Assembly (NCBI RefSeq): GCF_030253575.1
Contig: NC_080563.1
Span: 36,193,001 to 36,257,000, forward strand
Length of the DNA: 64,000 bases
DNA from: Rhododendron vialii
Lineage: Eukaryota; Streptophyta; Magnoliopsida; Ericales; Ericaceae
Direction of reading: 5' to 3'
Made by a program: the position numbers and the translations under genes. The notes beneath the pieces were generated by a model that was not told the DNA's origin, did not search any database, and worked only from the letters and a program-made list of their open reading frames with translations. Of this stretch, positions 1-64,000 are shown piece by piece (the stretch's first letter is position 1; each line of letters begins with the position of its first letter).

Positions 1-228
1 ATCTGTAATGTGCCCCACACAAAATCTGTGCGTGATTTGTTTTCAATTTATCTATGTTAACAGACTTATTGTTTATAGAATGACATTCATTGAATTGGAA
101 AGTGATAGTGCAACTGTTCTATTTTACGGAACGACATTAATTGAATTGGAAAGTGAGAGTTTATCTTTTAAATAACAATGCAAACGCAACTTATATTAAT
201 AAAATTACATACAAATCGTGCAGCCCAC
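1..228. other. Left flank with relic resembling the tandem unit
   Basis: No gene seen. Bases 75-170 carry two copies of a motif around GACATTCATTGAATTGG that closely match 5680-5765 in unit A and 12030-12120 in unit B. This suggests that a further, deleted copy of the tandem unit lies to the left, although a dispersed repeat would look the same. Confidence 0.4.
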
Positions 229-1911
229 AGGCCTACAAAATTATTTTGTGAATTTTTATTATTTATGCTCACTTATTTTGGAATCTAGAATATATTTTCT
301 CAATAAAAAAAAGGAGTGTGGCAGGGTTGGTAAACCCGGTATCCCATAGGGACGTGGGTATCCATACATTGCCCAATCGAGTTTCGGGGCTAAACTTTCT
401 AGTCGGGTAGAGCAAAACCCGCCCCGACCACATAATTATTTCTTCATCCTAAAAAAAGTTGAGTGGCACCGATTTTTGGAGTTGAGTCTTGTTCACTCTC
501 TTAAAGGGTGAATATTTCTCTCTTTCTTATTAGTTGAAATGGTATCGATTCCACTATAAAAGTGTATGGATCTCACCATAAAGTGATATCATGTTTATTA
601 AAAAATATATTGCACGAATGAGACCTACTCTATATCAATCAATATGAGGAAAAATAATATTCACCCGAGGGTAAACAAAATTGTACTCGAATTTTTGTGT
701 GAGTTCTCTAAATGGATCCCACAAAAGGTGGTGTGTACCTATAGTTTTAGGGAAATAATATTGGTACTCCAAAAATTGATGCAGACACTTTAAAATCAAT
801 GTTATTTTCAAAGCCATTTTCTTTTGTTTTTAGAATGCCTACATTAATTTTTGGAGTGCCAATATCATTTCCCTAGTTTTATTGCATTGGTAGAGAGAGT
901 CCAACAGAGAAATGTACCTGCCAATCATAACGGTACCCTAGAATGTTTGTACTGTAATTAAATTAAAGATCCAACGGTGCAAAGAATCTTAGTATCACCT
1001 CAATCAACGGTCGACCTTGACTTAACCTGGGCCGTCAGATCAATAAAAGCATGTACAGTACCAAATTGGCAAAGAATAGAACTAGTTGAACGGCTGAGAT
1101 TGGTTATTATTACGACGTGGACGTTCAGGATGCTATGACGCGGAAAGAAAAGTCCGAGGTCTTGAAGGAACAGACACGGCTAATTTTTACCCTCTGTAGT
1201 TGTCGGCCATTTACCAGCTGGATGGACAGGAGGATACTATTGGGGTTTTTATTTTTTATTTTTTATATATATGACAGAAACTATTGGTATTTTATTTCAA
1301 ATGCAAGACTTCTCGGCTTCACCTGACTATTGTTTTAATGGATTTTAGGTGTTTTACAAACCCAAGGGAAAATGAATATTTCATCTTCATTTCAATCCAT
1401 GGAAAATGAATATTTCATCTTCATTTCAATCCGTTTGTTTTTCAGAAACTAAATTTTGTTGTTCACTTATTGACTTTGAATTGTTATAAAGTAAACATAG
1501 AAAAACAACAAAGATAAATTTAGCCCAACGGCATCAAGAGTGTATTTAGGTGTTAGAGAAAAAGAGATCAAGAATTCTACTGCTCTTCCAATGTGTTTAT
1601 TTATCTATCTGAACAATATTGACTTTTAGTAACGAAAAAGAAACGTTTGAAAAATTGAAGCACTACAAGTGCAATGATTATGTGTGTTATTAAAAATTCG
1701 AATCTAATAATGTAGAACTGAATTGTGCGGAGGAAGGAAGTTTCCTGAGTGGCTTCGTTGTATTTTTATGCTCTGTTTTCAAATCAAAGTTTCAACATAT
1801 TTTTCTTTGTCTCTCTAGTTTTTAAACATGCCTAACTTTTTTTTTCAATGGTTTTTTATTTCATTGAATACTTATTGAACTATATTATTTACATAAAATG
1901 AATAATATACC
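229..1911. other. Non-coding 5' part of unit A
   Basis: No gene recognised. The stretch is AT-rich and is matched by unit B (7488-8160 and 9095-10015). A short duplicated phrase (AAAATGAATATTTCATCTTCATTTC) occurs at about 1370-1430. Short open frames such as 1117-1326 are not preserved in the sister copy. Confidence 0.6.
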
Positions 1912-3620
1912 TGTTTCTTCCGAAAAATGTAAAAATTGGCCTAGGAACAGCGAGTAGGGCAGTTCTAGGCCTAATGCGGGCGTGCCAGGACTGGATTGCA
2001 GTCCAAATTCGTATCAAGGCCTGGATGCCTCATACCAGGACTCAATTGCAGTCCAAATTCGTGCTAAGGCCTGAATGCCCCAGATTTGACTTCGTATTGA
2101 GCGATTGCGTATGACCTAAGGGGTGAGGCCGTATGTGGTTCGTGGTTTGCCTTGTCGGGATAAGGACTTAGTATTTCCTAACCGTGTGAAAAATGGAAAG
2201 AAAAAGAAAACAGGACTGAACGATAAGGTAAATGAGCTTCATTAACGGTTTAACAAAGTTTAGGTACAATGAAATGAAAGGAAATAAAATCTAGGCTGGG
2301 CTAGATTGGGCTGAAAGATAAAATGCTTTGCGGGAAAGTAAAGATAATTGAAGTAATGCTTGAAAGAAATGAAAATGTAGGTGCATAAGCCGGGGGCTTG
2401 ATGGTCGGGGACCATTGCCAAGGCCTTCAATTCTGGTATTTATAAGCAATGCTTCCAGGCCTTGAGCTGCTTCAACAGGCCTTCATGCATGGCTGCCATA
2501 TGGCCTTCTAGCAGAGGCTTAGGCTTGAGCAGCTTCGAAATGCTCCAATGAAGGGTTGTTCTTTGACCAAAACGTGCTCTTCACTCCAAGAAAATGGCCA
2601 AAGCCTGAAAAATCCTCATTTTCTGCATAAAATTGAGTGAGTTGCTTGTGTGCAGCTTGCTAAGGTCTGCATGAGTCATTCACCAATAGCTCCAAGGGCT
2701 GCATGTACGCCACCTGTCCCTGGCCTTGCATCATGCTGAAGAATGGGGTCCCACTAGTTCAGACCTTGAGCTGCTGGTAAGCAACTTACCTAGATCTGCC
2801 AAACAAGAACATTCTAGGCCTTTGAGCTGCTTGTGAGCAGCTTGAGGCCTTTGAGCTGCTTGTGAGCATGGATGTTTATAAAAAAGGGATATTTGGGCCC
2901 ACCAAGGCCAAAAACGCAAGCCTAGTTGAGCTGCTTGTGAGCAGCTTATGTGATGTTAGATAGAGGCCTTTGAGCTGCTTGTCCAGGCCTAAGCTGCTTG
3001 TGAGCTGCTTGGGATGTCTCCATGCATGGTTGCCACGTGTCCCAAGCCTTGCTTCATGCTAAAGGATAGTAAAGACTCAGACCTTGAGCTGCTTGTAAGT
3101 AGCTTACCTAGATTTGCCCAACAAGAACATTCTAGGCCTTTGAGCTGCTTGTGAGCAGCTTGAGACCTTTTCCCTGCCAACTGAAGGCCATAGGTGACGT
3201 TTTCTTTAAGAAGTAGGTCCATCTATTACTTGGGCCTGAACTTGAGGAGCATCATAGGACTCTTCTCTTTGTAAGCCATGCGAGCCCAAGTTTGGAAAGA
3301 AAACTTGGGCTTTAACTGATTTAGGCCCACTTAGAAGGCCTTATTATTTCTAAGAACTGGCATAGGCTTGGATAAAACACTCAGATCTAGTGGGTCAACC
3401 CAAGTCTTCGGCCAATCTTGGGCTTGGGCTTGTGATAACGAAATCTTAGGCATAATTTGGCCCAGGCCTTTGAAAACTCAACTCGATCAGTGGCGTTCAA
3501 ATCGGCCCGATTTCGTGGATGATCGATCATGAGGCTTTTTAGCGCCTGAGACCTTCATTCAAGGCCTTCTTCTAACCACAAATTGATTTTTTGAATTTTG
3601 ACCAAAAATGAGTGTAAACA
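1912..3620. mobile_element. Probable solo LTR (about 1.7 kb) in unit A
   Basis: The insertion is absent from the matching place in unit B (about 10015). It begins TGTTTC and ends GTAAACA, giving the TGTTT...AAACA termini expected of a plant LTR. It is flanked by ATACC (1907-1911) and ATTCC (3621-3625), a 5-bp target duplication with one mismatch; unit B reads ATACC there. There is no coding capacity. An internal direct repeat, offset by 318 bp, starts at 2761 and 3079, and the phrase GAGCTGCTTGTGAGC recurs about seven times between 2820 and 3160. A non-coding TE remnant other than a solo LTR remains possible. Confidence 0.65.
2761..3165. repeat. Direct repeats inside the solo LTR
   Basis: Two related blocks begin AGACCTTGAG at 2761 and 3079. 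Both contain CAAGAACATTCTAGGCC followed by TTTGAGCTGCTTGTGAGCAG. Single copies of the short motif lie between them. Confidence 0.8.
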
Positions 3621-4048
3621 ATTCCATAAGACAGAGGATATGGTATTAATAGTCCAAGAACTATTCATCCATTACGATAATAGCTTTACGAACTTATATA
3701 GTATTCTTTTACTATTAGTCACCTCAAACAAATAGATGCAAAATGTTAACGGAAGGTGGAGTAGGGACTTCATTGACACGCAAACAAAAAACTCAGAGCT
3801 CAAATTAATGAAACAAACACTATAGAAACTCAGAAATCCACACAAAATTTCAAGGACCAATGTCATAATTTACTACTTTATTTAATTCCAAATTAGTTGT
3901 CATCAAACCGAGTTAAAAACCCTTACTCGCTTTCCCCCGCTCCTATAAATTAAACGTTAAGGACCAATTCAGCAATTTATTAGACTATTTAATTCAAAAA
4001 TAGTTGTCACCAAACCGAGTCAAACCCTTACTCGCTTTCCTCCCCTAT

Positions 4049-4056
4049 TATAAATA
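4049..4056 (+). promoter_or_regulatory. TATA box of arabinogalactan gene A
   Basis: TATAAATA lies about 145 bp upstream of the ATG, followed by a CT-rich leader with a (CT)n run at 4088-4125. The proximal promoter is internally duplicated. The sequence around AGTTGTCA(T/C)CAAACCGAGT and CTTACTCGCTTTCC at 3895-3940 recurs at 4000-4045, each followed by a TATAAA-like motif (the upstream one near 3942). Unit B has one full copy and a short partial one. Confidence 0.7.
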
Positions 4057-4086
4057 CTGTGGTTCTCAACCTCTTCTCTCCAACTG

Positions 4087-4126
<40 letters not shown>

Positions 4127-4199
4127 AAACACGCAGTTGATTGTTTTTGATTCAGGGAGAGAGTAACACATTATACATACTCCTAAGTCCTGACAAAAA

Positions 4200-4601
4200 A
4201 TGGCTCGCTCCGGTAGCGCAATCTTGTTCGTGCTACTCGCTCTGGTTCCCTTGTCCGCCTTCGCCCAGTCTCCAAGTTCATCTCCAGCCTCTTCGCCAAC
4301 ACAATCCACCAGGCCGGTGCCCCCTCCTCCTCCTCCTCCTCCTCATGCTCCTGATCCCCCGCCGCTCGCCTCTCCAACCGCCTCGCCAATATCCTCTCCC
4401 ACCCCCTCTCCTGCAACGGCTCCCGTACCGGCTCCTGCAACGACTTCCGTGCCCCCTCCCGCCGCCATGACTCCGTCCTCCATCTCCGCCCCTGCACTCT
4501 CTCCCACTCCTCCTGCCAGCGGCGCCACGTTGAACAGAGTCACCGTCGCTGGATCTGCTGCTGCCGCCGTTGTTTTTTTCGCTGCGACTCTGTTGCTTTA
4601 G
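4200..4601 (+). CDS. Classical arabinogalactan protein, copy A
   Basis: Predicted 133-residue intronless protein. Residues 1-22 form a signal peptide (hydrophobic core LFVLLALVPLSAFA), leaving Gln as a likely new N-terminus. Residues 23-108 are rich in Pro, Ala, Ser and Thr with SP, AP and TP dipeptides, the pattern hydroxylated and O-arabinogalactosylated in AGPs. A run of eight prolines near residues 41-48 resembles extensin-like arabinosylation sites. The C-terminal hydrophobic tail (from about VTVAGS to the Leu end) fits a GPI-anchor signal, so the mature protein should sit on the outer plasma membrane or in the cell wall. The ATG follows the TATA box and CT-rich leader and matches the start in copy B. 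Family assignment rests on composition and architecture; no specific AGP orthologue is claimed. Confidence 0.9.
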   Translation: MARSGSAILFVLLALVPLSAFAQSPSSSPASSPTQSTRPVPPPPPPPPHAPDPPPLASPTASPISSPTPSPATAPVPAPATTSVPPPAAMTPSSISAPALSPTPPASGATLNRVTVAGSAAAAVVFFAATLLL

Positions 4602-6871
4602 ATCTGATATCGAGTTTCCAAGCTAATTCTTTATCTTTTAAATTTTGATTGATTGATTTATTTATTTGGATATGTGCCTGTTGGTTATGACGGTGTCACG
4701 GTGGTGTTGGTGATTACAACTGCATTGTCTTGTTTACAGTCGACTTGATTAATTTTATTGTTTGATTATGGAATGTATTCTCTGTCATCATCATCCTTGG
4801 CTTTTTTCTTGAATGGTTCGGTATCTTCGATTCGTACTTACATAAATGTCTGGCGCGTAAACTTAAACCATTAAAATTTTTTATTTTTTTTAAAAAGAAT
4901 CAAATTTTTTTCACAGATTAATAAATATCAATGGATTTTTTTAAGTTGTGAAACGTTATTACCGTTGTCATAAAGAACACAAGCGAGTGTAACGCTGACT
5001 GTGATTTGACAAGTACCGAATGAAGATCGAATTCATGATTTTGAAATAGTGGTTTAAATATGATGAAATTTGTCCCTTTTTTTTAGAGTATACTGCGATA
5101 GAAGACAAGTCATATAATTCGTGTGCGAGTGAAAGTATTTTTAAAACACATTTCAAACTACTAAAATTTGCAAGAATGAGGATTATGTAACTAAAGATAG
5201 AAGACTTAAAGAGAGTATAAAGAAGTTCTATTTGAAATGTTTTTTTTTTTAAATTTAGATTTTAGATTTTAAATATCCTAAAAATTGAATTTTTTTTTTG
5301 CAATAAAAAATATCAACTTAGATAATCTAATACTAAAATCTAAAATTTATTGCAATATCTATAATTATCGCGAGCACTCTCTGAATGGCATCATATTGGA
5401 TGTAACCCCAATTAATAGCCCCATTAAATGAACAAATACGTAAACACAACTCACTTGGAAAGAAATGATCAATGTTTTGCTTTTGAGAGAAATTGACTTC
5501 CATGATCCCTCGTTTAGAAGTGTACAAAGGTGACTAACTGAGAAAGTGTATAAAACTTCGTGTATGGATTTTAGGAGCTTTTTCTCCAAGACAACTTCCC
5601 AAAAATTCTGGTCATTGTTTTTCCCGAAAAAGTTTTTCCACACATTCATTGAATGACATTGGATCAAACAAAATTTTATAGAATGACATTCATTGAATTG
5701 GTAAGTGAGAGTGCAATTGTTCTATTTTATAGAATGACATTCATTGAATTGAAAAGTGATAGTTGAAACCTCCTAACTAGTGCTATCAATTTTTTAGGTC
5801 TAATAAAAAACAGAGTATCTTAGGACGCCCAAAATACAGTAATAAAAATGGAGGGATCCTATGTTCTTAGGATTTGTTTGGAACCTATAGAAAAAAGAAG
5901 AAAGGAAGAGAAAATCATTTTTTTTCCTTGTTTGGTTCGAAAGATAATAGAAAAGAAAGTAACAAAACAAAGAATTAAGCAAAAAAAAATTTGGTTTGTC
6001 ACATGGTTCACAGCTGTTCCATGTGAAATTGCATCAGAAACATTGTTTATTGGACATATTAATTTGTGGGGAAAAATTATGATAGGAGGAATTCTGTAAG
6101 GTACGCAACGGGTTTTATTTTGAAGATTCGAATGATTTTAATTAGCTTCTGGATCTGAAGCAATGAAAATGATCACAGAAGTAAGATTCGAGTTCATCTT
6201 GCACGTCCCAATTATTTTATCGTCCATGTAGAAAAATCACGTTAATTGAAGATCAATTAAGACTTGGTCAAGAACGAAAATTTGTTTAGAACGAATTGTC
6301 TGATCAATGCTCATGTCAGATCAACTTAATTTTTTAATAATAAGCACATCGAGACTGGTACAATGAAAAGGATAGCTTAAATTGTCATATAGGACTAAAG
6401 TGGTTATAGTTTTGAACACGAGGGTAAATTAATTGATGCATAAAAATCACGCTAATTGACCATCCGCTAATTGAACATAAGACTTGGTCTAGTCATATTT
6501 GTCTAAGACGAAGTAAATGGTCTGATCGATGCTCGTGTCCGGTACAATGATTTTATCATCCATGCATAAAAATTACGTTAATTGAACATCAGTTAAGACT
6601 TAGTCTAGTCATACGTGTCTAAAACAAAGTGAATTGTCTAATCGGTGCTCATGTCTTGTCAGTTTGATTTTTTACGTGAACAATAAATACATCGAGACTA
6701 GTAACATGAATAACTTAAATTGTCACATAAGACTAAAGTGGTTCTAGTACGAAACCGAGTATATTGGATCAGTGCTATTCCCAAACCAAGTACTCGATCA
6801 ATCATCCATATGCCCATATAATGTAAATTACAAACATCTTTTAAATGGTCATGAGAGAGAGAGAGAGAACT
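4602..6871. other. Non-coding spacer of unit A
   Basis: AT-rich spacer between the AGP gene and the pseudogene, collinear with 10928-13001 in unit B. No gene recognised. It includes paired GACATTCATTGAATTG motifs near 5680 and 5735 and the degenerate direct repeats described separately. Confidence 0.6.
6230..6700. repeat. Degenerate direct repeats, unit A
   Basis: Three imperfect copies, at roughly 6232-6330, 6440-6545 and 6565-6690. Each contains an ACGYTAATTGA block, then AAGACTTGGTC or similar, then a GTCTGATCRATGCTC block. Unit B has two recognisable copies (12543-12640 and 12675-12775). Confidence 0.7.
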
Positions 6872-7281
6872 TTACAAGACAACAAATTTATACAATGCGA
6901 CCCAAGTCACCCTGACTCACCCAAGTACACATCATTGCAACAAAAGGAGAGAGAACCCCTGAGGAAGATGGTGCCGGAACAGAGCTAGGTGGCTCGGTAA
7001 AAGTCGTCGGGTGGTGGTACCGGTGGGCGGCGGAGATCCGGAGGGCGCGGCCGTGGATCCTCTTACGGCGGTGGCAGTGACAAACAGCTTCATTCCGCTG
7101 CCGCAGTGGCCAATGATGCTACAAATGTAGTAATGGGTTCCCGATCGGGAACTGTAGTCTCACTCTTGAGAGATACGTTGGTGGACCCACTGTTGTCTGC
7201 GCTGATCGGATTCTACAGTGCAGTTGTTGTAGTCGCTTTCACTGATTTCATCCACCGTGTGACCACTTCCATAATTGAACA
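6872..7281 (-). pseudogene. Phytocyanin exon 2 pseudogene (unit A)
   Basis: This is the duplicate of the functional-looking exon 2 at 13002-13396. Matching landmarks include the segment encoding the His ligand region, the block coding for the Cys-Gly-x-x-Gly-His ligand loop, and the Pro-rich tail. It is broken in several ways. There is an insertion of about 20 bases near 7140-7165, a two-base deletion near 7208 (GGATTC where unit B reads GGGTTTCC), changes in the tail, and no exon 1, because the duplication breakpoint lies in the intron at about 7487. It cannot yield a cupredoxin. Confidence 0.85.
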
Positions 7282-8160
7282 CTACCATGGGCCCCGAAAT
7301 AAGAAACCGAGGAAGGATCAAATCAACACTTCGTAATTATCAATGAAAACTATAATGCAAACATTTTCAAATATTCGTTTTACGTTCATCCAACGAAGGA
7401 GATCAGTATGTGGATAACGGTAATCCTATATCGAAAGGGGAAAAAAAAAAAACCATGAGCATCTCGTTGAATGTCAAGTAATTGAAGTAGGCCTGTAAAT
7501 TATTTTGTGAATTTTTTTTATTTTGCAAACTTTTTTATTTGTGCTCACTTATTTTTAAGTCTAGATATATTTTCTCAATAAAAAAAGGAGTGGGCGGGGC
7601 TAGTAAACCCGATATCCCATACGGGCTGAGATACCTACATTACCCAGTAGGGGTTTCGGGGCTAAACTTTCGGGTCGGGATAGGGCAAAACCCGCCCTGC
7701 CGTCGACCCACATAATTAGTCTTCATACTAAAAAAGTTAAGCGACTCTGATTTTTTGTGTCAGATCTCTAAATGGATCCCATAAAAAATGGTGTACATTT
7801 AATGTTCAACGGCGACAATGGCGGTGTCTGCAACGGCTTCAACATTCAGTCTACGGCGGGGTCATCTAGGAGAGTTTGCTCTATGTCCATACCTCGCCAC
7901 TCCAGTCTTGACCTCTCCAACCCCCTTCTTGAATGTGATCGACAAGTCCGACTCCAGCGTCTTGGCTTCAGGAGGCTTTTCTTTTTGTTTTGTTTATTGT
8001 ATTTTGTTTTTGCTTGTTGTTTTTTCTATTTTCGAACCGATAGTGTCCACTCCACTTTTATTGTACTGTGCTTTTCTTATATATAATATTTGAAATGATC
8101 TTGTTCGCAAAAAAAAATAACTCTAGTGACACTGCACCAAAATATTGTACCTGCCAATCA
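7282..8160. other. Junction region of the two tandem units
   Basis: Contains the remaining intron sequence of the truncated copy up to 7487, the A/B junction, and the start of unit B. The open frames at 7772-8093 overlap non-coding sequence that is not conserved as protein in unit A. No gene recognised. Confidence 0.6.
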
Positions 8161-9094
8161 TCCTCTCCAAACCTCTCTCTCCACACATCTGCCAAACCTT
8201 TTCTTGTAGAGCTGACAGCTCATTAATGAAAGTATGGGACGGTTTAGATCACGCTAGCTATGGGACGGTTTAGATCACGCTAGCTATGCAGCTTCCAAAT
8301 CCTAAAATCGTACGACGTCGTTTTTCTATTTTGTTCCAAACGGCAGATTAACACTCCGTTGGCCGTTAGGCCCGTTACCACCATCTATTTACAACAGTCA
8401 AAAAAGTGAGAAACACTAGAGCTTTCTTCGTCCACGAAGACGCTCTCCACTGTCCACTTTGCCCAATCAATCCGGCGTGCTACGGCGACGGTGACCCTGA
8501 CTCCGCGATCCGTCTGTAAGTTATTGAGAGAGATCTCTCTCGGCTCTGTAGTTGATTAGGTTTTTTCCATAAAAGGGTAGTAGATCTTCTTGATACTGAA
8601 ATCTAGTCTGGTTTTGTTTTCATTTTTGGTAAATGGACTTGACTTTGTTTCGATTTTGCAGCAACAACTAAAGAGAAGGATTTGTTTCGGATTACACCAG
8701 ATTTTGATAAATTTTAACAGTGAAGTTGATCAATTCAATGACAATCTGAATCTATGAAAGACAAATTCTTCCTTTGAACAGATTGAATTAAACTTTGAAG
8801 GAATCAGAGCAACAGAGAGAGAGAGAGATGGCTGTGAATGGACGAAAGGAGGTGGGTTGGGAGGAGGAATTGGGATTTAGGGCAAAATTAACCTGGAGTT
8901 CGAAATAGAAAAACGGAGTGCAAAACTGCCGTTTGGAAGAAAATAGCAAAACAACGTCGTACGACTTTAAGATTTGGAAGCTGCATAGCTGGCGTAATCT
9001 AAACCGTCCCTTACTTTTATTAATGAGCTGTCAGCTCTACAATAAAAGGTTTGGAAGATGCGTGGAGAGAGAGGTTTGGAGAGGATCTGAGTCC
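8161..9094. mobile_element. MULE-like element with about 190-bp inverted repeats
   Basis: Sequence from 8161 (TCCTCTCCAAACC...) to about 8350 is repeated inverted at about 8930-9087, with shared blocks such as GAGCTGACAGCTCATTAAT, GCAGCTTCCAAAT and TCGTACGACGT. CCAATCA flanks the element at 8154-8160 and 9095-9101, and unit A has one intact copy at the empty site, so this is an insertion. Long terminal inverted repeats fit Mutator-like elements. The right end has about 8 extra bases (CTGAGTCC) missing on the left, so the left tip may be eroded. The interior has a plausible 5' splice site (GTAAGTTATT, about 8516) and 3' splice site (TTTTGCAG, about 8661), suggesting a captured gene fragment. 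No transposase is present. A 28-bp direct duplication occurs at 8233-8288. Confidence 0.75.
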
Positions 9095-10365
9095 CCAATC
9101 ATAACGGTGCGCTGGAATTTTTGTTACTTTAATTAAAGATCCAACGGTACAAAGAATCTTAGTATCACTTCAATCAACGGTCGACCTTGACTTAACCTGA
9201 GCCGTCAGACCAAAAGAAGCATGTACAGTACCAAATTGGCAGAGAATAGAACTAGTTGAACGGCTGAGATTGGTTATTATTACCACGTGGACGTTCAGGA
9301 TGCTATGACGCGGAAGGAAAAGTCTGAGGTCTTGAAGGAACAGACACGGCTAATTTGTTTTTACCCTCTGTAGTTGTCGGCCAATTATCAGCCGGATGGA
9401 CAGGAGGATATTATTATTTATTTGTGGTAAATTGCGACATTCGTCCGTGTACTCTCGTGAGATTTCAATATAATCCTTGCACTTCTATTGGTATTTCAAA
9501 TGCAAGACTTCTCGGCTTCGCGTGACTAATTGTTTTAATGGAATTTAGGCTTTTCACAAACCCAAGGGAAAAATAATAGTATTTCATCTTCATTTCAATT
9601 TGTTTGGTTTTGAGAAACTAGATTTTATTGTTCACTTTGAATTATTATAAAGTAAACATAGAAAAATAGCCAAGATAAATTTGGCTCAACGGTATCAAGA
9701 GTACACTTAGGTGTCAAAAAAAAAAGAAGATCAAGAGTTCTACTACTCTTCCAATGTGTTTATCTATCTATTTGAACAATAATGACTTTTACTAACAAAA
9801 AAAGTAACGTCTGAAAATTTGAAGCACTACAAGTGCAATGATATGTGTGTTAAAAAAATTTTCAAATCTACTAATGCACAACTGAATTGTACGGAGGAAG
9901 GAACATTCATGAGTGGCTTTGTTGGGTTTTTATGCTCCCTTTTTTAACCAATATTTCACCTTTTTTCTCTCTAGTTTAAACAAGCCTTAGTATTATTTAC
10001 ATAAAATGAATAATATTCAATACCACGGAGGACGTGGTTATTAATAGTCCAAGAACTATTAATCCATTAGAATAATAGTTTTACGAACTTATATAATCCT
10101 TTAACATTAGTCGCCTCAAACAAACAGAAGCAAAATGTTAACGACAGATGGAATAGGGCCTACATTGACACACAAATAAAACATTCAGAGCTCAAATTAA
10201 TGAAACAAACACTATATAGAAATTCAGAAATTTAAACATAAAATTTTAAGGACCAATGTTATAGTAATTTACTACTTTATTTAATTCCAATATAGTTGTC
10301 ATCAAACCGAGTTAATTAGTTGTCATCAAACCGAGTCAAAACCCTTACTCGCTTTCCTCCCCTAT
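9095..10365. other. Non-coding 5' part of unit B
   Basis: Collinear with 900-1910 and 3626-4048 of unit A. No gene recognised. Confidence 0.6.
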
Positions 10366-10373
10366 TATAAATA
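10366..10373 (+). promoter_or_regulatory. TATA box of arabinogalactan gene B
   Basis: TATAAATA in the same context (CTCGCTTTCCTCCCCTAT) as in unit A, 123 bp upstream of the ATG and followed by a shorter CT-rich leader. Confidence 0.7.
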
Positions 10374-10495
10374 CTGCGTTTCTCTTCCTCTTCTCTTCAT
10401 AACCCTCTCTCTCTCTCTCTCTCTCTAAAACATTCAGTTGATTGTTTTTGATTCAGGGAGAGAGTAACACATTATACATACTCCTAAGACAAACA

Positions 10496-10927
10496 ATGGC
10501 TCGCTCCAGTGGCGCAATGTTGTTCGTGCTACTCGCTCTGGTCCCCTTATCCGCCATCGCCCAGTCTCCAAGTTCATCTCCAGCCTCTTCGCCAACACAA
10601 TCCACTAGGCCGATGCCCTCTACGCCGCCTCCTCCTCCTCCTGCTCCTTCTCCTATTCCAGTCGCCTCTCCAACCGCCTCGCCAAAATCCTCTCCCACCC
10701 CCTCTCCTTCAACCGCTCCCGTACCCGCTTCTGCAACGGCTCCCGTACCCTCTCCTGCAACAGCTCCCGTGCCCTCTCCCGCCGCCATGACTCCTTCCTC
10801 AATCTCCTCCGCCCCTGCGCACTCTCCGGGACCTTCCTCCACTCCTGAAAGCGCGGCCGCGTTGAACAGAGTCACCGTTGCCGGATCTGCTGCCGTTGTT
10901 TTCTTCGCTGCGACTTTGTTGCTTTAG
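10496..10927 (+). CDS. Classical arabinogalactan protein, copy B
   Basis: Predicted 143-residue intronless paralogue of the gene at 4200. The ATG is chosen by alignment with copy A. An upstream in-frame ATG at 10442 lies in sequence that is non-coding leader in copy A. Layout: signal peptide 1-23 (ending SAIA, mature Gln), then an SP/AP/TP-rich domain, then a C-terminal hydrophobic GPI signal (VTVAGSAAVVFFAATLLL). Compared with copy A the proline run is shorter, and an Ala-Pro-Val-Pro-Ser repeat (TAPVPSPA) is expanded to three copies around residues 76-98. It is expected at the cell surface like its paralogue. Signal and anchor regions are better conserved than the middle, which fits selection for targeting and composition rather than exact sequence. 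Confidence 0.9.
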   Translation: MARSSGAMLFVLLALVPLSAIAQSPSSSPASSPTQSTRPMPSTPPPPPPAPSPIPVASPTASPKSSPTPSPSTAPVPASATAPVPSPATAPVPSPAAMTPSSISSAPAHSPGPSSTPESAAALNRVTVAGSAAVVFFAATLLL

Positions 10928-11634
10928 ATCTGATAGCGAGTTACCACGTTAATTCTTTTTTGTTTTATTTTGATTGATTGATTTATTTATTTGGATAAGT
11001 GCCTGTTGGTTATGGGATGTATTCTTTGTCATCATTATCCCTGGCTTTTTTCTCGAATGTTTCGGTATTAGTATTTTTTTTTTAATATTTTGAATAGAGT
11101 ATACGTTGAATCAGTTTATCTGTGTTTCTTGGTTAAAGCGGTTTTATCGGAAAACAAGGCAATCACTTATGCATTCAAAGGCCAACGACACTTACAATGA
11201 AATCCAACCAAAACTATCAAGCATCTCAACTCACAAATGGACTACAACAAAAGCTACAAAGATAAGAAAATTATGTTTCTTGGTAAAAGCATTTCATCTA
11301 TATGTTGAAGACAAGTCACATAATTCGTGTGCTTGTGCGTTGAAAGTATCTTTGAAACATATTTCAAACTATTAAAATTTGTGAGAGTGAAGATCGTGTA
11401 ACTAAGGGTAGAAAAATACAAGAGAGTTTAAAGAAGTCCTATTTGAAATGTTTTTTCTTTTAGATTTTAGGTTTTAAATATCCTAAAAATTGATTTATTT
11501 TTTTGCAACAAAAAATATCAACCTAGATAATCTAATACTAAAAACTAAAAATTTATTGCAATATCTATAATTCTCGCAAATACTCTCTGAATGCATCATA
11601 TTGGATGTAACCCTAATTAATACAGAATGAATAA

Positions 11635-11854
11635 ATAAGTAAACACAACTCACATAGAAATAAATAATCTATGTTTGTTTTTGGGAGAGATTAACCCCGT
11701 GATCCCTCGTTTAGAAGTGTACAAATGTGACTAAGTGAACTAAAATAAGTAAACACAACTCACATAGAAAGAAATAATCTATGTTTGTTTTTGGGAGAGA
11801 TTGACCTCATGATCCCTAGTTTAGAAGTGTACAAATGTGACTAAAGTGAACTAA
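11635..11854. repeat. Tandem 110-bp duplication in unit B
   Basis: Two adjacent copies start AATAAGTAAACACAACTCAC (from about 11635 and 11745) and run through GATCCCT(C/A)GTTTAGAAGTG. The corresponding unit A sequence (about 5435-5540) has one copy, so this duplication arose after the units separated. Confidence 0.85.
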
Positions 11855-12956
11855 CTCTAATCGATAAAAATGCCTCTCTCTTTTTTATTGAGAAAATGTA
11901 TAGAACCTCATGAAGGGGTTTTAGGAGCTTTTTCCCCAAAGACAAACTCTCCAAAAACTTTGGTCAATGTTGTTCCCGAAAAAGTTTTCCCACACATTCA
12001 TTGAATGACAATGGATCAAACAAAATTTTATAGAATGACATTCATTGAATTGGTAAGTGAGAGTGCAATTGTTGTACTATTTTATAGTAGAATGACATTC
12101 ATTGAATTGAAAAGTGATAGTTGAAACAGAGTATCCTAGGACGGCCGAAATAATAAAGATGGAGGGATCCTATGTTCTTAGGATTTACTTGGAACCTATA
12201 GAAAGAGAAGAAAGGAAGAGAAAATCATTTTTCTTGTTTGGTTTGAAAGATTGTAATATAGTACTAATAGAAAAGAATGTAACAAATTAGTATTAAGCAC
12301 AAATAAATTTGGTTTGCCATGTGGTTCACAGCTGTTCCATGTGAAAATTGCATCAGAAACATTTTGTTTATCGGACATATATATTGTGTGAGCTAGGAAT
12401 GATTGGGAGGAATTCTGTAAGGTCCACAACGGGTTTTATTTTGAAGATTCGAATGGTTTTAGCTTCTGGATCTGAAGCAAATGAAAAAGAATTAATACAG
12501 AAGTAAGATCAGAGCACGTCCCAATGATTTTATCGTCCATGCAGAAAAATCACGTTTATTGAACATCAGTTAAGACTTGGCCTAGTCATATTTGTCTAAA
12601 ACAATTTAAATTCTCTGATCGATACTCCTGTCCGATACAAACCGTACAATGATTTTATCGTCCGTGCATAAAAATCAAGTTAATTGAATCTCAATTAAAA
12701 CTTTGTTTAGTCATATTTGTCTAAAACGAAGTGAATTGTCTGATGGATGCTCATATCCCGTCAACTTGATTTTTGACATCAAGAATAAATACATCGAGAC
12801 AAGTAACATGAATAACTTGTCACATAAGACTAAGGTGGTTCTAGTCCGAAACCAAGTAGATTGGATCCGTGCTATTCCCAAACCAAGTACTCGATCAATC
12901 ATCCATATGCCCATATAATATTAATTACAAACATCTTTTAAATGGTCATGAAAATC

Positions 12957-12958
<2 letters not shown>

Positions 12959-12998
<40 letters not shown>
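12959..12998. repeat. (GA)n microsatellite
   Basis: About 20 GA repeats just downstream of the phytocyanin stop codon, in its presumed 3' region. Unit A has a much shorter run at 6853-6868. Confidence 0.9.
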
Positions 12999-13000
<2 letters not shown>

Positions 13001-13001
13001 T

Positions 13002-14865
13002 TTACAAGACAACAAATTTATACAATGCGACCCAAGTACCCATCATTGCAACAAAAGGAGAAAGAGCCCCTGAGGAAGATGGTGCCGGAACAGAGCTAGG
13101 TGGCTCGGTATAAGTCGTCGGGGGTGGCGGCGGGGCAGTGGTGGTGGTACCGGTGGGCGGCGGAGATCCGGAGGGCTCGGCCACAGGTCCTCCTCCGGCG
13201 GTGGCAGTGACGGCCAGCTTCATCCCGCTGCCGCAGTGGCCAATGACGCCGCAGATGTAGTAATGGGTCCCGGCAGTACTGAGAGATACGTTGGTGGACC
13301 CACTGTTGTCTGTGCTGATCGGGTTTCCTACAGTGCAGTTGTTGTAGTCGCTTTGACTGACTTCATCCACCGTGTGACCGCTTCCATAATTGAACACTAC
13401 CATGGGCCCCGAAGTAAGAAACAGAGGAAGGATCAAATTAACACTTCGTAATTATTAATGAAAACTGTAATGCAAACATTTTCAAATATTCGTTTTTCGT
13501 TCATCAACCAAGATCAGTATGTGAATAAGGTAATCCTATATCGATTGAGAGAGAGAGAGAGAGAGAAAAACCATGGGCATCTTGTCGAATTTCGAGTAAT
13601 TGAAGAATGCCTCGTGAGGAGAACAGAGCATCTCTAACGTTGGCTTGAAAGTTAGATGTGTCCAATTTTTTTTGGAAAGGTTATGGGACAGTTTTACGTC
13701 TTCAAATTTGACACCTACACGGCTACACCCATTGTCAAGTTTTCCCTATTAATATTTTTGCCGTTTCAAAAAAAAAAAAAAAGGTTCGCCATTTTAATAG
13801 ATAGGCAAACTCGAAGGAAGTGAATCAACTGGAAGAAGAACGAGATTCATGACTCAATTCCTCTATTAGATAGTCATGAGATGACTGAGATGGGAAGAAA
13901 GGGAGTTGCAAAAAGAGGACATTAGATGAAAAAGGATATGCTCCTTCTGGGGATGAAGTAAGGGATAACATTCTAGGAATGAAGTGAGGGATAACATTTG
14001 ATTAGATTCTAGCGATGAAGTAAGGGATAACATTTGATTAGATTCTGTGGACGGGACATGGATCCAAAAGGAAAAAATGAGACCTTAGTCAATGCATTAC
14101 GGAATCATGTTGATCTGCTCGGTCAAGCTACTCTGGATGTAAAACTTTGCTTCAAATGTGAAATCGTCGGTTTTTTTTTTTTGTCTTCCACTGGTTACTT
14201 TCTACAGCAAAAAACACAGATTTGACATTGCTGTCAAAATTGACAGCAAGTGAGGGATGAAAAGTTGGAGGGGCCTTGGCTGTTTGTTTTTACCGTTTGA
14301 GATGCCACAGAGGATTTGGCAGCCCGTTGGTGTTGCGCAGGCTCAGATTATTCTAGTTGCATTCTAAATCTCACGGGAGATCAGTCAATCAAATAGGAAC
14401 CAACCGCAAAAGTGTTGCCAGGCATCAAAGGGAGTGAAAAAGTTGTAAAATACCAAAGCAAGAAAAGAAAAGAGCATAACAGTGTTTTAGCCACAAACTA
14501 ACAAAACTATGCGATGGACCTTGGGTACTTTGCCGGATGGTGGTGTAGCTCCTCCGGAGTGTGAGGGAAAAAACCGTGCACAGTACTAACAGAGTCGACT
14601 AACATACTAAACGGGAAATATCCTATCGTCTGGGAAAAAACAAAAACAAAACTGTACGTGCTATGTATGAGGAGGTAATTAATGAGAACTCACCAAGGCT
14701 GTCACCAACCACAAAAGTCTTGCCGCTTGTCCAGGTGGTGTAATCAACCCCCATTGTCCATCCACTTGAGTCCCCCACAGTGTAAACCGTGGCCAAACTA
14801 GGCACTGCCAAATGCAAGGCTAGTGATAAAACACACACAATAATTGCAGCACAAGAACTTGTCAT
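13002..14865 (-). CDS. Uclacyanin-like phytocyanin (blue copper protein), two exons
   Basis: Exon 1 is 14865-14694 and exon 2 is 13396-13002. The donor CCTTG/GTGAG and acceptor GGTAG/TGTTC join in frame as [12 protein letters not shown], giving 188 residues. Residues 1-25 are a signal peptide. The cupredoxin domain has the type 1 copper ligands expected of uclacyanins: His in GSGHTV, then Cys, His and Met in [11 protein letters not shown]. Cysteines in YNNC and GHC can form the family disulfide. A Pro/Thr/Ser-rich AGP-like stretch follows, with a hydrophobic end (about [10 protein letters not shown] onward) fitting a GPI anchor. The protein probably sits on the outer cell surface; the physiological role of uclacyanins is mostly undefined beyond electron transfer and wall processes. 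The 1.3 kb intron holds the tandem-duplication breakpoint and small repeats. A TATA motif lies at 14930-14938. Confidence 0.88.
13947..14047. repeat. Short tandem repeat in phytocyanin intron
   Basis: Three copies of a GATGAAGTAAGGGATAACAT-like unit (the middle one begins AATGAAGTGAGGG), two followed by TTGATTAGATTCT. A MITE-like fragment starting GAGCATCTCTAACG is at 13624. Confidence 0.75.
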
Positions 14866-14929
14866 TTTTGTGACAATGTGTGTTAGAGGGGGAGCTAGAG
14901 AGGAGTGAGAATTTGGGAAGTAGTTGTTC

Positions 14930-14938
14930 CTTATATAG
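14930..14938 (-). promoter_or_regulatory. TATA box of phytocyanin gene
   Basis: CTATATAAG on the minus strand lies 65-73 bases upstream of the ATG, a normal distance for a short plant leader. Confidence 0.6.
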
Positions 14939-16120
14939 TTTGTATAAAGGGGCGATTGGAGTTGGATTAGGTTTGGAAGTATGGAGTTGTAAAGGACCCT
15001 CATGTATTCCCCCGGAGGATAACTTGAGTCCGACTCTATGCCTAATTCCCTGCCACTTTTGAATCCCTTTTGCATTGTTTAACCCCCAAAATTGCATGCT
15101 TTGATTCAAGGGTTTGCTTCCTGATCTCACAAGGTATGAGAGGGTTTGAAACATCAAAGTGTTATATAGATTTTTACGAGACTGGTCCGTAAATAAGCTG
15201 AGATGGGATTAACCCCCGTAAATAAGCTGAGATGGGTTATGTATGAGCTTGTCTAGACACCTTGATTTAGCAAAAAGGGCAAGGAATATGATGATGCAAA
15301 ATATAACTGAATTCTCTATGAAACCTGAATCATGATAATCTACATTGTTTCATCGTGTAGGCTTGTTATGCATAATCAAAAATCGAAACTCAAATGGTTC
15401 ACATGAGTGTTGGTTTTGAGCATAAATAATCAAGGATGCAACACTAGCAAAACCAACATTCTTAATTACATACACCTGTAGAACCTTGTTTATATAGTAG
15501 TACTGCAACACTAGTTAACAATGCCAGAACGATAAGTTCCTTCAAACTTCATCTGCACTCACCACAAAAAGGTCGAGCAGCCTTTAGGCAATGCGACATA
15601 TGTTTAAACAAAACTAGTAACAATAACATACACTATTATCGACCAATTGGAACAAATTCCATCTCCAAAAGATGGGTTATCTTTGGAGAGGAATGGGTTA
15701 TTCCAATTTGGTTCCAGACTCCTTTCCCTATCACCTCATGGATTGGATTCTCTCCTTTTGCTCCATTCAGTGCTGGCCCCCGGGTGCCCGGCTTTAGGCG
15801 CAAAAAATGGAGTACAAGTTTTAGGAACCCTTATATTTTGGCAACCATTATAAAACTTCAAAAAAAAAAATAAAAAAATTACATGGCTCACTTTCGAATT
15901 GACAAGAAATTATGGTTGAAATAGGACTTGAGATGGTGGATGCGATTGATTGTTACTTTTGCCACTAAAATTATAAAAGAATGATATTTACGCTTATGCT
16001 TTGAAATCTTGCAATGTTTTTTTTTTGGCTTACTGGTATTTGAGTTATGATTTTGAAATCTTATAATGTTCGGTTATTGTTTTGAGATTTTTACTGGTTG
16101 ACCAATAGTTGTACTATCTG
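14939..16120. other. Intergenic sequence
   Basis: No gene recognised. A 20-bp phrase (GTAAATAAGCTGAGATGGG) is duplicated at about 15190 and 15217. Several T/A homopolymers are present near 15860 and 16020. Confidence 0.5.
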
Positions 16121-17400
16121 TTTTTTTTTTTTTTTTGATAATCCAAATTTTCCGAAGAGATTACAGAGAAAAAGAACTATCCCTGGTTACAATAGAAACT
16201 AAACAGGAGGATGGGGAAGACACCCAATTAACGGGCAGCACACCCCTAAGAGCTTCAGAAGCTACTTCATGGGCCAACCCATTCGCCTCTCGTATGCTCC
16301 AAGCACAGCTAATCCCTTCCTCTTGGCAGAGCTTCCGGATATCCCAAACCACTGCCATTACTTCCCACGGGGGTACAAGCTCAGAAACACTCAATTTGAT
16401 GGCTTTTTGGTTGTCTGATTCAATGGTAACTCCACGCAGACCCATAGTTTTGACCATCCCACATGCACTACGAACAGCTACAAGCTCCTCGTGAAGCGAA
16501 GAGACGATCTTAGCATCAATCACTCTGCCATCGACAATTGCTCCTCTACTGTCTCTGATAATTGCAGCACACTTCGCGTCTCTACCGTTTCTCTTGATCG
16601 CCACATCACAGTTTATCTTTAGGCCACCTTGATCCGGAGCCCTCCAGTGGGAAGAAGCATCCTCAGCTGTTGGGTTGTCCATGTGGATCAATGAAGGGAT
16701 CCTAAGACCCGAGATTTCACAAAGAGCCTCTATTGCTCTTCGCATAGTCGTCTCCGGATCAACAGGATTACTATTGAAAACGAAATCGTTTCTCGACTTC
16801 CAGATCTGCCACCCAATCATCACTACTTTTCCCAAGAACTTTAGCATAAGGTTTCCTTTCAAAGCTTCAACAACCTGAGAGGTCCATCTAAGAACAGAAT
16901 TAGGAAGTCCATGACCCATATTTAGCTGAATACTGCACCCAAACCAAACCGCACGAGCCCAGCTACAATCGAATAGCAAGTGTTCAATAGTTTCTTCATA
17001 ATTTCCACATATAGGGCACATATTGGAGATACCACACCTCCTTCGAACCAAATTTTCCTTTGTTGCAAGACTAGTACTACATGCCCTCCACCAAAAATGT
17101 CTCACCTTGTGCGGTATGTCTAGCTTCCAGATTATTGGCCATAAGTTCTCATGGGGGATGAAAGATGAAGAAGGACTTAATTCTCCTTGCTGTGAGCTTG
17201 AACTGCTATATGGTATCCCGAACGGACTAAGTAAACTCCATTTTTTGTATGATGCCAAATCAGTGAGTCCTTATTCCCATACTGTGATAGAGGCATAACT
17301 GTAATAGATTTTAATTCCTCCTGAGAAACCAGTTGCTCCAATACATCGCTCCTCCAAACCCCTTTTTCTTGATCTATCAACTTCATATTCTGTTTAATTA
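16121..17400 (-). mobile_element. 5'-truncated LINE, ORF2 C-terminus (zf-RVT + RNase H)
   Basis: The long frame 17258-16161 encodes the end of a plant L1-type ORF2. First comes a zf-RVT domain (IPHKVRHFWWRACSTSLATK, then CPICGNYEETIEHLLFDC), then an RNase H-like RVT_3 domain with NCDVA, HEELVAV, ESDNQKA and REANGLAHE. The preceding part (KDSLIWHHTKNGVY, 17386-17200) lies in another frame, so a frameshift occurs near 17190-17200. The reverse transcriptase and endonuclease are missing, as is usual for 5'-truncated LINEs. A T-run on the plus strand at 16121-16136 is the poly(A) tail of the minus-strand copy. It is a dead copy; no target duplication was recognised. Confidence 0.85.
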
Positions 17401-17781
17401 TACAAGTTCATAAAGGACCTCTCATATTGAAAGTAAATTAACCACCGAAAAGTCAGGACTGGCTCTAACTCCATCGCAAGAAAATGGCATCCAATAAACT
17501 AAGATAATGAAAGCATTAATCTACCCTTATTTAGAAGATTAAGTGTCAAACACCTCATAACCTTCTCTGTATCATCTCTGGAGGATATACAATAAAAACT
17601 CATAGCTCCAACAATGAAACAGAGATGGCCCCATAAATCTCTTAATAACAAAAGTGAAATGGCATTTGCAAATAAATTCAAAACATGTAATCCTCATCTA
17701 CTGTAGAAATGAAATTGGTAAGAAACTCCCTTCTCTAAGTGGGCTTTTATTTTCCATGAATCCTTAAATTGTTTTTCTATG

Positions 17782-19940
17782 TTACTTTTGGTCAGATGCT
17801 TCTTTAGCTGCTGTCTCCTTTGCTTGATCATTGACTGGTTCCATTAAAGACTCCACCTCTTTGTCTACTTCCTCAACCTGCATTATCATTCACATAATTA
17901 AAATCCCCAAGAAAAAAGCAATCTAGGCTTAAACTGCATTCGATCATGGATAGACCTCTTTTTTAATTATATTGTTCCTTTCAGAATGATCATCATAGTT
18001 TGGTTGAAATCTCGCAAATCATGGGGATAAAAGATCAATGAAATCAAAGAATTTACAGAAGGGAGTACAAAAGTAGGACCCCAAAGATATTGAGGCAAGA
18101 AATAAGTGAACAAGTACCTAATGTCAATGAGGTATTAGGGGCAATTTTCCAATTTTTAAGGAGTCGAGATTGTAATAATTGGTTAAAATACCACGGCTTT
18201 TTTTATTTTTTATTTAATTATCTAGGGTTTAAATAGAACGGCTAGTGAAGTATTTTTTCACACAATGTTGAACTGACACCACTTGCCGGCTTGAAGGTGT
18301 CGCCAAACAATTAATGGGGACTTGAGTCAGCTTTTAGGAACAGTGGCTCAACCACCGGTATCTATTAAACAAAGTGAGGCCGCTTGAATGATCTAGAACA
18401 TATATTAGAGCATTTCTTACCTTTACTTCAAAATTGGAGATGTTCAAGCTTTTGAAGTTTTATGTGGCTTATGACTTCGCCAAATTTGTAGCAGTCAAAA
18501 AAGTTGTTCTCAAACAGTCATTTTTTCAAGTAACATGAGATTTGGCAGCTCATGCTATTGCTTTGAGCAATGACAAGGATGAAACCATTAGCCATGCCAA
18601 ATTCGCTTGGAATTTGGTTTCCCATTTGACAGCGTCGCTTGGTGCACCTCAAGCTGTCAAATTCGACCTTTACTGGTGCAACGGAGGAATTGAAGAAACT
18701 ATGTTTACAGTATATCTTGCACATCCATCGGGCAAATGCAGATGGAGTAGCGGATCCAAATTCATTCGAAGGGGGAGCAGAGCAGCAGGCAGGCAAAGCA
18801 AGGGAAGAGATACGAATTGCACCGAGAGCAATGCCCTTTCTGTTGTACTCTTGTTTCCTTTGATTTCATAACAACTAATCCAGTTTGCCAATGTTTTCTT
18901 CGTCGAAGAAAAGTGAAATTCACTTTCATGACTAATCAAAGAAAGACTTGAAAGTAATGGTATGAGAGGTAGTTGTGTCGTGTGGTAGTCTGTGGTAGAT
19001 GATAAATTACACAAAGAAGTTAGTTAGGTAAAACAATACCTTGTCAATGAGATCATCTGCTAAATGGGCAGCCTTATCCGCTTTCTCGGCTGCATTTTCG
19101 ACAGATTCAATGGCCTTCTCTAGCTTTCCACCTTTCGGGAGCTCATCTGCCACCTCCTTCGCCACCTTGTCCACTTCCTCCGCTACCTCCTCAACCACTT
19201 TTGTTACATGTTCTGCTCTCTCCGCCACGGCTTCAACGTCCTCTGCACAAACATTAATAATTTCAATTCAACTTTTTCCAAGAAAATAATCATGTAGCTC
19301 AAACTTGCACATTGATGCTTACTGGTCAATTTGAATAAAGGCCCCCATTTGTTCCTCAGAAAGGGTAGCATGATGGTAATTAGCGCTCCGAGAATCCAAC
19401 CTTTCCTGCTAGAATACCAGTGAAAATATTTATTGATGTTGGAGAGGGGAAAGCTTTTGCCAAAAAAACACGAGAGAGAAAGAGAAGAAATCAATCTCTA
19501 TTTGATTAAGATGAATCAAACGAAGTTGAAAAACATTCATATAAGACGACACTTTGTTGAAAGATTCACTTACCAGGAATTCGAAGACGGGTCGGAAGGA
19601 AGGGGAGCTCCTCCTGGTTGGACATCGCTGTACACAACCAAGTCCCTGCAAAATAGTAGTAAAGATTTTCAACATCTTCCAAGAAAACAAATCGAATCAG
19701 GCGAAAGGAAATAGTCGAATGGAATAGTTACATGCTTCCATTTCTGCCCCTCCGCAATCCCCTTCCACCGCTGCGATACCTCAGCCCTCCATCATTGGCA
19801 AAACAAGATCGATCATTCTGTTTCGAAATCACCAAACGAAATCCGGGACTGCTACTACAGATGAAAGTTTCGGACTTCGAACAGGGCTTGATTTGTAAAT
19901 TGGTCAAACTTTGAGGGGTGATCAATCTGGTTGTCGACAT
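17782..19940 (-). CDS. Plastid-targeted membrane-anchored helical protein, five exons
   Basis: Exons: 19940-19732, 19645-19574, 19405-19323, 19242-19040, 17877-17782. All junctions are GT...AG and phases agree, giving 220 residues. Residues 1-70 are Ser/Arg-rich with few acids, like a chloroplast transit peptide. Then come MDLVVYSDVQPGGAPLPSD, one hydrophobic segment (GWILGALITIMLPFL), a basic loop (RNKWGPLFKL), and about 100 residues rich in Val, Ala, Glu and Lys with heptad spacing (for example EEVAEEVDKVAKEVADELP) that should form an amphipathic helix or coiled coil. I recognise it as a conserved, uncharacterised plant family annotated as chloroplastic; function unknown. The exon 2 reading frame was fixed by splice phase. 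Intron 4 is long (1162 bp) and probably holds TE-derived sequence. Exon borders are inferred. Confidence 0.82.
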
Positions 19941-20345
19941 GGATATCTGGGGCCCTGACCTCTCTGGTTTTGGTCTACTAGGCCTCGTTAAGTTTGATGA
20001 AGAAGGAGATTTACAGGCTGTTAATAATTAAATTTAAGGTTTGTTAGGTTGGAAAAGTTGTTTATATTAATGTTGTCAAGCCATCAAGTGGGATTTTTCT
20101 AATAGCTAAAGTCAAAATTTTGAAATTAAAAATCCACACGCTACGCAATCCTTTTTGGCGGATTTGAGTTTTTTTCTTCTTCTTTTTTTTCTTTGAAATC
20201 TCCTTAATCAAAGGTTTTGCACATGTTTAGGTGCATGCAGCTCTATAGGGAAAAGTGATCGCCAATGTCAGGGTCTATTGTTTATTTCTTTATTTTTAGA
20301 TACAGGTTTGCTTGATCTTGTTTGGATGTGGGAGGGAGCGTGGAG
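19941..20345. other. Intergenic, promoter side of the plastid-protein gene
   Basis: Upstream region of the minus-strand gene. No TATA box stands out close to the ATG and no other gene is recognised. Confidence 0.5.
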
Positions 20346-20353
20346 CTTGATAC

Positions 20354-20708
20354 CAAGGTTATGAATTCCGTATTGTACTGGTCAGTACACATTGATTGAT
20401 ATTGTCCAAATCCGATACTTTACGCCTTCAATTATTCTGTCCTGTCTCAAATACCGGACAGTACTGGACTGCTTTTAAATTTATTTTATGCTTTCATAAC
20501 CGGACAATACTGGTCGGTACTGGTAAATACCGCACGATGCCGGACTACTTTTTTTTTAATAAATTTGTATATTATTCTAGTAAATTCTTTTATGTAGAAA
20601 AAATAACACTAACAACAATAAATCCGAAACGGTACGCGGTATCTCATCGGTACGTACCGAACCAGTAGAAAAACTAGTACTCTAGGCGGTACGGTATTTA
20701 AAACCTTG
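20354..20708. mobile_element. hAT-like MITE (355 bp)
   Basis: Terminal inverted repeats are imperfect: left CAAGGTTATGAATTCCGTA against right (reverse complement) CAAGGTTTTAAATACCGTA. Flanks CTTGATAC (20346-20353) and TTTAATAC (20709-20716) agree at 6 of 8 positions, fitting an old 8-bp hAT target duplication. The interior has repeated (A/T)CCGG and GGTACT words and no coding capacity. Confidence 0.65.
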
Positions 20709-20716
20709 TTTAATAC

Positions 20717-21190
20717 CACGATACACCAAAGTCTCATGCATACAAGTATCCAACTTGCCTATAATTTTAGATGTTTCGCAAAATGGTAGGACTCAGGATG
20801 CCCGGCAACATGCTCCTCCTGTGCACATGAATGCATCATTTGAGGAGTGGTGGTCAATTAGTGAGCCATTTTTTGCTTCGGTAAAAAGAACTTGAGAAGC
20901 AAGCTGAGAGGTCTCGTAATTCAATTTAGATCATTATTATGTATGGATCATCATTAAGCAAATAATTCTTGTAAAAATTCAACTTGACTGGATATTGGTA
21001 CCTAATTAGCGAATGCATCACATTTTTCTTAGGGCAAGAAAATGACAATTGACAAGTAGTATGAGTTTAAGATTTCTTCTTTTTGTGAAGGTTTGCTAAA
21101 GCAAAGAACCTCTATGTCACTGTCGTAAATTCGTAATATCTTCGGTCTCCACTATCGTACTAATACGTAAGGTTGGCGCAATTTGTTTCC
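20717..21190. other. Intergenic sequence
   Basis: No gene or clear repeat recognised. Confidence 0.5.
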
Positions 21191-21595
21191 TTGTGCCCAA
21201 GTTCACAAATTGATATTGTTCCACAAAGGGTATTTTTCTGCTCGAATTATTGAAGCCATGGGTTTTCGATGCGCTTTGGAAACAGCTTTGAAGTGGAATT
21301 ACACTCGATCGGGTCATTATAGAAGGGGAAGCACTGCAAGTGGTTCATGCTCTCAACCAATCAAAGACTTATGCAGTTATGCAGATTGCGAATCGATTAT
21401 TTTGGATTTGTCTCCAACTTGATTCTTTATTCTCTTCTTGTTCGTTTTCTCTTGTAAAACGTGATTGGAACAGAGTAGCCCATTCTGTAACTAAACATTC
21501 TCTGTTTGATGTTGGGGTGGTATTTGGCAGGACGACTATTCCCAATGGCTATCATCTCAGGGCTTTTGGCCCATCCTCCCAGCAATAAAACTTAC
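21190..21595 (+). pseudogene. Decayed LINE-type RNase H fragment
   Basis: Pieces of an RVT_3/RNase H domain are spread over plus-strand frames: ALETALKWNYTR, then in another frame IIEGEALQVVHALNQSKTY, then VKRDWNRVAHSVTKHSL. The order matches the family (alpha-helix after the acidic residue, second acidic residue, then the R-x-x-N-x-x-A-H signature). At least two frameshifts separate them, so this is a relic of a LINE 3' end. Confidence 0.65.
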
Positions 21596-23270
21596 TCTGT
21601 ATTATTTTTTGGGGGAAAAAAAAAAAGTTCCTTACAAATTTAAGTTCGAATAAATGTGGAGTACTAGCGAAATTGTCCTTAGGGGATATTACGATAGTGA
21701 CCCTCTTAGGGGCTCTTTGCTCTATATTTAGCAAACTTTCATAAAAAGAAAACACATATAATTCAATCAACATATATGACTTTCGGCGTGACTGATGTCT
21801 CGCCGAGGTATGAAAAATGAACGGTCTAGCTCGATCATTGAAACGGATCCAAAACAAGCCAAAAAAAAAAAGGTCGAACTTGATAGATCGTCAAATGACT
21901 CAAATCCCATCCCCAAGAATTAACCCCCTCGACTTTCAGTTCAGAGCATTCAAAGATGGTCATTGGATGCAGATGGGCTGCATCAATCTGGGTCATCCGA
22001 AAGTGGGCTGAACTCTTTGCGGGTTTTTGTTTGGGTATCAGCTACTACTCATTTTCATTCTTGGAGGCTAATCTCGATCCTTTGGGTGTGTTCCACTAAT
22101 TAATTCAAATATTTTATTTACTAATTTTTGAATTAAAGGTGATCTATTATAAGAGAATGACTTGTCTAGTAAAGCGAAAGATAATGACTCAAGAAATAGA
22201 AACTTTAGCTGAAAGAGGTCTATTTAATCATTGAATCGGTACCCAACACACTCAAAACCGATGACATCTGTACGTACTTATGAAATTGAGCTGCTAACTG
22301 CACAGATTTTGTGCACCCACTTCGGGTCCCACGCAAATGATTCAAGACGCTCATTAAATGTAAAACATTTTTTCAAAGGTCTTTCGCGAAAAATCAACTC
22401 AATCCGATACCTAAAAGTGTTTGATCCAATTATCTAATATTTCATTGAAGCCCATACCATAATTTGTGCACAAAATATGTGCAGTTAGACTTTCTGCTTA
22501 TGAAGCTAGCTAACCTTTTCATCAATGCACAAAAAAATTCGATACGTGCTCTTGAGGTAATGCTCTAACTGTGGTGCCCAAACATTCTCTACCATCACAT
22601 ATTTATACGTGCACAAGATAAAGTGTATTAGCTTAGCTCCCCATGAATATGTAATGGTAGAGGGTGTTGGGGCATTACGTCAGAGTATCGAAAGATTATT
22701 AATTAGTCCAGTGCGCATAAACAAAAATTTATTACCATCTTCTCTAGCTTTCGAAGGGACTAGAGTGTCTTGATCAAAGTATTTGTGAGCTTTTCTTGGG
22801 TCCAAAATTGATGATCGCAACATAACATTTTAGAATTCGTTAGAAATATCAATAAGGGTAGTATTTTCCACGGTCTTTTTTATTATATTATATAAATGTA
22901 CTCTATTTCTTATCATTTAGTGAAATTTTTATCATAAAGACAAGAAGTGAAATGTATTTAAGTGGAAATTATTTTCCATCAATAAAGTAAAAAAACCATG
23001 TTAGTAAGGGATCGAAACAAAGACATTGCAAATTAATTGAAAAGTTGGATTAATATCTATGAATTTCCATTAAAAAAAAAAAGGAGTGAGTAGCAAAGGT
23101 GGATGTCACATCGTGGACTAACCTATGACTAAAAGTTTCTTTAACAACTCTAGCTAGGTTATTTAGATGACAAACTCCCTCAACTCTAGCTAGCTAGGTT
23201 AATTATTCATTCCTATTTTAGGCAAAAATTGATAATTGGTGTTAGTTTCGAGTGTGTGCGATACTCTGGT
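21596..23270. other. AT-rich intergenic sequence
   Basis: No gene recognised. Includes the dispersed repeat at 22290-22490 described separately. Confidence 0.5.
22290..22490. repeat. Dispersed repeat, related copy at 32475-32660
   Basis: Shared blocks in order are GTGCACxxA and GGGTCCCAC-like, CAAATGATTCAAG against CAAATCATCCAAG, TTAAATGTAAAA(C/T)ATTTTTTCAA, and TCAATCC(G/A)ATACCTA(A/T)AGTGTTT. This indicates an unnamed non-coding repeat family, perhaps a MITE. Confidence 0.6.
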
Positions 23271-23297
23271 ACGTTTTGTGTACCTTTTTCTTTTCTC

Positions 23298-23507
23298 TTT
23301 TTGGATAAGGAGGAACAATCCGACAACCGCCACTATATGGATCCAACTGCGTAATCTAAACTTCAGGGAGAGTTAGCGATGCCACACCAGTCACGGAACC
23401 CACTTACTTCAGGGTATTTGCCCGGTGAAAAATCGAACCCTAGACCTTGAAGAGTATTCCCAAAACTTGGACATCCGCCCGAACCATTGGGGTGTAGCCT
23501 AGGTGTG
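23298..23507 (-). mobile_element. SINE-like insertion
   Basis: The block is bounded by similar sequences, ACGTTTTGTGTACCTTTTTC (from 23271) and GCGTTTTGTGTACTTTCTTT (from about 23508), that look like a long target-site duplication. On the minus strand, a GGTTCGGGCGG block near the 5' end and GGGTTCGATTTTTC about 45 bases later resemble weak pol III A and B boxes. The 3' side is A-rich (AAAAAGAGAAAAG). This is the architecture of a tRNA-derived SINE, but the box matches are imperfect. Confidence 0.55.
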
Positions 23508-23530
23508 CGTTTTGTGTACTTTCTTTTGGG

Positions 23531-25602
23531 ACATCATTGTTTGCTAAATGAGGCATTCAACTCAGTCGCACACGAGAAATCATTACATCTGTTAGAAACT
23601 TTCAACCCATGCTATGCACAGTGATTGCTTATCCACACAAAAAATTGCTTCTGTAGCAAGGTTTACTTGAGAGAATTTTCTCTCAGGTGCTATTGGTGGG
23701 GTTACAAATTGATAATTAATCTTTGAAACTGGACATTCCAAACTTAATTACTTCATTAATTGTTGCATGGACCCTTCATTAGTGAACGTACCCTTCGAAA
23801 GGCTTATCCTAATCTCTTCTTGAAAATTTTATTCGCTACAACAACTAGGGCCGATAAATTAATAACGAATCAAACTAGCCACCCGAGTTGGAGCTCGTAT
23901 TCACTAGTTAAAAGATTGTTCAAAACATAGGTGAAGCATAGCTTATTCAACATGAATTTTCTCTCTTGGACGGGAAATTTTTCATATATAGCAAGCATAG
24001 TCTTGAATTTTCAATCCACCAATCATGAAATAGAGAACTAAATTATAGTAAAACAGACAGAACGAGACTACAAATTAAACATGTAATGTAACAATTTCTT
24101 GCAAAAGAAATTAGACTCGCCCATTGAAACTTATACATTTCTAACCAATTGCAAAAGATTGGGTCTAAAACACATTATTAATGTTTAAATCAATTTGTAT
24201 AAGGATTACGAGAATTTCCACGTAGACCACACGAACTCATTCTTATATGAAAAGATAGAGAAATTCTAAACTTAAACCAATAGGGAGGAGATCAATCTCT
24301 ACTATATCTATTCCTCCAATGAACCTCAGAATGGGTCGTGTAAGCTGGCCCGAATACCTAAGTTATAAAAAAAAAAGTTTTCTATAGTACAAGATAGACA
24401 AAGCATGCAGGTCCATCAAGTACTCGTAAATAGCATAGGAGGAGAAGCATCATAAATTTTTTGGGGCCAAAATCATTATCGGACGCCGTGATCTCGTTGC
24501 AAAACCACGAACATAAATGAATGCATTTATTTATTTATGCATGGCCCAACCACAACGAAATTATGTGGAAAGGTAACAGGGTCATTAATGAATTGTCTTG
24601 ATCAGGCTAGGGGATAATAAAAATTAGAGAAATGTTACGATAACCACATTTTGTATTATATCATGCGATTTATCGTTAATGTAACGATGACAGGATGTAC
24701 TCCACTATATAGTAAATGAAACATTTTTACCAATATATTGATAAGCTGCCCCATGATATTTGAGATGTGCTCATCGAAAATAATCATCACAATATTATGG
24801 TAAAATTTAGAGAGGATGTGGATTCCAACAAAATACTGCTAAACATATATGAGACATCCTACACTCGCATTGGCCTTGTTATTATTTTTCCTTGAGATAA
24901 AAAAGGAAACGAATTCAAAAAAAAAAATGAAACCATTAAACAAAATTACGGTTTAAATATCGATACTAATTATGTACTGTATAGGTCGATGCGTAACGGT
25001 TTTGGTACAAATATTTGATATAATTATAAATCAACCTATCGTTGAGATAACAAATGACATATATGTACGTATCGTTTATAACAGTCAATTTAGATTATCT
25101 CTATGTGCACACCTGGTCCTCCCCTTTAAACAACTTTCCTAAAAGGTCTCACAGAAAAGGGAAAAGAATAACCAAACCACTTGTTCGCCGTTGAGTACTT
25201 GGGAAGTCTAAACTCCAACAACACCGAAAAAGAAAGAACTCTTTTATGGTTCCGTTCAGTTGCCAGGAATGTTGTACCTGAAAATTATTCTCAGGAAAAA
25301 TTAAATAAAGTGAAATAAAGGAAAAAGAAATCTATTTTCCTGTGAGTGTTCATTTGACAATTTTTTTTCAGGAAAACTAAAGTTTAGTGGTTTATTTGCC
25401 GGAAAAAGACACTTATGAAAAACTTCTTTATTTTTATTCTCATGGCTAATTTTAAATAAAAGTAACTTTGAGAGCTAAATAATAGGCTATCATATTTCAA
25501 AAATTAACACATACGGAATATGTATTTTATCTAATGCAAAGCCTTAACATGTAATAAAAAAACCGACTTGCAATTTCATATTCAATTTGCTATATTCTAA
25601 AT
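23531..25602. other. AT-rich intergenic sequence
   Basis: About 2 kb with no recognisable gene, structural RNA or clear transposon ends. Confidence 0.5.
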
Positions 25603-25607
25603 AGTCA

Positions 25608-26146
25608 TGTAACGACCTGGATTTTCGACTCAATTTTTTTTAATATAAATTTATATTGTTAAATTTCTAATTCAATAATTAATTAGATTGAATAATTAAA
25701 GTATATTATTATGTATACAATTGATATTATTTGTACTATTGTATAAGATATGTATTTAAACTTTAGATATACAAGAAATCAGGAATTCATATTCATCTCT
25801 TAGCTTTCCTATCTAAATCCTAGGTAGAACTCTATTCAAACTAACTCTCAACTTCTCTCTCTCTCTCATCCTATACATACACGCTTCCAGATACATTCTT
25901 ACCTGTACATACGGGCGTCCACATACATTAGAATTGAAAACTCCCCAAATGTGGCCCTTGTCCCCTATCCTTTTATCATTATCAGTATCCCTCTCCTTCA
26001 CTCTCCTTCCCATTCCACCACTTCTATACTTATCCTATCATCTTCTTATTACCTTATTCTCTCTCATTATACATATCCACATAAATCCGAAAATTGAACA
26101 CCGGTATATTATTTCACTCCAAATCATATTATTGAGTCTAGAATAG

Positions 26147-26208
<62 letters not shown>

Positions 26209-28149
26209 GTGGCCGGAGGTGTGTGCACACCGTGAGTTTCGTTGCCACACCGCCGCTGCGGGCCCTGTCGAAGTGCCGCCGGACGCTGCCTCAAGATTTC
26301 AAAACCACCACAGTGATCTACGGACACCGTACAACACTTATTCGGACTTAGAATCGCGTTTGAGGTAGATTTCTGAAAACCCGAAACTTTAATCTGCATT
26401 TTAATGGAGTTAAGATTTAGATTTAAAGTTTATTGAAGATGACGACCTGCTGTTAAATTGTTAATTTATTTTTAGCCCTGTTTGTTTTAAAATTCTGTCC
26501 GATTGTGCTGGAATGATTAGTGTTATACCCTGTGAAAATTTATGATCATTTAACAAGTGTTTGATTGTGAAATTATTATTGATGATGCATTGTTGATTTA
26601 TATTTGAGTGGATGTTTACATGTTTAATAAAATTATTGGAGTAGATAAATGTTTATGAAATTAATATTAACAAGAATATTTTACTAATAAAAATTTATTT
26701 AGATTGTAAACAAGAAATATTTCAGATTATATATTAGTTAATCTTTAACTCTAATAAATATTGACTAGAATAGTCTCTCATAATTTTGTTGTTATAAAAA
26801 TCTCATATTAATATTTAATATAGTTAGTAAATACTAAATTAGCAATAAGTATTTTCCAATAAAAATTAGTTTGTAAAATCTATGAATAATATGAGAGTTA
26901 AAGAAAATGTGTAAATAGTAGAAATGTTTTATAAAATTTCTAAACGAGAGAAATAGACTAAATTTTAAGTGTAGTAGAGTAATTAATTGTTTGACTGAAT
27001 ATTATTTTGTTACTCGCATGATTAATTCTATGGCATGATAAATTTTATCGCATGGTTATGTGTTGTTAGCATGTTAGTACATTTAGTTGAAATGTTGAAC
27101 CATGTGGTATTTTGTTTTGGTTGTAGATTGGACAAATAGGCTCCCGAGGTGGTTACGAGTAGTGACTCATGTAGACGATGATAAGTAAATGAAAAATGAT
27201 AAAGTGTTGAAAGTGTAAGTACTGTGTTGAAATGGGTTACCTGCGGGGCCCGGACTTGAGTCATTGTGATGGTAAGGGTAACCTATGGGATCCTGTGTTG
27301 AAATAGGTTACCTGCGGGGCCCGGTGTTGTGACACTAACGTATAATATGTCATGAAAAGTTTCTCTTTGAGGAAGGGAATGGGTCACATGAGACGGTTAT
27401 AGTTAGTGAGACGCTAACGTATGATACGTCATGAGAAGTTTCTCTTTGGGGAAGAGAATGGGTCCCATGAGACGGTTATAGTTAGCGTGGGATAGTGGAT
27501 ATCCGACTCTAATGTACGATACGTCATGGGATGACTCGATCCTTCTGTTATGGTCTTAAGTGAGAACATGCTCGATACATAACTTAGGTGCGCTCACCTA
27601 GGACCCTGGTGCAGGATAAACAAGAGGAAATGTGGACCCATGAAACGATTGTAGTTAGTGGATGTGGGAGGAAAGGATCTCACGGAGAGGATCCTTAGAT
27701 TACATGTAGGATGATGGATAGTAAAGAAAAAGACGATGTGTTATTATTCTGTATCTTCTATGTATTATGAATTATTATATTATTAATCTGCATATTATGG
27801 TATTGGGTTTTAAGATTTCTACTTGGTGAATTATCACTCAAGATACGTTTGTATCCTGGCAAATCGTTTGTTTTGGCGTTCAATTTGCCAGAGTGTGCAG
27901 GATTTCACAGTGGAGTAGTTGATACAGGTGGGACCCTTGAAACAGAGTCTGAACCAACGTTGCTTGGAATTCGTGTCAAAACTAGAGTCGCTCTGAAGTT
28001 GCTTTTGTTAAATAAATGTACATAGATTTTTGTATTATTTTGAAATTGTAATTTTTGCATAAGGATAAATAAGGGCCTAATAGTTTGTAATATTTAGTGT
28101 ATTTTAGGGTTAATGCTTTCGAAATTTCTTGAAATATCAAGGCGTTACA
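25608..28149. mobile_element. Probable solo LTR (2542 bp), Tekay/Del-like termini
   Basis: Begins TGTAACGACCTGG and ends CAAGGCGTTACA, an inverted terminal motif of the TGTAACxCC type typical of Tekay/Del chromovirus LTRs. A perfect 5-bp duplication AGTCA flanks it (25603-25607 and 28150-28154). No coding sequence is seen. Inside are a compound (TA)n(GA)n microsatellite (26147-26207), direct repeats of GGTTACCTGCGGGGCCCGG (about 27236 and 27308), and two copies of a roughly 85-bp block ending TGAGACGGTTATAGTTAG (about 27340-27410 and 27420-27485). Family name inferred from termini only. Confidence 0.75.
26147..26207. repeat. (TA)n(GA)n compound microsatellite
   Basis: About 11 TA repeats run directly into about 19 GA repeats. 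Confidence 0.95.
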
Positions 28150-28154
28150 AGTCA

Positions 28155-29278
28155 TGCAAATCTCCCATTTAAATTGACATTCTCTGATAATCAACCGTAC
28201 AAATGAAGTTTAAAAAATAAGTAGATGATAACTAAATGAATAAATATTAAACAACCGTGCTTGATTAGTTGCGGATGCAAAAACTCACTGGAAATTAGTT
28301 AGTACAAAACAAAATTGAAGAACAATGACAAGATAAATAAATACTTTCAAAAAAAATAAACTACCAATCTTTTCCAAAACAATTATCTCAGAAAGCATCA
28401 TAATAATCGAAATTGTTACTCACGTAAATCTCAAAGTGTCTTTCTAAGAACCTAATTCGTATTTTTTGGTATTGGCGTCATTCACTTTTATTCTTACCCG
28501 TCAATTATTTTGACCTCACAATGGAGAAAACTTTTCCCATGACGCAAAATCGTATGATTTTGGCCGGATCACTTTTGAAGAAAGTAAATCTTACAAGAAA
28601 ATTTAAAAATAAGTTTCTCACTACTTTCCTGCCAATTGAATACTACAAAAGTTATGAAAAAGTTAATTTTCCTATCATTTCCTGTATTTTCCTGACAGGT
28701 GCACAAACAAGAACGTGAGGCCCCCACTTTGGGTCCCACATGAACAATCAGAATTGTTTAATAATTTTAAAATAGTTTTTTAAACGACATTAATTAATTT
28801 AGCTGAATAAGTGTAGGTGCTTGATCTAATTTTTTAATTTTTTATTTAGATTGCAATATTAGAAACATAATCTTAAAACACAACTACGAATACAACTGCG
28901 TTTAAAACCGTTCGATGCACATGGTTTCACTCACATCGGACGACTCTGAGTACAACTGTGTATCTAAACTTTTTGAATTATTAATGGGAATTGATAATGC
29001 CAAAACTCAATTATGGGCAGTTCATTTAGGAGAGTGATTTTGTCACTTTCTTTTTTGTTACTGTCACTCCCTTTTGTGTCTTTATTGATGATTTGTTTTG
29101 TAAGAAAAGGAGAATGAAGGGGAGTGACAAAATCAATTACCTTCATTTATAACCAAAACAAAGAATTTTTTCTGTTACGTATCAGTCCATTTTTATTCAT
29201 AGGCCGGTTCATGGTTGTGGAAGCCAATCATTCGTAGGCCGGTTTACGGTGGTTGTAGACGATCGATACTCGACTGGT
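28155..29278. other. AT-rich intergenic sequence
   Basis: No gene recognised. The open frame at 28521-28718 has no recognisable domain. Confidence 0.5.
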
Positions 29279-29639
29279 TGTTCGGACAAATAAGTCAAAG
29301 TGGCTTATTTTTTGTCTTTATTCAAATTTTTTTCGTATCACTTGACTTATTGTCATTTTTTTTTGGGATTATTGCATCCTCACGACAAGAGAAATCTAAA
29401 AAGTAAAATTTTTTGACTGAAATTCAATTTTTTTTGAATAAAGATGAAAAAATTGGCTTATTGATTTATTTTCGTCTTTATTCAAAAAAAATTGAATTTC
29501 GGTCAAAATTTTTTACTTTTTAGATTACTCTTATCGTGAGGATGCAATAATTCTCAAAAAATTGACAATAAGTAAAGTGATACGAAAAAAAATTAAATAA
29601 AAATAAAAAATAAACCACTTTGACTTATTTGTCCAAACA
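29279..29639. mobile_element. Foldback MITE (361 bp palindrome)
   Basis: Two arms of about 170 bp are inverted copies of each other. The left starts TGTTCGGACAAATAAGTCAA and the right ends with the near-perfect complement (TTGACTTATTTGTCCAAACA), meeting near 29460. Shared inner blocks include ATTGCATCCTCACGA and AAAAAGTAAAATTTTTTGAC. No coding capacity. No convincing target duplication was seen, so the superfamily is left open. Confidence 0.85.
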
Positions 29640-29974
29640 CCCGAGATCATCAAAAGTCTTTTAGAAAGAGTCAATTTCCACCACGTATCATTCGGTCCTT
29701 CCGATATCATCACGTCTTCTGATATCCTTACCTCAAAACCTTGAGCACATAATACTCTTACCATACGGGCCACCCGAACAACAACATGGCAAACTTCAAA
29801 TGTACGTATTTAGTATTTACATACTGCCCCACTCCTCATCCCCCAGTCAAAACAACTACGCAATCACTGTGTCTTAAAACCGACTCATCCCCACAGCCAC
29901 TTTTTTTTCCTTTTTCCCCTTTTAAGGCGCATACCAATAGAGGTGGAAATTTTTGATACAACAAGAATTTGACA

Positions 29975-30335
29975 GGAAGTTAGCGGGTTAAGATTAGCTA
30001 TTTTTAACACAGAACACGAATATAACACGATATGATAACACAAAAAGTTAAACAAGTTGGGTTAGAGTTGAGAAAATTTTAAGACGAATACGAGATGACA
30101 CAACACGAACACGACATGACACACCGCAGGGTGGAAATTTATGAAAGTATATGATAGCACGACACGAACCAGACATGAAGTTAATTAGCGGGTTAAGATT
30201 AACTATTTTTGACACAATACGAAAACACAAATATGACAATAATAGGAAAAGCTAAACAGATCTAATTAGATTTGAGAAAATTCTAACACGAACACGAGAT
30301 AATATGATACAAACACGACTTGACACTATGTCCAC
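29975..30335. repeat. Two degenerate copies of an ACACGA-rich repeat
   Basis: Blocks at about 29979-30125 and 30187-30335 both run from AGCGGGTTAAGATTA, through GAGAAAATT(T/C)TAA, to GACACxACGAACACGA-like ends. They lie directly upstream of the ATL gene, ending about 100 bp before its ATG. Confidence 0.7.
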
Positions 30336-30431
30336 CCTATTTACCAACCATTGGCCCCCCATTCCGTTTTAAATTTCTGCCCACAACCTCACCTTCAGTT
30401 AGTCCCACTCACTGTCTCACTCTTAACACAA

Positions 30432-31511
30432 ATGAGCAAAAATAGTCTCCACCGTTGCATCCTTCAACTCTTCACCTCCAACCACCACCTCATTTGCGCC
30501 GCCCTCCTCGTCACGCTGGCCCTCTATCCGCTGCGCACCGCCGCACAAACTGACTCACCGCCGCCAAACCATATTTCCAACTCCAAGATCATGGCAACTC
30601 CAACTATGGCAGTCATAATCGCCTGCTTCATAGCCGCCTCCTTCATCACGGGCTGCCTCTCCATCTTCATGACCCTATACTGCATGGACTTCCGGCAAAG
30701 ACTCACCCTCGAGTCCCACGGCGTCTCCGCCCCCCACCGCCGTCGCCGCCGCTTCCGCCACCTCATGTCCTGCGGGCTCGACCCGTGGATAATCGACACG
30801 TTCCCGACCTTGGTCTACTCCGAAGTCAAAACAGACGGCATCTCCCTAGAATGCGCCGTGTGCTTAAGCGAGTTCGAAAACACGGACACGCTCCGGCTGC
30901 TTCCCATCTGCTGCCACGTGTTCCACCACGACTGCATCGACGCGTGGCTGTCCACCCACGTCACGTGCCCCGTCTGCCGTTCCAACCTCGCCCTCGAACC
31001 CGACGACGGTTTCACTTTACCGAGTCATGAACCCAAACCAGTTGACTCGGTTGGGGTAGACAATTCGATCGTAGACGTCCGAACTAGTGAACTGAGAAGC
31101 ACAGTTCGGACGTCTAGAAAGGAGCGAATGAGAATTGGCGGGAAGCTTTGGAGGTGGTACTCGGTGGTACAAGAGGGGGAGAATTGCGAAAGATTTACGC
31201 TAAGGCTACCGGAGGAGGTGCGGAGTCGGTTGGTCATGAACTCGTCGAGTTTGAGTAGGACGAGGAGTTGTGTGAATTTTCAAAGGGCGAGGAGTTCGAG
31301 GAAGGGGTATAGGAGTGGGAGTGGGGGGATTAGTAAGTTGGGGTTTATGGTGGCGACGCCGCCACAGAAGGTGGTGGTTGTGGGCGGCGGGGAGGAGGTG
31401 ATTGCGACGCCGAAGGTGGTGTTGAAGTCCGTTAGGGCGCCGTTACATCGGCTGATTTGGGGGAGTGAGAGTTACAAGGAGAGAGTTAACGTTCGAGGAG
31501 CGATTGTTTAA
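30432..31511 (+). CDS. ATL: ATL-family RING-H2 E3 ubiquitin ligase (ATL6/ATL31-like)
   Basis: Intronless, 359 residues from the first in-frame ATG; the frame continues upstream only through non-ATG codons. A hydrophobic N-terminus (about 15-38) is a signal peptide or first membrane segment, and a second hydrophobic stretch spans 58-83. A basic loop (PHRRRRRFRH) leads to the ATL-specific GLD motif (GLDPWIIDTFP, about 115-125) and SEVK. The RING-H2 at about 141-182 has all ligands: CAVC, LLPICCHVFHHDC, and CPVC. The tail has the FTLRLPEEVR motif known from ATL6/ATL31 and Ser/Arg-rich sequence. ATL proteins are membrane-anchored ubiquitin ligases; ATL6 and ATL31 act in carbon/nitrogen response and defence by targeting 14-3-3 proteins. 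Orthology to a particular ATL is inferred. GC content is far above the flanks. Confidence 0.92.
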   Translation: MSKNSLHRCILQLFTSNHHLICAALLVTLALYPLRTAAQTDSPPPNHISNSKIMATPTMAVIIACFIAASFITGCLSIFMTLYCMDFRQRLTLESHGVSAPHRRRRRFRHLMSCGLDPWIIDTFPTLVYSEVKTDGISLECAVCLSEFENTDTLRLLPICCHVFHHDCIDAWLSTHVTCPVCRSNLALEPDDGFTLPSHEPKPVDSVGVDNSIVDVRTSELRSTVRTSRKERMRIGGKLWRWYSVVQEGENCERFTLRLPEEVRSRLVMNSSSLSRTRSCVNFQRARSSRKGYRSGSGGISKLGFMVATPPQKVVVVGGGEEVIATPKVVLKSVRAPLHRLIWGSESYKERVNVRGAIV

Positions 31512-33240
31512 TCGGCTTATATTAGATGGCGAAGTTTAGGCGGATAAGCTTGTTACTGCTTGTTTTGATTGATTTGTTGGGCGACCTGCTATGGATTAGA
31601 TAAACCAAAGGCCCTATTCGGTTTGGGTTTTAAAGTCGTCTTCAAAGATTTTGATACTCCGAAACGAACGAGGCCCAAGAGATCCTCACAAGTGCAAAAG
31701 TCCATGAGATCCTCAGAAGTGCAAAAGTCCATGCGTAGTGCTAAAGGATGGAAACTTAAAATATTCGAGGTTAGCAATCAATAAAACATTCTTGATTCTA
31801 CCAATCAAAACGGGTAGCCAATGAGTTAAATTTCATGCGATATTCAAGCAATAATTTTACGAATTTAGTAGAATAATTAAAGACTGTGTCATGAAATTAG
31901 CACACGCCTTAAATTATGTCCGAATTTGAATTTTAATGTTTGAACGAGTAATTCAATCTTTACCTTATGGAGTGTCTTCTGCGCTTCCCATAATAATAAT
32001 TTAGTATTCAGATCCATTAATGATTTTTTATTTTATGTTTTCTTAGTCCAAAATTGATGCCCTCAGTCGTTCTCAAAGCTCTCTAAACAAACATTAAGCT
32101 CGTAAGATAAATGGAGGGTAATTAAATAAATTTTGATATTTTATTAAGTTGCGTAAAATTGATTTGTGGTATAATCAATAAGAGATAAGAAATAAATGAG
32201 CTAATTCTTCGTACTTATCTGAAGAATCCTTATGTTGCCTAACTACCAATAGATGAGCTACCAGAACAACTACTCCATGTTTTATAAATATAAAGTCAAT
32301 GAGAGATATGGAATTGTTAATTTCAAGACTTTTGCATCTCATTAGTGATCAGAAGTTTGAATTTTGCCTCCGGCGGTGTGTAGAACGTGTTCTTGCCTTC
32401 GTATTTGTTGTGATTATTTTTTTCTTCCTAATGGGGCTAGTATAGTTGGATTGGGTTGATAGTAACTCTATACTTGTGCAGTCCTGCTACACAAACAGCA
32501 AATTTGTGCACAGTGCACAAATTTCGTTGTGGGGCCCACCATGGGTTCTACACAAATCATCCAAGCCGTTTATTAAATGTAAAATATTTTTTCAAGGGTC
32601 TCCATAAAAAATAAACTCAATCCAATACCTATAGGTGTTTTATTCAACCATCTAACTTTTCATTCAGATTTTTGAATAATGAAAAGTTATATGATTGGAT
32701 CGAGCACCTACGGCATTTGATGGACAAACAGCCGGGGGGGGGGGGGGGGTGTTGTGTGCGTGTGTGTGTGGGGGCAACGTTTAAATGGATAACGAATAAC
32801 GGGATATCCGTTAGTTGTCGTTCAACACTGACATCCCACTAGAGAACTATTATTCAGTAGTTCGGGAGCACCGTCATATATTGCTTCGGACTATTTTTTA
32901 ATCACATATTTATGTGAAAACCTTATACTTATTCCTGAATCCCACGAGGATGTGTTCTCCATCAATCTCAAAATGTTTGTCTGATCTGCAAAACGAGAAC
33001 TTAAAAATAATTTTGCAATTTATTCAAAAAAAAATCACACTTTTTAAAACAATTTACTAAATATCAATGAGTACTTTTAATCTATGAAAAAAGTTCAAAA
33101 ATTTTTCATGAAGAAAATGAATTATTTTAAGTCTTCGTTTTGCGGACCAGATAAATATTTTGAGACGAAAGTAGTAGTACTATATTACTTCCCCCACCTC
33201 CGGTCAAAACAACTATGTAATCACGAGTCTCAATAGTTAC
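31512..33240. other. Intergenic sequence
   Basis: No gene recognised. A 26-bp phrase (GATCCTCA(C/G)AAGTGCAAAAG...) is duplicated at 31681 and 31708. A second copy of the 22290 repeat lies at 32475-32660. A run of 16 G is at 32734-32749, followed by GT repeats. Confidence 0.55.
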
Positions 33241-33404
33241 AACCAATTCTGATTACGTATCGTTGGATACACCATATACTATACTATGATTCTAACTATT
33301 CCGTGTACATATACTGTTATTCAACCGATTCTGATTACATATCGTTAGATACACCATATACTATACTATGATTCTAACTATTCCGTGTACATATACTGTT
33401 ATTC
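33241..33404. repeat. Tandem 82-bp duplication
   Basis: Copy 1 is 33241-33322 and copy 2 is 33323-33404, with only about three base differences. Each runs from AACC(A/G)ATTCTGATTAC to ACATATACTGTTATTC. Confidence 0.95.
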
Positions 33405-33552
33405 ATAACCTTCAACAACATAATAAACTTAAAAGTTACGTATGTGTATATGGTACTACGCATCGACTAGTTGGCTGTTACAACTAGGAGTTGGATGACC
33501 ATCTAGCTCCAAGACAGGAACTCTTATGCCGCCGACTTTTAGAAACTGGTAT

Positions 33553-34355
33553 CACTACAAGAAAAAACACCATTCCCGACTAAACCTTTAGTCGGCAATT
33601 GTAGGCATTTTAGTCGGCAAAAATTATTTCCGACTAAAAATTTTGGTCGGCACATTAGTCGATGGAAGAGAGTCGGCAAAGGTCGTTGCCGACTAAAAAA
33701 TGTTTAGTCGGCTAAAGTATATACCTTTTACCGACTAACACATCCCGACTAAAATACTTAGTCGGTAATTTATATTTAGTCGGCAAAGATTATACTATTT
33801 GGAGACTAATTCTTTAGTCGGAGAATGTACATATTTTGCCGACTAACTGTTTAGTCGGGAACTATTTCACTATTCACCGACTAAATGTTTAGTCGGGAAA
33901 TGTATTTTTATTATCACCGACTAATTGTTTAGTCGGCAAATGTCATCCGAATTTAGTTATTTTGCAGCCCATCTGGCGACCAAAGTTTAGTCGGGAGATT
34001 AATTTTCTATTGGCCGACTAATTGTTTAGTCGGCAAATGTCATCTGAATTAAGTTATTTTGGCAGCCCATTTGGCGACCAAAGTTTAGTCGAGAGATTAT
34101 TTTTCTATTGGCCGACTAATTGTTTAGTCGGCAAATGTCATCCGAATTAAGTTATTTTTGCAGCCCATTTGGCGACCAAAGTTTAGTCGGGAGATATTTT
34201 CATACCAATTTATCATTCCAAAATATTCTACAAATTATTTAGTAGGCAAAACAAATCATCATTTGTGGCTGTTGGCAACTAATGTTGGCAACTAAACTGT
34301 AATCGGAAAATATTTCATACCAATTTATCATTCCAAAATATTCTACAAATTTTTT
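33553..34355 (+). mobile_element. Left end of a CACTA (En/Spm) element with subterminal array
   Basis: CACTACAAGAAAAAAC at 33553 is a canonical plant CACTA terminus. It is followed by more than a dozen copies of TTTAGTCGG or CCGACTAA, in both orientations, over about 600 bp, as expected of subterminal transposase-binding sites. From 33917 a unit of about 97 bp is tandemly repeated (33917, 34014, 34112). A second block (CATACCAATTTATCATTCC) is duplicated at about 34200 and 34317. No matching right end (…TTGTAGTG preceded by such motifs) was found in the window. Confidence 0.85.
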
Positions 34356-34571
34356 CCATATTATTATTCGCTGTAAATTTCAGCCAACAATCATTAATTC
34401 CACAAAATTGCCAACCTAATGCAATTAATACAAAATAAAAATTCCAAGAAATAAATACAAACTTTCATAAATAGGTATCCACCAAATAGTTAACAAACAA
34501 CTTGCATGTATCCAAATTCCTAGAGTGCAAAATAGCAACACATCCACCATAAGAGAATATATATGTATGTA

Positions 34572-34575
34572 TGTA

Positions 34576-34661
<86 letters not shown>
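34572..34661. repeat. (TA)n microsatellite
   Basis: TATG and GTGT repeats pass into about 40 TA repeats. Frames reading through it on both strands are meaningless low-complexity peptides. Confidence 0.95.
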
Positions 34662-34662
<1 letters not shown>

Positions 34663-35697
34663 AAGCTCAGAGACAATTTATCCAAACCTCGTGGACGAGT
34701 ACTTGAACAAACGGATAACCAAAAAAAATCCAAGCACGACCACAACCAAAATCTTCATAGTCAATAACCAACATCCTGCACGATACTCCATTAAAACGCC
34801 GTCCCTGTAAAAAACCAAAAAAAAAAGAACAATCTATCATTAGTATTTAGAGTTTTTTATGAAAACATCTCTCAAACTATCACTCATTTTTCTACTTCAT
34901 TCTTGAACTATCAAAATCACCTATTTCGTCCTCGAACTATCCATATCCCATCCTACTTGGTCCATAACCTAACGCCATCCAATATTTTGGACGGCAAACC
35001 CAACAAAAAACTACACTCTCCACCAATGTAAGGCCAGAACTGAAATTCCACCTTCCCAACACAACATATCTGTGATAGATTAACAGCAAGTAATATAAAC
35101 CATTTACGCTTAAGCAACAAAACAATTACACGAAACTAACATCACCTAGTGAGCCCTGGTTGCAAAATTCATCCTGAAAACATTACAACAAAGACCACGG
35201 GAATTCATGCAAACCAGAAAAATTGACTAGTGGAATTGCAACAGAAAAGTGATCATTTAAATGCAAACATTGGAAAGTATGCAATGCCAAGACTATCGAA
35301 TTGTTAAATTACGCTTAGCTTGGTTTCTGATATCAGTACTTGCAATTATCATGCACGATTGGGCACCTCTAGCCCTTACACCGCAAATTTGTCACGCATT
35401 GGCACCTCGACCAAAATCAGAATAGGCACCTCAGGCTTTTACCCAGCGAATCTAGCTCACATACGAGTATATAAAAACTGTACGGAATAAATTTTTTGCG
35501 TCTTATTGGCGACACCACGTAGACAACAGTTGTTCGCCATAAGATATCAATGTTACTCCACAGCGTTGCGTAACACATGTATCTGAATTTCTCTACACAA
35601 GTCACCACATACATATTATCATGCGACAAAAGCTTCTCCAAATAGGCAAATGCCACATATGCAACGCTACCCAACCATTGCCACTGCAGAAAAAGAA
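34662..35697. other. Intergenic sequence
   Basis: No gene recognised. Short repeated phrases such as GAACTATC occur near 34870-34940. Confidence 0.5.
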
Positions 35698-35799
35698 CAC
35701 TACAAAAAAACGACCCCACTATAAGGCAATAAAATTCAACCCATTAAGGCAACAATTCCGCGCCACTAAGGCTATGCCATTAAGGCAACAATATTCATC

Positions 35800-37303
35800 A
35801 CAATCCTTCCAAACTAAAATAGCAATGGATACACAAAATACTAAAACTTTTCAGATTAATCGGATGCCTTTTCCCTTATAAAGAGTTCGCAGAAAACTCA
35901 ACTCAAAACCCTTTTTGTTAGGGCTTCATCAAACTCCAAACAACTCTATCCAAATTTCACCATTAATAGACCATTAGTCTAGCATCAAAATCCTTCCAAA
36001 CTAAACCCAAGATCAGATTGAGCACATTCAATAACGCAAGAGAATTAAAGTCAATAACATGATCATAGAGGCACCGGATTGGACAAAAGTACTTACCGTC
36101 TACTATACTACCATAGTCACAACCGCACATGATAGAAATTCTCAATGGAAAACCACACACACCTCTGATTCATTCAGCTTTGACCTATTCTGTGTTGACC
36201 TTAGCTTGTAATTCAATTTTTTTTTTCGCACTTCCACCAATAATCACAACCTTCCCACTAGTCAAATGGTCATTACTCCTACAACCATAACTAGAAGTAC
36301 CAACTGAATTCTACATCATTCGTAAAAGTTGTTAAACAAACATAAACTAACAAATTAGTTGACATTCACAACCCCGATAGATCGAAACCATAGAATCATA
36401 CACATCTGTATTCAAACTAAATCCCAAATTTTAAATACACCGACAATGCTCATGCATGAGTTTAGATTACTAAGCTTACACGGGCCAAATCCCCATGAAT
36501 TCCCTGCAAATATGAATAATATACGCTGCTCCAGATGTAATTCATACAATTAAGTTGTAGTAGATACTTAGTTGATCCAAATCCTTTGTTTTCTTCTTCT
36601 TCTTTTTTTTTTTTTTTCAGCTAACACTTGATCCCCTTTTCTTTTCTCTATTCACTAACTCTAGAACTTATCTTTCCATTTTGTCAAAGGAACAAAAAAA
36701 AAAGACATCACGACCCTAATCATGCCATAAAAACGATTTAAACTGTAGTCAAATACTTCCTCAGCTTTAAAATTTGCCAAACCAAAATAAAGTACTACGT
36801 ATCAATGGTTTACCACCACGTACACTCACCACATATAATTCTTCGGCGTGTGATTCTATACTAACCACATAGACTTTGCTTAGTTGAAACCCATTTCCAA
36901 CTTTAATCCTATCAACTTCTCTTTCGAAATTCAATCTTTGTCATCAAATGAATAAATAAATTAAACAACTCAACCACAATACCAATAAATTTGCACCAAA
37001 GCACGATAACTCATTATCACTTACCCACAGGATAGCATTCGGGTATCATTCTTGAATAGTCTACAGAATCATAAAACCTAAGCTCTGATACCAATTTGTA
37101 ACACCCCAAAACCGAATTCCCTAATCTCAAAAAAATTAAGGTGTTACCATACTCTCATCAAACTAGAATTAATAGCCCAATACTCAACCACTCCCACTCT
37201 TAACGAGCGCCCCTATCCTCTTTCCATAATATTCCTATTCCCTTTCCCCCCAAACTGCCCTTTTTCTTTCTCCATTTCCTCCTTAATATATACTATCCTT
37301 GTG
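35800..37303. other. Non-coding 3' part of the CACTA element
   Basis: AT-rich, no gene recognised. TTTGTAACACCCCAAAACCG at about 37096 resembles the start of a Tekay-type LTR, but no matching end was found. Confidence 0.45.
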
Positions 37304-37311
37304 AGTTGACT

Positions 37312-37669
37312 CAGGACCGGCTCTGAGATTCTTAGGGCCTAAGTCGGCTCTGAGATTCTTAGGGCCTAAGTCGAACTTATAAAATAGGGGCCCTATGTTT
37401 TCTATTAAAAAAAATAACCTCAAAAGGAAAACAAAATCATAAGAATGAAAAAAGATAGCAAGTTGCTTGGGCTGAGAATCGAACCTTGCTTCTGCTGTGT
37501 AGCAATACTTAAGACTTAGCACTTCGCCAACTACCTCCTTTGGTTGATGGAAGCACTAATTAAATATATATTACATACATAGGTATACATATTTGGGTCC
37601 CCAATTTTTGGCCAAATTTCGGGGGCTTAAGTCCGCCGCCTTGTCCGCCTTAGCTTAGGGCCGGCCCTG
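37312..37669. mobile_element. hAT MITE (358 bp) with perfect 8-bp target duplication
   Basis: Termini are CAGGACCGGCTCTGAG (left) and CAGGGCCGGCCCTAAG (right, reverse complement). AGTTGACT is perfectly duplicated at 37304-37311 and 37670-37677. CAGGGCCGG-type ends with 8-bp duplications are typical of hAT elements. GGCTCTGAGATTCTTAGGGC is duplicated inside (37319 and 37353). No coding capacity. Confidence 0.88.
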
Positions 37670-37677
37670 AGTTGACT

Positions 37678-38887
37678 CATCAAATATGACTATAAAGATG
37701 ACATATGTCCACCCCCTTTGTCTTTTATCTCATTTTGTCTTCTTACCTTTTACCACCACACTTATCTTCTCATCACCCATGCACAGCCATTGCACTTTCA
37801 CGTGCCCACCCCTCACAAAATTGCCACCTACGGCTTTTCATGCAAAATCATATATTTTTAGACTAAAAAATCTACTAATTACATGAAGCAAATTCCTTAA
37901 TGCAGGGGTGAAATATTTATGAAAAGTGCAGATATTACAATCCACCAAACACGTCATAACATTCAAATTAGTAAAATATCCGGACAGGGTATCACATAAG
38001 ATCACAAGTTTTACAAGTTAAATTGAACAGGAAACTAGAGCGACAGCTTAGATAGTACGGGATTTCTACAAATTAGTTATATATATACGTATATATTTGG
38101 ACTTCAACTGGCCCATATTTCTCTTCAGGACTGAAACTAGACTTGCATAAATCAATCTATCAGCAAAGTCAATCTATCATTTTCTGTGAGCTAAGTAGTA
38201 ACTATATCTTTTCCTCTTTTGTTTTTGTACTCTCACTCTTTGAATGGTATCCTCTGCTTCAAACTTGATCTTATGTGCATTAGTATAGGAGTCCAAGGGC
38301 TTGGCTCAATTATCCACAAAATGAAAAGGGCTCCGCTCATCAACTATATCATTCAGGGACTTTAAGAAATCCTCCTTGAACTTCTAATAAGACATCCTTC
38401 TAAATCACATTCTGAAGCTTATAATACACTCCTGAAATCTATCTTCATTAACAGTTGCCCCTCACATTTTGGCGATATGCATTATTTTTAAGAAAAGAAT
38501 CATTATCATTAATAGACAGGTGGTGATACTCCTTAAATCGATCTTGGATAACAGCTGCCCCTCACACTTTGGCAGACCTAATAGGACAGTTGATCATCCA
38601 CCTGTAACGCAGCTCTTGATTTGTAATCCTAATGAGGCATCACCGTCTAAATGCCGCAAAAGTTGCACTCTAACGACGCCATACTTGGCGTTAAGTTTTG
38701 GGAACTTTCCACACTCCACAGAGAGGTTTTTCTTTCGGGAGTACGAAATTACAACATTAGTAATGAAGTATTGAAAGCAACCTCAAAAAAATTAAAAAAA
38801 AATTGCAATTCCAGATTTCCTAGTTAGCATCAAAGTCAATTGTAAAAGTGATATTCTCAAATTACTTACCATATATTTGAGCCACCA
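37678..38887. other. Non-coding sequence 3' of the TNPA-like gene
   Basis: No gene recognised. A partial direct repeat with CAG(T/C)TGCCCCTCACA(T/C)TTTGGC occurs at about 38448 and 38550. Confidence 0.5.
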
Positions 38888-41351
38888 TCACCCAGCTCCC
38901 ATGTTGCCTCGCCCACCATTTTGCATTTGGCTCATAAAGCTTTTGAATACCTCCATCTCTTTTAGAAGTATAGACCGCTCCTCATCTTGTCGTCTTTGTG
39001 TCTCCTCCCACCGCCTTTTATCCTCCTCATACTTGTCCTCACGTTGTCTTTGTTCCTCCTCGTGTCGTCTTTGTTCCTCCTCCCTTCGCGTCTTCTCCTC
39101 TTCCCTCTCTCTTCTTTGCTCTTCACGAATTAAATCCAACTCACATTGAAGTTTTTGCAGCTGGTCCTGGCGTGCTGACTGTGAGTTGGATTTGGAAAGA
39201 TAGGTAGATGGCTTTGGCCCATTCCCTAATCCTCGTATGTAGTTCTTTGTCTTCGACTCCCCGAGGCACTTTATTGAAAGTTCTTCAGCTGATAGTGGAG
39301 TGCCAGACAGAGCTGCCTCGTCACGTGTTGCCACCATCATCTCCTATCATTTCGAAAGAAAGAAAACAAACAACAAAGACATAATGAAATGGACTAATTA
39401 AAAAACAGACAACAAAAGTAAATGATTGAACATTAAATGCATATACATGTTTGTCTTTGCATATTGAATTGATCCATTCGTTTGTATCTCTCAATCTATG
39501 TGATGCCTCAAACAAATCACATATATCGAGCTTCTTTCATCCCTCATTACCGCTCCCCTCATTACTGTTTGGCTCATTGTCGTTTCCAGTAGCATCATTT
39601 CCCTCATTGGCAATTCTTTGCTCTTCACGATCAGCCTAGCATATTCAAATAACCATAGCATATTAACAATCCAACAAATAGCACCGGCAGAAACCATAAC
39701 AGAATAGGCACAACCCATCATCAATAGCAGCACTACAAACAAAAGTAAGTACAGCACTATGAGCCATAATGTCTCACCGCAAAAGTCAACACGGCAGCAA
39801 AGGATCGAGAGCCCGTAGTATGACCATACGGTACAGCCTCCCTATTTAATTTGCCAGCTTTTTTGCGGGCCTGAAAAAATCATTTGTTAGATATTAAGTT
39901 AGAGTTGGAAATGTAACTACAATAAGTATTCAATTAACCTCTCGATTTGGATCCTTGAATACATGATCGATCATGTACTTCCAGTCATCTTTGGGCATCG
40001 CTTGAAAAGGATGTTGATACGCGTCTAAGCCAGCATCCAATGTCTTTGTATAGAAATTGTTCATTCTCCATTTCCAATCTTTGTAGATTAGATTTGCCTT
40101 TTCATGAAAAATTTGCTCTACTAACTCTGTGCCCTCAACGTCATTTTGGGTGACTTTAAATTTGTCCTACAAACATATATGAGAGAATTCAGTAACAGAA
40201 TGCAATCTGCAGTCGTTATATTATGAGGGTGTTATGCTAGTAACCATTCAAATTAGACATCTTACCCGGACAGCTTGTAGGATGTTACGTTTGATCCCAT
40301 CATCAACATTTAACCACGAGGAGTAAAATCCCTGAATAGGACATATCCACCTAATTTGTGTCCCTAGTTCACTCGCCACTTTGGTTGCATTTATTCCACA
40401 AAATGCTCTCATTTTCGGCGTCACATAAGCTGAGATCCTCTCCCCTTTATTCTCAGCAATTATCCTTCGAATTCTTTTTCCACGTGTTGGCCCTCGCACA
40501 CGCCGCCGCTTTGCTGAAGGTGCACCTGTAAACTAACAGAATATAAGCCAAGTGGTACAATGATCTAAGCCAAGGGCTAAAAGAAAAATGGACGGATTGG
40601 ACCATAACAAACACCACATGTAATGAATGCATCTAATAGATGGGAGGGAAACACATGCAAAAGAGGGTGATTGGCAATAACTGAACTGGACAGCAGCAGC
40701 AGTAAGCATTACAAAAGTGACATGGAAGTAACGGACAAAACTGTATAGTTGCTGGACAGAACAGCAGCATCCAAAGCAGGATTCAAAGCAACAAAATACC
40801 AAAGCTGGACAGAAAATGCAGACAAGGAGATACAGACAAAACAGAATAGGAACCGATAATTACAAGGAGATACAGACAGTCAAGTTCACAAATGAAAGTG
40901 TCCATAACCCATGCAATTTTTCCAATAACTTCTCAACCAATAACATGTGCATTCCAACCAAAAAATAATCTAAGCATTCCAACAAACAAAATAATCTGGG
41001 CATTCCATAACTTGGGCATATATTTTCCAACATAATTGACACCCACAAGTAGTACATGTTACAGTTCAAACACCCACAGAAGAACAGAATAAAAACTGAA
41101 TACAATGATAAAGGATTGGCAACTTCTAGAATTTCCTCTGTTAGGAGTAGAACCAGAGAACCTTTAACTTAAGCATGGCTGGTATTCTCCCCAGTGTAGG
41201 ATCAGTGGATTGCAAATCCTAGATACTGATTAGTGGCAGCAACCAAAAGAGAATTTCCTTCCGCGTAGGGCTTCTTTTTATGTAATGGCATTTTTGTAAT
41301 TACTTGGTCTTTCCTTCCGCATTTCTTCTATCCCGGACCAAACAATCCTAA

Positions 41352-41376
41352 CCCCCCCCCCCCCCCCCCCCCCCCC
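41352..41376. repeat. Poly-C run (25 C)
   Basis: An uninterrupted run of 25 C in intron 1 of the TNPA-like gene, read as poly-G on that gene's strand. Confidence 0.9.
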
Positions 41377-41924
41377 ATGGGACTATATTATACCCCCCGT
41401 ATAAGGATAAATATAATCCCGGTATTAGCAATCCCACACGCTGGAGCGGGAACCAAACGAAGGAAAATGTGGGATTACATGTGTTTAGTCCTATCCCAGG
41501 CACCTAATCCATGAATCAAACGAGGCCCAAATGAATACGCTAACCATAACTAACACTACTGGACTACACAAATGTACTGACCAAAAGCAGACAAATGCCC
41601 ATCAGTAATACACTTGAAAACAATAGAAGTGAACCATAATGCAACTAGCAGAAACAGTAGCAGTAGCAGATGCAGAATAGCAACAACAACAAGTTAATTA
41701 GCTCCACAATGCAACTAGCTGGACATGAAGCATAACCTGGACAGAACCATGTGTACTAGTAGAAGTAAGAATGTACAAGTACACCTCAGGTATGATCAAG
41801 TAAGAATGTTTACGTACAAGTACAAGTTCAAGTTCAACAAGAAGAATGCTGTCCGTAGCACTATATCCTCACTTTACAATATCCTCACTTTGAAATAAAA
41901 GCATTTTAATATCCATATTTGAAG

Positions 41925-42600
41925 AGACTCTTAAGTCAAAAACGCTGTGATTTTGTTACAATCAAAACTACATGTTAAAAGGCAATGGACGTGCCACCAC
42001 AGAAAAATAGCTTCCCATATTCTCCTAGCCACGTTGCATAGGATAAGGATATGGTCAGGTGATTCTCCCATTGCATTACATAGAGAAAAGACATCACGAG
42101 TACCAACTAAGGAAGTCAAGCATCGGAAAGGTTTACAGCATTAGACTTCTTCTTTTTTGGTAAATAAGATTTTATTACTAAAAAGAAACAAGAATACAAG
42201 AGAAGCAAAGGGGCATTCGCTCCGAATACAATGAAACAGAATAGATCCAATACTAAGCCAAGCATTGCAAATCAAAGCAAAATTTTCCAGGCCCTACACA
42301 AATCCCGATTAAAATTGCTTCCTTCTATTTTCCTCCAAGAGCAAACTCTATCCCTAACATCCTTAACAATCTGCTCTATAGTACATTCAAGATTGGGATG
42401 CTTATTACCAAAAATACTCTCATTTCTTGCCTTCCATATGTATAGAACAGAGCCAACAGAACCTGCCATGGCTAATTTGTAAAAAGCTGGGGAAAACCAT
42501 TTCTCATCAGGTGATGGATTGCCCAATATATCAGTCAAATACACTTTGCACACGACCTTTTTATTCTTTGCTCTCCTAATAGCTGGTCCTTCCAAATTGT
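41925..42600 (-). mobile_element. LINE fragments nested in the TNPA-like intron
   Basis: 42595-42272 encodes the segment after zf-RVT of plant LINE ORF2 (VLYIWKARNESIFGNKHPN, then IEQIVKDVRDRVCSW) and is followed by a T-rich 3' end near 42150. A separate minus-strand piece at 42119-41931 encodes a zf-RVT stretch (RDVFSLCNAMGESPDHILIL, then ARRIWE). The zf-RVT piece should precede the first piece in a normal LINE but lies downstream of it, so there are two insertions or a rearrangement. Both are non-functional. Confidence 0.7.
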
Positions 42601-43294
42601 TTCAAATGCTCTTATGGAGTTTCACAACCACTCAGATTTATGGCATCTTTTGGAATCACTCCTAATGTTGAAGTACAGGTCAGAGAGAGAGAGAGAGATA
42701 CAAGTGCATTTACCTGAAGCGCTACCATGAGTAGAAGGAGATGCAACAGTCAAAGGAGTAGGTGTCAGAATCTCTGAAGCGGGTGTTGTAGTTGCTGTTT
42801 CAACTCGTGCTGCTGTAGTGTTATGCAATGTGCCAGTTGAGTTGGAGGATGCACTGCTCTTTTTTGATCCAGGAGGCATGATGCAATCTGTCAAATTTTG
42901 AAACACTCCATTTACATACAAGCATATCAAAGATGTGAATTATAATGAGAGATATGTAGGACAAACAATGTGCAAATTACAAGGTATGTAGCATATGATA
43001 AACAATCAATAACCATATTGCTCAAGAACTCTATCATATGTAAGCAAACACTACTTGAATTCAGCATTAGAATTCTCAACTTCAACGCAGCGCGACTAGC
43101 TAACCACAAAAGATAGTAGCCACCAACACAAACCTACATCTGATCTTCCAAGGGACATCCCCCCAAGGCTAGGAAATGAACAACATCAATTGAAGTGGAC
43201 AAATCAATGGGCCACATACAACAGCAAAGTAGCTCAAACTAATTTCAACAGTTAATCTTAGGTACAAGTAGGGACCACCAATTTTCTTGGTACA

Positions 43295-46200
43295 TTAAGC
43301 TTCTATGTCAAAATCATCAGCAGAATCACTATGATTTTCTTCCTCTTCTTCATCGTCTAGATCAGCCATTAAGTCTTCTTCATACTCGTCACTATGATCT
43401 TCTTCCTCACTAATAATTGCAGGTTCAATATCATTTCTCCGCAAAGAGGATACGATGGGAGGATCTTGAACGACAATTGTTGGAACCTCAGTAGTTATTT
43501 CCTGCTGGAAAACTTCATTGGGAGACCCGCTGGTTTCAAAACTTTCCGTCTCTGGGACATTCCAGATTCCTCGACGGTGAATTCGTTCTACTACTTTCCA
43601 GTGCACACCCAACTTGGTATCTGCAATGTAGAATACTTGTTGGACTTGACTTGGAAAAACGAATGGGTCATCCTTATACCATCGACTTCTTACATCAATA
43701 CTTGACCAATGTGCATCAACCCGAAATAATCTACTACAACCGGAATTGTACCATTCGCACTGGAACAAAACAACTCGATGATTGAATAAATACGTCATTT
43801 CCCATACTTTGGTTAAGAAACCGTAAAAGTTTATTGTCTGGCCTTCGTGCTCCCCTTCCACTACCACCCCACTATTCTGAGTTGTATGTCGGTTGTCCCG
43901 TTCAATTGTAAGGAAACGGACGCCATTAGAAATGCACCCTGAATATGTGTTTATTATTGGCCCGGGTCCGTTGGCCAATGACCACAACTCATTAGTTGCT
44001 TCGGGAGACCCTTGCTTCCGCAATTCATTCACCTACATTAAAAATTACTATTATGCTACTTTAAATAAACATAGCTTACTGTGACGAGTGAGAAAATTCA
44101 ATTTTGTATGTCTTACATGCCGTTTGAACCACTGAGGAAACTCTTTGCGTTGTCTCTTTGCAATGTCAAGTGTATTGCCATTTCCCAACAAATTCTTGTG
44201 TATCCTAATTAACATAGAGAATTATGAATGATGATAAAACCCCAACCAAATATAGAAAAAATATTGTAGTAAATACTTACTCTAGATATGGTTCTACTTC
44301 AGGGCTATTGTTCAAGACAAACCAATGAGCCATGTCACGTTGGTCGACAGGTACATTAGGTGCTCTCGGGATTATACTAAAGGGACGAATTTGCTGAGTG
44401 AAAGCCTTTAACCCCACTTCATGCTCACCACCATCGTCATTCCGTTCTTGGCGATTAAACACTGTCTCAATTCCATCGAGATACATAGAACAAAAGGTTG
44501 TACATTCTTTACAAACGTAAGCCTCCACAATTGAACCTTCAGGATGAGCTTTATTGCCTACTAATTTTTTCAAAACTCCAAGTAGTCTATAAAAAATACC
44601 ACAGTATTAGGTTATGGTTGTAGGATTATAGCTAAATGACACAAGTAGTACAATAGGTATACATACCTTTCAATGGGGTACATCCATCGATAATGCACTG
44701 GCCCTCCTAGTTTAAGCTCGCGAGGCAGGTGAATAGCCAAGTGTACCATTACGTCAAAGAAAGCGGGAGGGAAAATCTTTTCAAACTTGCAAAGCACAAG
44801 TATAATGTTCTCTTGAAGTTGATCCAAATCGCTCTTCCTCACTGTTTTTGAGCACAACTGTTGGTAGAAGTTACTGAACTCAAATAACGCGGTTCCAATT
44901 TCATTGTTCAAATAGCCACGCATACCAATCGGGAGAAGTCTTTGCAAAAGGACATGACAATCATGACTTTTGAGCCCAGATAGCTTGCCACCACGAGTGT
45001 TCACACATTTAGAGATGTTCGCTGCATATCCATCTGGGTACTTGATCGATTTTAAGAAATTGCAAAAGCCTTCTCTCTCTTTCGATGATAATGTGTACAT
45101 GGCCGGGGGCTTTTCAAATGACCCATTTGCACGCATCTTTAGGTGTAACTCCTTGCGTAATTCCTGATCCTCCAAATCCTTGCGTGCCTTTTCTGTATCC
45201 TTGTTCTTTCCATCTATGCCCAAAAATGTCCCCAACAAATTTTCACATATGTTCTTCCCTATGTGCATGACATCGAGGTTCCATCGAAGATTGAGAAACT
45301 CAAAATAAGGGAGCTCAAACAAAATGCTTTTCTTCCCCCAATTCAAATTTTTCTCAAACTCATCTCTTTTTCTTTTCTTGCTGTTACTTGGATGTTTCCC
45401 AAACGGCTCGTATGTCCCTGAGTTAATTTGTTCTAATATTTCTTGGCCCGACAACTCCACAGGTCTGGTCCTATCCTCAAATTTACCGTTAAAGAGCTTG
45501 CTCCTTCGCCAAATGTGGTTCTCAGGTAGCCAGCGGCGCGCACCCAAATATCCAATCTTACTCCTCAACTTAACTGATGAGAAATCACAATTGCAAATGG
45601 GACAAGCTAAATAACCCTTCGTAGACCACCCAGACATCATCCCATATGCAGGAAAGTCGTGGATGGTCCAAAACACACATGCACGCATCATAAATGTTTT
45701 TCCAGTAGAGGCATCATAAGTTTGTACACCATTCTTCCACAACTCCTTCAACTCATCAACTAACGGACGCAAGTAAACATCAATATCTTTTCCAATGGAT
45801 GATGGACCAGGAATAAGCAGTGACATGAAGCAAAAAGGTTCTTTCATGCACTTCCACGGGGGGAGATTGTAAGGCACTATGATTACAGGCCACATACTAT
45901 ATGATTGACTCATGTGTCCAAAGGGATTGAAACCATCAGTAGCCATCCCGAGCCTCACATTTCGCGGTTCGGCAGCAAAATCGGGAAATCGCTCATCGAA
46001 GTTCTTCCATTCCTGAGCATCAGCCGGATGACGCAATTCGTCATCATCAACACGTTTGTCTTTATGCCATCTCATATCAGGAGCTATTTTCTCACAACAA
46101 TATAGCCTTTGTAGTCTAGGAGTCAATGGTAAGTACCGCAATATCTTGCGGGGGATCTTTTTACCCGTACCATCGTTCACCTTGTACCTAGGCTCATTAC

Positions 46201-46936
46201 ACTTTGGGCAATTTTCCATATTTTCATTCTCCTTCCAAAAGAGTGCGCAGTCATTTATGCATGCATGAATAGGCACATATCCCAAACCCAAATCCCTTAA
46301 GAATTTCTTCGCTTCATAAGTGTTCCAAGGAATAGCCTTATCATAGTCTGATCGCATCCCTTTAATAACATTCATCATAATATGGAACGTGTCATTCGGC
46401 ATCTTCTTGTAGACTTTAACATGAAGCATCTCAACAATAAATGTTAGCACTGTCTTTTCACATCCAGGATAAATTTTACGTTGAGCAGCATTGAACAACT
46501 TATCGAAACTCCAAACATTGCCCCTCCCAAGATTAGCAGGCAATTCATCGCTATCGTCATCCAAGAGGCCACCAACAAAGACCTGTTCCAACATATTTTG
46601 CAATTGGTTGCCATCCTTAGGGACCTCTCCTCTAGTTTCATCCCCAATACCTTCATTGGGGTCATGATGGTCATCATCATATGCTTGAGATGCGGGAACA
46701 GATTCCCCATGGTGCACCCAAGTCTTGTAAGAAGAGTCAAATCCTTTCCGTATCAAATGGATCTTAACAACTGCAAAGCTATGTTTTCTGCCATTTAGAC
46801 AATCATTACATGGACACCGAATCTCAAGCTGTGGTCCTAAATTCTCCATTGCAAATTGTAGGAAAGATTCCACCCCTATGTTATACTCTCTACGTGCCAA
46901 CCTATTTCTTCTTATCATCATCCAACTCTTGTCCAT
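43295..46936 (-). CDS. TNP2: TNP2-type CACTA transposase, four exons, intact frame
   Basis: Exons: 46936-44667, 44586-44281, 44204-44117, 44032-43295. All introns are short GT...AG and phases agree, giving 1133 residues. The N-terminus has the Transpos_assoc domain (CPCNDCLNGRKHS, KTWVHHGE). The central Transposase_21 (tnp2) core has CPKCNEPRY, the MRWHKDKR block, LGMATDGFNPFG (likely first catalytic Asp), PAYGMMSGWSTKGYLACPIC, and LDVMHIGKNICENLLGT. Then come the DUF4218 region (LPIGMRGYL, HLPRELKLGGPVHYRWMYPIER) and DUF4216 (VFYIADTKLGVHWKVV), ending in an acidic tail. TNP2 proteins cut and join CACTA ends in the nucleus. No frameshift or stop was seen, so this copy may be able to make transposase. 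Exon borders are inferred; which acidic residue completes the catalytic triad was not established. Confidence 0.88.
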
Positions 46937-48106
46937 TACTTATAACCTACAAAATTAATTAAAGGTTACACAACATTGCTATGTTTTTTTTACAACACTA
47001 CATATGGCCTAAGCATATGCACAAAATAGAAAGGAATAAATAACGAAGCATAAGAACACCGTCAAAAGAACAATTGTTATTCATTCCCTTCCAATAACAA
47101 TTGTTACTATCCACATGTTCAAAACAAATGTTTTTTTTTTCCTTCCATGCAATCAGAGCAGTAAACCATTTAAGAGAATAGTGGTATATCAGTTTTTTTT
47201 GGTTTTTGAAGTTACAATTGTCATGTTTTTTGGCCCTTTTTGAACTTTAAACGTGGAACAAATAAACATACAACAAAACTAACATGCACGAATAAACCCG
47301 TTCGCAAGGTCAGCATCTATTATGTTGTTGTATGAACACATGAACCACCCAACTCAATTACAACTAGTTAGATGACAAATGGATCCTCAAGCACGCATAC
47401 AAATCCACTTGAATTAACCCCCAAATCTCCAATTGAAATCATGCATTTTCCCTTTTCTTTCTGTATCGATTATAGAAGGATTAAAGAAACCAATATCAGA
47501 GATTGTAGTTTGTGTATGAATTCTAAGGGGGTTGAAAAACCATATCACAGAAACCATAGATAAATCAGAGAGAAAATCATACCTAATGAAAACTAAGCTG
47601 TGCGAGATCCGAATACTTTCAATTGTCAAGACCTTAAACCTACCAAATGAATTCATACATAAAGAATGAGTGAAGCATTCCATCAAACACGAAAAAGGCA
47701 GTCAATTGTACCTAAAAAAATCAAAGAGTAACACTACTATTCCATAAACTTAAGCACACAAAGAAATGGTAAGGCCAACAATCAAAACCAGAAAATAAAT
47801 ACAGCACTTGTGGGTCCAGAGAGAGAGAGAGAGGAGAAAGAGGAAAATTTGTTGTTTAGATGACGCCATTTCTTGCCACTGTTGCTAACTAGCCTTAATG
47901 GGATAAAAGTAGATATGCGTGTAACCTGGCACGAACACTTTGAGATGTCAAAATGACAAATCTCGATTGCATCTTGATATGACCCAACACACTTGCAACA
48001 GGTGTGTGGAACTCGGTTTGGACACCTTGAGCTGTCAGAAAAAGAAATTATCAAATGCATCTGGTCATGACCCCCAACACACAAGCAACATCTTGTGGGT
48101 TCCATT
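46937..48106. other. Putative 5' region of the TNP2 gene
   Basis: AT-rich. No gene recognised. A short (GA)n run at about 47819-47835. The phrase RATGACC(C/)CCAACACAC..GCAACA occurs twice (about 47980 and 48068), bracketing the suspected right end of the element. Confidence 0.45.
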
Positions 48107-48212
48107 CACTACAAGAAAAAAAACCAATGGTGACATCTTTCGGGGACAAAATTCTATGCTTGTCACTAAAAATTCCTTGCCTTTAATATTCTCAGCATAA
48201 ACTTCTCTCAGA

Positions 48213-48256
<44 letters not shown>

Positions 48257-49010
48257 CGATCCTCTACCTGTCCACAATCGTTGTTGTCATTATCATCAAG
48301 AACAGAGCAGAACTCGATTCTGTTCTAGGGTTCAAGTGCATTAAGTTTTTTTGATCAGAGGGTTCAAGTATTGACCATCCCATTGATGTTCAGGTTTAAA
48401 GAGAAGATCATGACTACATCGATGGAGGCCGTCAGGTAATATCGATTCTCCCTATTCTTTTCCATTTCTTAGCAATTCTTCCTCTTTTTGTTGTTGAGAA
48501 AAATGACAGGAACATAGAGTACAGCACCTGAACACTACGACTGATTAGCAATTCTTCCTCATTTCCATTTCTCAACCTCACTGATTGGTACCACACAAAT
48601 ACAAAAGCCATACACCAGCTTTTATAGCCAGAAATGGAAGAGGGGACTCAGGTGGAACTATGGCTTCATATGCCACAAGAAATAAGGGAGTCTTTAATGC
48701 ACTGTGAGCTCCTTCAATTTTTTGTATTTACTGATATCCTTGCAACTGCTACTAAACCACCAATCTTCTAGAATCCTATTTGAGAGCTAACCAAAAAACA
48801 CTACATGTTCGGGGTGCTACCCGTGGAATTAAAATTGAACGCTTAATTGCTGATAATGATGGCACCAAACTTGTTGCAGAGGTTTCTCGGGAGGTAGGAG
48901 CTCTAGTTGGGTAATTGCCACGAGGTTTGCCACTTGGCTTGGTGAATTAGCACACGTGCGCCATTGAAGGACATGCAGAAGTGGGATCATATTCCTACTG
49001 CTATATTAAA
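48107..49010 (+). mobile_element. Second CACTA left end with TNPA-like fragment
   Basis: CACTACAAGAAAAAAA at 48107 is a CACTA terminus facing right. A (CT)n leader at 48217-48253 is followed by an ATG at 48410 and a short possible first exon ending CCGTCAG/GTAATA. From about 48783 a frame reads LRANQKTLHVRGATRGIKI then ERLIADNDGTKLVAEVSREV, clearly homologous to the second exon of the TNPA-like gene at 40525 (RGPTRGKRIRRIIAENKG). A stop and frame change follow, with RTCAPLKDMQKWD in another frame. No right end was found, so this is a decayed or deleted copy in the opposite orientation. Confidence 0.7.
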
Positions 49011-50077
49011 GCACCTACCATACAGGCTGGTCATTAATGGCAAATGTGATACAAAGAGCTCGAATGAACACAATAAGAAACATGACAATGAGAAATGTTC
49101 AACAGGCAGCACATTTTGACTCTGACCAAACAAAAAACTTAAGGAACACAAAAAAATAGCAAGGTACAACACTTGAAATGCCAAAAAAACAGCCGTGTAC
49201 CGGGACTCAAGTTTCATAAAATATTATGCCAACAACTAGCATAATGGCTAAAGCAATATCCAGAACCTCACAAGGTTGGGGGTCAATAAAGGTGTGCCTT
49301 AGAATAAAGAAAAATCAGTATGAAGTTCCAGAAAGTCAAGAACAAAAATTAATCAAACACAACAAAGTGAACAAAAACTTACAAGCTAACATATTTTACT
49401 GGCTAATCGAAAATATTACTCAACCACAATGATAACCTAACAAGATCAGAAGTGCAGATCCACTTATAAGTTGAGATCCATGTGCACGTTCAGAAACACG
49501 CAGCGGCAGAATGTTTCTCAACTTGACCTTCAGTATAATTTCATTCTTTATTTTTGCCTCCTGGTGAGGGGAAAATAAAGTATCGCTCATTACATATCTT
49601 CCCATAATTATTTGTTAGCATGCCGAAATGTGTTGTGATCTACTGTACAGGACTACGGGTAGATCAATACAGTAAAAGAGAAAGATAGAGTACATGTACG
49701 ACTGGGATACGGCCGGAAAATTAGAGTTCTTATATTTAGAGGTAGGTGTTACATATAGTAAGTATTCATAAAATTAAGGTAATAGTGACATCACTTAATT
49801 AAAAAGGAAAAAGGTAAGACCTAATCCAAAAATAATCCCGCTTTTCAATGCCAAACTTAAGGTACAAATAAGATTCAAATGTCATTATGCCAACCAAATA
49901 ATAGACCAAAATCTTAATTCTACGAGCATGCTATGCATAGGAAAAAGTCTTGTGAAGTTAGCTTCATTTTTACGTAAAACAAAATACTATTTGGGATGTG
50001 GTACGACTTAGGTATATATTGGAAAAAGTATGAGGTAGGGCAAAAACAATACAAAAAAAACTTCGGTAACTACCGTC
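49011..50077. other. AT-rich intergenic sequence
   Basis: No gene recognised up to the 5' LTR start. CCGTC at 50073-50077 is the presumed left copy of the retrotransposon's target duplication; its partner is outside the window. Confidence 0.5.
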
Positions 50078-52054
50078 TGTAGACACCCCATTCTGGACTG
50101 TCCAGATAACGTTATTTGTCGATCTTATATTTCCCCAATGATGATTTTAGTCGAAAACAGTTTAAGGACAAAGGTGTGGTCGAGCTTTGAGCGTCCCGAA
50201 TCTCTCTCAAACACCTTTCAAAACCCTTCAAACCAGAGCCAAACAGCCCCAGCAAAACCTAATTGGCATACGCCAGTGTCCTGGATGCGTACGCCGGTCA
50301 CCTGCCACGTGTCAGTCATCGACCAGTGGCCCATCTTGTACTGGCGCACGCCAGTCAAACCCAGTCAAATCAACTTTATTCAGCCACTTGGGCGGGACTT
50401 TTGTGCCACCCTGACGTCGGCCACAGTGTCCCTGATGACCGCTTTCGGCCAGGCCCGTTCCCCCTCTCTCCTACACCCCCCATCAAGGCAAGTCCCATGC
50501 ATTTAATGCATGGGAGGCTCCAACCTTACCTTAAACAGCCAAACAGGGCCTTAGACCAGACTGATCTCAGTCACTCCCCCCTCTATAAATACCCCCCTTG
50601 CATTCATTTGCAAGGGGTTGGCCTCATTAAGAAGCACAAAGCTTTCTTCACCTCTCTTCTTGCTCTTTATTTCTCTTCCTCCATTAAAAGAGAAAGTAGA
50701 ACAACCCATCTCCATACACCCTGCTGACATACAGCCATCTTCTCAGCCTCCATCTTCAACCCATAAGCTCAATATCTCCTCCAAACCTCTATACAAAAAG
50801 GTATACCACCTTTACGTTCTTTTCTGTTTTCGATCCCTGAGGGGAGCCAGCAGGGCCCAGGCTAGTAAACAATACTAGTCCTGGCCTTTGAAATGGCAAA
50901 AATGTGACAATCGTATCAGATAAAACATGGCGCACGCCAGTACGTCTATGCCGTACGCCAGTAATGGAAGTATGGGCACAACTGGCGTGGGGATCATGGA
51001 TCGTCATTCCTCTTATTTTATCTTTCTGTCGATCACCTTGGCATGCTAATAACTGGTTTACTGCTTTCCCTATTTTAGAACTGTTTAGTGGTAATATCCT
51101 ATCTTTTTTTCATTTCTGTCATGTAAAGGCCTCTGGGATCCTTCTGGTCATGTTCCAGAACCCAGATGATGCAAAGCCTAACACTGGAATCAAATGACAA
51201 GTGGCGTACGGCAGTAATACACCGGCGTACGGCAGTAGTCCTATGGGTCCAGTGACTGGCCCTTGCACATGAAGCGTAAGCTAGGCCTATCTTATGTCCC
51301 ACACTGTCTTGGGGCGTTCTGCTTTCTTTCATGGCCTAAAGCCATTCATTCTGCCTGTGACTGTGTATATTCTGCTATATTAAACTGCGTGGTTTGCCCT
51401 GGGTGTGCGCTGGTCCCTTTCCAGAGCCCAGAGGGTTGCAAACAAGGACTGAGAGATCCAAAAAGTGGAGTACGCCAGTTTATATGTGGCGTGCGCAGGT
51501 TTGTTTCACCATGCAGTGGCTCGACCAGTGCATGTTGGCAGAATCTGCTCACGTCACCTTGTGACAGCGTACCGCAGTTTGCTCGGGATACTCAGTGCTT
51601 GTTCTCAATCTATATTTAGCATTGCAATCAAACCATTCATATACACTTTGCCATAAATCGCAACTTGTTACAGTATTTTAATTCCCATTAACTGTTCCCC
51701 CGCCCTAACTGGCTAAAAAAAAATGATTAAATGAGAGAAAAGTGCAAACGCTTTATAAAAATGCCTGAGTAGAGACCGATCTCCGGATTGGGCGAGAGGG
51801 GTGCCATAAAACCCTTCCCCTCTCGTAACATGGCTCCCGAACCTCAGATCTCGAAGGTGACGACGGACCAGCCTACAAGCCTTTTTCAAAATCAAACAAA
51901 CGTGGCAAACGTTTTTCGAGTTCGGTTCCTTGGGTGCTCCTACCGCTAAAACCCGAGTGGCGACTCCGAATCGAGGCGTTTCGCCGCGCTCTTTCCAAGC
52001 AAAAAGGGCCGCGCCCAATCTTACGAATAAAATTTTCGGGGGCGCGTGCCCACA
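50078..52054 (+). repeat. 5' LTR (1977 bp)
   Basis: Starts TGTAGACACCCCATTC and ends GTGCCCACA, with one base before the PBS. Contains a TATA box (50584-50590) and many copies of a GGCGTACGCCAGT-like palindromic motif. An AATAAA-type signal lies near the end (52026). The last 280 bp (GGTGACGACGGACCAGCC, then ACCCGAGTGGCGACTCCG) resemble the U5 side of Ogre/Tat LTRs. The right partner LTR is not available, so the boundaries rest on termini and PBS. Confidence 0.85.
50584..50617 (+). promoter_or_regulatory. LTR core promoter with hairpin at the expected start site
   Basis: TATAAAT at 50584-50590 is followed by a perfect 9-bp inverted repeat, CCCCTTGCA (50594-50602) and TGCAAGGGG (50609-50617), with a 6-base loop. 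Transcription should start about 25-35 bases after the TATA, that is within or just after the hairpin. Confidence 0.65.
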
Positions 52055-52055
52055 G

Positions 52056-52073
52056 TGGCGACTCCGCTGGGGA
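52056..52073 (+). promoter_or_regulatory. Primer binding site (tRNA-Arg type)
   Basis: TGGCGACTCCGCTGGGGA, the PBS form known from Ogre/Tat elements, one base after the LTR end. Its first 11 bases also occur inside the LTR at 51958-51968. Confidence 0.9.
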
Positions 52074-53543
52074 ACATTGCATTGATTGATATTTGACGAT
52101 TAATACATAATTGAACAATTCTCAAAAAGCTTGTCAAAACAGTACGCTTCGCGCTGCTGAAGAACGGAATGGTAACGTAACAGGATCTCAGCATCCGACC
52201 AATCCGAACTGGGGCTTTTTACTATTGTTCTCTTGTGTAGTTTTCTCCAAAATATCAATTAATAAAAGTGAGCCAAGCTTCAAAAGGCGTTTGTTTTCAA
52301 AAGTGTTGCATTTTCTCTCATCTAATCATTCTTCGGCATTCTCCGTTCGTATCAATGGATTGGTCAGCCCCGTTGAGGTGTTTTGGGTAACCGGCACAGT
52401 TTACTGGAGCCCGGGGTCCTCGAACGCCCAACAACCTTGGACGATGATGAGTCGTACTACCGTTCGACCATTGCTTTGCTCCACGCGTTGCAATGGGAGG
52501 TATATCGCGGCTCTAGTCAGAGGAACCCCTTTAAGCCAAAACCGGCCTCTACAGCGTGTACAAAGCACTAGAACCTTTCAACCTAAGACAGGAACCCGCA
52601 GGGTAGGATTACTTGCTTCTAACCCCATATCCTGTCTATGTGTTACCGCTTTCCATATCGCATGCCTGTACATACATTCATGATCATTTTGCGTAGGAGC
52701 ATGCTAGGGCGGCTTTTAGGGTGTCTTTTGTCGAGTCTGTCTTGCGCCCACTCAGCATTTGCCTTGGACCGATGACGAGTCGTGCATCTCAATGTTGCAC
52801 GTTACCAGAATTTTCAAATCCTTAATCAATGAGACTTCGGGAAATCGATACTTCCTAAGTCCTTGTCTAAAACCCCATCGAGGTTTCAAGCCGAAAATTA
52901 GGAACAACGGAGAGAATGGCATGATGCTTACACCACTCGGGTTAAAAGTGCTAATCACTTACACCAGGCTCCGGCACAGTGCTGCTTACGCCATTTCGGT
53001 TACGGTATCATGACATCTACACCGAGTTGTTCCAAAGTCAAACTTTGAAACTTCGAGAGGGGAGAAAGTCAAAGGCTTAGGCTGTTTTGGCATCCCTTAG
53101 TAAACATTCGATTCAATCAAGGATACACCGTCGAAAAGAAAATCCGAGGATTCCATGGCAACTGTCCGAGTGGCGTGAAGCAGACTCCCCCTAGTTGTAG
53201 AGTCTAGGAGGACACCGACGACGTTGGCATCATCATTTTTCAATTCCCGTCTATTCTTTCAAATAAAATGACTGCAGGCTGTCACTGAGCTCTTGAACTT
53301 TGCCGTCTAGTCATGCTGATGTCAAAGCAGAATTCCGAGATCAAGAGCCAAACCTACTTGGGACCGTCCGTCGAGTCTGTTTGAGGATCTGATTTGGGGT
53401 TCGTTTTTCAGTCGACCGCAACGGAAGCTCTGGCCTGCACTGTGTCACGAGAGGATTCGCCACCGACTACTCCGCACGAGTCCTCTCCGTCTACTCCATC
53501 TCCGCCAGCATCTCCCAAACCTGTTAAAATAGAAGTACTAGCC
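52074..53543 (+). other. Untranslated leader of the retrotransposon
   Basis: About 1.5 kb between PBS and gag. An open frame of 190 codons (52111-52683) begins near the PBS but has no recognisable domain. Ogre elements carry an ORF1 of unknown role in this place, so it may be a counterpart or chance. The Gag frame is open upstream of its first ATG from 53394 through non-ATG codons. Confidence 0.55.
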
Positions 53544-56500
53544 ATGGCGGATGTCCCACCTCCGAATCTTGCAATCGTCCTAGCCGATCTACAGCGCAAC
53601 CTGGCCATCATGCAACAGAGAGCCGACCAGGCCGACGCCTCTATGGCCAATCTCCAAACCCTAATCGAGGAGCGACTTCCCCTGGTAGCAGGAGGGGAAG
53701 GTGGTGAAAGGCGTGAACAGGGAGCCGCCGGCCAAGAGGAACCATTGGTTGAGAACCCCGCTCCAAGCCCAGAAATGGCAGCTTTGGTCGCCAAGATGGC
53801 CAAGTTGGAAGAAGCCGTCGCCAAATCTGAAAGAAAAGGGTCGGGAGCGCTAGACATGGACCGCCTCTGCCCGTTTCCGAATGCTCGGCTGCCCGATCGG
53901 TTTAAAATGCCCGACTTTGCAAAATTCGACGGCAGCGGAGACCCGAAAACTCACTTGTTGGCCTATCATGGAGCCATGAAGCTGCATGGCGTCGAGGAGG
54001 ACGCCATGGCTCAGCTATTTCCGCAAACTCTGGCCGGTCCCGCCTTCCAATGGTTTCTGTCCCTCGACATCGCCAAGAGGCGGACCTGGGAGGACATCGG
54101 CACGGCCTTCAATGCCCAGTATAGCTACAACGCCCAGCTCAAAATGACCACTCGGGAGTTGGAATCCACCAAGATGACTGCAAAGGAGTCCTTTGCAGAC
54201 TTTATCCAAAGATGGAGAGCCAAGGCCGCTCTCATGCCCGACCGCCCAAGCGAGAAGGATCAGATCCGCATCATCTCCCGTAATCTGCAGCCCGACTTCG
54301 CCAAAAACCTTGTGTTGGTTCAGGGCGCAAACTTTGAAACCTTCTATGACTCCGGGCTGGCCATCGAAGAAGCCCTTCAAACCGGCGTTCTGCCTAGGAG
54401 TGACAATTCCTCCTCCACTTCAGCCTCAAAATCAAAGCCTCGTGCATACACCGGGAACAGCACTGCTTTGTTCGGTGGCAACAGCTACGCCAACGCGAAC
54501 TCTGCCAACAACCCCTCTACCCAAAACTCTAACCACATTGCCGACATTAACCAAGTTCAAACCCCTCAAAGACCCCGAAACCGCAACCAACCTCGTAACT
54601 TCGCCAACTTCGAGGCACCTCTCTCCTCGGTGTTGGAGAAGCTAATCAAAACCGGGCACCTCAGGCCTCTAGCCCCAACTCCACTTCCTCAAAATCCACC
54701 CCCTAGCCATAACCCCAACGCTTTCTGTGCGTACCATCAAATGCCCGGCCATTACACCGATTCCTGCTACCGCCTCCGTCATGCGATACAGGATTTGGTG
54801 GACAATGGCACCCTTCCAACTCCACCAGCAAAGCCCAATGTCATTTCCAACTCCTTACCCAAGCATGACCCTAACCCTCGAGTGAACCAGATAAACCTTA
54901 GCTCCACCATATTCAACCCTACCGACCATATTACCTCAACCTTCAACCAAAGACCAATTGTACCCTTCCCCTCCGAACCAAGCATTAACATGATGGCGGC
55001 CGGTTGGGCCATGGAGGACAGAGCCAAGGAGTGGGAAGAACTTTGCAGTGATTGGACTGAACAGTATAATATGGGATTCCCTGCGCACCCTCAGGTCAAT
55101 CAAATGTGGCTAGATCAGTGGCAGGAAGAATGGAACGCGGCGCAGGTTGACCCTCTGGATGGTCTCTCTCTGTTCACGCTCTTTTACCAGCCCGAACTAA
55201 ACCCCGTCGAAGTGGAAGCCGAGGAGTACGTGTGGGATCCACAGCCTGGTGGATGGCAATTGGGTCAAGGCCTCGAGGCGGATGTGGACCAAAACGACTT
55301 TGATGAGAAGTACTGGGACCAGTTCCAAGAGGGAGAGGTTGTGCCCGAAGTTCGTCGCCCGCTAGGCGCCATGTTACCCTTGGTAAATGCTATTGCTGAC
55401 ACGCTCGACCGTCGCATCCATGAGTGTGATATTACCCTCGACGTTGTTTCTGTGGAACGGCCGCGTCCTGTCATTACAGCCCCCGGGGATGACTGCTCAA
55501 TCATGGTTCTAGATGCGCTTCCGGCCGACCTCTGGGATGCGGAAGAAGCTATTAAGACCTCACCGCCCGCTGATATTTGGGACGTCGACAACATTGTCGA
55601 CCTCAACATGGGGAACGAAGTATGGACCGTCAATACTGCTCTCGTCGATGGAGGATTTTGGGACGTTCCATTCGTCACTAACCCAGGAGCACCATTTGAA
55701 GAAGAGGCTGCACAGGATCCCGCCTTTTGGGAGGGTCTAGTGATGGAGGATTTGGAATGGGATACCGCTCTGGGGACAGATTCGACTGCAGCGGTGGCAT
55801 CAACGGACAAAGGGAAGCGCAAGCTGGAAGAAGTACCGGCCGATCTGTGGGATTCTATTGACTCATCATCTTGGTGGGACGTGGCCAATGTCACTAGGAG
55901 CGGCCGAGTGTTTCAGCCCTCCAACCTCCAGGCGGGAAGCTCGTCCAATCCGCCCGGTCAGAAAGCCACTGTTCCTGCTGCTCAGCGAACTGATCCGCTC
56001 TTTCCGAATGGGGCTCCAGAAGAAGACGCCATTTTGAAACAGCTCGAACGGATTCCTGCCGCCGTCTCTATCTGGGGTCTGATATCGTCATCAAAGGAGC
56101 ATCGTGAGAAGCTGTCTTCCGCATTGGCCCGGCTCACTGTACCGATCGACATTACCCCCGAGGCCATGATTGCTCTCGTGCTACCACTTCTCTCTAAACA
56201 CTCCGTCACTTTCACTGAGAGGGATCTGCCCATTGAAGGAACTGCTCACAACCGCCCGCTGCACATCACCATCAAGTGCCGGGGACATTGGGTGCCAACC
56301 GTGCTAATTGACAACGGCTCAGCTATCAACGTTTGCCCGATGAGGGTTGCCTACCGTTTGGGATTCTCAAAGAGCGACCTAACGCCCTCCAATCTGGCCG
56401 TCAAGGCATATGACAGCACTCGCCGCATGGTGGAAGGAACTCTGATGCTGAAACTGGATGCTGAGGGTTTCGAAATGGATGTAGAGTTCCACGTGGTTGA

Positions 56501-59500
56501 CGTCCCCGCCACCTTTAACCTGCTGCTGGGCAGACCTTGGCTTCATAGGGCCGACATTATGGCTGTACCTTCAACCCTACACCAGAAAGTCATGCTGGGG
56601 CTGCCTACCGGAACCTTAACAATCTGCGCGGACTCTGGGATCCGCCCGCTCACGGATGACGGCACGCCTGTCTTGGGCATTATGCACGGGGAAGAAGACT
56701 CGGACTTCGGGGGTTTCTCTTTCGACACATCTAGCTCAGTCCTCACCATTGCCATGGATGATGACTTCACCATAAGCTCAACTGTCCTCGAAATGATGAG
56801 GAAGATGTCATTCATGCCGGGCCTAGGACTCGGGGCCAACCAACAAGGGATCGCCGAGTTCCCTGTCTTTCCTTCCAACAACGGCCGCTTTGGTCTTGGT
56901 TACACTCCACCGGCCAAAGGCGCCGAAAAGAGGAAAGACACGGGAAAACCTCGAACCCTTTTTGGTAACCCCGACAGCTACTTTGTGCGAGAGGGAGGAG
57001 GTTCTGCTTATTCGGGACAGATAGAGCCGTTTTGGGATCCAGAGGCTTCCACTTGGCTGCCGGGATTTGAAATATTTGCTGCGGACACCTGGTCCGATGA
57101 AGAGACGGCCGAAGAAAAATTGGCCAAAAAGGAGTTCGAGAAGCAGCTGGGTCAGACCAAGGGAGAGTTTGACTGGCTGAAGGCTTTTGATCAAGGGGAT
57201 CTGGAGATGCTGTTCTCCCAAGTAGGTTTGGTTGGCAAGGGCGAAGAAGCTGAAGTGCTGATGCTCGGGCCCGACTCCCCAGATGCTCTCGAGGATCCTA
57301 CCTCCCTCATTGTGAAGGCACAGGGAAGTCTCAATAATTGCATTTTCACTCCGCGTCTAACATGCATTGACGATGAGTCTGAGTCTAACACAGAGTCTGT
57401 CAAGTCTAAGTCTAGCTCAGAGTCGGAGCTTGTGCCTCTCGGCCCTCCACGTCGTAGCTTTTACTTCGAGTTCGAGTCTGTTGTACTTGGCAACCCCGTG
57501 GGGTTTTATGAAATGCATGATCCTACTTCTGACTACTTTGCTAGCTTCTATATAAACTGTGTCGACCCTGACGATGAAGGAACAGACTTCGACGGGGATA
57601 TCCCGGCTGAGTTGCGTTCCCTCATCGAAAAGGAAGACGAAAGGCGTGCTCAGCCTCTAAAAGAAGAAGTAATTTTTGTAAATTTGAAAGACGAGGATGA
57701 CCCCCGCATGATGCAAATCGGTGCAAATCTATCCCCGGAAAATCATGCCGGAACTATCGAGCTTCTCAAGGAATTTCCCGAGATTTTCGCGTGGTCTCAT
57801 AAGGATATGCCCGGCATCGATCCCGAGATAGTGCAGCATCGCATCCCGTTAGAGCCTGGGGCTGTCCCCGTCAAACAGAAGCTCCGCAGAATGAGGCCGG
57901 ATTGGGTTCAGAAGATCAAGGAAGAGGTTACTAAACAGATTGACGCAGGATTCATAAGGGTTGCAGAATACCCCAAATGGGTGGCCAACATTGTGCCCGT
58001 TCCTAAGAAGGATGGAAAGATCCGAGTCTGCGTCGACTTTCGGGACCTAAACAAGGCAAGCCCCAAAGACAGTTTTCCCTTGCCACACATTGACGTGCTT
58101 GTGGACAACACGGCGGGGCATGCCTTGCTCTCTTTTGTCGACGGATTCTCCGGATACAACCAGATCTCTGTGGCACCCGAGGACCAAGAGAAAACGACAT
58201 TTGTCACGGAATGGGGGACTTACTGCTATGTAAAGATGCCGTTTGGGCTGAAGAACGCCGGGTGCACTTTCCAACGGGCTCAAACGACCTTGTTTCACGA
58301 TTTTATCCATAAGACCGTCGAGATCTACGTCGATGACATGATTGTGAAGGCAAAGGAGGAAAAAGACTATCTCCCGACACTCAGGCAATTTCTCGAAAGG
58401 CTCCGCAAATACAATGTGCGCCTGAACCCGCAAAAGTGCACGTTTGGGGTCACGTCAGGCAAAATGTTGGGGTTTCTGATCACCGCGAGGGGAATTGAAG
58501 TGGATCCTTCCAAAATCAAAGCAATCCTTGAGATGGAGCCACCCAAGTCTGAGAAAGGTGTGCGAAGTTTTCTAGGGAAGGTCCAGTTCATCAGCAGGTT
58601 CATCTCTAAGTTAACTCTAACCTGCGGGCCGTTGTTCCATTTGCTCAAAAAGGGGGTCCCATTCGAATGGACGGAGAAATGCCAGACCGCTTTCGAGTCT
58701 ATTCAGAGGTATTTGCAGAACCCACCGGTGCTGATGCCGCCAACGCCGGGTCGGCCTTTGATTCTCTATCTGTCCGTTTCTTCAACAGCCATGGGGTGTC
58801 TGCTAGCACAGGAAGGAAGCAATGGGGTCGAGAAGGCTGTGTACTACCTGAGCAAGAAGATGGTCGGATCTGAGGAGCGTTATACCCCTCTGGAAAAGAC
58901 GTGTTGGGCGCTAGTTTGGGCTACAAGAAAGCTTAGACACTACATGCTAGCCTATTCGGTGAGACTGATTTCTCGGATGGATCCTATCAAGTATCTGTTC
59001 GAGAAGCCGGCGCTCACCCATAAGCTAGCACGTTGGTTGCTTCTGCTGGCTGAGTTCGAACTCCAACATGTCACGAGGAAGTCTGTAAAGGGGCGCGCTG
59101 TGGCCGAATTTTTAGCTGATCACCCTATCGACGGCCCGGAAGACGTGGATTTCACATTCCCCGACGAAGAGGTTCTAACAGTGGTCGAAGAAGTATGGAC
59201 GCTCTATTTTGATGGGGCTGCTAACCAAAGGGGATTCGGGATCGGAGTATTGTTGATCACGCCCGCCGGTGCACACATTCCTCTCGCCTTCAAACTGAAT
59301 TTCGATGTCACCAACAATCAAGCCGAGTATGAGGCCTGCATCGTCGGAATGGAAGCTGCTATCGCTTTAGGGGTCGAGAAGTTGGAAGTAATTGGCGATT
59401 CGAACTTGGTGGTTTCCCAAGCCAATGGAGATTGGAAGGTTCGTGAGGAAAAGCTGAAGCCTTATCACCAAGATTTGGAAGAACTGATTCCTCGCTTCAA

Positions 59501-60926
59501 TAAGGTGACTTTCACCCATGTCCCACGCTTGAGGAATCAGTTCGCCGATGCATTGGCGACTTTGGCTTCAATGATCGAACTTCCAATAGGAGTTAAGCTG
59601 CGGCCAATTGTGATTGAACAGAGGGACTTGCCCGCTTACGAGTATATCAACGCCATTGATGATGTCGATGATGGCCTACCCTGGTACCATGACATTTGGA
59701 ACTTTGTGGAGCGCGGGGAGTTCCCTATTGAGGCCACGAAGAAGGACCGGATTGCCTTACAGAGGCTGGCTTCTCAGTACATCATCTGTGGGGGAAAGCT
59801 GTATCGAAGGTCGCACTGCGGGATGCACAAGCTCTGCGTCAACGGCGTCGAGGCAACAAGGATAATGGAGGCGGTTCACGAAGGAGTCTGCGGGCCTCAC
59901 ATGAGCGGCATCATGCTCGCTAGGAAAATCCTCAGGCAGGGTTATTACTGGTCTACAATGGAGACGCAGTGCATCGACTATGTCCGGCGCTGCTACAAGT
60001 GTCAAATCCACGCAAACTTGCAGCATGTCCCTCCGTCTAAGCTGTATGGCATGACTTCGCCGTGGCCGTTCTCTGTTTGGGGCATCGATGTTATCGGGAT
60101 GATCAGACCGTCTGCTTCAAACGGCCATAAGTTTATACTAGTAGCGATAGACTATTTCACCAAATGGGTCGAGGCCGAATCCTACAAGACGCTGACAATG
60201 GTTCAAGTTGCTCAGTTCATTCGAAAGAACATCATTTACCGGTACGGAGTTCCTCAGGCATTTGTATCCGATAACGGGAGCCATTTCAAGGGGAGGGTTC
60301 TGGAGCTCTTCGAGGAATTTGGTGTCGAGATCCATCATTCAACGACCTATCGCCCGCAAACAAATGGGGCTGTCGAAGCTGCAAACAAGAATGTCGAGAT
60401 GATCATCAAGAAGACTACCGAGTCTGCAAGGGATTGGCACGAGCAGCTGCCTCTCGCCCTCTGGGGGTACCGGACATCTATTCGCACTTCAACGGGTGCA
60501 ACTCCTTTCTCTTTAGTCTATGGGATGGAGGCGGTACTTCCCATCGAGCTCGAGGTACCATCGCTGAGAATCATGGTCGAAAGCGGTCTTGAGGAAACTG
60601 ACTGGTTAAGCGGAAGGTTTATCGAGTTGATGTTGTTTGATGAGAGAAGACTCCGGGCCTTGTATCATGTTCAGGGGTATCAGCGTCGAATTGCCCGTGC
60701 ATTCAACAAAAAGGTGAAGTCCAGGGGCTTGGTCGAAGGAGACATGGTCACGAAGGAGATCCGGGCTCCAGTGTTTGATCCTCGTGGGAAATTCAGGCCG
60801 AAGCGATCCGGGCCATACATCATCAAGGCCATCCTATCCGGGGGTGCTGCTAAGCTCATCGACCTCGACGGCAATGAATTCAACACCCTGGTCAACCTGG
60901 ATCAGCTCAAGCGTTATTTTCCCTGA
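53544..60926 (+). CDS. Gag-Pro-Pol polyprotein, uninterrupted (2460 aa)
   Basis: Start chosen at the first in-frame ATG (MADVPPPNLAIV). Approximate residues: coiled coil 10-50; Gag core 114-280 (FDGSGDPKTHL, WFLSLD); zinc-knuckle-like CAYHQMPGHYTDSC 394-407; a W-D-rich acidic linker 540-790 with repeated PAD(L/I)WD; aspartic protease with DNGSA at 923; a G-patch-like stretch (GLGLGANQQGI) about 1090; reverse transcriptase from about 1430 with YVDD at 1595; standard RNase H 1735-1855; archaeal-type RNase H 1884-2012 (YFDGAANQ, NQAEYEA, GDSNLV, ADALA); integrase with HHCC zinc site 2109-2160 and catalytic Asp 2182, Asp 2243 and Glu 2278 (34 residues between the last two). No stop or frameshift, no intron. 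The polyprotein would drive reverse transcription and integration. The copy looks recent and possibly competent. Confidence 0.95.
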   Translation: MADVPPPNLAIVLADLQRNLAIMQQRADQADASMANLQTLIEERLPLVAGGEGGERREQGAAGQEEPLVENPAPSPEMAALVAKMAKLEEAVAKSERKGSGALDMDRLCPFPNARLPDRFKMPDFAKFDGSGDPKTHLLAYHGAMKLHGVEEDAMAQLFPQTLAGPAFQWFLSLDIAKRRTWEDIGTAFNAQYSYNAQLKMTTRELESTKMTAKESFADFIQRWRAKAALMPDRPSEKDQIRIISRNLQPDFAKNLVLVQGANFETFYDSGLAIEEALQTGVLPRSDNSSSTSASKSKPRAYTGNSTALFGGNSYANANSANNPSTQNSNHIADINQVQTPQRPRNRNQPRNFANFEAPLSSVLEKLIKTGHLRPLAPTPLPQNPPPSHNPNAFCAYHQMPGHYTDSCYRLRHAIQDLVDNGTLPTPPAKPNVISNSLPKHDPNPRVNQINLSSTIFNPTDHITSTFNQRPIVPFPSEPSINMMAAGWAMEDRAKEWEELCSDWTEQYNMGFPAHPQVNQMWLDQWQEEWNAAQVDPLDGLSLFTLFYQPELNPVEVEAEEYVWDPQPGGWQLGQGLEADVDQNDFDEKYWDQFQEGEVVPEVRRPLGAMLPLVNAIADTLDRRIHECDITLDVVSVERPRPVITAPGDDCSIMVLDALPADLWDAEEAIKTSPPADIWDVDNIVDLNMGNEVWTVNTALVDGGFWDVPFVTNPGAPFEEEAAQDPAFWEGLVMEDLEWDTALGTDSTAAVASTDKGKRKLEEVPADLWDSIDSSSWWDVANVTRSGRVFQPSNLQAGSSSNPPGQKATVPAAQRTDPLFPNGAPEEDAILKQLERIPAAVSIWGLISSSKEHREKLSSALARLTVPIDITPEAMIALVLPLLSKHSVTFTERDLPIEGTAHNRPLHITIKCRGHWVPTVLIDNGSAINVCPMRVAYRLGFSKSDLTPSNLAVKAYDSTRRMVEGTLMLKLDAEGFEMDVEFHVVDVPATFNLLLGRPWLHRADIMAVPSTLHQKVMLGLPTGTLTICADSGIRPLTDDGTPVLGIMHGEEDSDFGGFSFDTSSSVLTIAMDDDFTISSTVLEMMRKMSFMPGLGLGANQQGIAEFPVFPSNNGRFGLGYTPPAKGAEKRKDTGKPRTLFGNPDSYFVREGGGSAYSGQIEPFWDPEASTWLPGFEIFAADTWSDEETAEEKLAKKEFEKQLGQTKGEFDWLKAFDQGDLEMLFSQVGLVGKGEEAEVLMLGPDSPDALEDPTSLIVKAQGSLNNCIFTPRLTCIDDESESNTESVKSKSSSESELVPLGPPRRSFYFEFESVVLGNPVGFYEMHDPTSDYFASFYINCVDPDDEGTDFDGDIPAELRSLIEKEDERRAQPLKEEVIFVNLKDEDDPRMMQIGANLSPENHAGTIELLKEFPEIFAWSHKDMPGIDPEIVQHRIPLEPGAVPVKQKLRRMRPDWVQKIKEEVTKQIDAGFIRVAEYPKWVANIVPVPKKDGKIRVCVDFRDLNKASPKDSFPLPHIDVLVDNTAGHALLSFVDGFSGYNQISVAPEDQEKTTFVTEWGTYCYVKMPFGLKNAGCTFQRAQTTLFHDFIHKTVEIYVDDMIVKAKEEKDYLPTLRQFLERLRKYNVRLNPQKCTFGVTSGKMLGFLITARGIEVDPSKIKAILEMEPPKSEKGVRSFLGKVQFISRFISKLTLTCGPLFHLLKKGVPFEWTEKCQTAFESIQRYLQNPPVLMPPTPGRPLILYLSVSSTAMGCLLAQEGSNGVEKAVYYLSKKMVGSEERYTPLEKTCWALVWATRKLRHYMLAYSVRLISRMDPIKYLFEKPALTHKLARWLLLLAEFELQHVTRKSVKGRAVAEFLADHPIDGPEDVDFTFPDEEVLTVVEEVWTLYFDGAANQRGFGIGVLLITPAGAHIPLAFKLNFDVTNNQAEYEACIVGMEAAIALGVEKLEVIGDSNLVVSQANGDWKVREEKLKPYHQDLEELIPRFNKVTFTHVPRLRNQFADALATLASMIELPIGVKLRPIVIEQRDLPAYEYINAIDDVDDGLPWYHDIWNFVERGEFPIEATKKDRIALQRLASQYIICGGKLYRRSHCGMHKLCVNGVEATRIMEAVHEGVCGPHMSGIMLARKILRQGYYWSTMETQCIDYVRRCYKCQIHANLQHVPPSKLYGMTSPWPFSVWGIDVIGMIRPSASNGHKFILVAIDYFTKWVEAESYKTLTMVQVAQFIRKNIIYRYGVPQAFVSDNGSHFKGRVLELFEEFGVEIHHSTTYRPQTNGAVEAANKNVEMIIKKTTESARDWHEQLPLALWGYRTSIRTSTGATPFSLVYGMEAVLPIELEVPSLRIMVESGLEETDWLSGRFIELMLFDERRLRALYHVQGYQRRIARAFNKKVKSRGLVEGDMVTKEIRAPVFDPRGKFRPKRSGPYIIKAILSGGAAKLIDLDGNEFNTLVNLDQLKRYFP

Positions 60927-60949
60927 GAGATGCTCGTTGGGTCGAAAAA

Positions 60950-61210
60950 CCACAAGGGTGGGCGATTCCAAGCAAAAGTTAGAGCAGCCTGCTAGACCGA
61001 AAACCTAAGGAGGCGGTTCTAGGCAAAAATAAATAGGCAAAAGTCGAAAGCTCGCTAGACCGAAAACCTGCAAAGGCGGTACTAGGCAAAAGTTAGAGCG
61101 TAAAAGGAGAGGTAAAATACCCGAGTGAACCTTGGCCTGAACTACGTTCTGACCTGATTCCCTGAAAAGGGATACGTAGGCAATCTCACCTTGAGATTCG
61201 GTCACACTCT
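60950..61210 (+). repeat. Repeats and conserved Tat-type motif downstream of pol
   Basis: Two copies of a unit containing GCTAGACCGAAAACCT and GGCGGT(T/A)CTAGGCAAAA lie at about 60990-61030 and 61050-61090. They are followed at about 61135-61190 by GAACTACGTTCTGACCTGATT then AAGGGATACGTAGGCA. From memory, similar GAACTAC...TACGTAGGCA sequence occurs in many Tat/Ogre elements; its role is unknown to me. Confidence 0.7.
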
Positions 61211-61246
61211 ATCAAAATTTCGATCCAGGTTCGACATTTTTTTTGA

Positions 61247-61266
61247 GGGGGGGGGGGGGGGGGGGG
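61247..61266 (+). repeat. Poly-G run (20 G)
   Basis: Twenty consecutive G after a T-rich stretch ending GA. It could act as a polypurine tract or be simple slippage. An A-run follows at 61371-61389. Confidence 0.85.
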
Positions 61267-61472
61267 TCGAGCACAAGTCAAAGGCAGCACCGAAGCGAGT
61301 CAGAAAGGGGGAAACCTGTTGTCTTTCAACTTTATTGCAAATTACTATTTCTAATACATAAGCTGAGCACAAAAAAAAAAAAAAAAAAAGTTGAAGCATG
61401 AAAAACAGAACAAAATGCTTATGAAGCCTAACGGCTCGCAGTTTATTCTAAGCATAGCAGAGTGGCCCGGAG

Positions 61473-62730
61473 TCAGTCAATACTTTCTCTTTCATTCACA
61501 TCTGCTCTCAGCCACTGTCTGTAGCGCCTCCTCAGCCCTGTTGAAAAATCTGGCATCTCAGCCTGAAGGGCTTTAAGGCCCCAGCGCCGTTGGTAACCAC
61601 CGAGTGTTTGAGCATTGAAGTTCGGGACACGGAAATCCCCAATGCTGGTGCGGTGGTTCTCTTGAGAGGCGCCCAACTGTCGAAGAACACGGCCGGGAAT
61701 GTAGAAAGTGAAACTCGATAGCCCAGCAATCACCATCCGGTCGAATCCGTCGGAGGAAATAGCCATATCCGGAAGGTCCAGCCAGGGGCACCTCCAAGCA
61801 ATCTCATCAGGCTGCATTTGCTGCATGAACGCATACCAGCCTTCTATGTCCATGTCCGGATACCGCATCTCCCTTTGATGGATCCTCTTCGGAAAGAGAT
61901 TCCAGCCCGCTACCGGAGGATGCAAGAGATTCAACTTGTCTGACAGCCACAACTGTATGAGAGGAAAAGACAAGTAAGAGGCTAGATAAAACCTGAGCGA
62001 AAAGACAAGTAAGGAGCTAGGAAGCAACCTAAGCCGAGCGTTGAGGTAAAATGAGAACGTGTGAAAAGCCGGAAAAAGGTGAGCTGAGTGAGATTACCTG
62101 AAGCAAAAGCGGGCTGCCGCTGAAAACGGCAGACTGGCCCGTATACACCAAATCCAAACCCAAGAGAGTTTCGGCCAGGACCAGAGGGACCACGTTCCTT
62201 CGCGCCCCCATCTGTGCAGCAACGCTCACCAGTGAAGGGCTGACCCGCCCGTCGGCCGGCACAAGCAAGTAGGCGGCCAGCAAGCAGATCACCAAGGCAA
62301 AGCGGCGACGCGCCTGAGCATCATCACTAGCCAAATCGCCGTCCGGGCTGTACATTTCGATCAACCGCATGATTTTCAATTGGCCGCCCTCCAGGATGGT
62401 ATTCGCCAAGCCCCGGGAAATGTTGAGTGAACTGGCCAGCAATTTGGGCATACTCACCTGGTAGGGCGGAACTACAAGCGTAGGGGACGAGAAGGTCCGA
62501 AGGTACGCCTGGAATTCTTCGACAGTCGGGCACATCTCGTCGTCGCCAAAGCGAAAGACATGGACGTCCGGATCCCAGAATCTGAGAGCTGCCTGCAGGA
62601 GCGCTGGGCGGAGTGGCACATGCCGAAGAAAGCGGAACGAGGCGAGGCCGTGGTATTGAAAATTGAGCCAGTCAACGCTTAGAAATTGCCCCAACCAGGG
62701 CCTAAGTAAAGTCAGGAGGGGGTTATCCAT
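61473..62730 (-). CDS. Antisense DUF7745 / plant-mobile-domain-like gene within the retrotransposon
   Basis: Two exons, 62730-62098 and 61952-61473, joined at LLLQ/LWLSD through a GT...AG intron of 145 bp with no phase change, giving 370 residues. The N-terminal half matches the DUF7745 pattern I recognise from plant proteins near the PMD family: ALRFWDPDVHVFRFGDDEMC followed by PTVEEFQAYL. The second half has EGWYAFMQQMQPDEIAWRCP and ends in an Arg-rich stretch. Antisense extra genes between pol and the 3' LTR are reported for Tat elements; their role is unknown, with proposals around PMD proteins acting in silencing. A TATA box lies at 62801-62806. It is intact and spliceable, suggesting that it is kept by selection in the element. 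Confidence 0.82.
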
Positions 62731-64000
62731 GGCAAATATTGAAGTATACTGGAGGAAAGGGGAAGCAGTGCACCTTGAAAAACCTTTGCAGGGCCTCTGC
62801 TTTATAGGCCTTTGCCCTTTGAATTTCTTTCCACTAATGGGGCATCCAAAGCCTCATGCTACACTCCAAATCATGTTCCTGCAAAGGACACTGCCCCCCT
62901 GAGACACCCAGAAACCGTGTGCAAACCGTGTAGGGGTGAAGACAAAGTGGCCCCCGAAAAAGGACAGTTGGTCAGTCAAGTGGATCTGGCACTCAGGACC
63001 CTGGCGTACGCCAGTTATTTACTGGCGTGTCCGTGTCCCCACATTACTGGCGTACTGCCCTCAACTTCTGGCGTACGCCAGTCGGCTTCACCAGAAACCA
63101 GTCTTGAGCAGCTACTGCCTCCGTGTGGTCGTTTTCAATTCCGGGGCTGGCTTTGGCTATTTGTTGGGTCCTACAAGTCACAAATGACATTTAAGACTAT
63201 GGCCAAGCATCGGATTCCAAAAGCCACGCCCGATGAAGATTTTGGACCCTCGGTGGCCCGTGTCGAGACAAAATCAAGGATACGGATGGTCAAAACTCGT
63301 TTCCGGGGCTCTTGCCAAGTTTTGTCATACCACACAAGTTGCGTAGGACTTATGTGACTGTGTGGGGGTGTCGGTTTCAGTCCGGGACTATATCGAGTCA
63401 TCTTTGGCGTCTTATGCCCGTTTTTATGGCATTTTTAGCATTTTTTTGGTATTTCCCCTTGCACCGGGACTTTTCTATTCGGTTTTGATGGCTCGTACAG
63501 GTCATTGTGCATCTATGTCACCTTTCAAAAGGGTCAGTTCCCTTCCCCGGGGAGAATCTTAGAGTTTGGCCTACCGGCGCCGAAAACTCCCGTATCCCCC
63601 GCGTGTCTGGGATACGTATGGTATCCTAGGACGTTTCTGTCCATCTTTTCTTCGAGCTAAGTCAATTATGTGCGTAGTCAAGTGTCTGTGGTCGACTCAA
63701 AGTATTCATCAATGCATGTTAGATATTAGCGGATGTTTTGTTCTTTTCCTTTACCAAGTCTCACCAAAGTAATGGGAAAGCAGTAAAACAGAAAATGCAT
63801 CTATTATATACTACTGTGTCAAAGCTACTGGTGGAAATGTATCAGGTATCAAACGACACAACGGCCCGGGCAGAGCTAAATGTATCAGGGCACACTCGCC
63901 CGCAAAATCAAGAGGCACGCAGGCCCCGTCCAAAACATCGAGTATCAAAGTATCTATCCAAAAGTGGCAAGTACCGGCAAAATAGACTGAGGCTCGGTGA
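62731..64000. other. Retrotransposon non-coding 3' region
   Basis: Upstream side of the antisense gene. Contains further GGCGTACGCCAGT palindromes (63003-63085). No coding region recognised; the short plus-strand frames lack domains. The 3' LTR is not reached. Confidence 0.6.
62801..62806 (-). promoter_or_regulatory. TATA box of the antisense gene
   Basis: TATAAA on the minus strand, 71-76 bases upstream of the antisense ATG. This would give a leader of about 40 bases and supports a promoter independent of the LTR. Confidence 0.6.

Follow-up and report, generated by a model that had tools for sequence, protein, structure and literature searches.

Antisense open reading frames are described as typical of Retand elements (PMC11963269) and are known in Grande (PMC7264820). 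Proteins of the PMD class are likewise tied to retrotransposons in published accounts, in which PMD-A1/A2 are exclusively Gypsy-encoded (PMC5418596), PMD is present in 57% of Ogre elements (PMC6317226), and PMDs encoded by transposable elements are suggested to be counter-silencers (PMC8616336). Two of the matches listed for VANC21 and the plant mobile domain, PMC6419827 and PMC8616336, contain both, and in the passages concerned treat them as separate matters. In their main texts, neither the Retand survey (PMC11963269) nor the review PMC7264820 uses the word 'intron'; among the matches listed, no title or opening of an abstract refers to antisense genes with introns in retrotransposons, and no listed paper on the plant mobile domain mentions DUF7745. 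As to classification, the criterion given for the Tat clade is an additional RNase H of archaeal type, located between the first RNase H and integrase (PMC6317226), the same source describes gag-pro and RT-RH-INT of Ogre as two frames with an intron between them, and a tRNA-Arg primer binding site is reported as an Ogre trait (PMC9289625).

Here we analysed a 64,000-nucleotide stretch of the Rhododendron vialii genome (the window), together with the DNA directly after it (L049), and describe an LTR retrotransposon with two antisense genes, A and B, between pol and the 3' LTR (Table 1). The element is a complete and recent insertion of about 20.7 kb, most of it inside the window; in two overlapping alignments its LTRs differ by one mismatch and one gap opening over 1186 columns and by two mismatches over 913. 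Its primer binding site may match tRNA-Arg. Pfam domains of gag-pol follow the order gag, G-patch (below cutoff), RT, RNase H, a second RNase H and integrase, with RT_RNaseH at residues 1788-1891, RVT_3 (the second RNase H) at 1943-2060 and rve at 2228-2324. Because this order fits the published criterion (PMC6317226), we place the element in the angiosperm Tat clade. We class it just as Tat, since its single gag-pol frame is unlike the two intron-separated frames of Ogre and since it lacks a match to Transposase_28 (TRP28, PF04195), the domain of the Retand antisense ORF; PF04195 was not among the Pfam matches of gene B at E up to 1, nor among those of the spliced gene A product at E up to 0.1. 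An Rfam scan of 50000-64000 returned no match at E up to 0.5. Elsewhere in the window, positions 1-13505 hold many direct repeats at a spacing of about 5.6-6.4 kb, some at 8.2 kb, which probably reflect a block of roughly 6 kb duplicated in tandem.

Table 1. Features of the element and its antisense genes, in window coordinates
Feature	Position	Strand	Remarks
5' LTR	50078..52054	+	1977 bp; two overlapping LTR alignments
GCGTACGCCAGT-type palindromes, nine sites	50262-51578		in 5' LTR
Primer binding site TGGCGACTCCGCTGGGGA	52056..52073	+	read directly after 5' LTR
gag-pol	53385..60926	+	one open frame, 2513 aa
Gene B poly(A) signal AATAAA	61442..61447	-	second copy at 61331-61336
Gene B (DUF7745) exon 2	61473..61952	-	159 codons and stop
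Gene B intron	61953..62097	-	145 nt, phase 0, GT...CAG (GT-AG)
Gene B (DUF7745) exon 1	62098..62730	-	211 codons
Gene B TATA box GCCTATAAAGC	62799..62809	-	TATAAA at 62806-62801
GCGTACGCCAGT-type palindromes, three sites	63000..63082	.	about 200-280 bp upstream of gene B TATA box
Gene A	64007-67831 (L049:7-3831)	-	six exons, five GT-AG phase-0 introns, 922 aa; predicted by eye
3' LTR	68817-70813		past window end; LTR alignments
Target site duplication CCGTC			flanks both element ends; read beside both LTRs

The initial annotation had proposed a 370-residue antisense gene of DUF7745/PMD type with an intron and a TATA box, and this is confirmed by the splice frame, the signals, the Pfam matches and the substitution pattern described below. 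It had also set the gene opposite to gag-pol, which needs correction: gene B does not overlap the gag-pol frame and sits on the minus strand between pol and the 3' LTR. The spliced frame of 370 codons has a single, terminal stop. It matches DUF7745 above cutoff (1.2e-11, 44.7 bits; cutoff 26) and PMD (PF10536) below it (4.2e-7, 29.9 bits; cutoff 34.9). The nearest named relatives are Rhododendron proteins; no relatives were found in viral contigs (query A2) or genome contigs, an intron 18-mer had no match in viral contigs, a protein search started from the homolog P0079 returned five matches, and PDB sequence searches gave no significant match for either the gene A or the gene B protein.

In the R. 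vialii genome (532.6 Mb searched, 13 contigs), exon 1 of gene B has at least 150 matches (150 of 1256 candidates scored). Forty copies from the upper part of the ranked exon 1 list were aligned with the window to give 41 sequences, a sample biased toward intact exon 1, with exon 2 lying outside the query. All 40 copies have the pol end and gene B in the identical arrangement (they were located via gene B, so that copies lacking it are invisible). With this result and the 235 exon 1-intron junctions of the whole genome (see below), gene B answers the description of an aORF-3R, an antisense coding region that most copies carry past pol and ahead of the 3' LTR. The median dN/dS of gene B is 0.103 (808 of 820 pairs, dS above 0.03), with 0.088 for exon 1, 0.115 for exon 2 and 0.077 for the pol end, and pooled pN/pS is 0.126 for the spliced frame and 0.165 for pol. 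Wrong frames on the gene B strand gave 1.4-2.1. On the sense strand the mirrored frame gave 0.195, which is the expected shadow of the codon pattern, and the other two 1.2 and 2.6; spacer and upstream frames gave 0.64-0.86 and intron frames 0.55, 0.58 and 1.32. These data establish gene B as a real gene under selection, and with this pattern we reject a chance ORF. The copies display the purifying selection that had been named as a check at the outset, rather than decay of the frame at the neutral rate.

Indels are likewise rare in the exons, at 0.04 (exon 1) and 0.05 (exon 2) per kb per copy, against 1.55 in the intron, 0.9 in the pol end, 8.7 in the 3' spacer, where homopolymer runs are present, and 5.4 upstream. 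TATAAA is kept in 41/41 sequences, donor GT in 40/41, acceptor AG in 41/41 and the first AATAAA in 40/41 (window included). Within the leader, GCCTATAAAGC (62809-62799) forms a run of 11 sites at each of which at most one sequence differs, among many sites with diversity near 0.5; a run this long was reached by 0.19% of 10,000 label shuffles. Spliced frames are intact in 30 of the 41 sequences; among the other 11, eight have one internal stop, one a frameshift, and two have lost the start or stop codon. These 11 broken frames would suit a captured host gene that decays passively within the element, a reading we regard as barely credible against a dN/dS of 0.10, the invariant TATAAA and the near absence of exon indels, on which grounds neutral decay was rejected. 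As side observations, copy L047 has an intron of 179 nt instead of 144-145 and has lost its ATG, and base diversity is low (0.046 outside CG/CHG sites) in the spacer between pol and gene B (60930-61472), although indels abound there; 20 consecutive G occupy 61247-61266 of this spacer.

The genome also bears on how the intron is inherited. A 25-mer across the exon 1-intron boundary has 235 genome matches, compared with 1 for its reversed control, whereas the exon-exon junction 25-mer, at up to 3 mismatches, has none, and spliced forms would have been detected for 40 of the 41 sequences. The proposal of the initial annotation that gene B travels in unspliced sense genomic RNA, its intron kept, is strongly supported by these counts. 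Among 93 homologs, 39 come from unannotated sources, and in 28 of these ...LQ is followed immediately, at the shared donor, by a read-through that begins with V, one of them (P0063) staying open into exon 2; one continues into A, six lack the junction, and four (P0001, P0038, P0077, P0079) pass directly into exon 2 and may be of cDNA origin or intron-less copies.

The intron is also oddly conserved. Across the 11 elements compared for gene A below, its identity is 93.4%, compared with 83.9% for gene B third codon positions and 82-85% for the two introns between gene A exons 2-4, which have about 20 indels per kb; its diversity outside CG/CHG context is 0.038, against 0.137 at four-fold sites. 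It is about as conserved as the exons and well above synonymous sites and both of those gene A introns. In distant homologs the translated read-through of the intron is conserved in all three frames, a comparison that rests on translated read-through only and takes first-order resamples as its null: in 13 of 36 rows, with exon 1 at 49-81% identity, the read-through outperforms every one of the 300 resampled introns, and the 23 rows not above the resamples include intron-less gene models and homologs with a different intron. Folding of the intron RNA showed nothing unusual on either strand. We considered a cis-element, such as an internal polypurine tract or a splicing enhancer, an explanation that is unproven.

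Gene A, modelled from frames and splice sites in L049, is a canonical PMD protein: its spliced product matches PF10536 at 1.1e-38 (133.8 bits, above the cutoff of 34.9), and its C-terminus is basic and acidic. A match of exon 2 to DUF1985 is weak and below cutoff (E 0.0013). In L049 and ten copies, pN/pS is 0.113, 0.038 and 0.178 for exons 2, 3 and 4, compared with 1.4-3.2 in wrong frames, and the splice dinucleotides of these exons are kept in 11/11 sequences; this selection concerns exons 2-4 of the six. BLASTP with gene A picks out four of the 96 gene B homologs, namely P0017, P0024 and P0048 of R. molle and P0060 of R. vialii, and in each the gene A sequence precedes the gene B sequence. 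The A-then-B order is thus present in R. molle too, which adds to the case against passive decay. Since the protein ends of two further R. molle gene models, P0010 and P0040, match the antisense of the pol end, the pol-gene B arrangement is also common to that species. The P0060 model (LOC131309706; 99% identity over 26% of the gene B query) joins gene A exons to part of gene B with the same acceptor and another donor, and this fusion could stem from a transcript that reads through both genes or from faulty gene prediction.

For a gene B homolog we predicted a structure from a 78-sequence alignment, which replaced a 21-sequence model (pLDDT 47.9). The predicted fold is confident across the splice junction and matches the DNA-bound core fold of VANC21, at 8% identity; the comparison (VIA) aligned 685 pre-ranked chains only, so that the absence of other families from it is uninformative. 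A VANC-like fold is well supported, as a prediction, for this homolog; DUF1985 was found in 0/78 gene B homologs. Such a fold also bears on the idea that the antisense transcript acts as RNA, through dsRNA or siRNA in self-limitation or host trapping, its reading frame being incidental. Tea is reported to have 175 phased-siRNA loci at PMD genes (PMC10673657), and antisense RNA is discussed as a regulator (PMC7264820). We nevertheless consider this explanation very unlikely, given codon-level purifying selection on both gene B exons and three gene A exons and a predicted fold that continues confidently over the junction, and an RNA-only role was rejected on a dN/dS near 0.1.

If gene B works like VANC, noncoding parts of the element are expected to hold clusters of a short motif. 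Our check was not blind, the palindrome having already been spotted by eye, and k-mers were then counted without a preset motif. The top k-mers come from an array of a 30-bp unit repeated 14.2 times directly before the 3' LTR (L049:4169-4593), followed by ACGCCAGT, which has 12 copies in the 7.3 kb of the element that is noncoding and none in either the element's coding DNA or the window's first 50 kb. At up to 2 mismatches, GCGTACGCCAGT has 21 matches in the window, 20 of them in noncoding element DNA, against 1.28 expected. After collapsing of matches into sites, the 5' LTR has 9, the 5' leader has 1, and the regions upstream of genes B and A have 3 and 2; gag-pol and gene B have none, gene A exon 1 has 2, and the 50 kb outside has 1. 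The region upstream of gene B has 1-4 palindrome sites (up to 1 mismatch) in 41/41 sequences, against a resampled mean of 0.000, and CpG variability there is 0.038 inside palindrome sites (10 CpGs) and 0.111 at other CpGs (78). These clusters fit VANC-like binding; the binder could also be a host factor.

Selection, promoter and motif evidence would be accounted for equally if the antisense proteins were nuclear regulators of element transcription or integration, like HBZ in HTLV-1, that bind DNA of the element with no effect on methylation. In support of this, maize Grande is described as encoding a nuclear antisense protein under a promoter of its own, and antisense genes of retroviruses as regulatory (PMC11963269, PMC7264820). 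We think this possible, though rather improbable, since the sole clear fold neighbour is an anti-silencing protein, albeit one that also acts through DNA binding.

Our model is that this Tat-clade element bears, from pol to the 3' LTR, two spliced antisense genes with gene A upstream of gene B, the latter with a TATA promoter and poly(A) signals of its own. Both genes would be kept by selection and inherited via unspliced sense genomic RNA, their introns being removed from antisense mRNA only. The product of gene B, possibly together with that of gene A, is most likely a sequence-specific DNA-binding protein of VANC fold, which would bind the repeated palindromes in LTRs and antisense promoters and so keep both unmethylated and active. 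We infer that the genes are expressed, that the protein binds DNA in the nucleus and counters silencing, and that A and B cooperate; anti-silencing is the best mechanism for the putative function of gene B. The possible countering of host silencing raised in the initial annotation is backed indirectly by the VANC21 fold match and the motif clusters. The reading as a whole, from two selected spliced genes and sense-RNA inheritance to gene B as a VANC-fold anti-silencer, has in our judgement an even chance of being right. An alternative is that the PMD-class proteins mimic or poison the host MAIN/MAIL1/PP7L silencing complex instead of binding element DNA. Gene A is a canonical PMD, and the host PMD proteins MAIN and MAIL1 are reported to be interaction partners of one another and of PP7L and to silence transposable elements, yet the motif clusters and the VANC-like fold predicted for gene B are left unpredicted by this alternative, which we hold to be unlikely.

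The proposed DNA-binding anti-silencer gives a concrete, testable answer to what antisense genes of plant LTR retrotransposons might do: a VANC-like DNA-binding protein with a candidate target motif and a promoter. Antisense encoding is moreover a way for a retrotransposon to retain introns, and because introns are kept in this manner, surveys restricted to long uninterrupted ORFs truncate or miss such genes.

Among known systems, the aORF-3R of Tat-clade elements (Grande gene23, RIRE2, Retand TRP28) is similarly described as antisense between pol and the 3' LTR, present across copies, with tandem repeats in the region and, in Grande, its own promoter; the Rhododendron element differs in lacking a TRP28 match and in having two genes with predicted introns. 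Its 30-bp array resembles those reported for Tat elements and for VANC targets. Gypsy-encoded PMDs (PMD-A1/A2; Ogre) likewise place, in the accounts cited, a PMD-class protein on a Gypsy element, whereas here two PMD-class genes stand in tandem, antisense and spliced, beside a single-frame gag-pol. VANC of VANDAL shares with gene B the VANC21 core fold (predicted, for a homolog), a motif clustered in the element's own noncoding DNA and an intron-containing gene on a mobile element; VANDAL, however, is a DNA transposon, DUF1985 is missing from the gene B family, identity is low, and the VANC motif YAGTATTAY is unlike the palindrome described here. Host MAIN and MAIL1 (PMD-C) belong to the PMD superfamily and are also reported to work as a pair (PMC8616336), but as host silencing proteins, while genes A and B are element-borne and expected to help the element. 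A broader view, which we offer tentatively and with the balance somewhat against it, is that PMD, DUF7745 and VANC form one superfamily of mobile-element anti-silencing DNA-binding proteins, that Tat elements carry a two-gene spliced antisense cassette of this kind whose target motif sits in LTRs and promoters, and that MAIN and MAIL1 are members turned against elements, a possible link between element-borne anti-silencing proteins and the PMD silencing proteins of the host.
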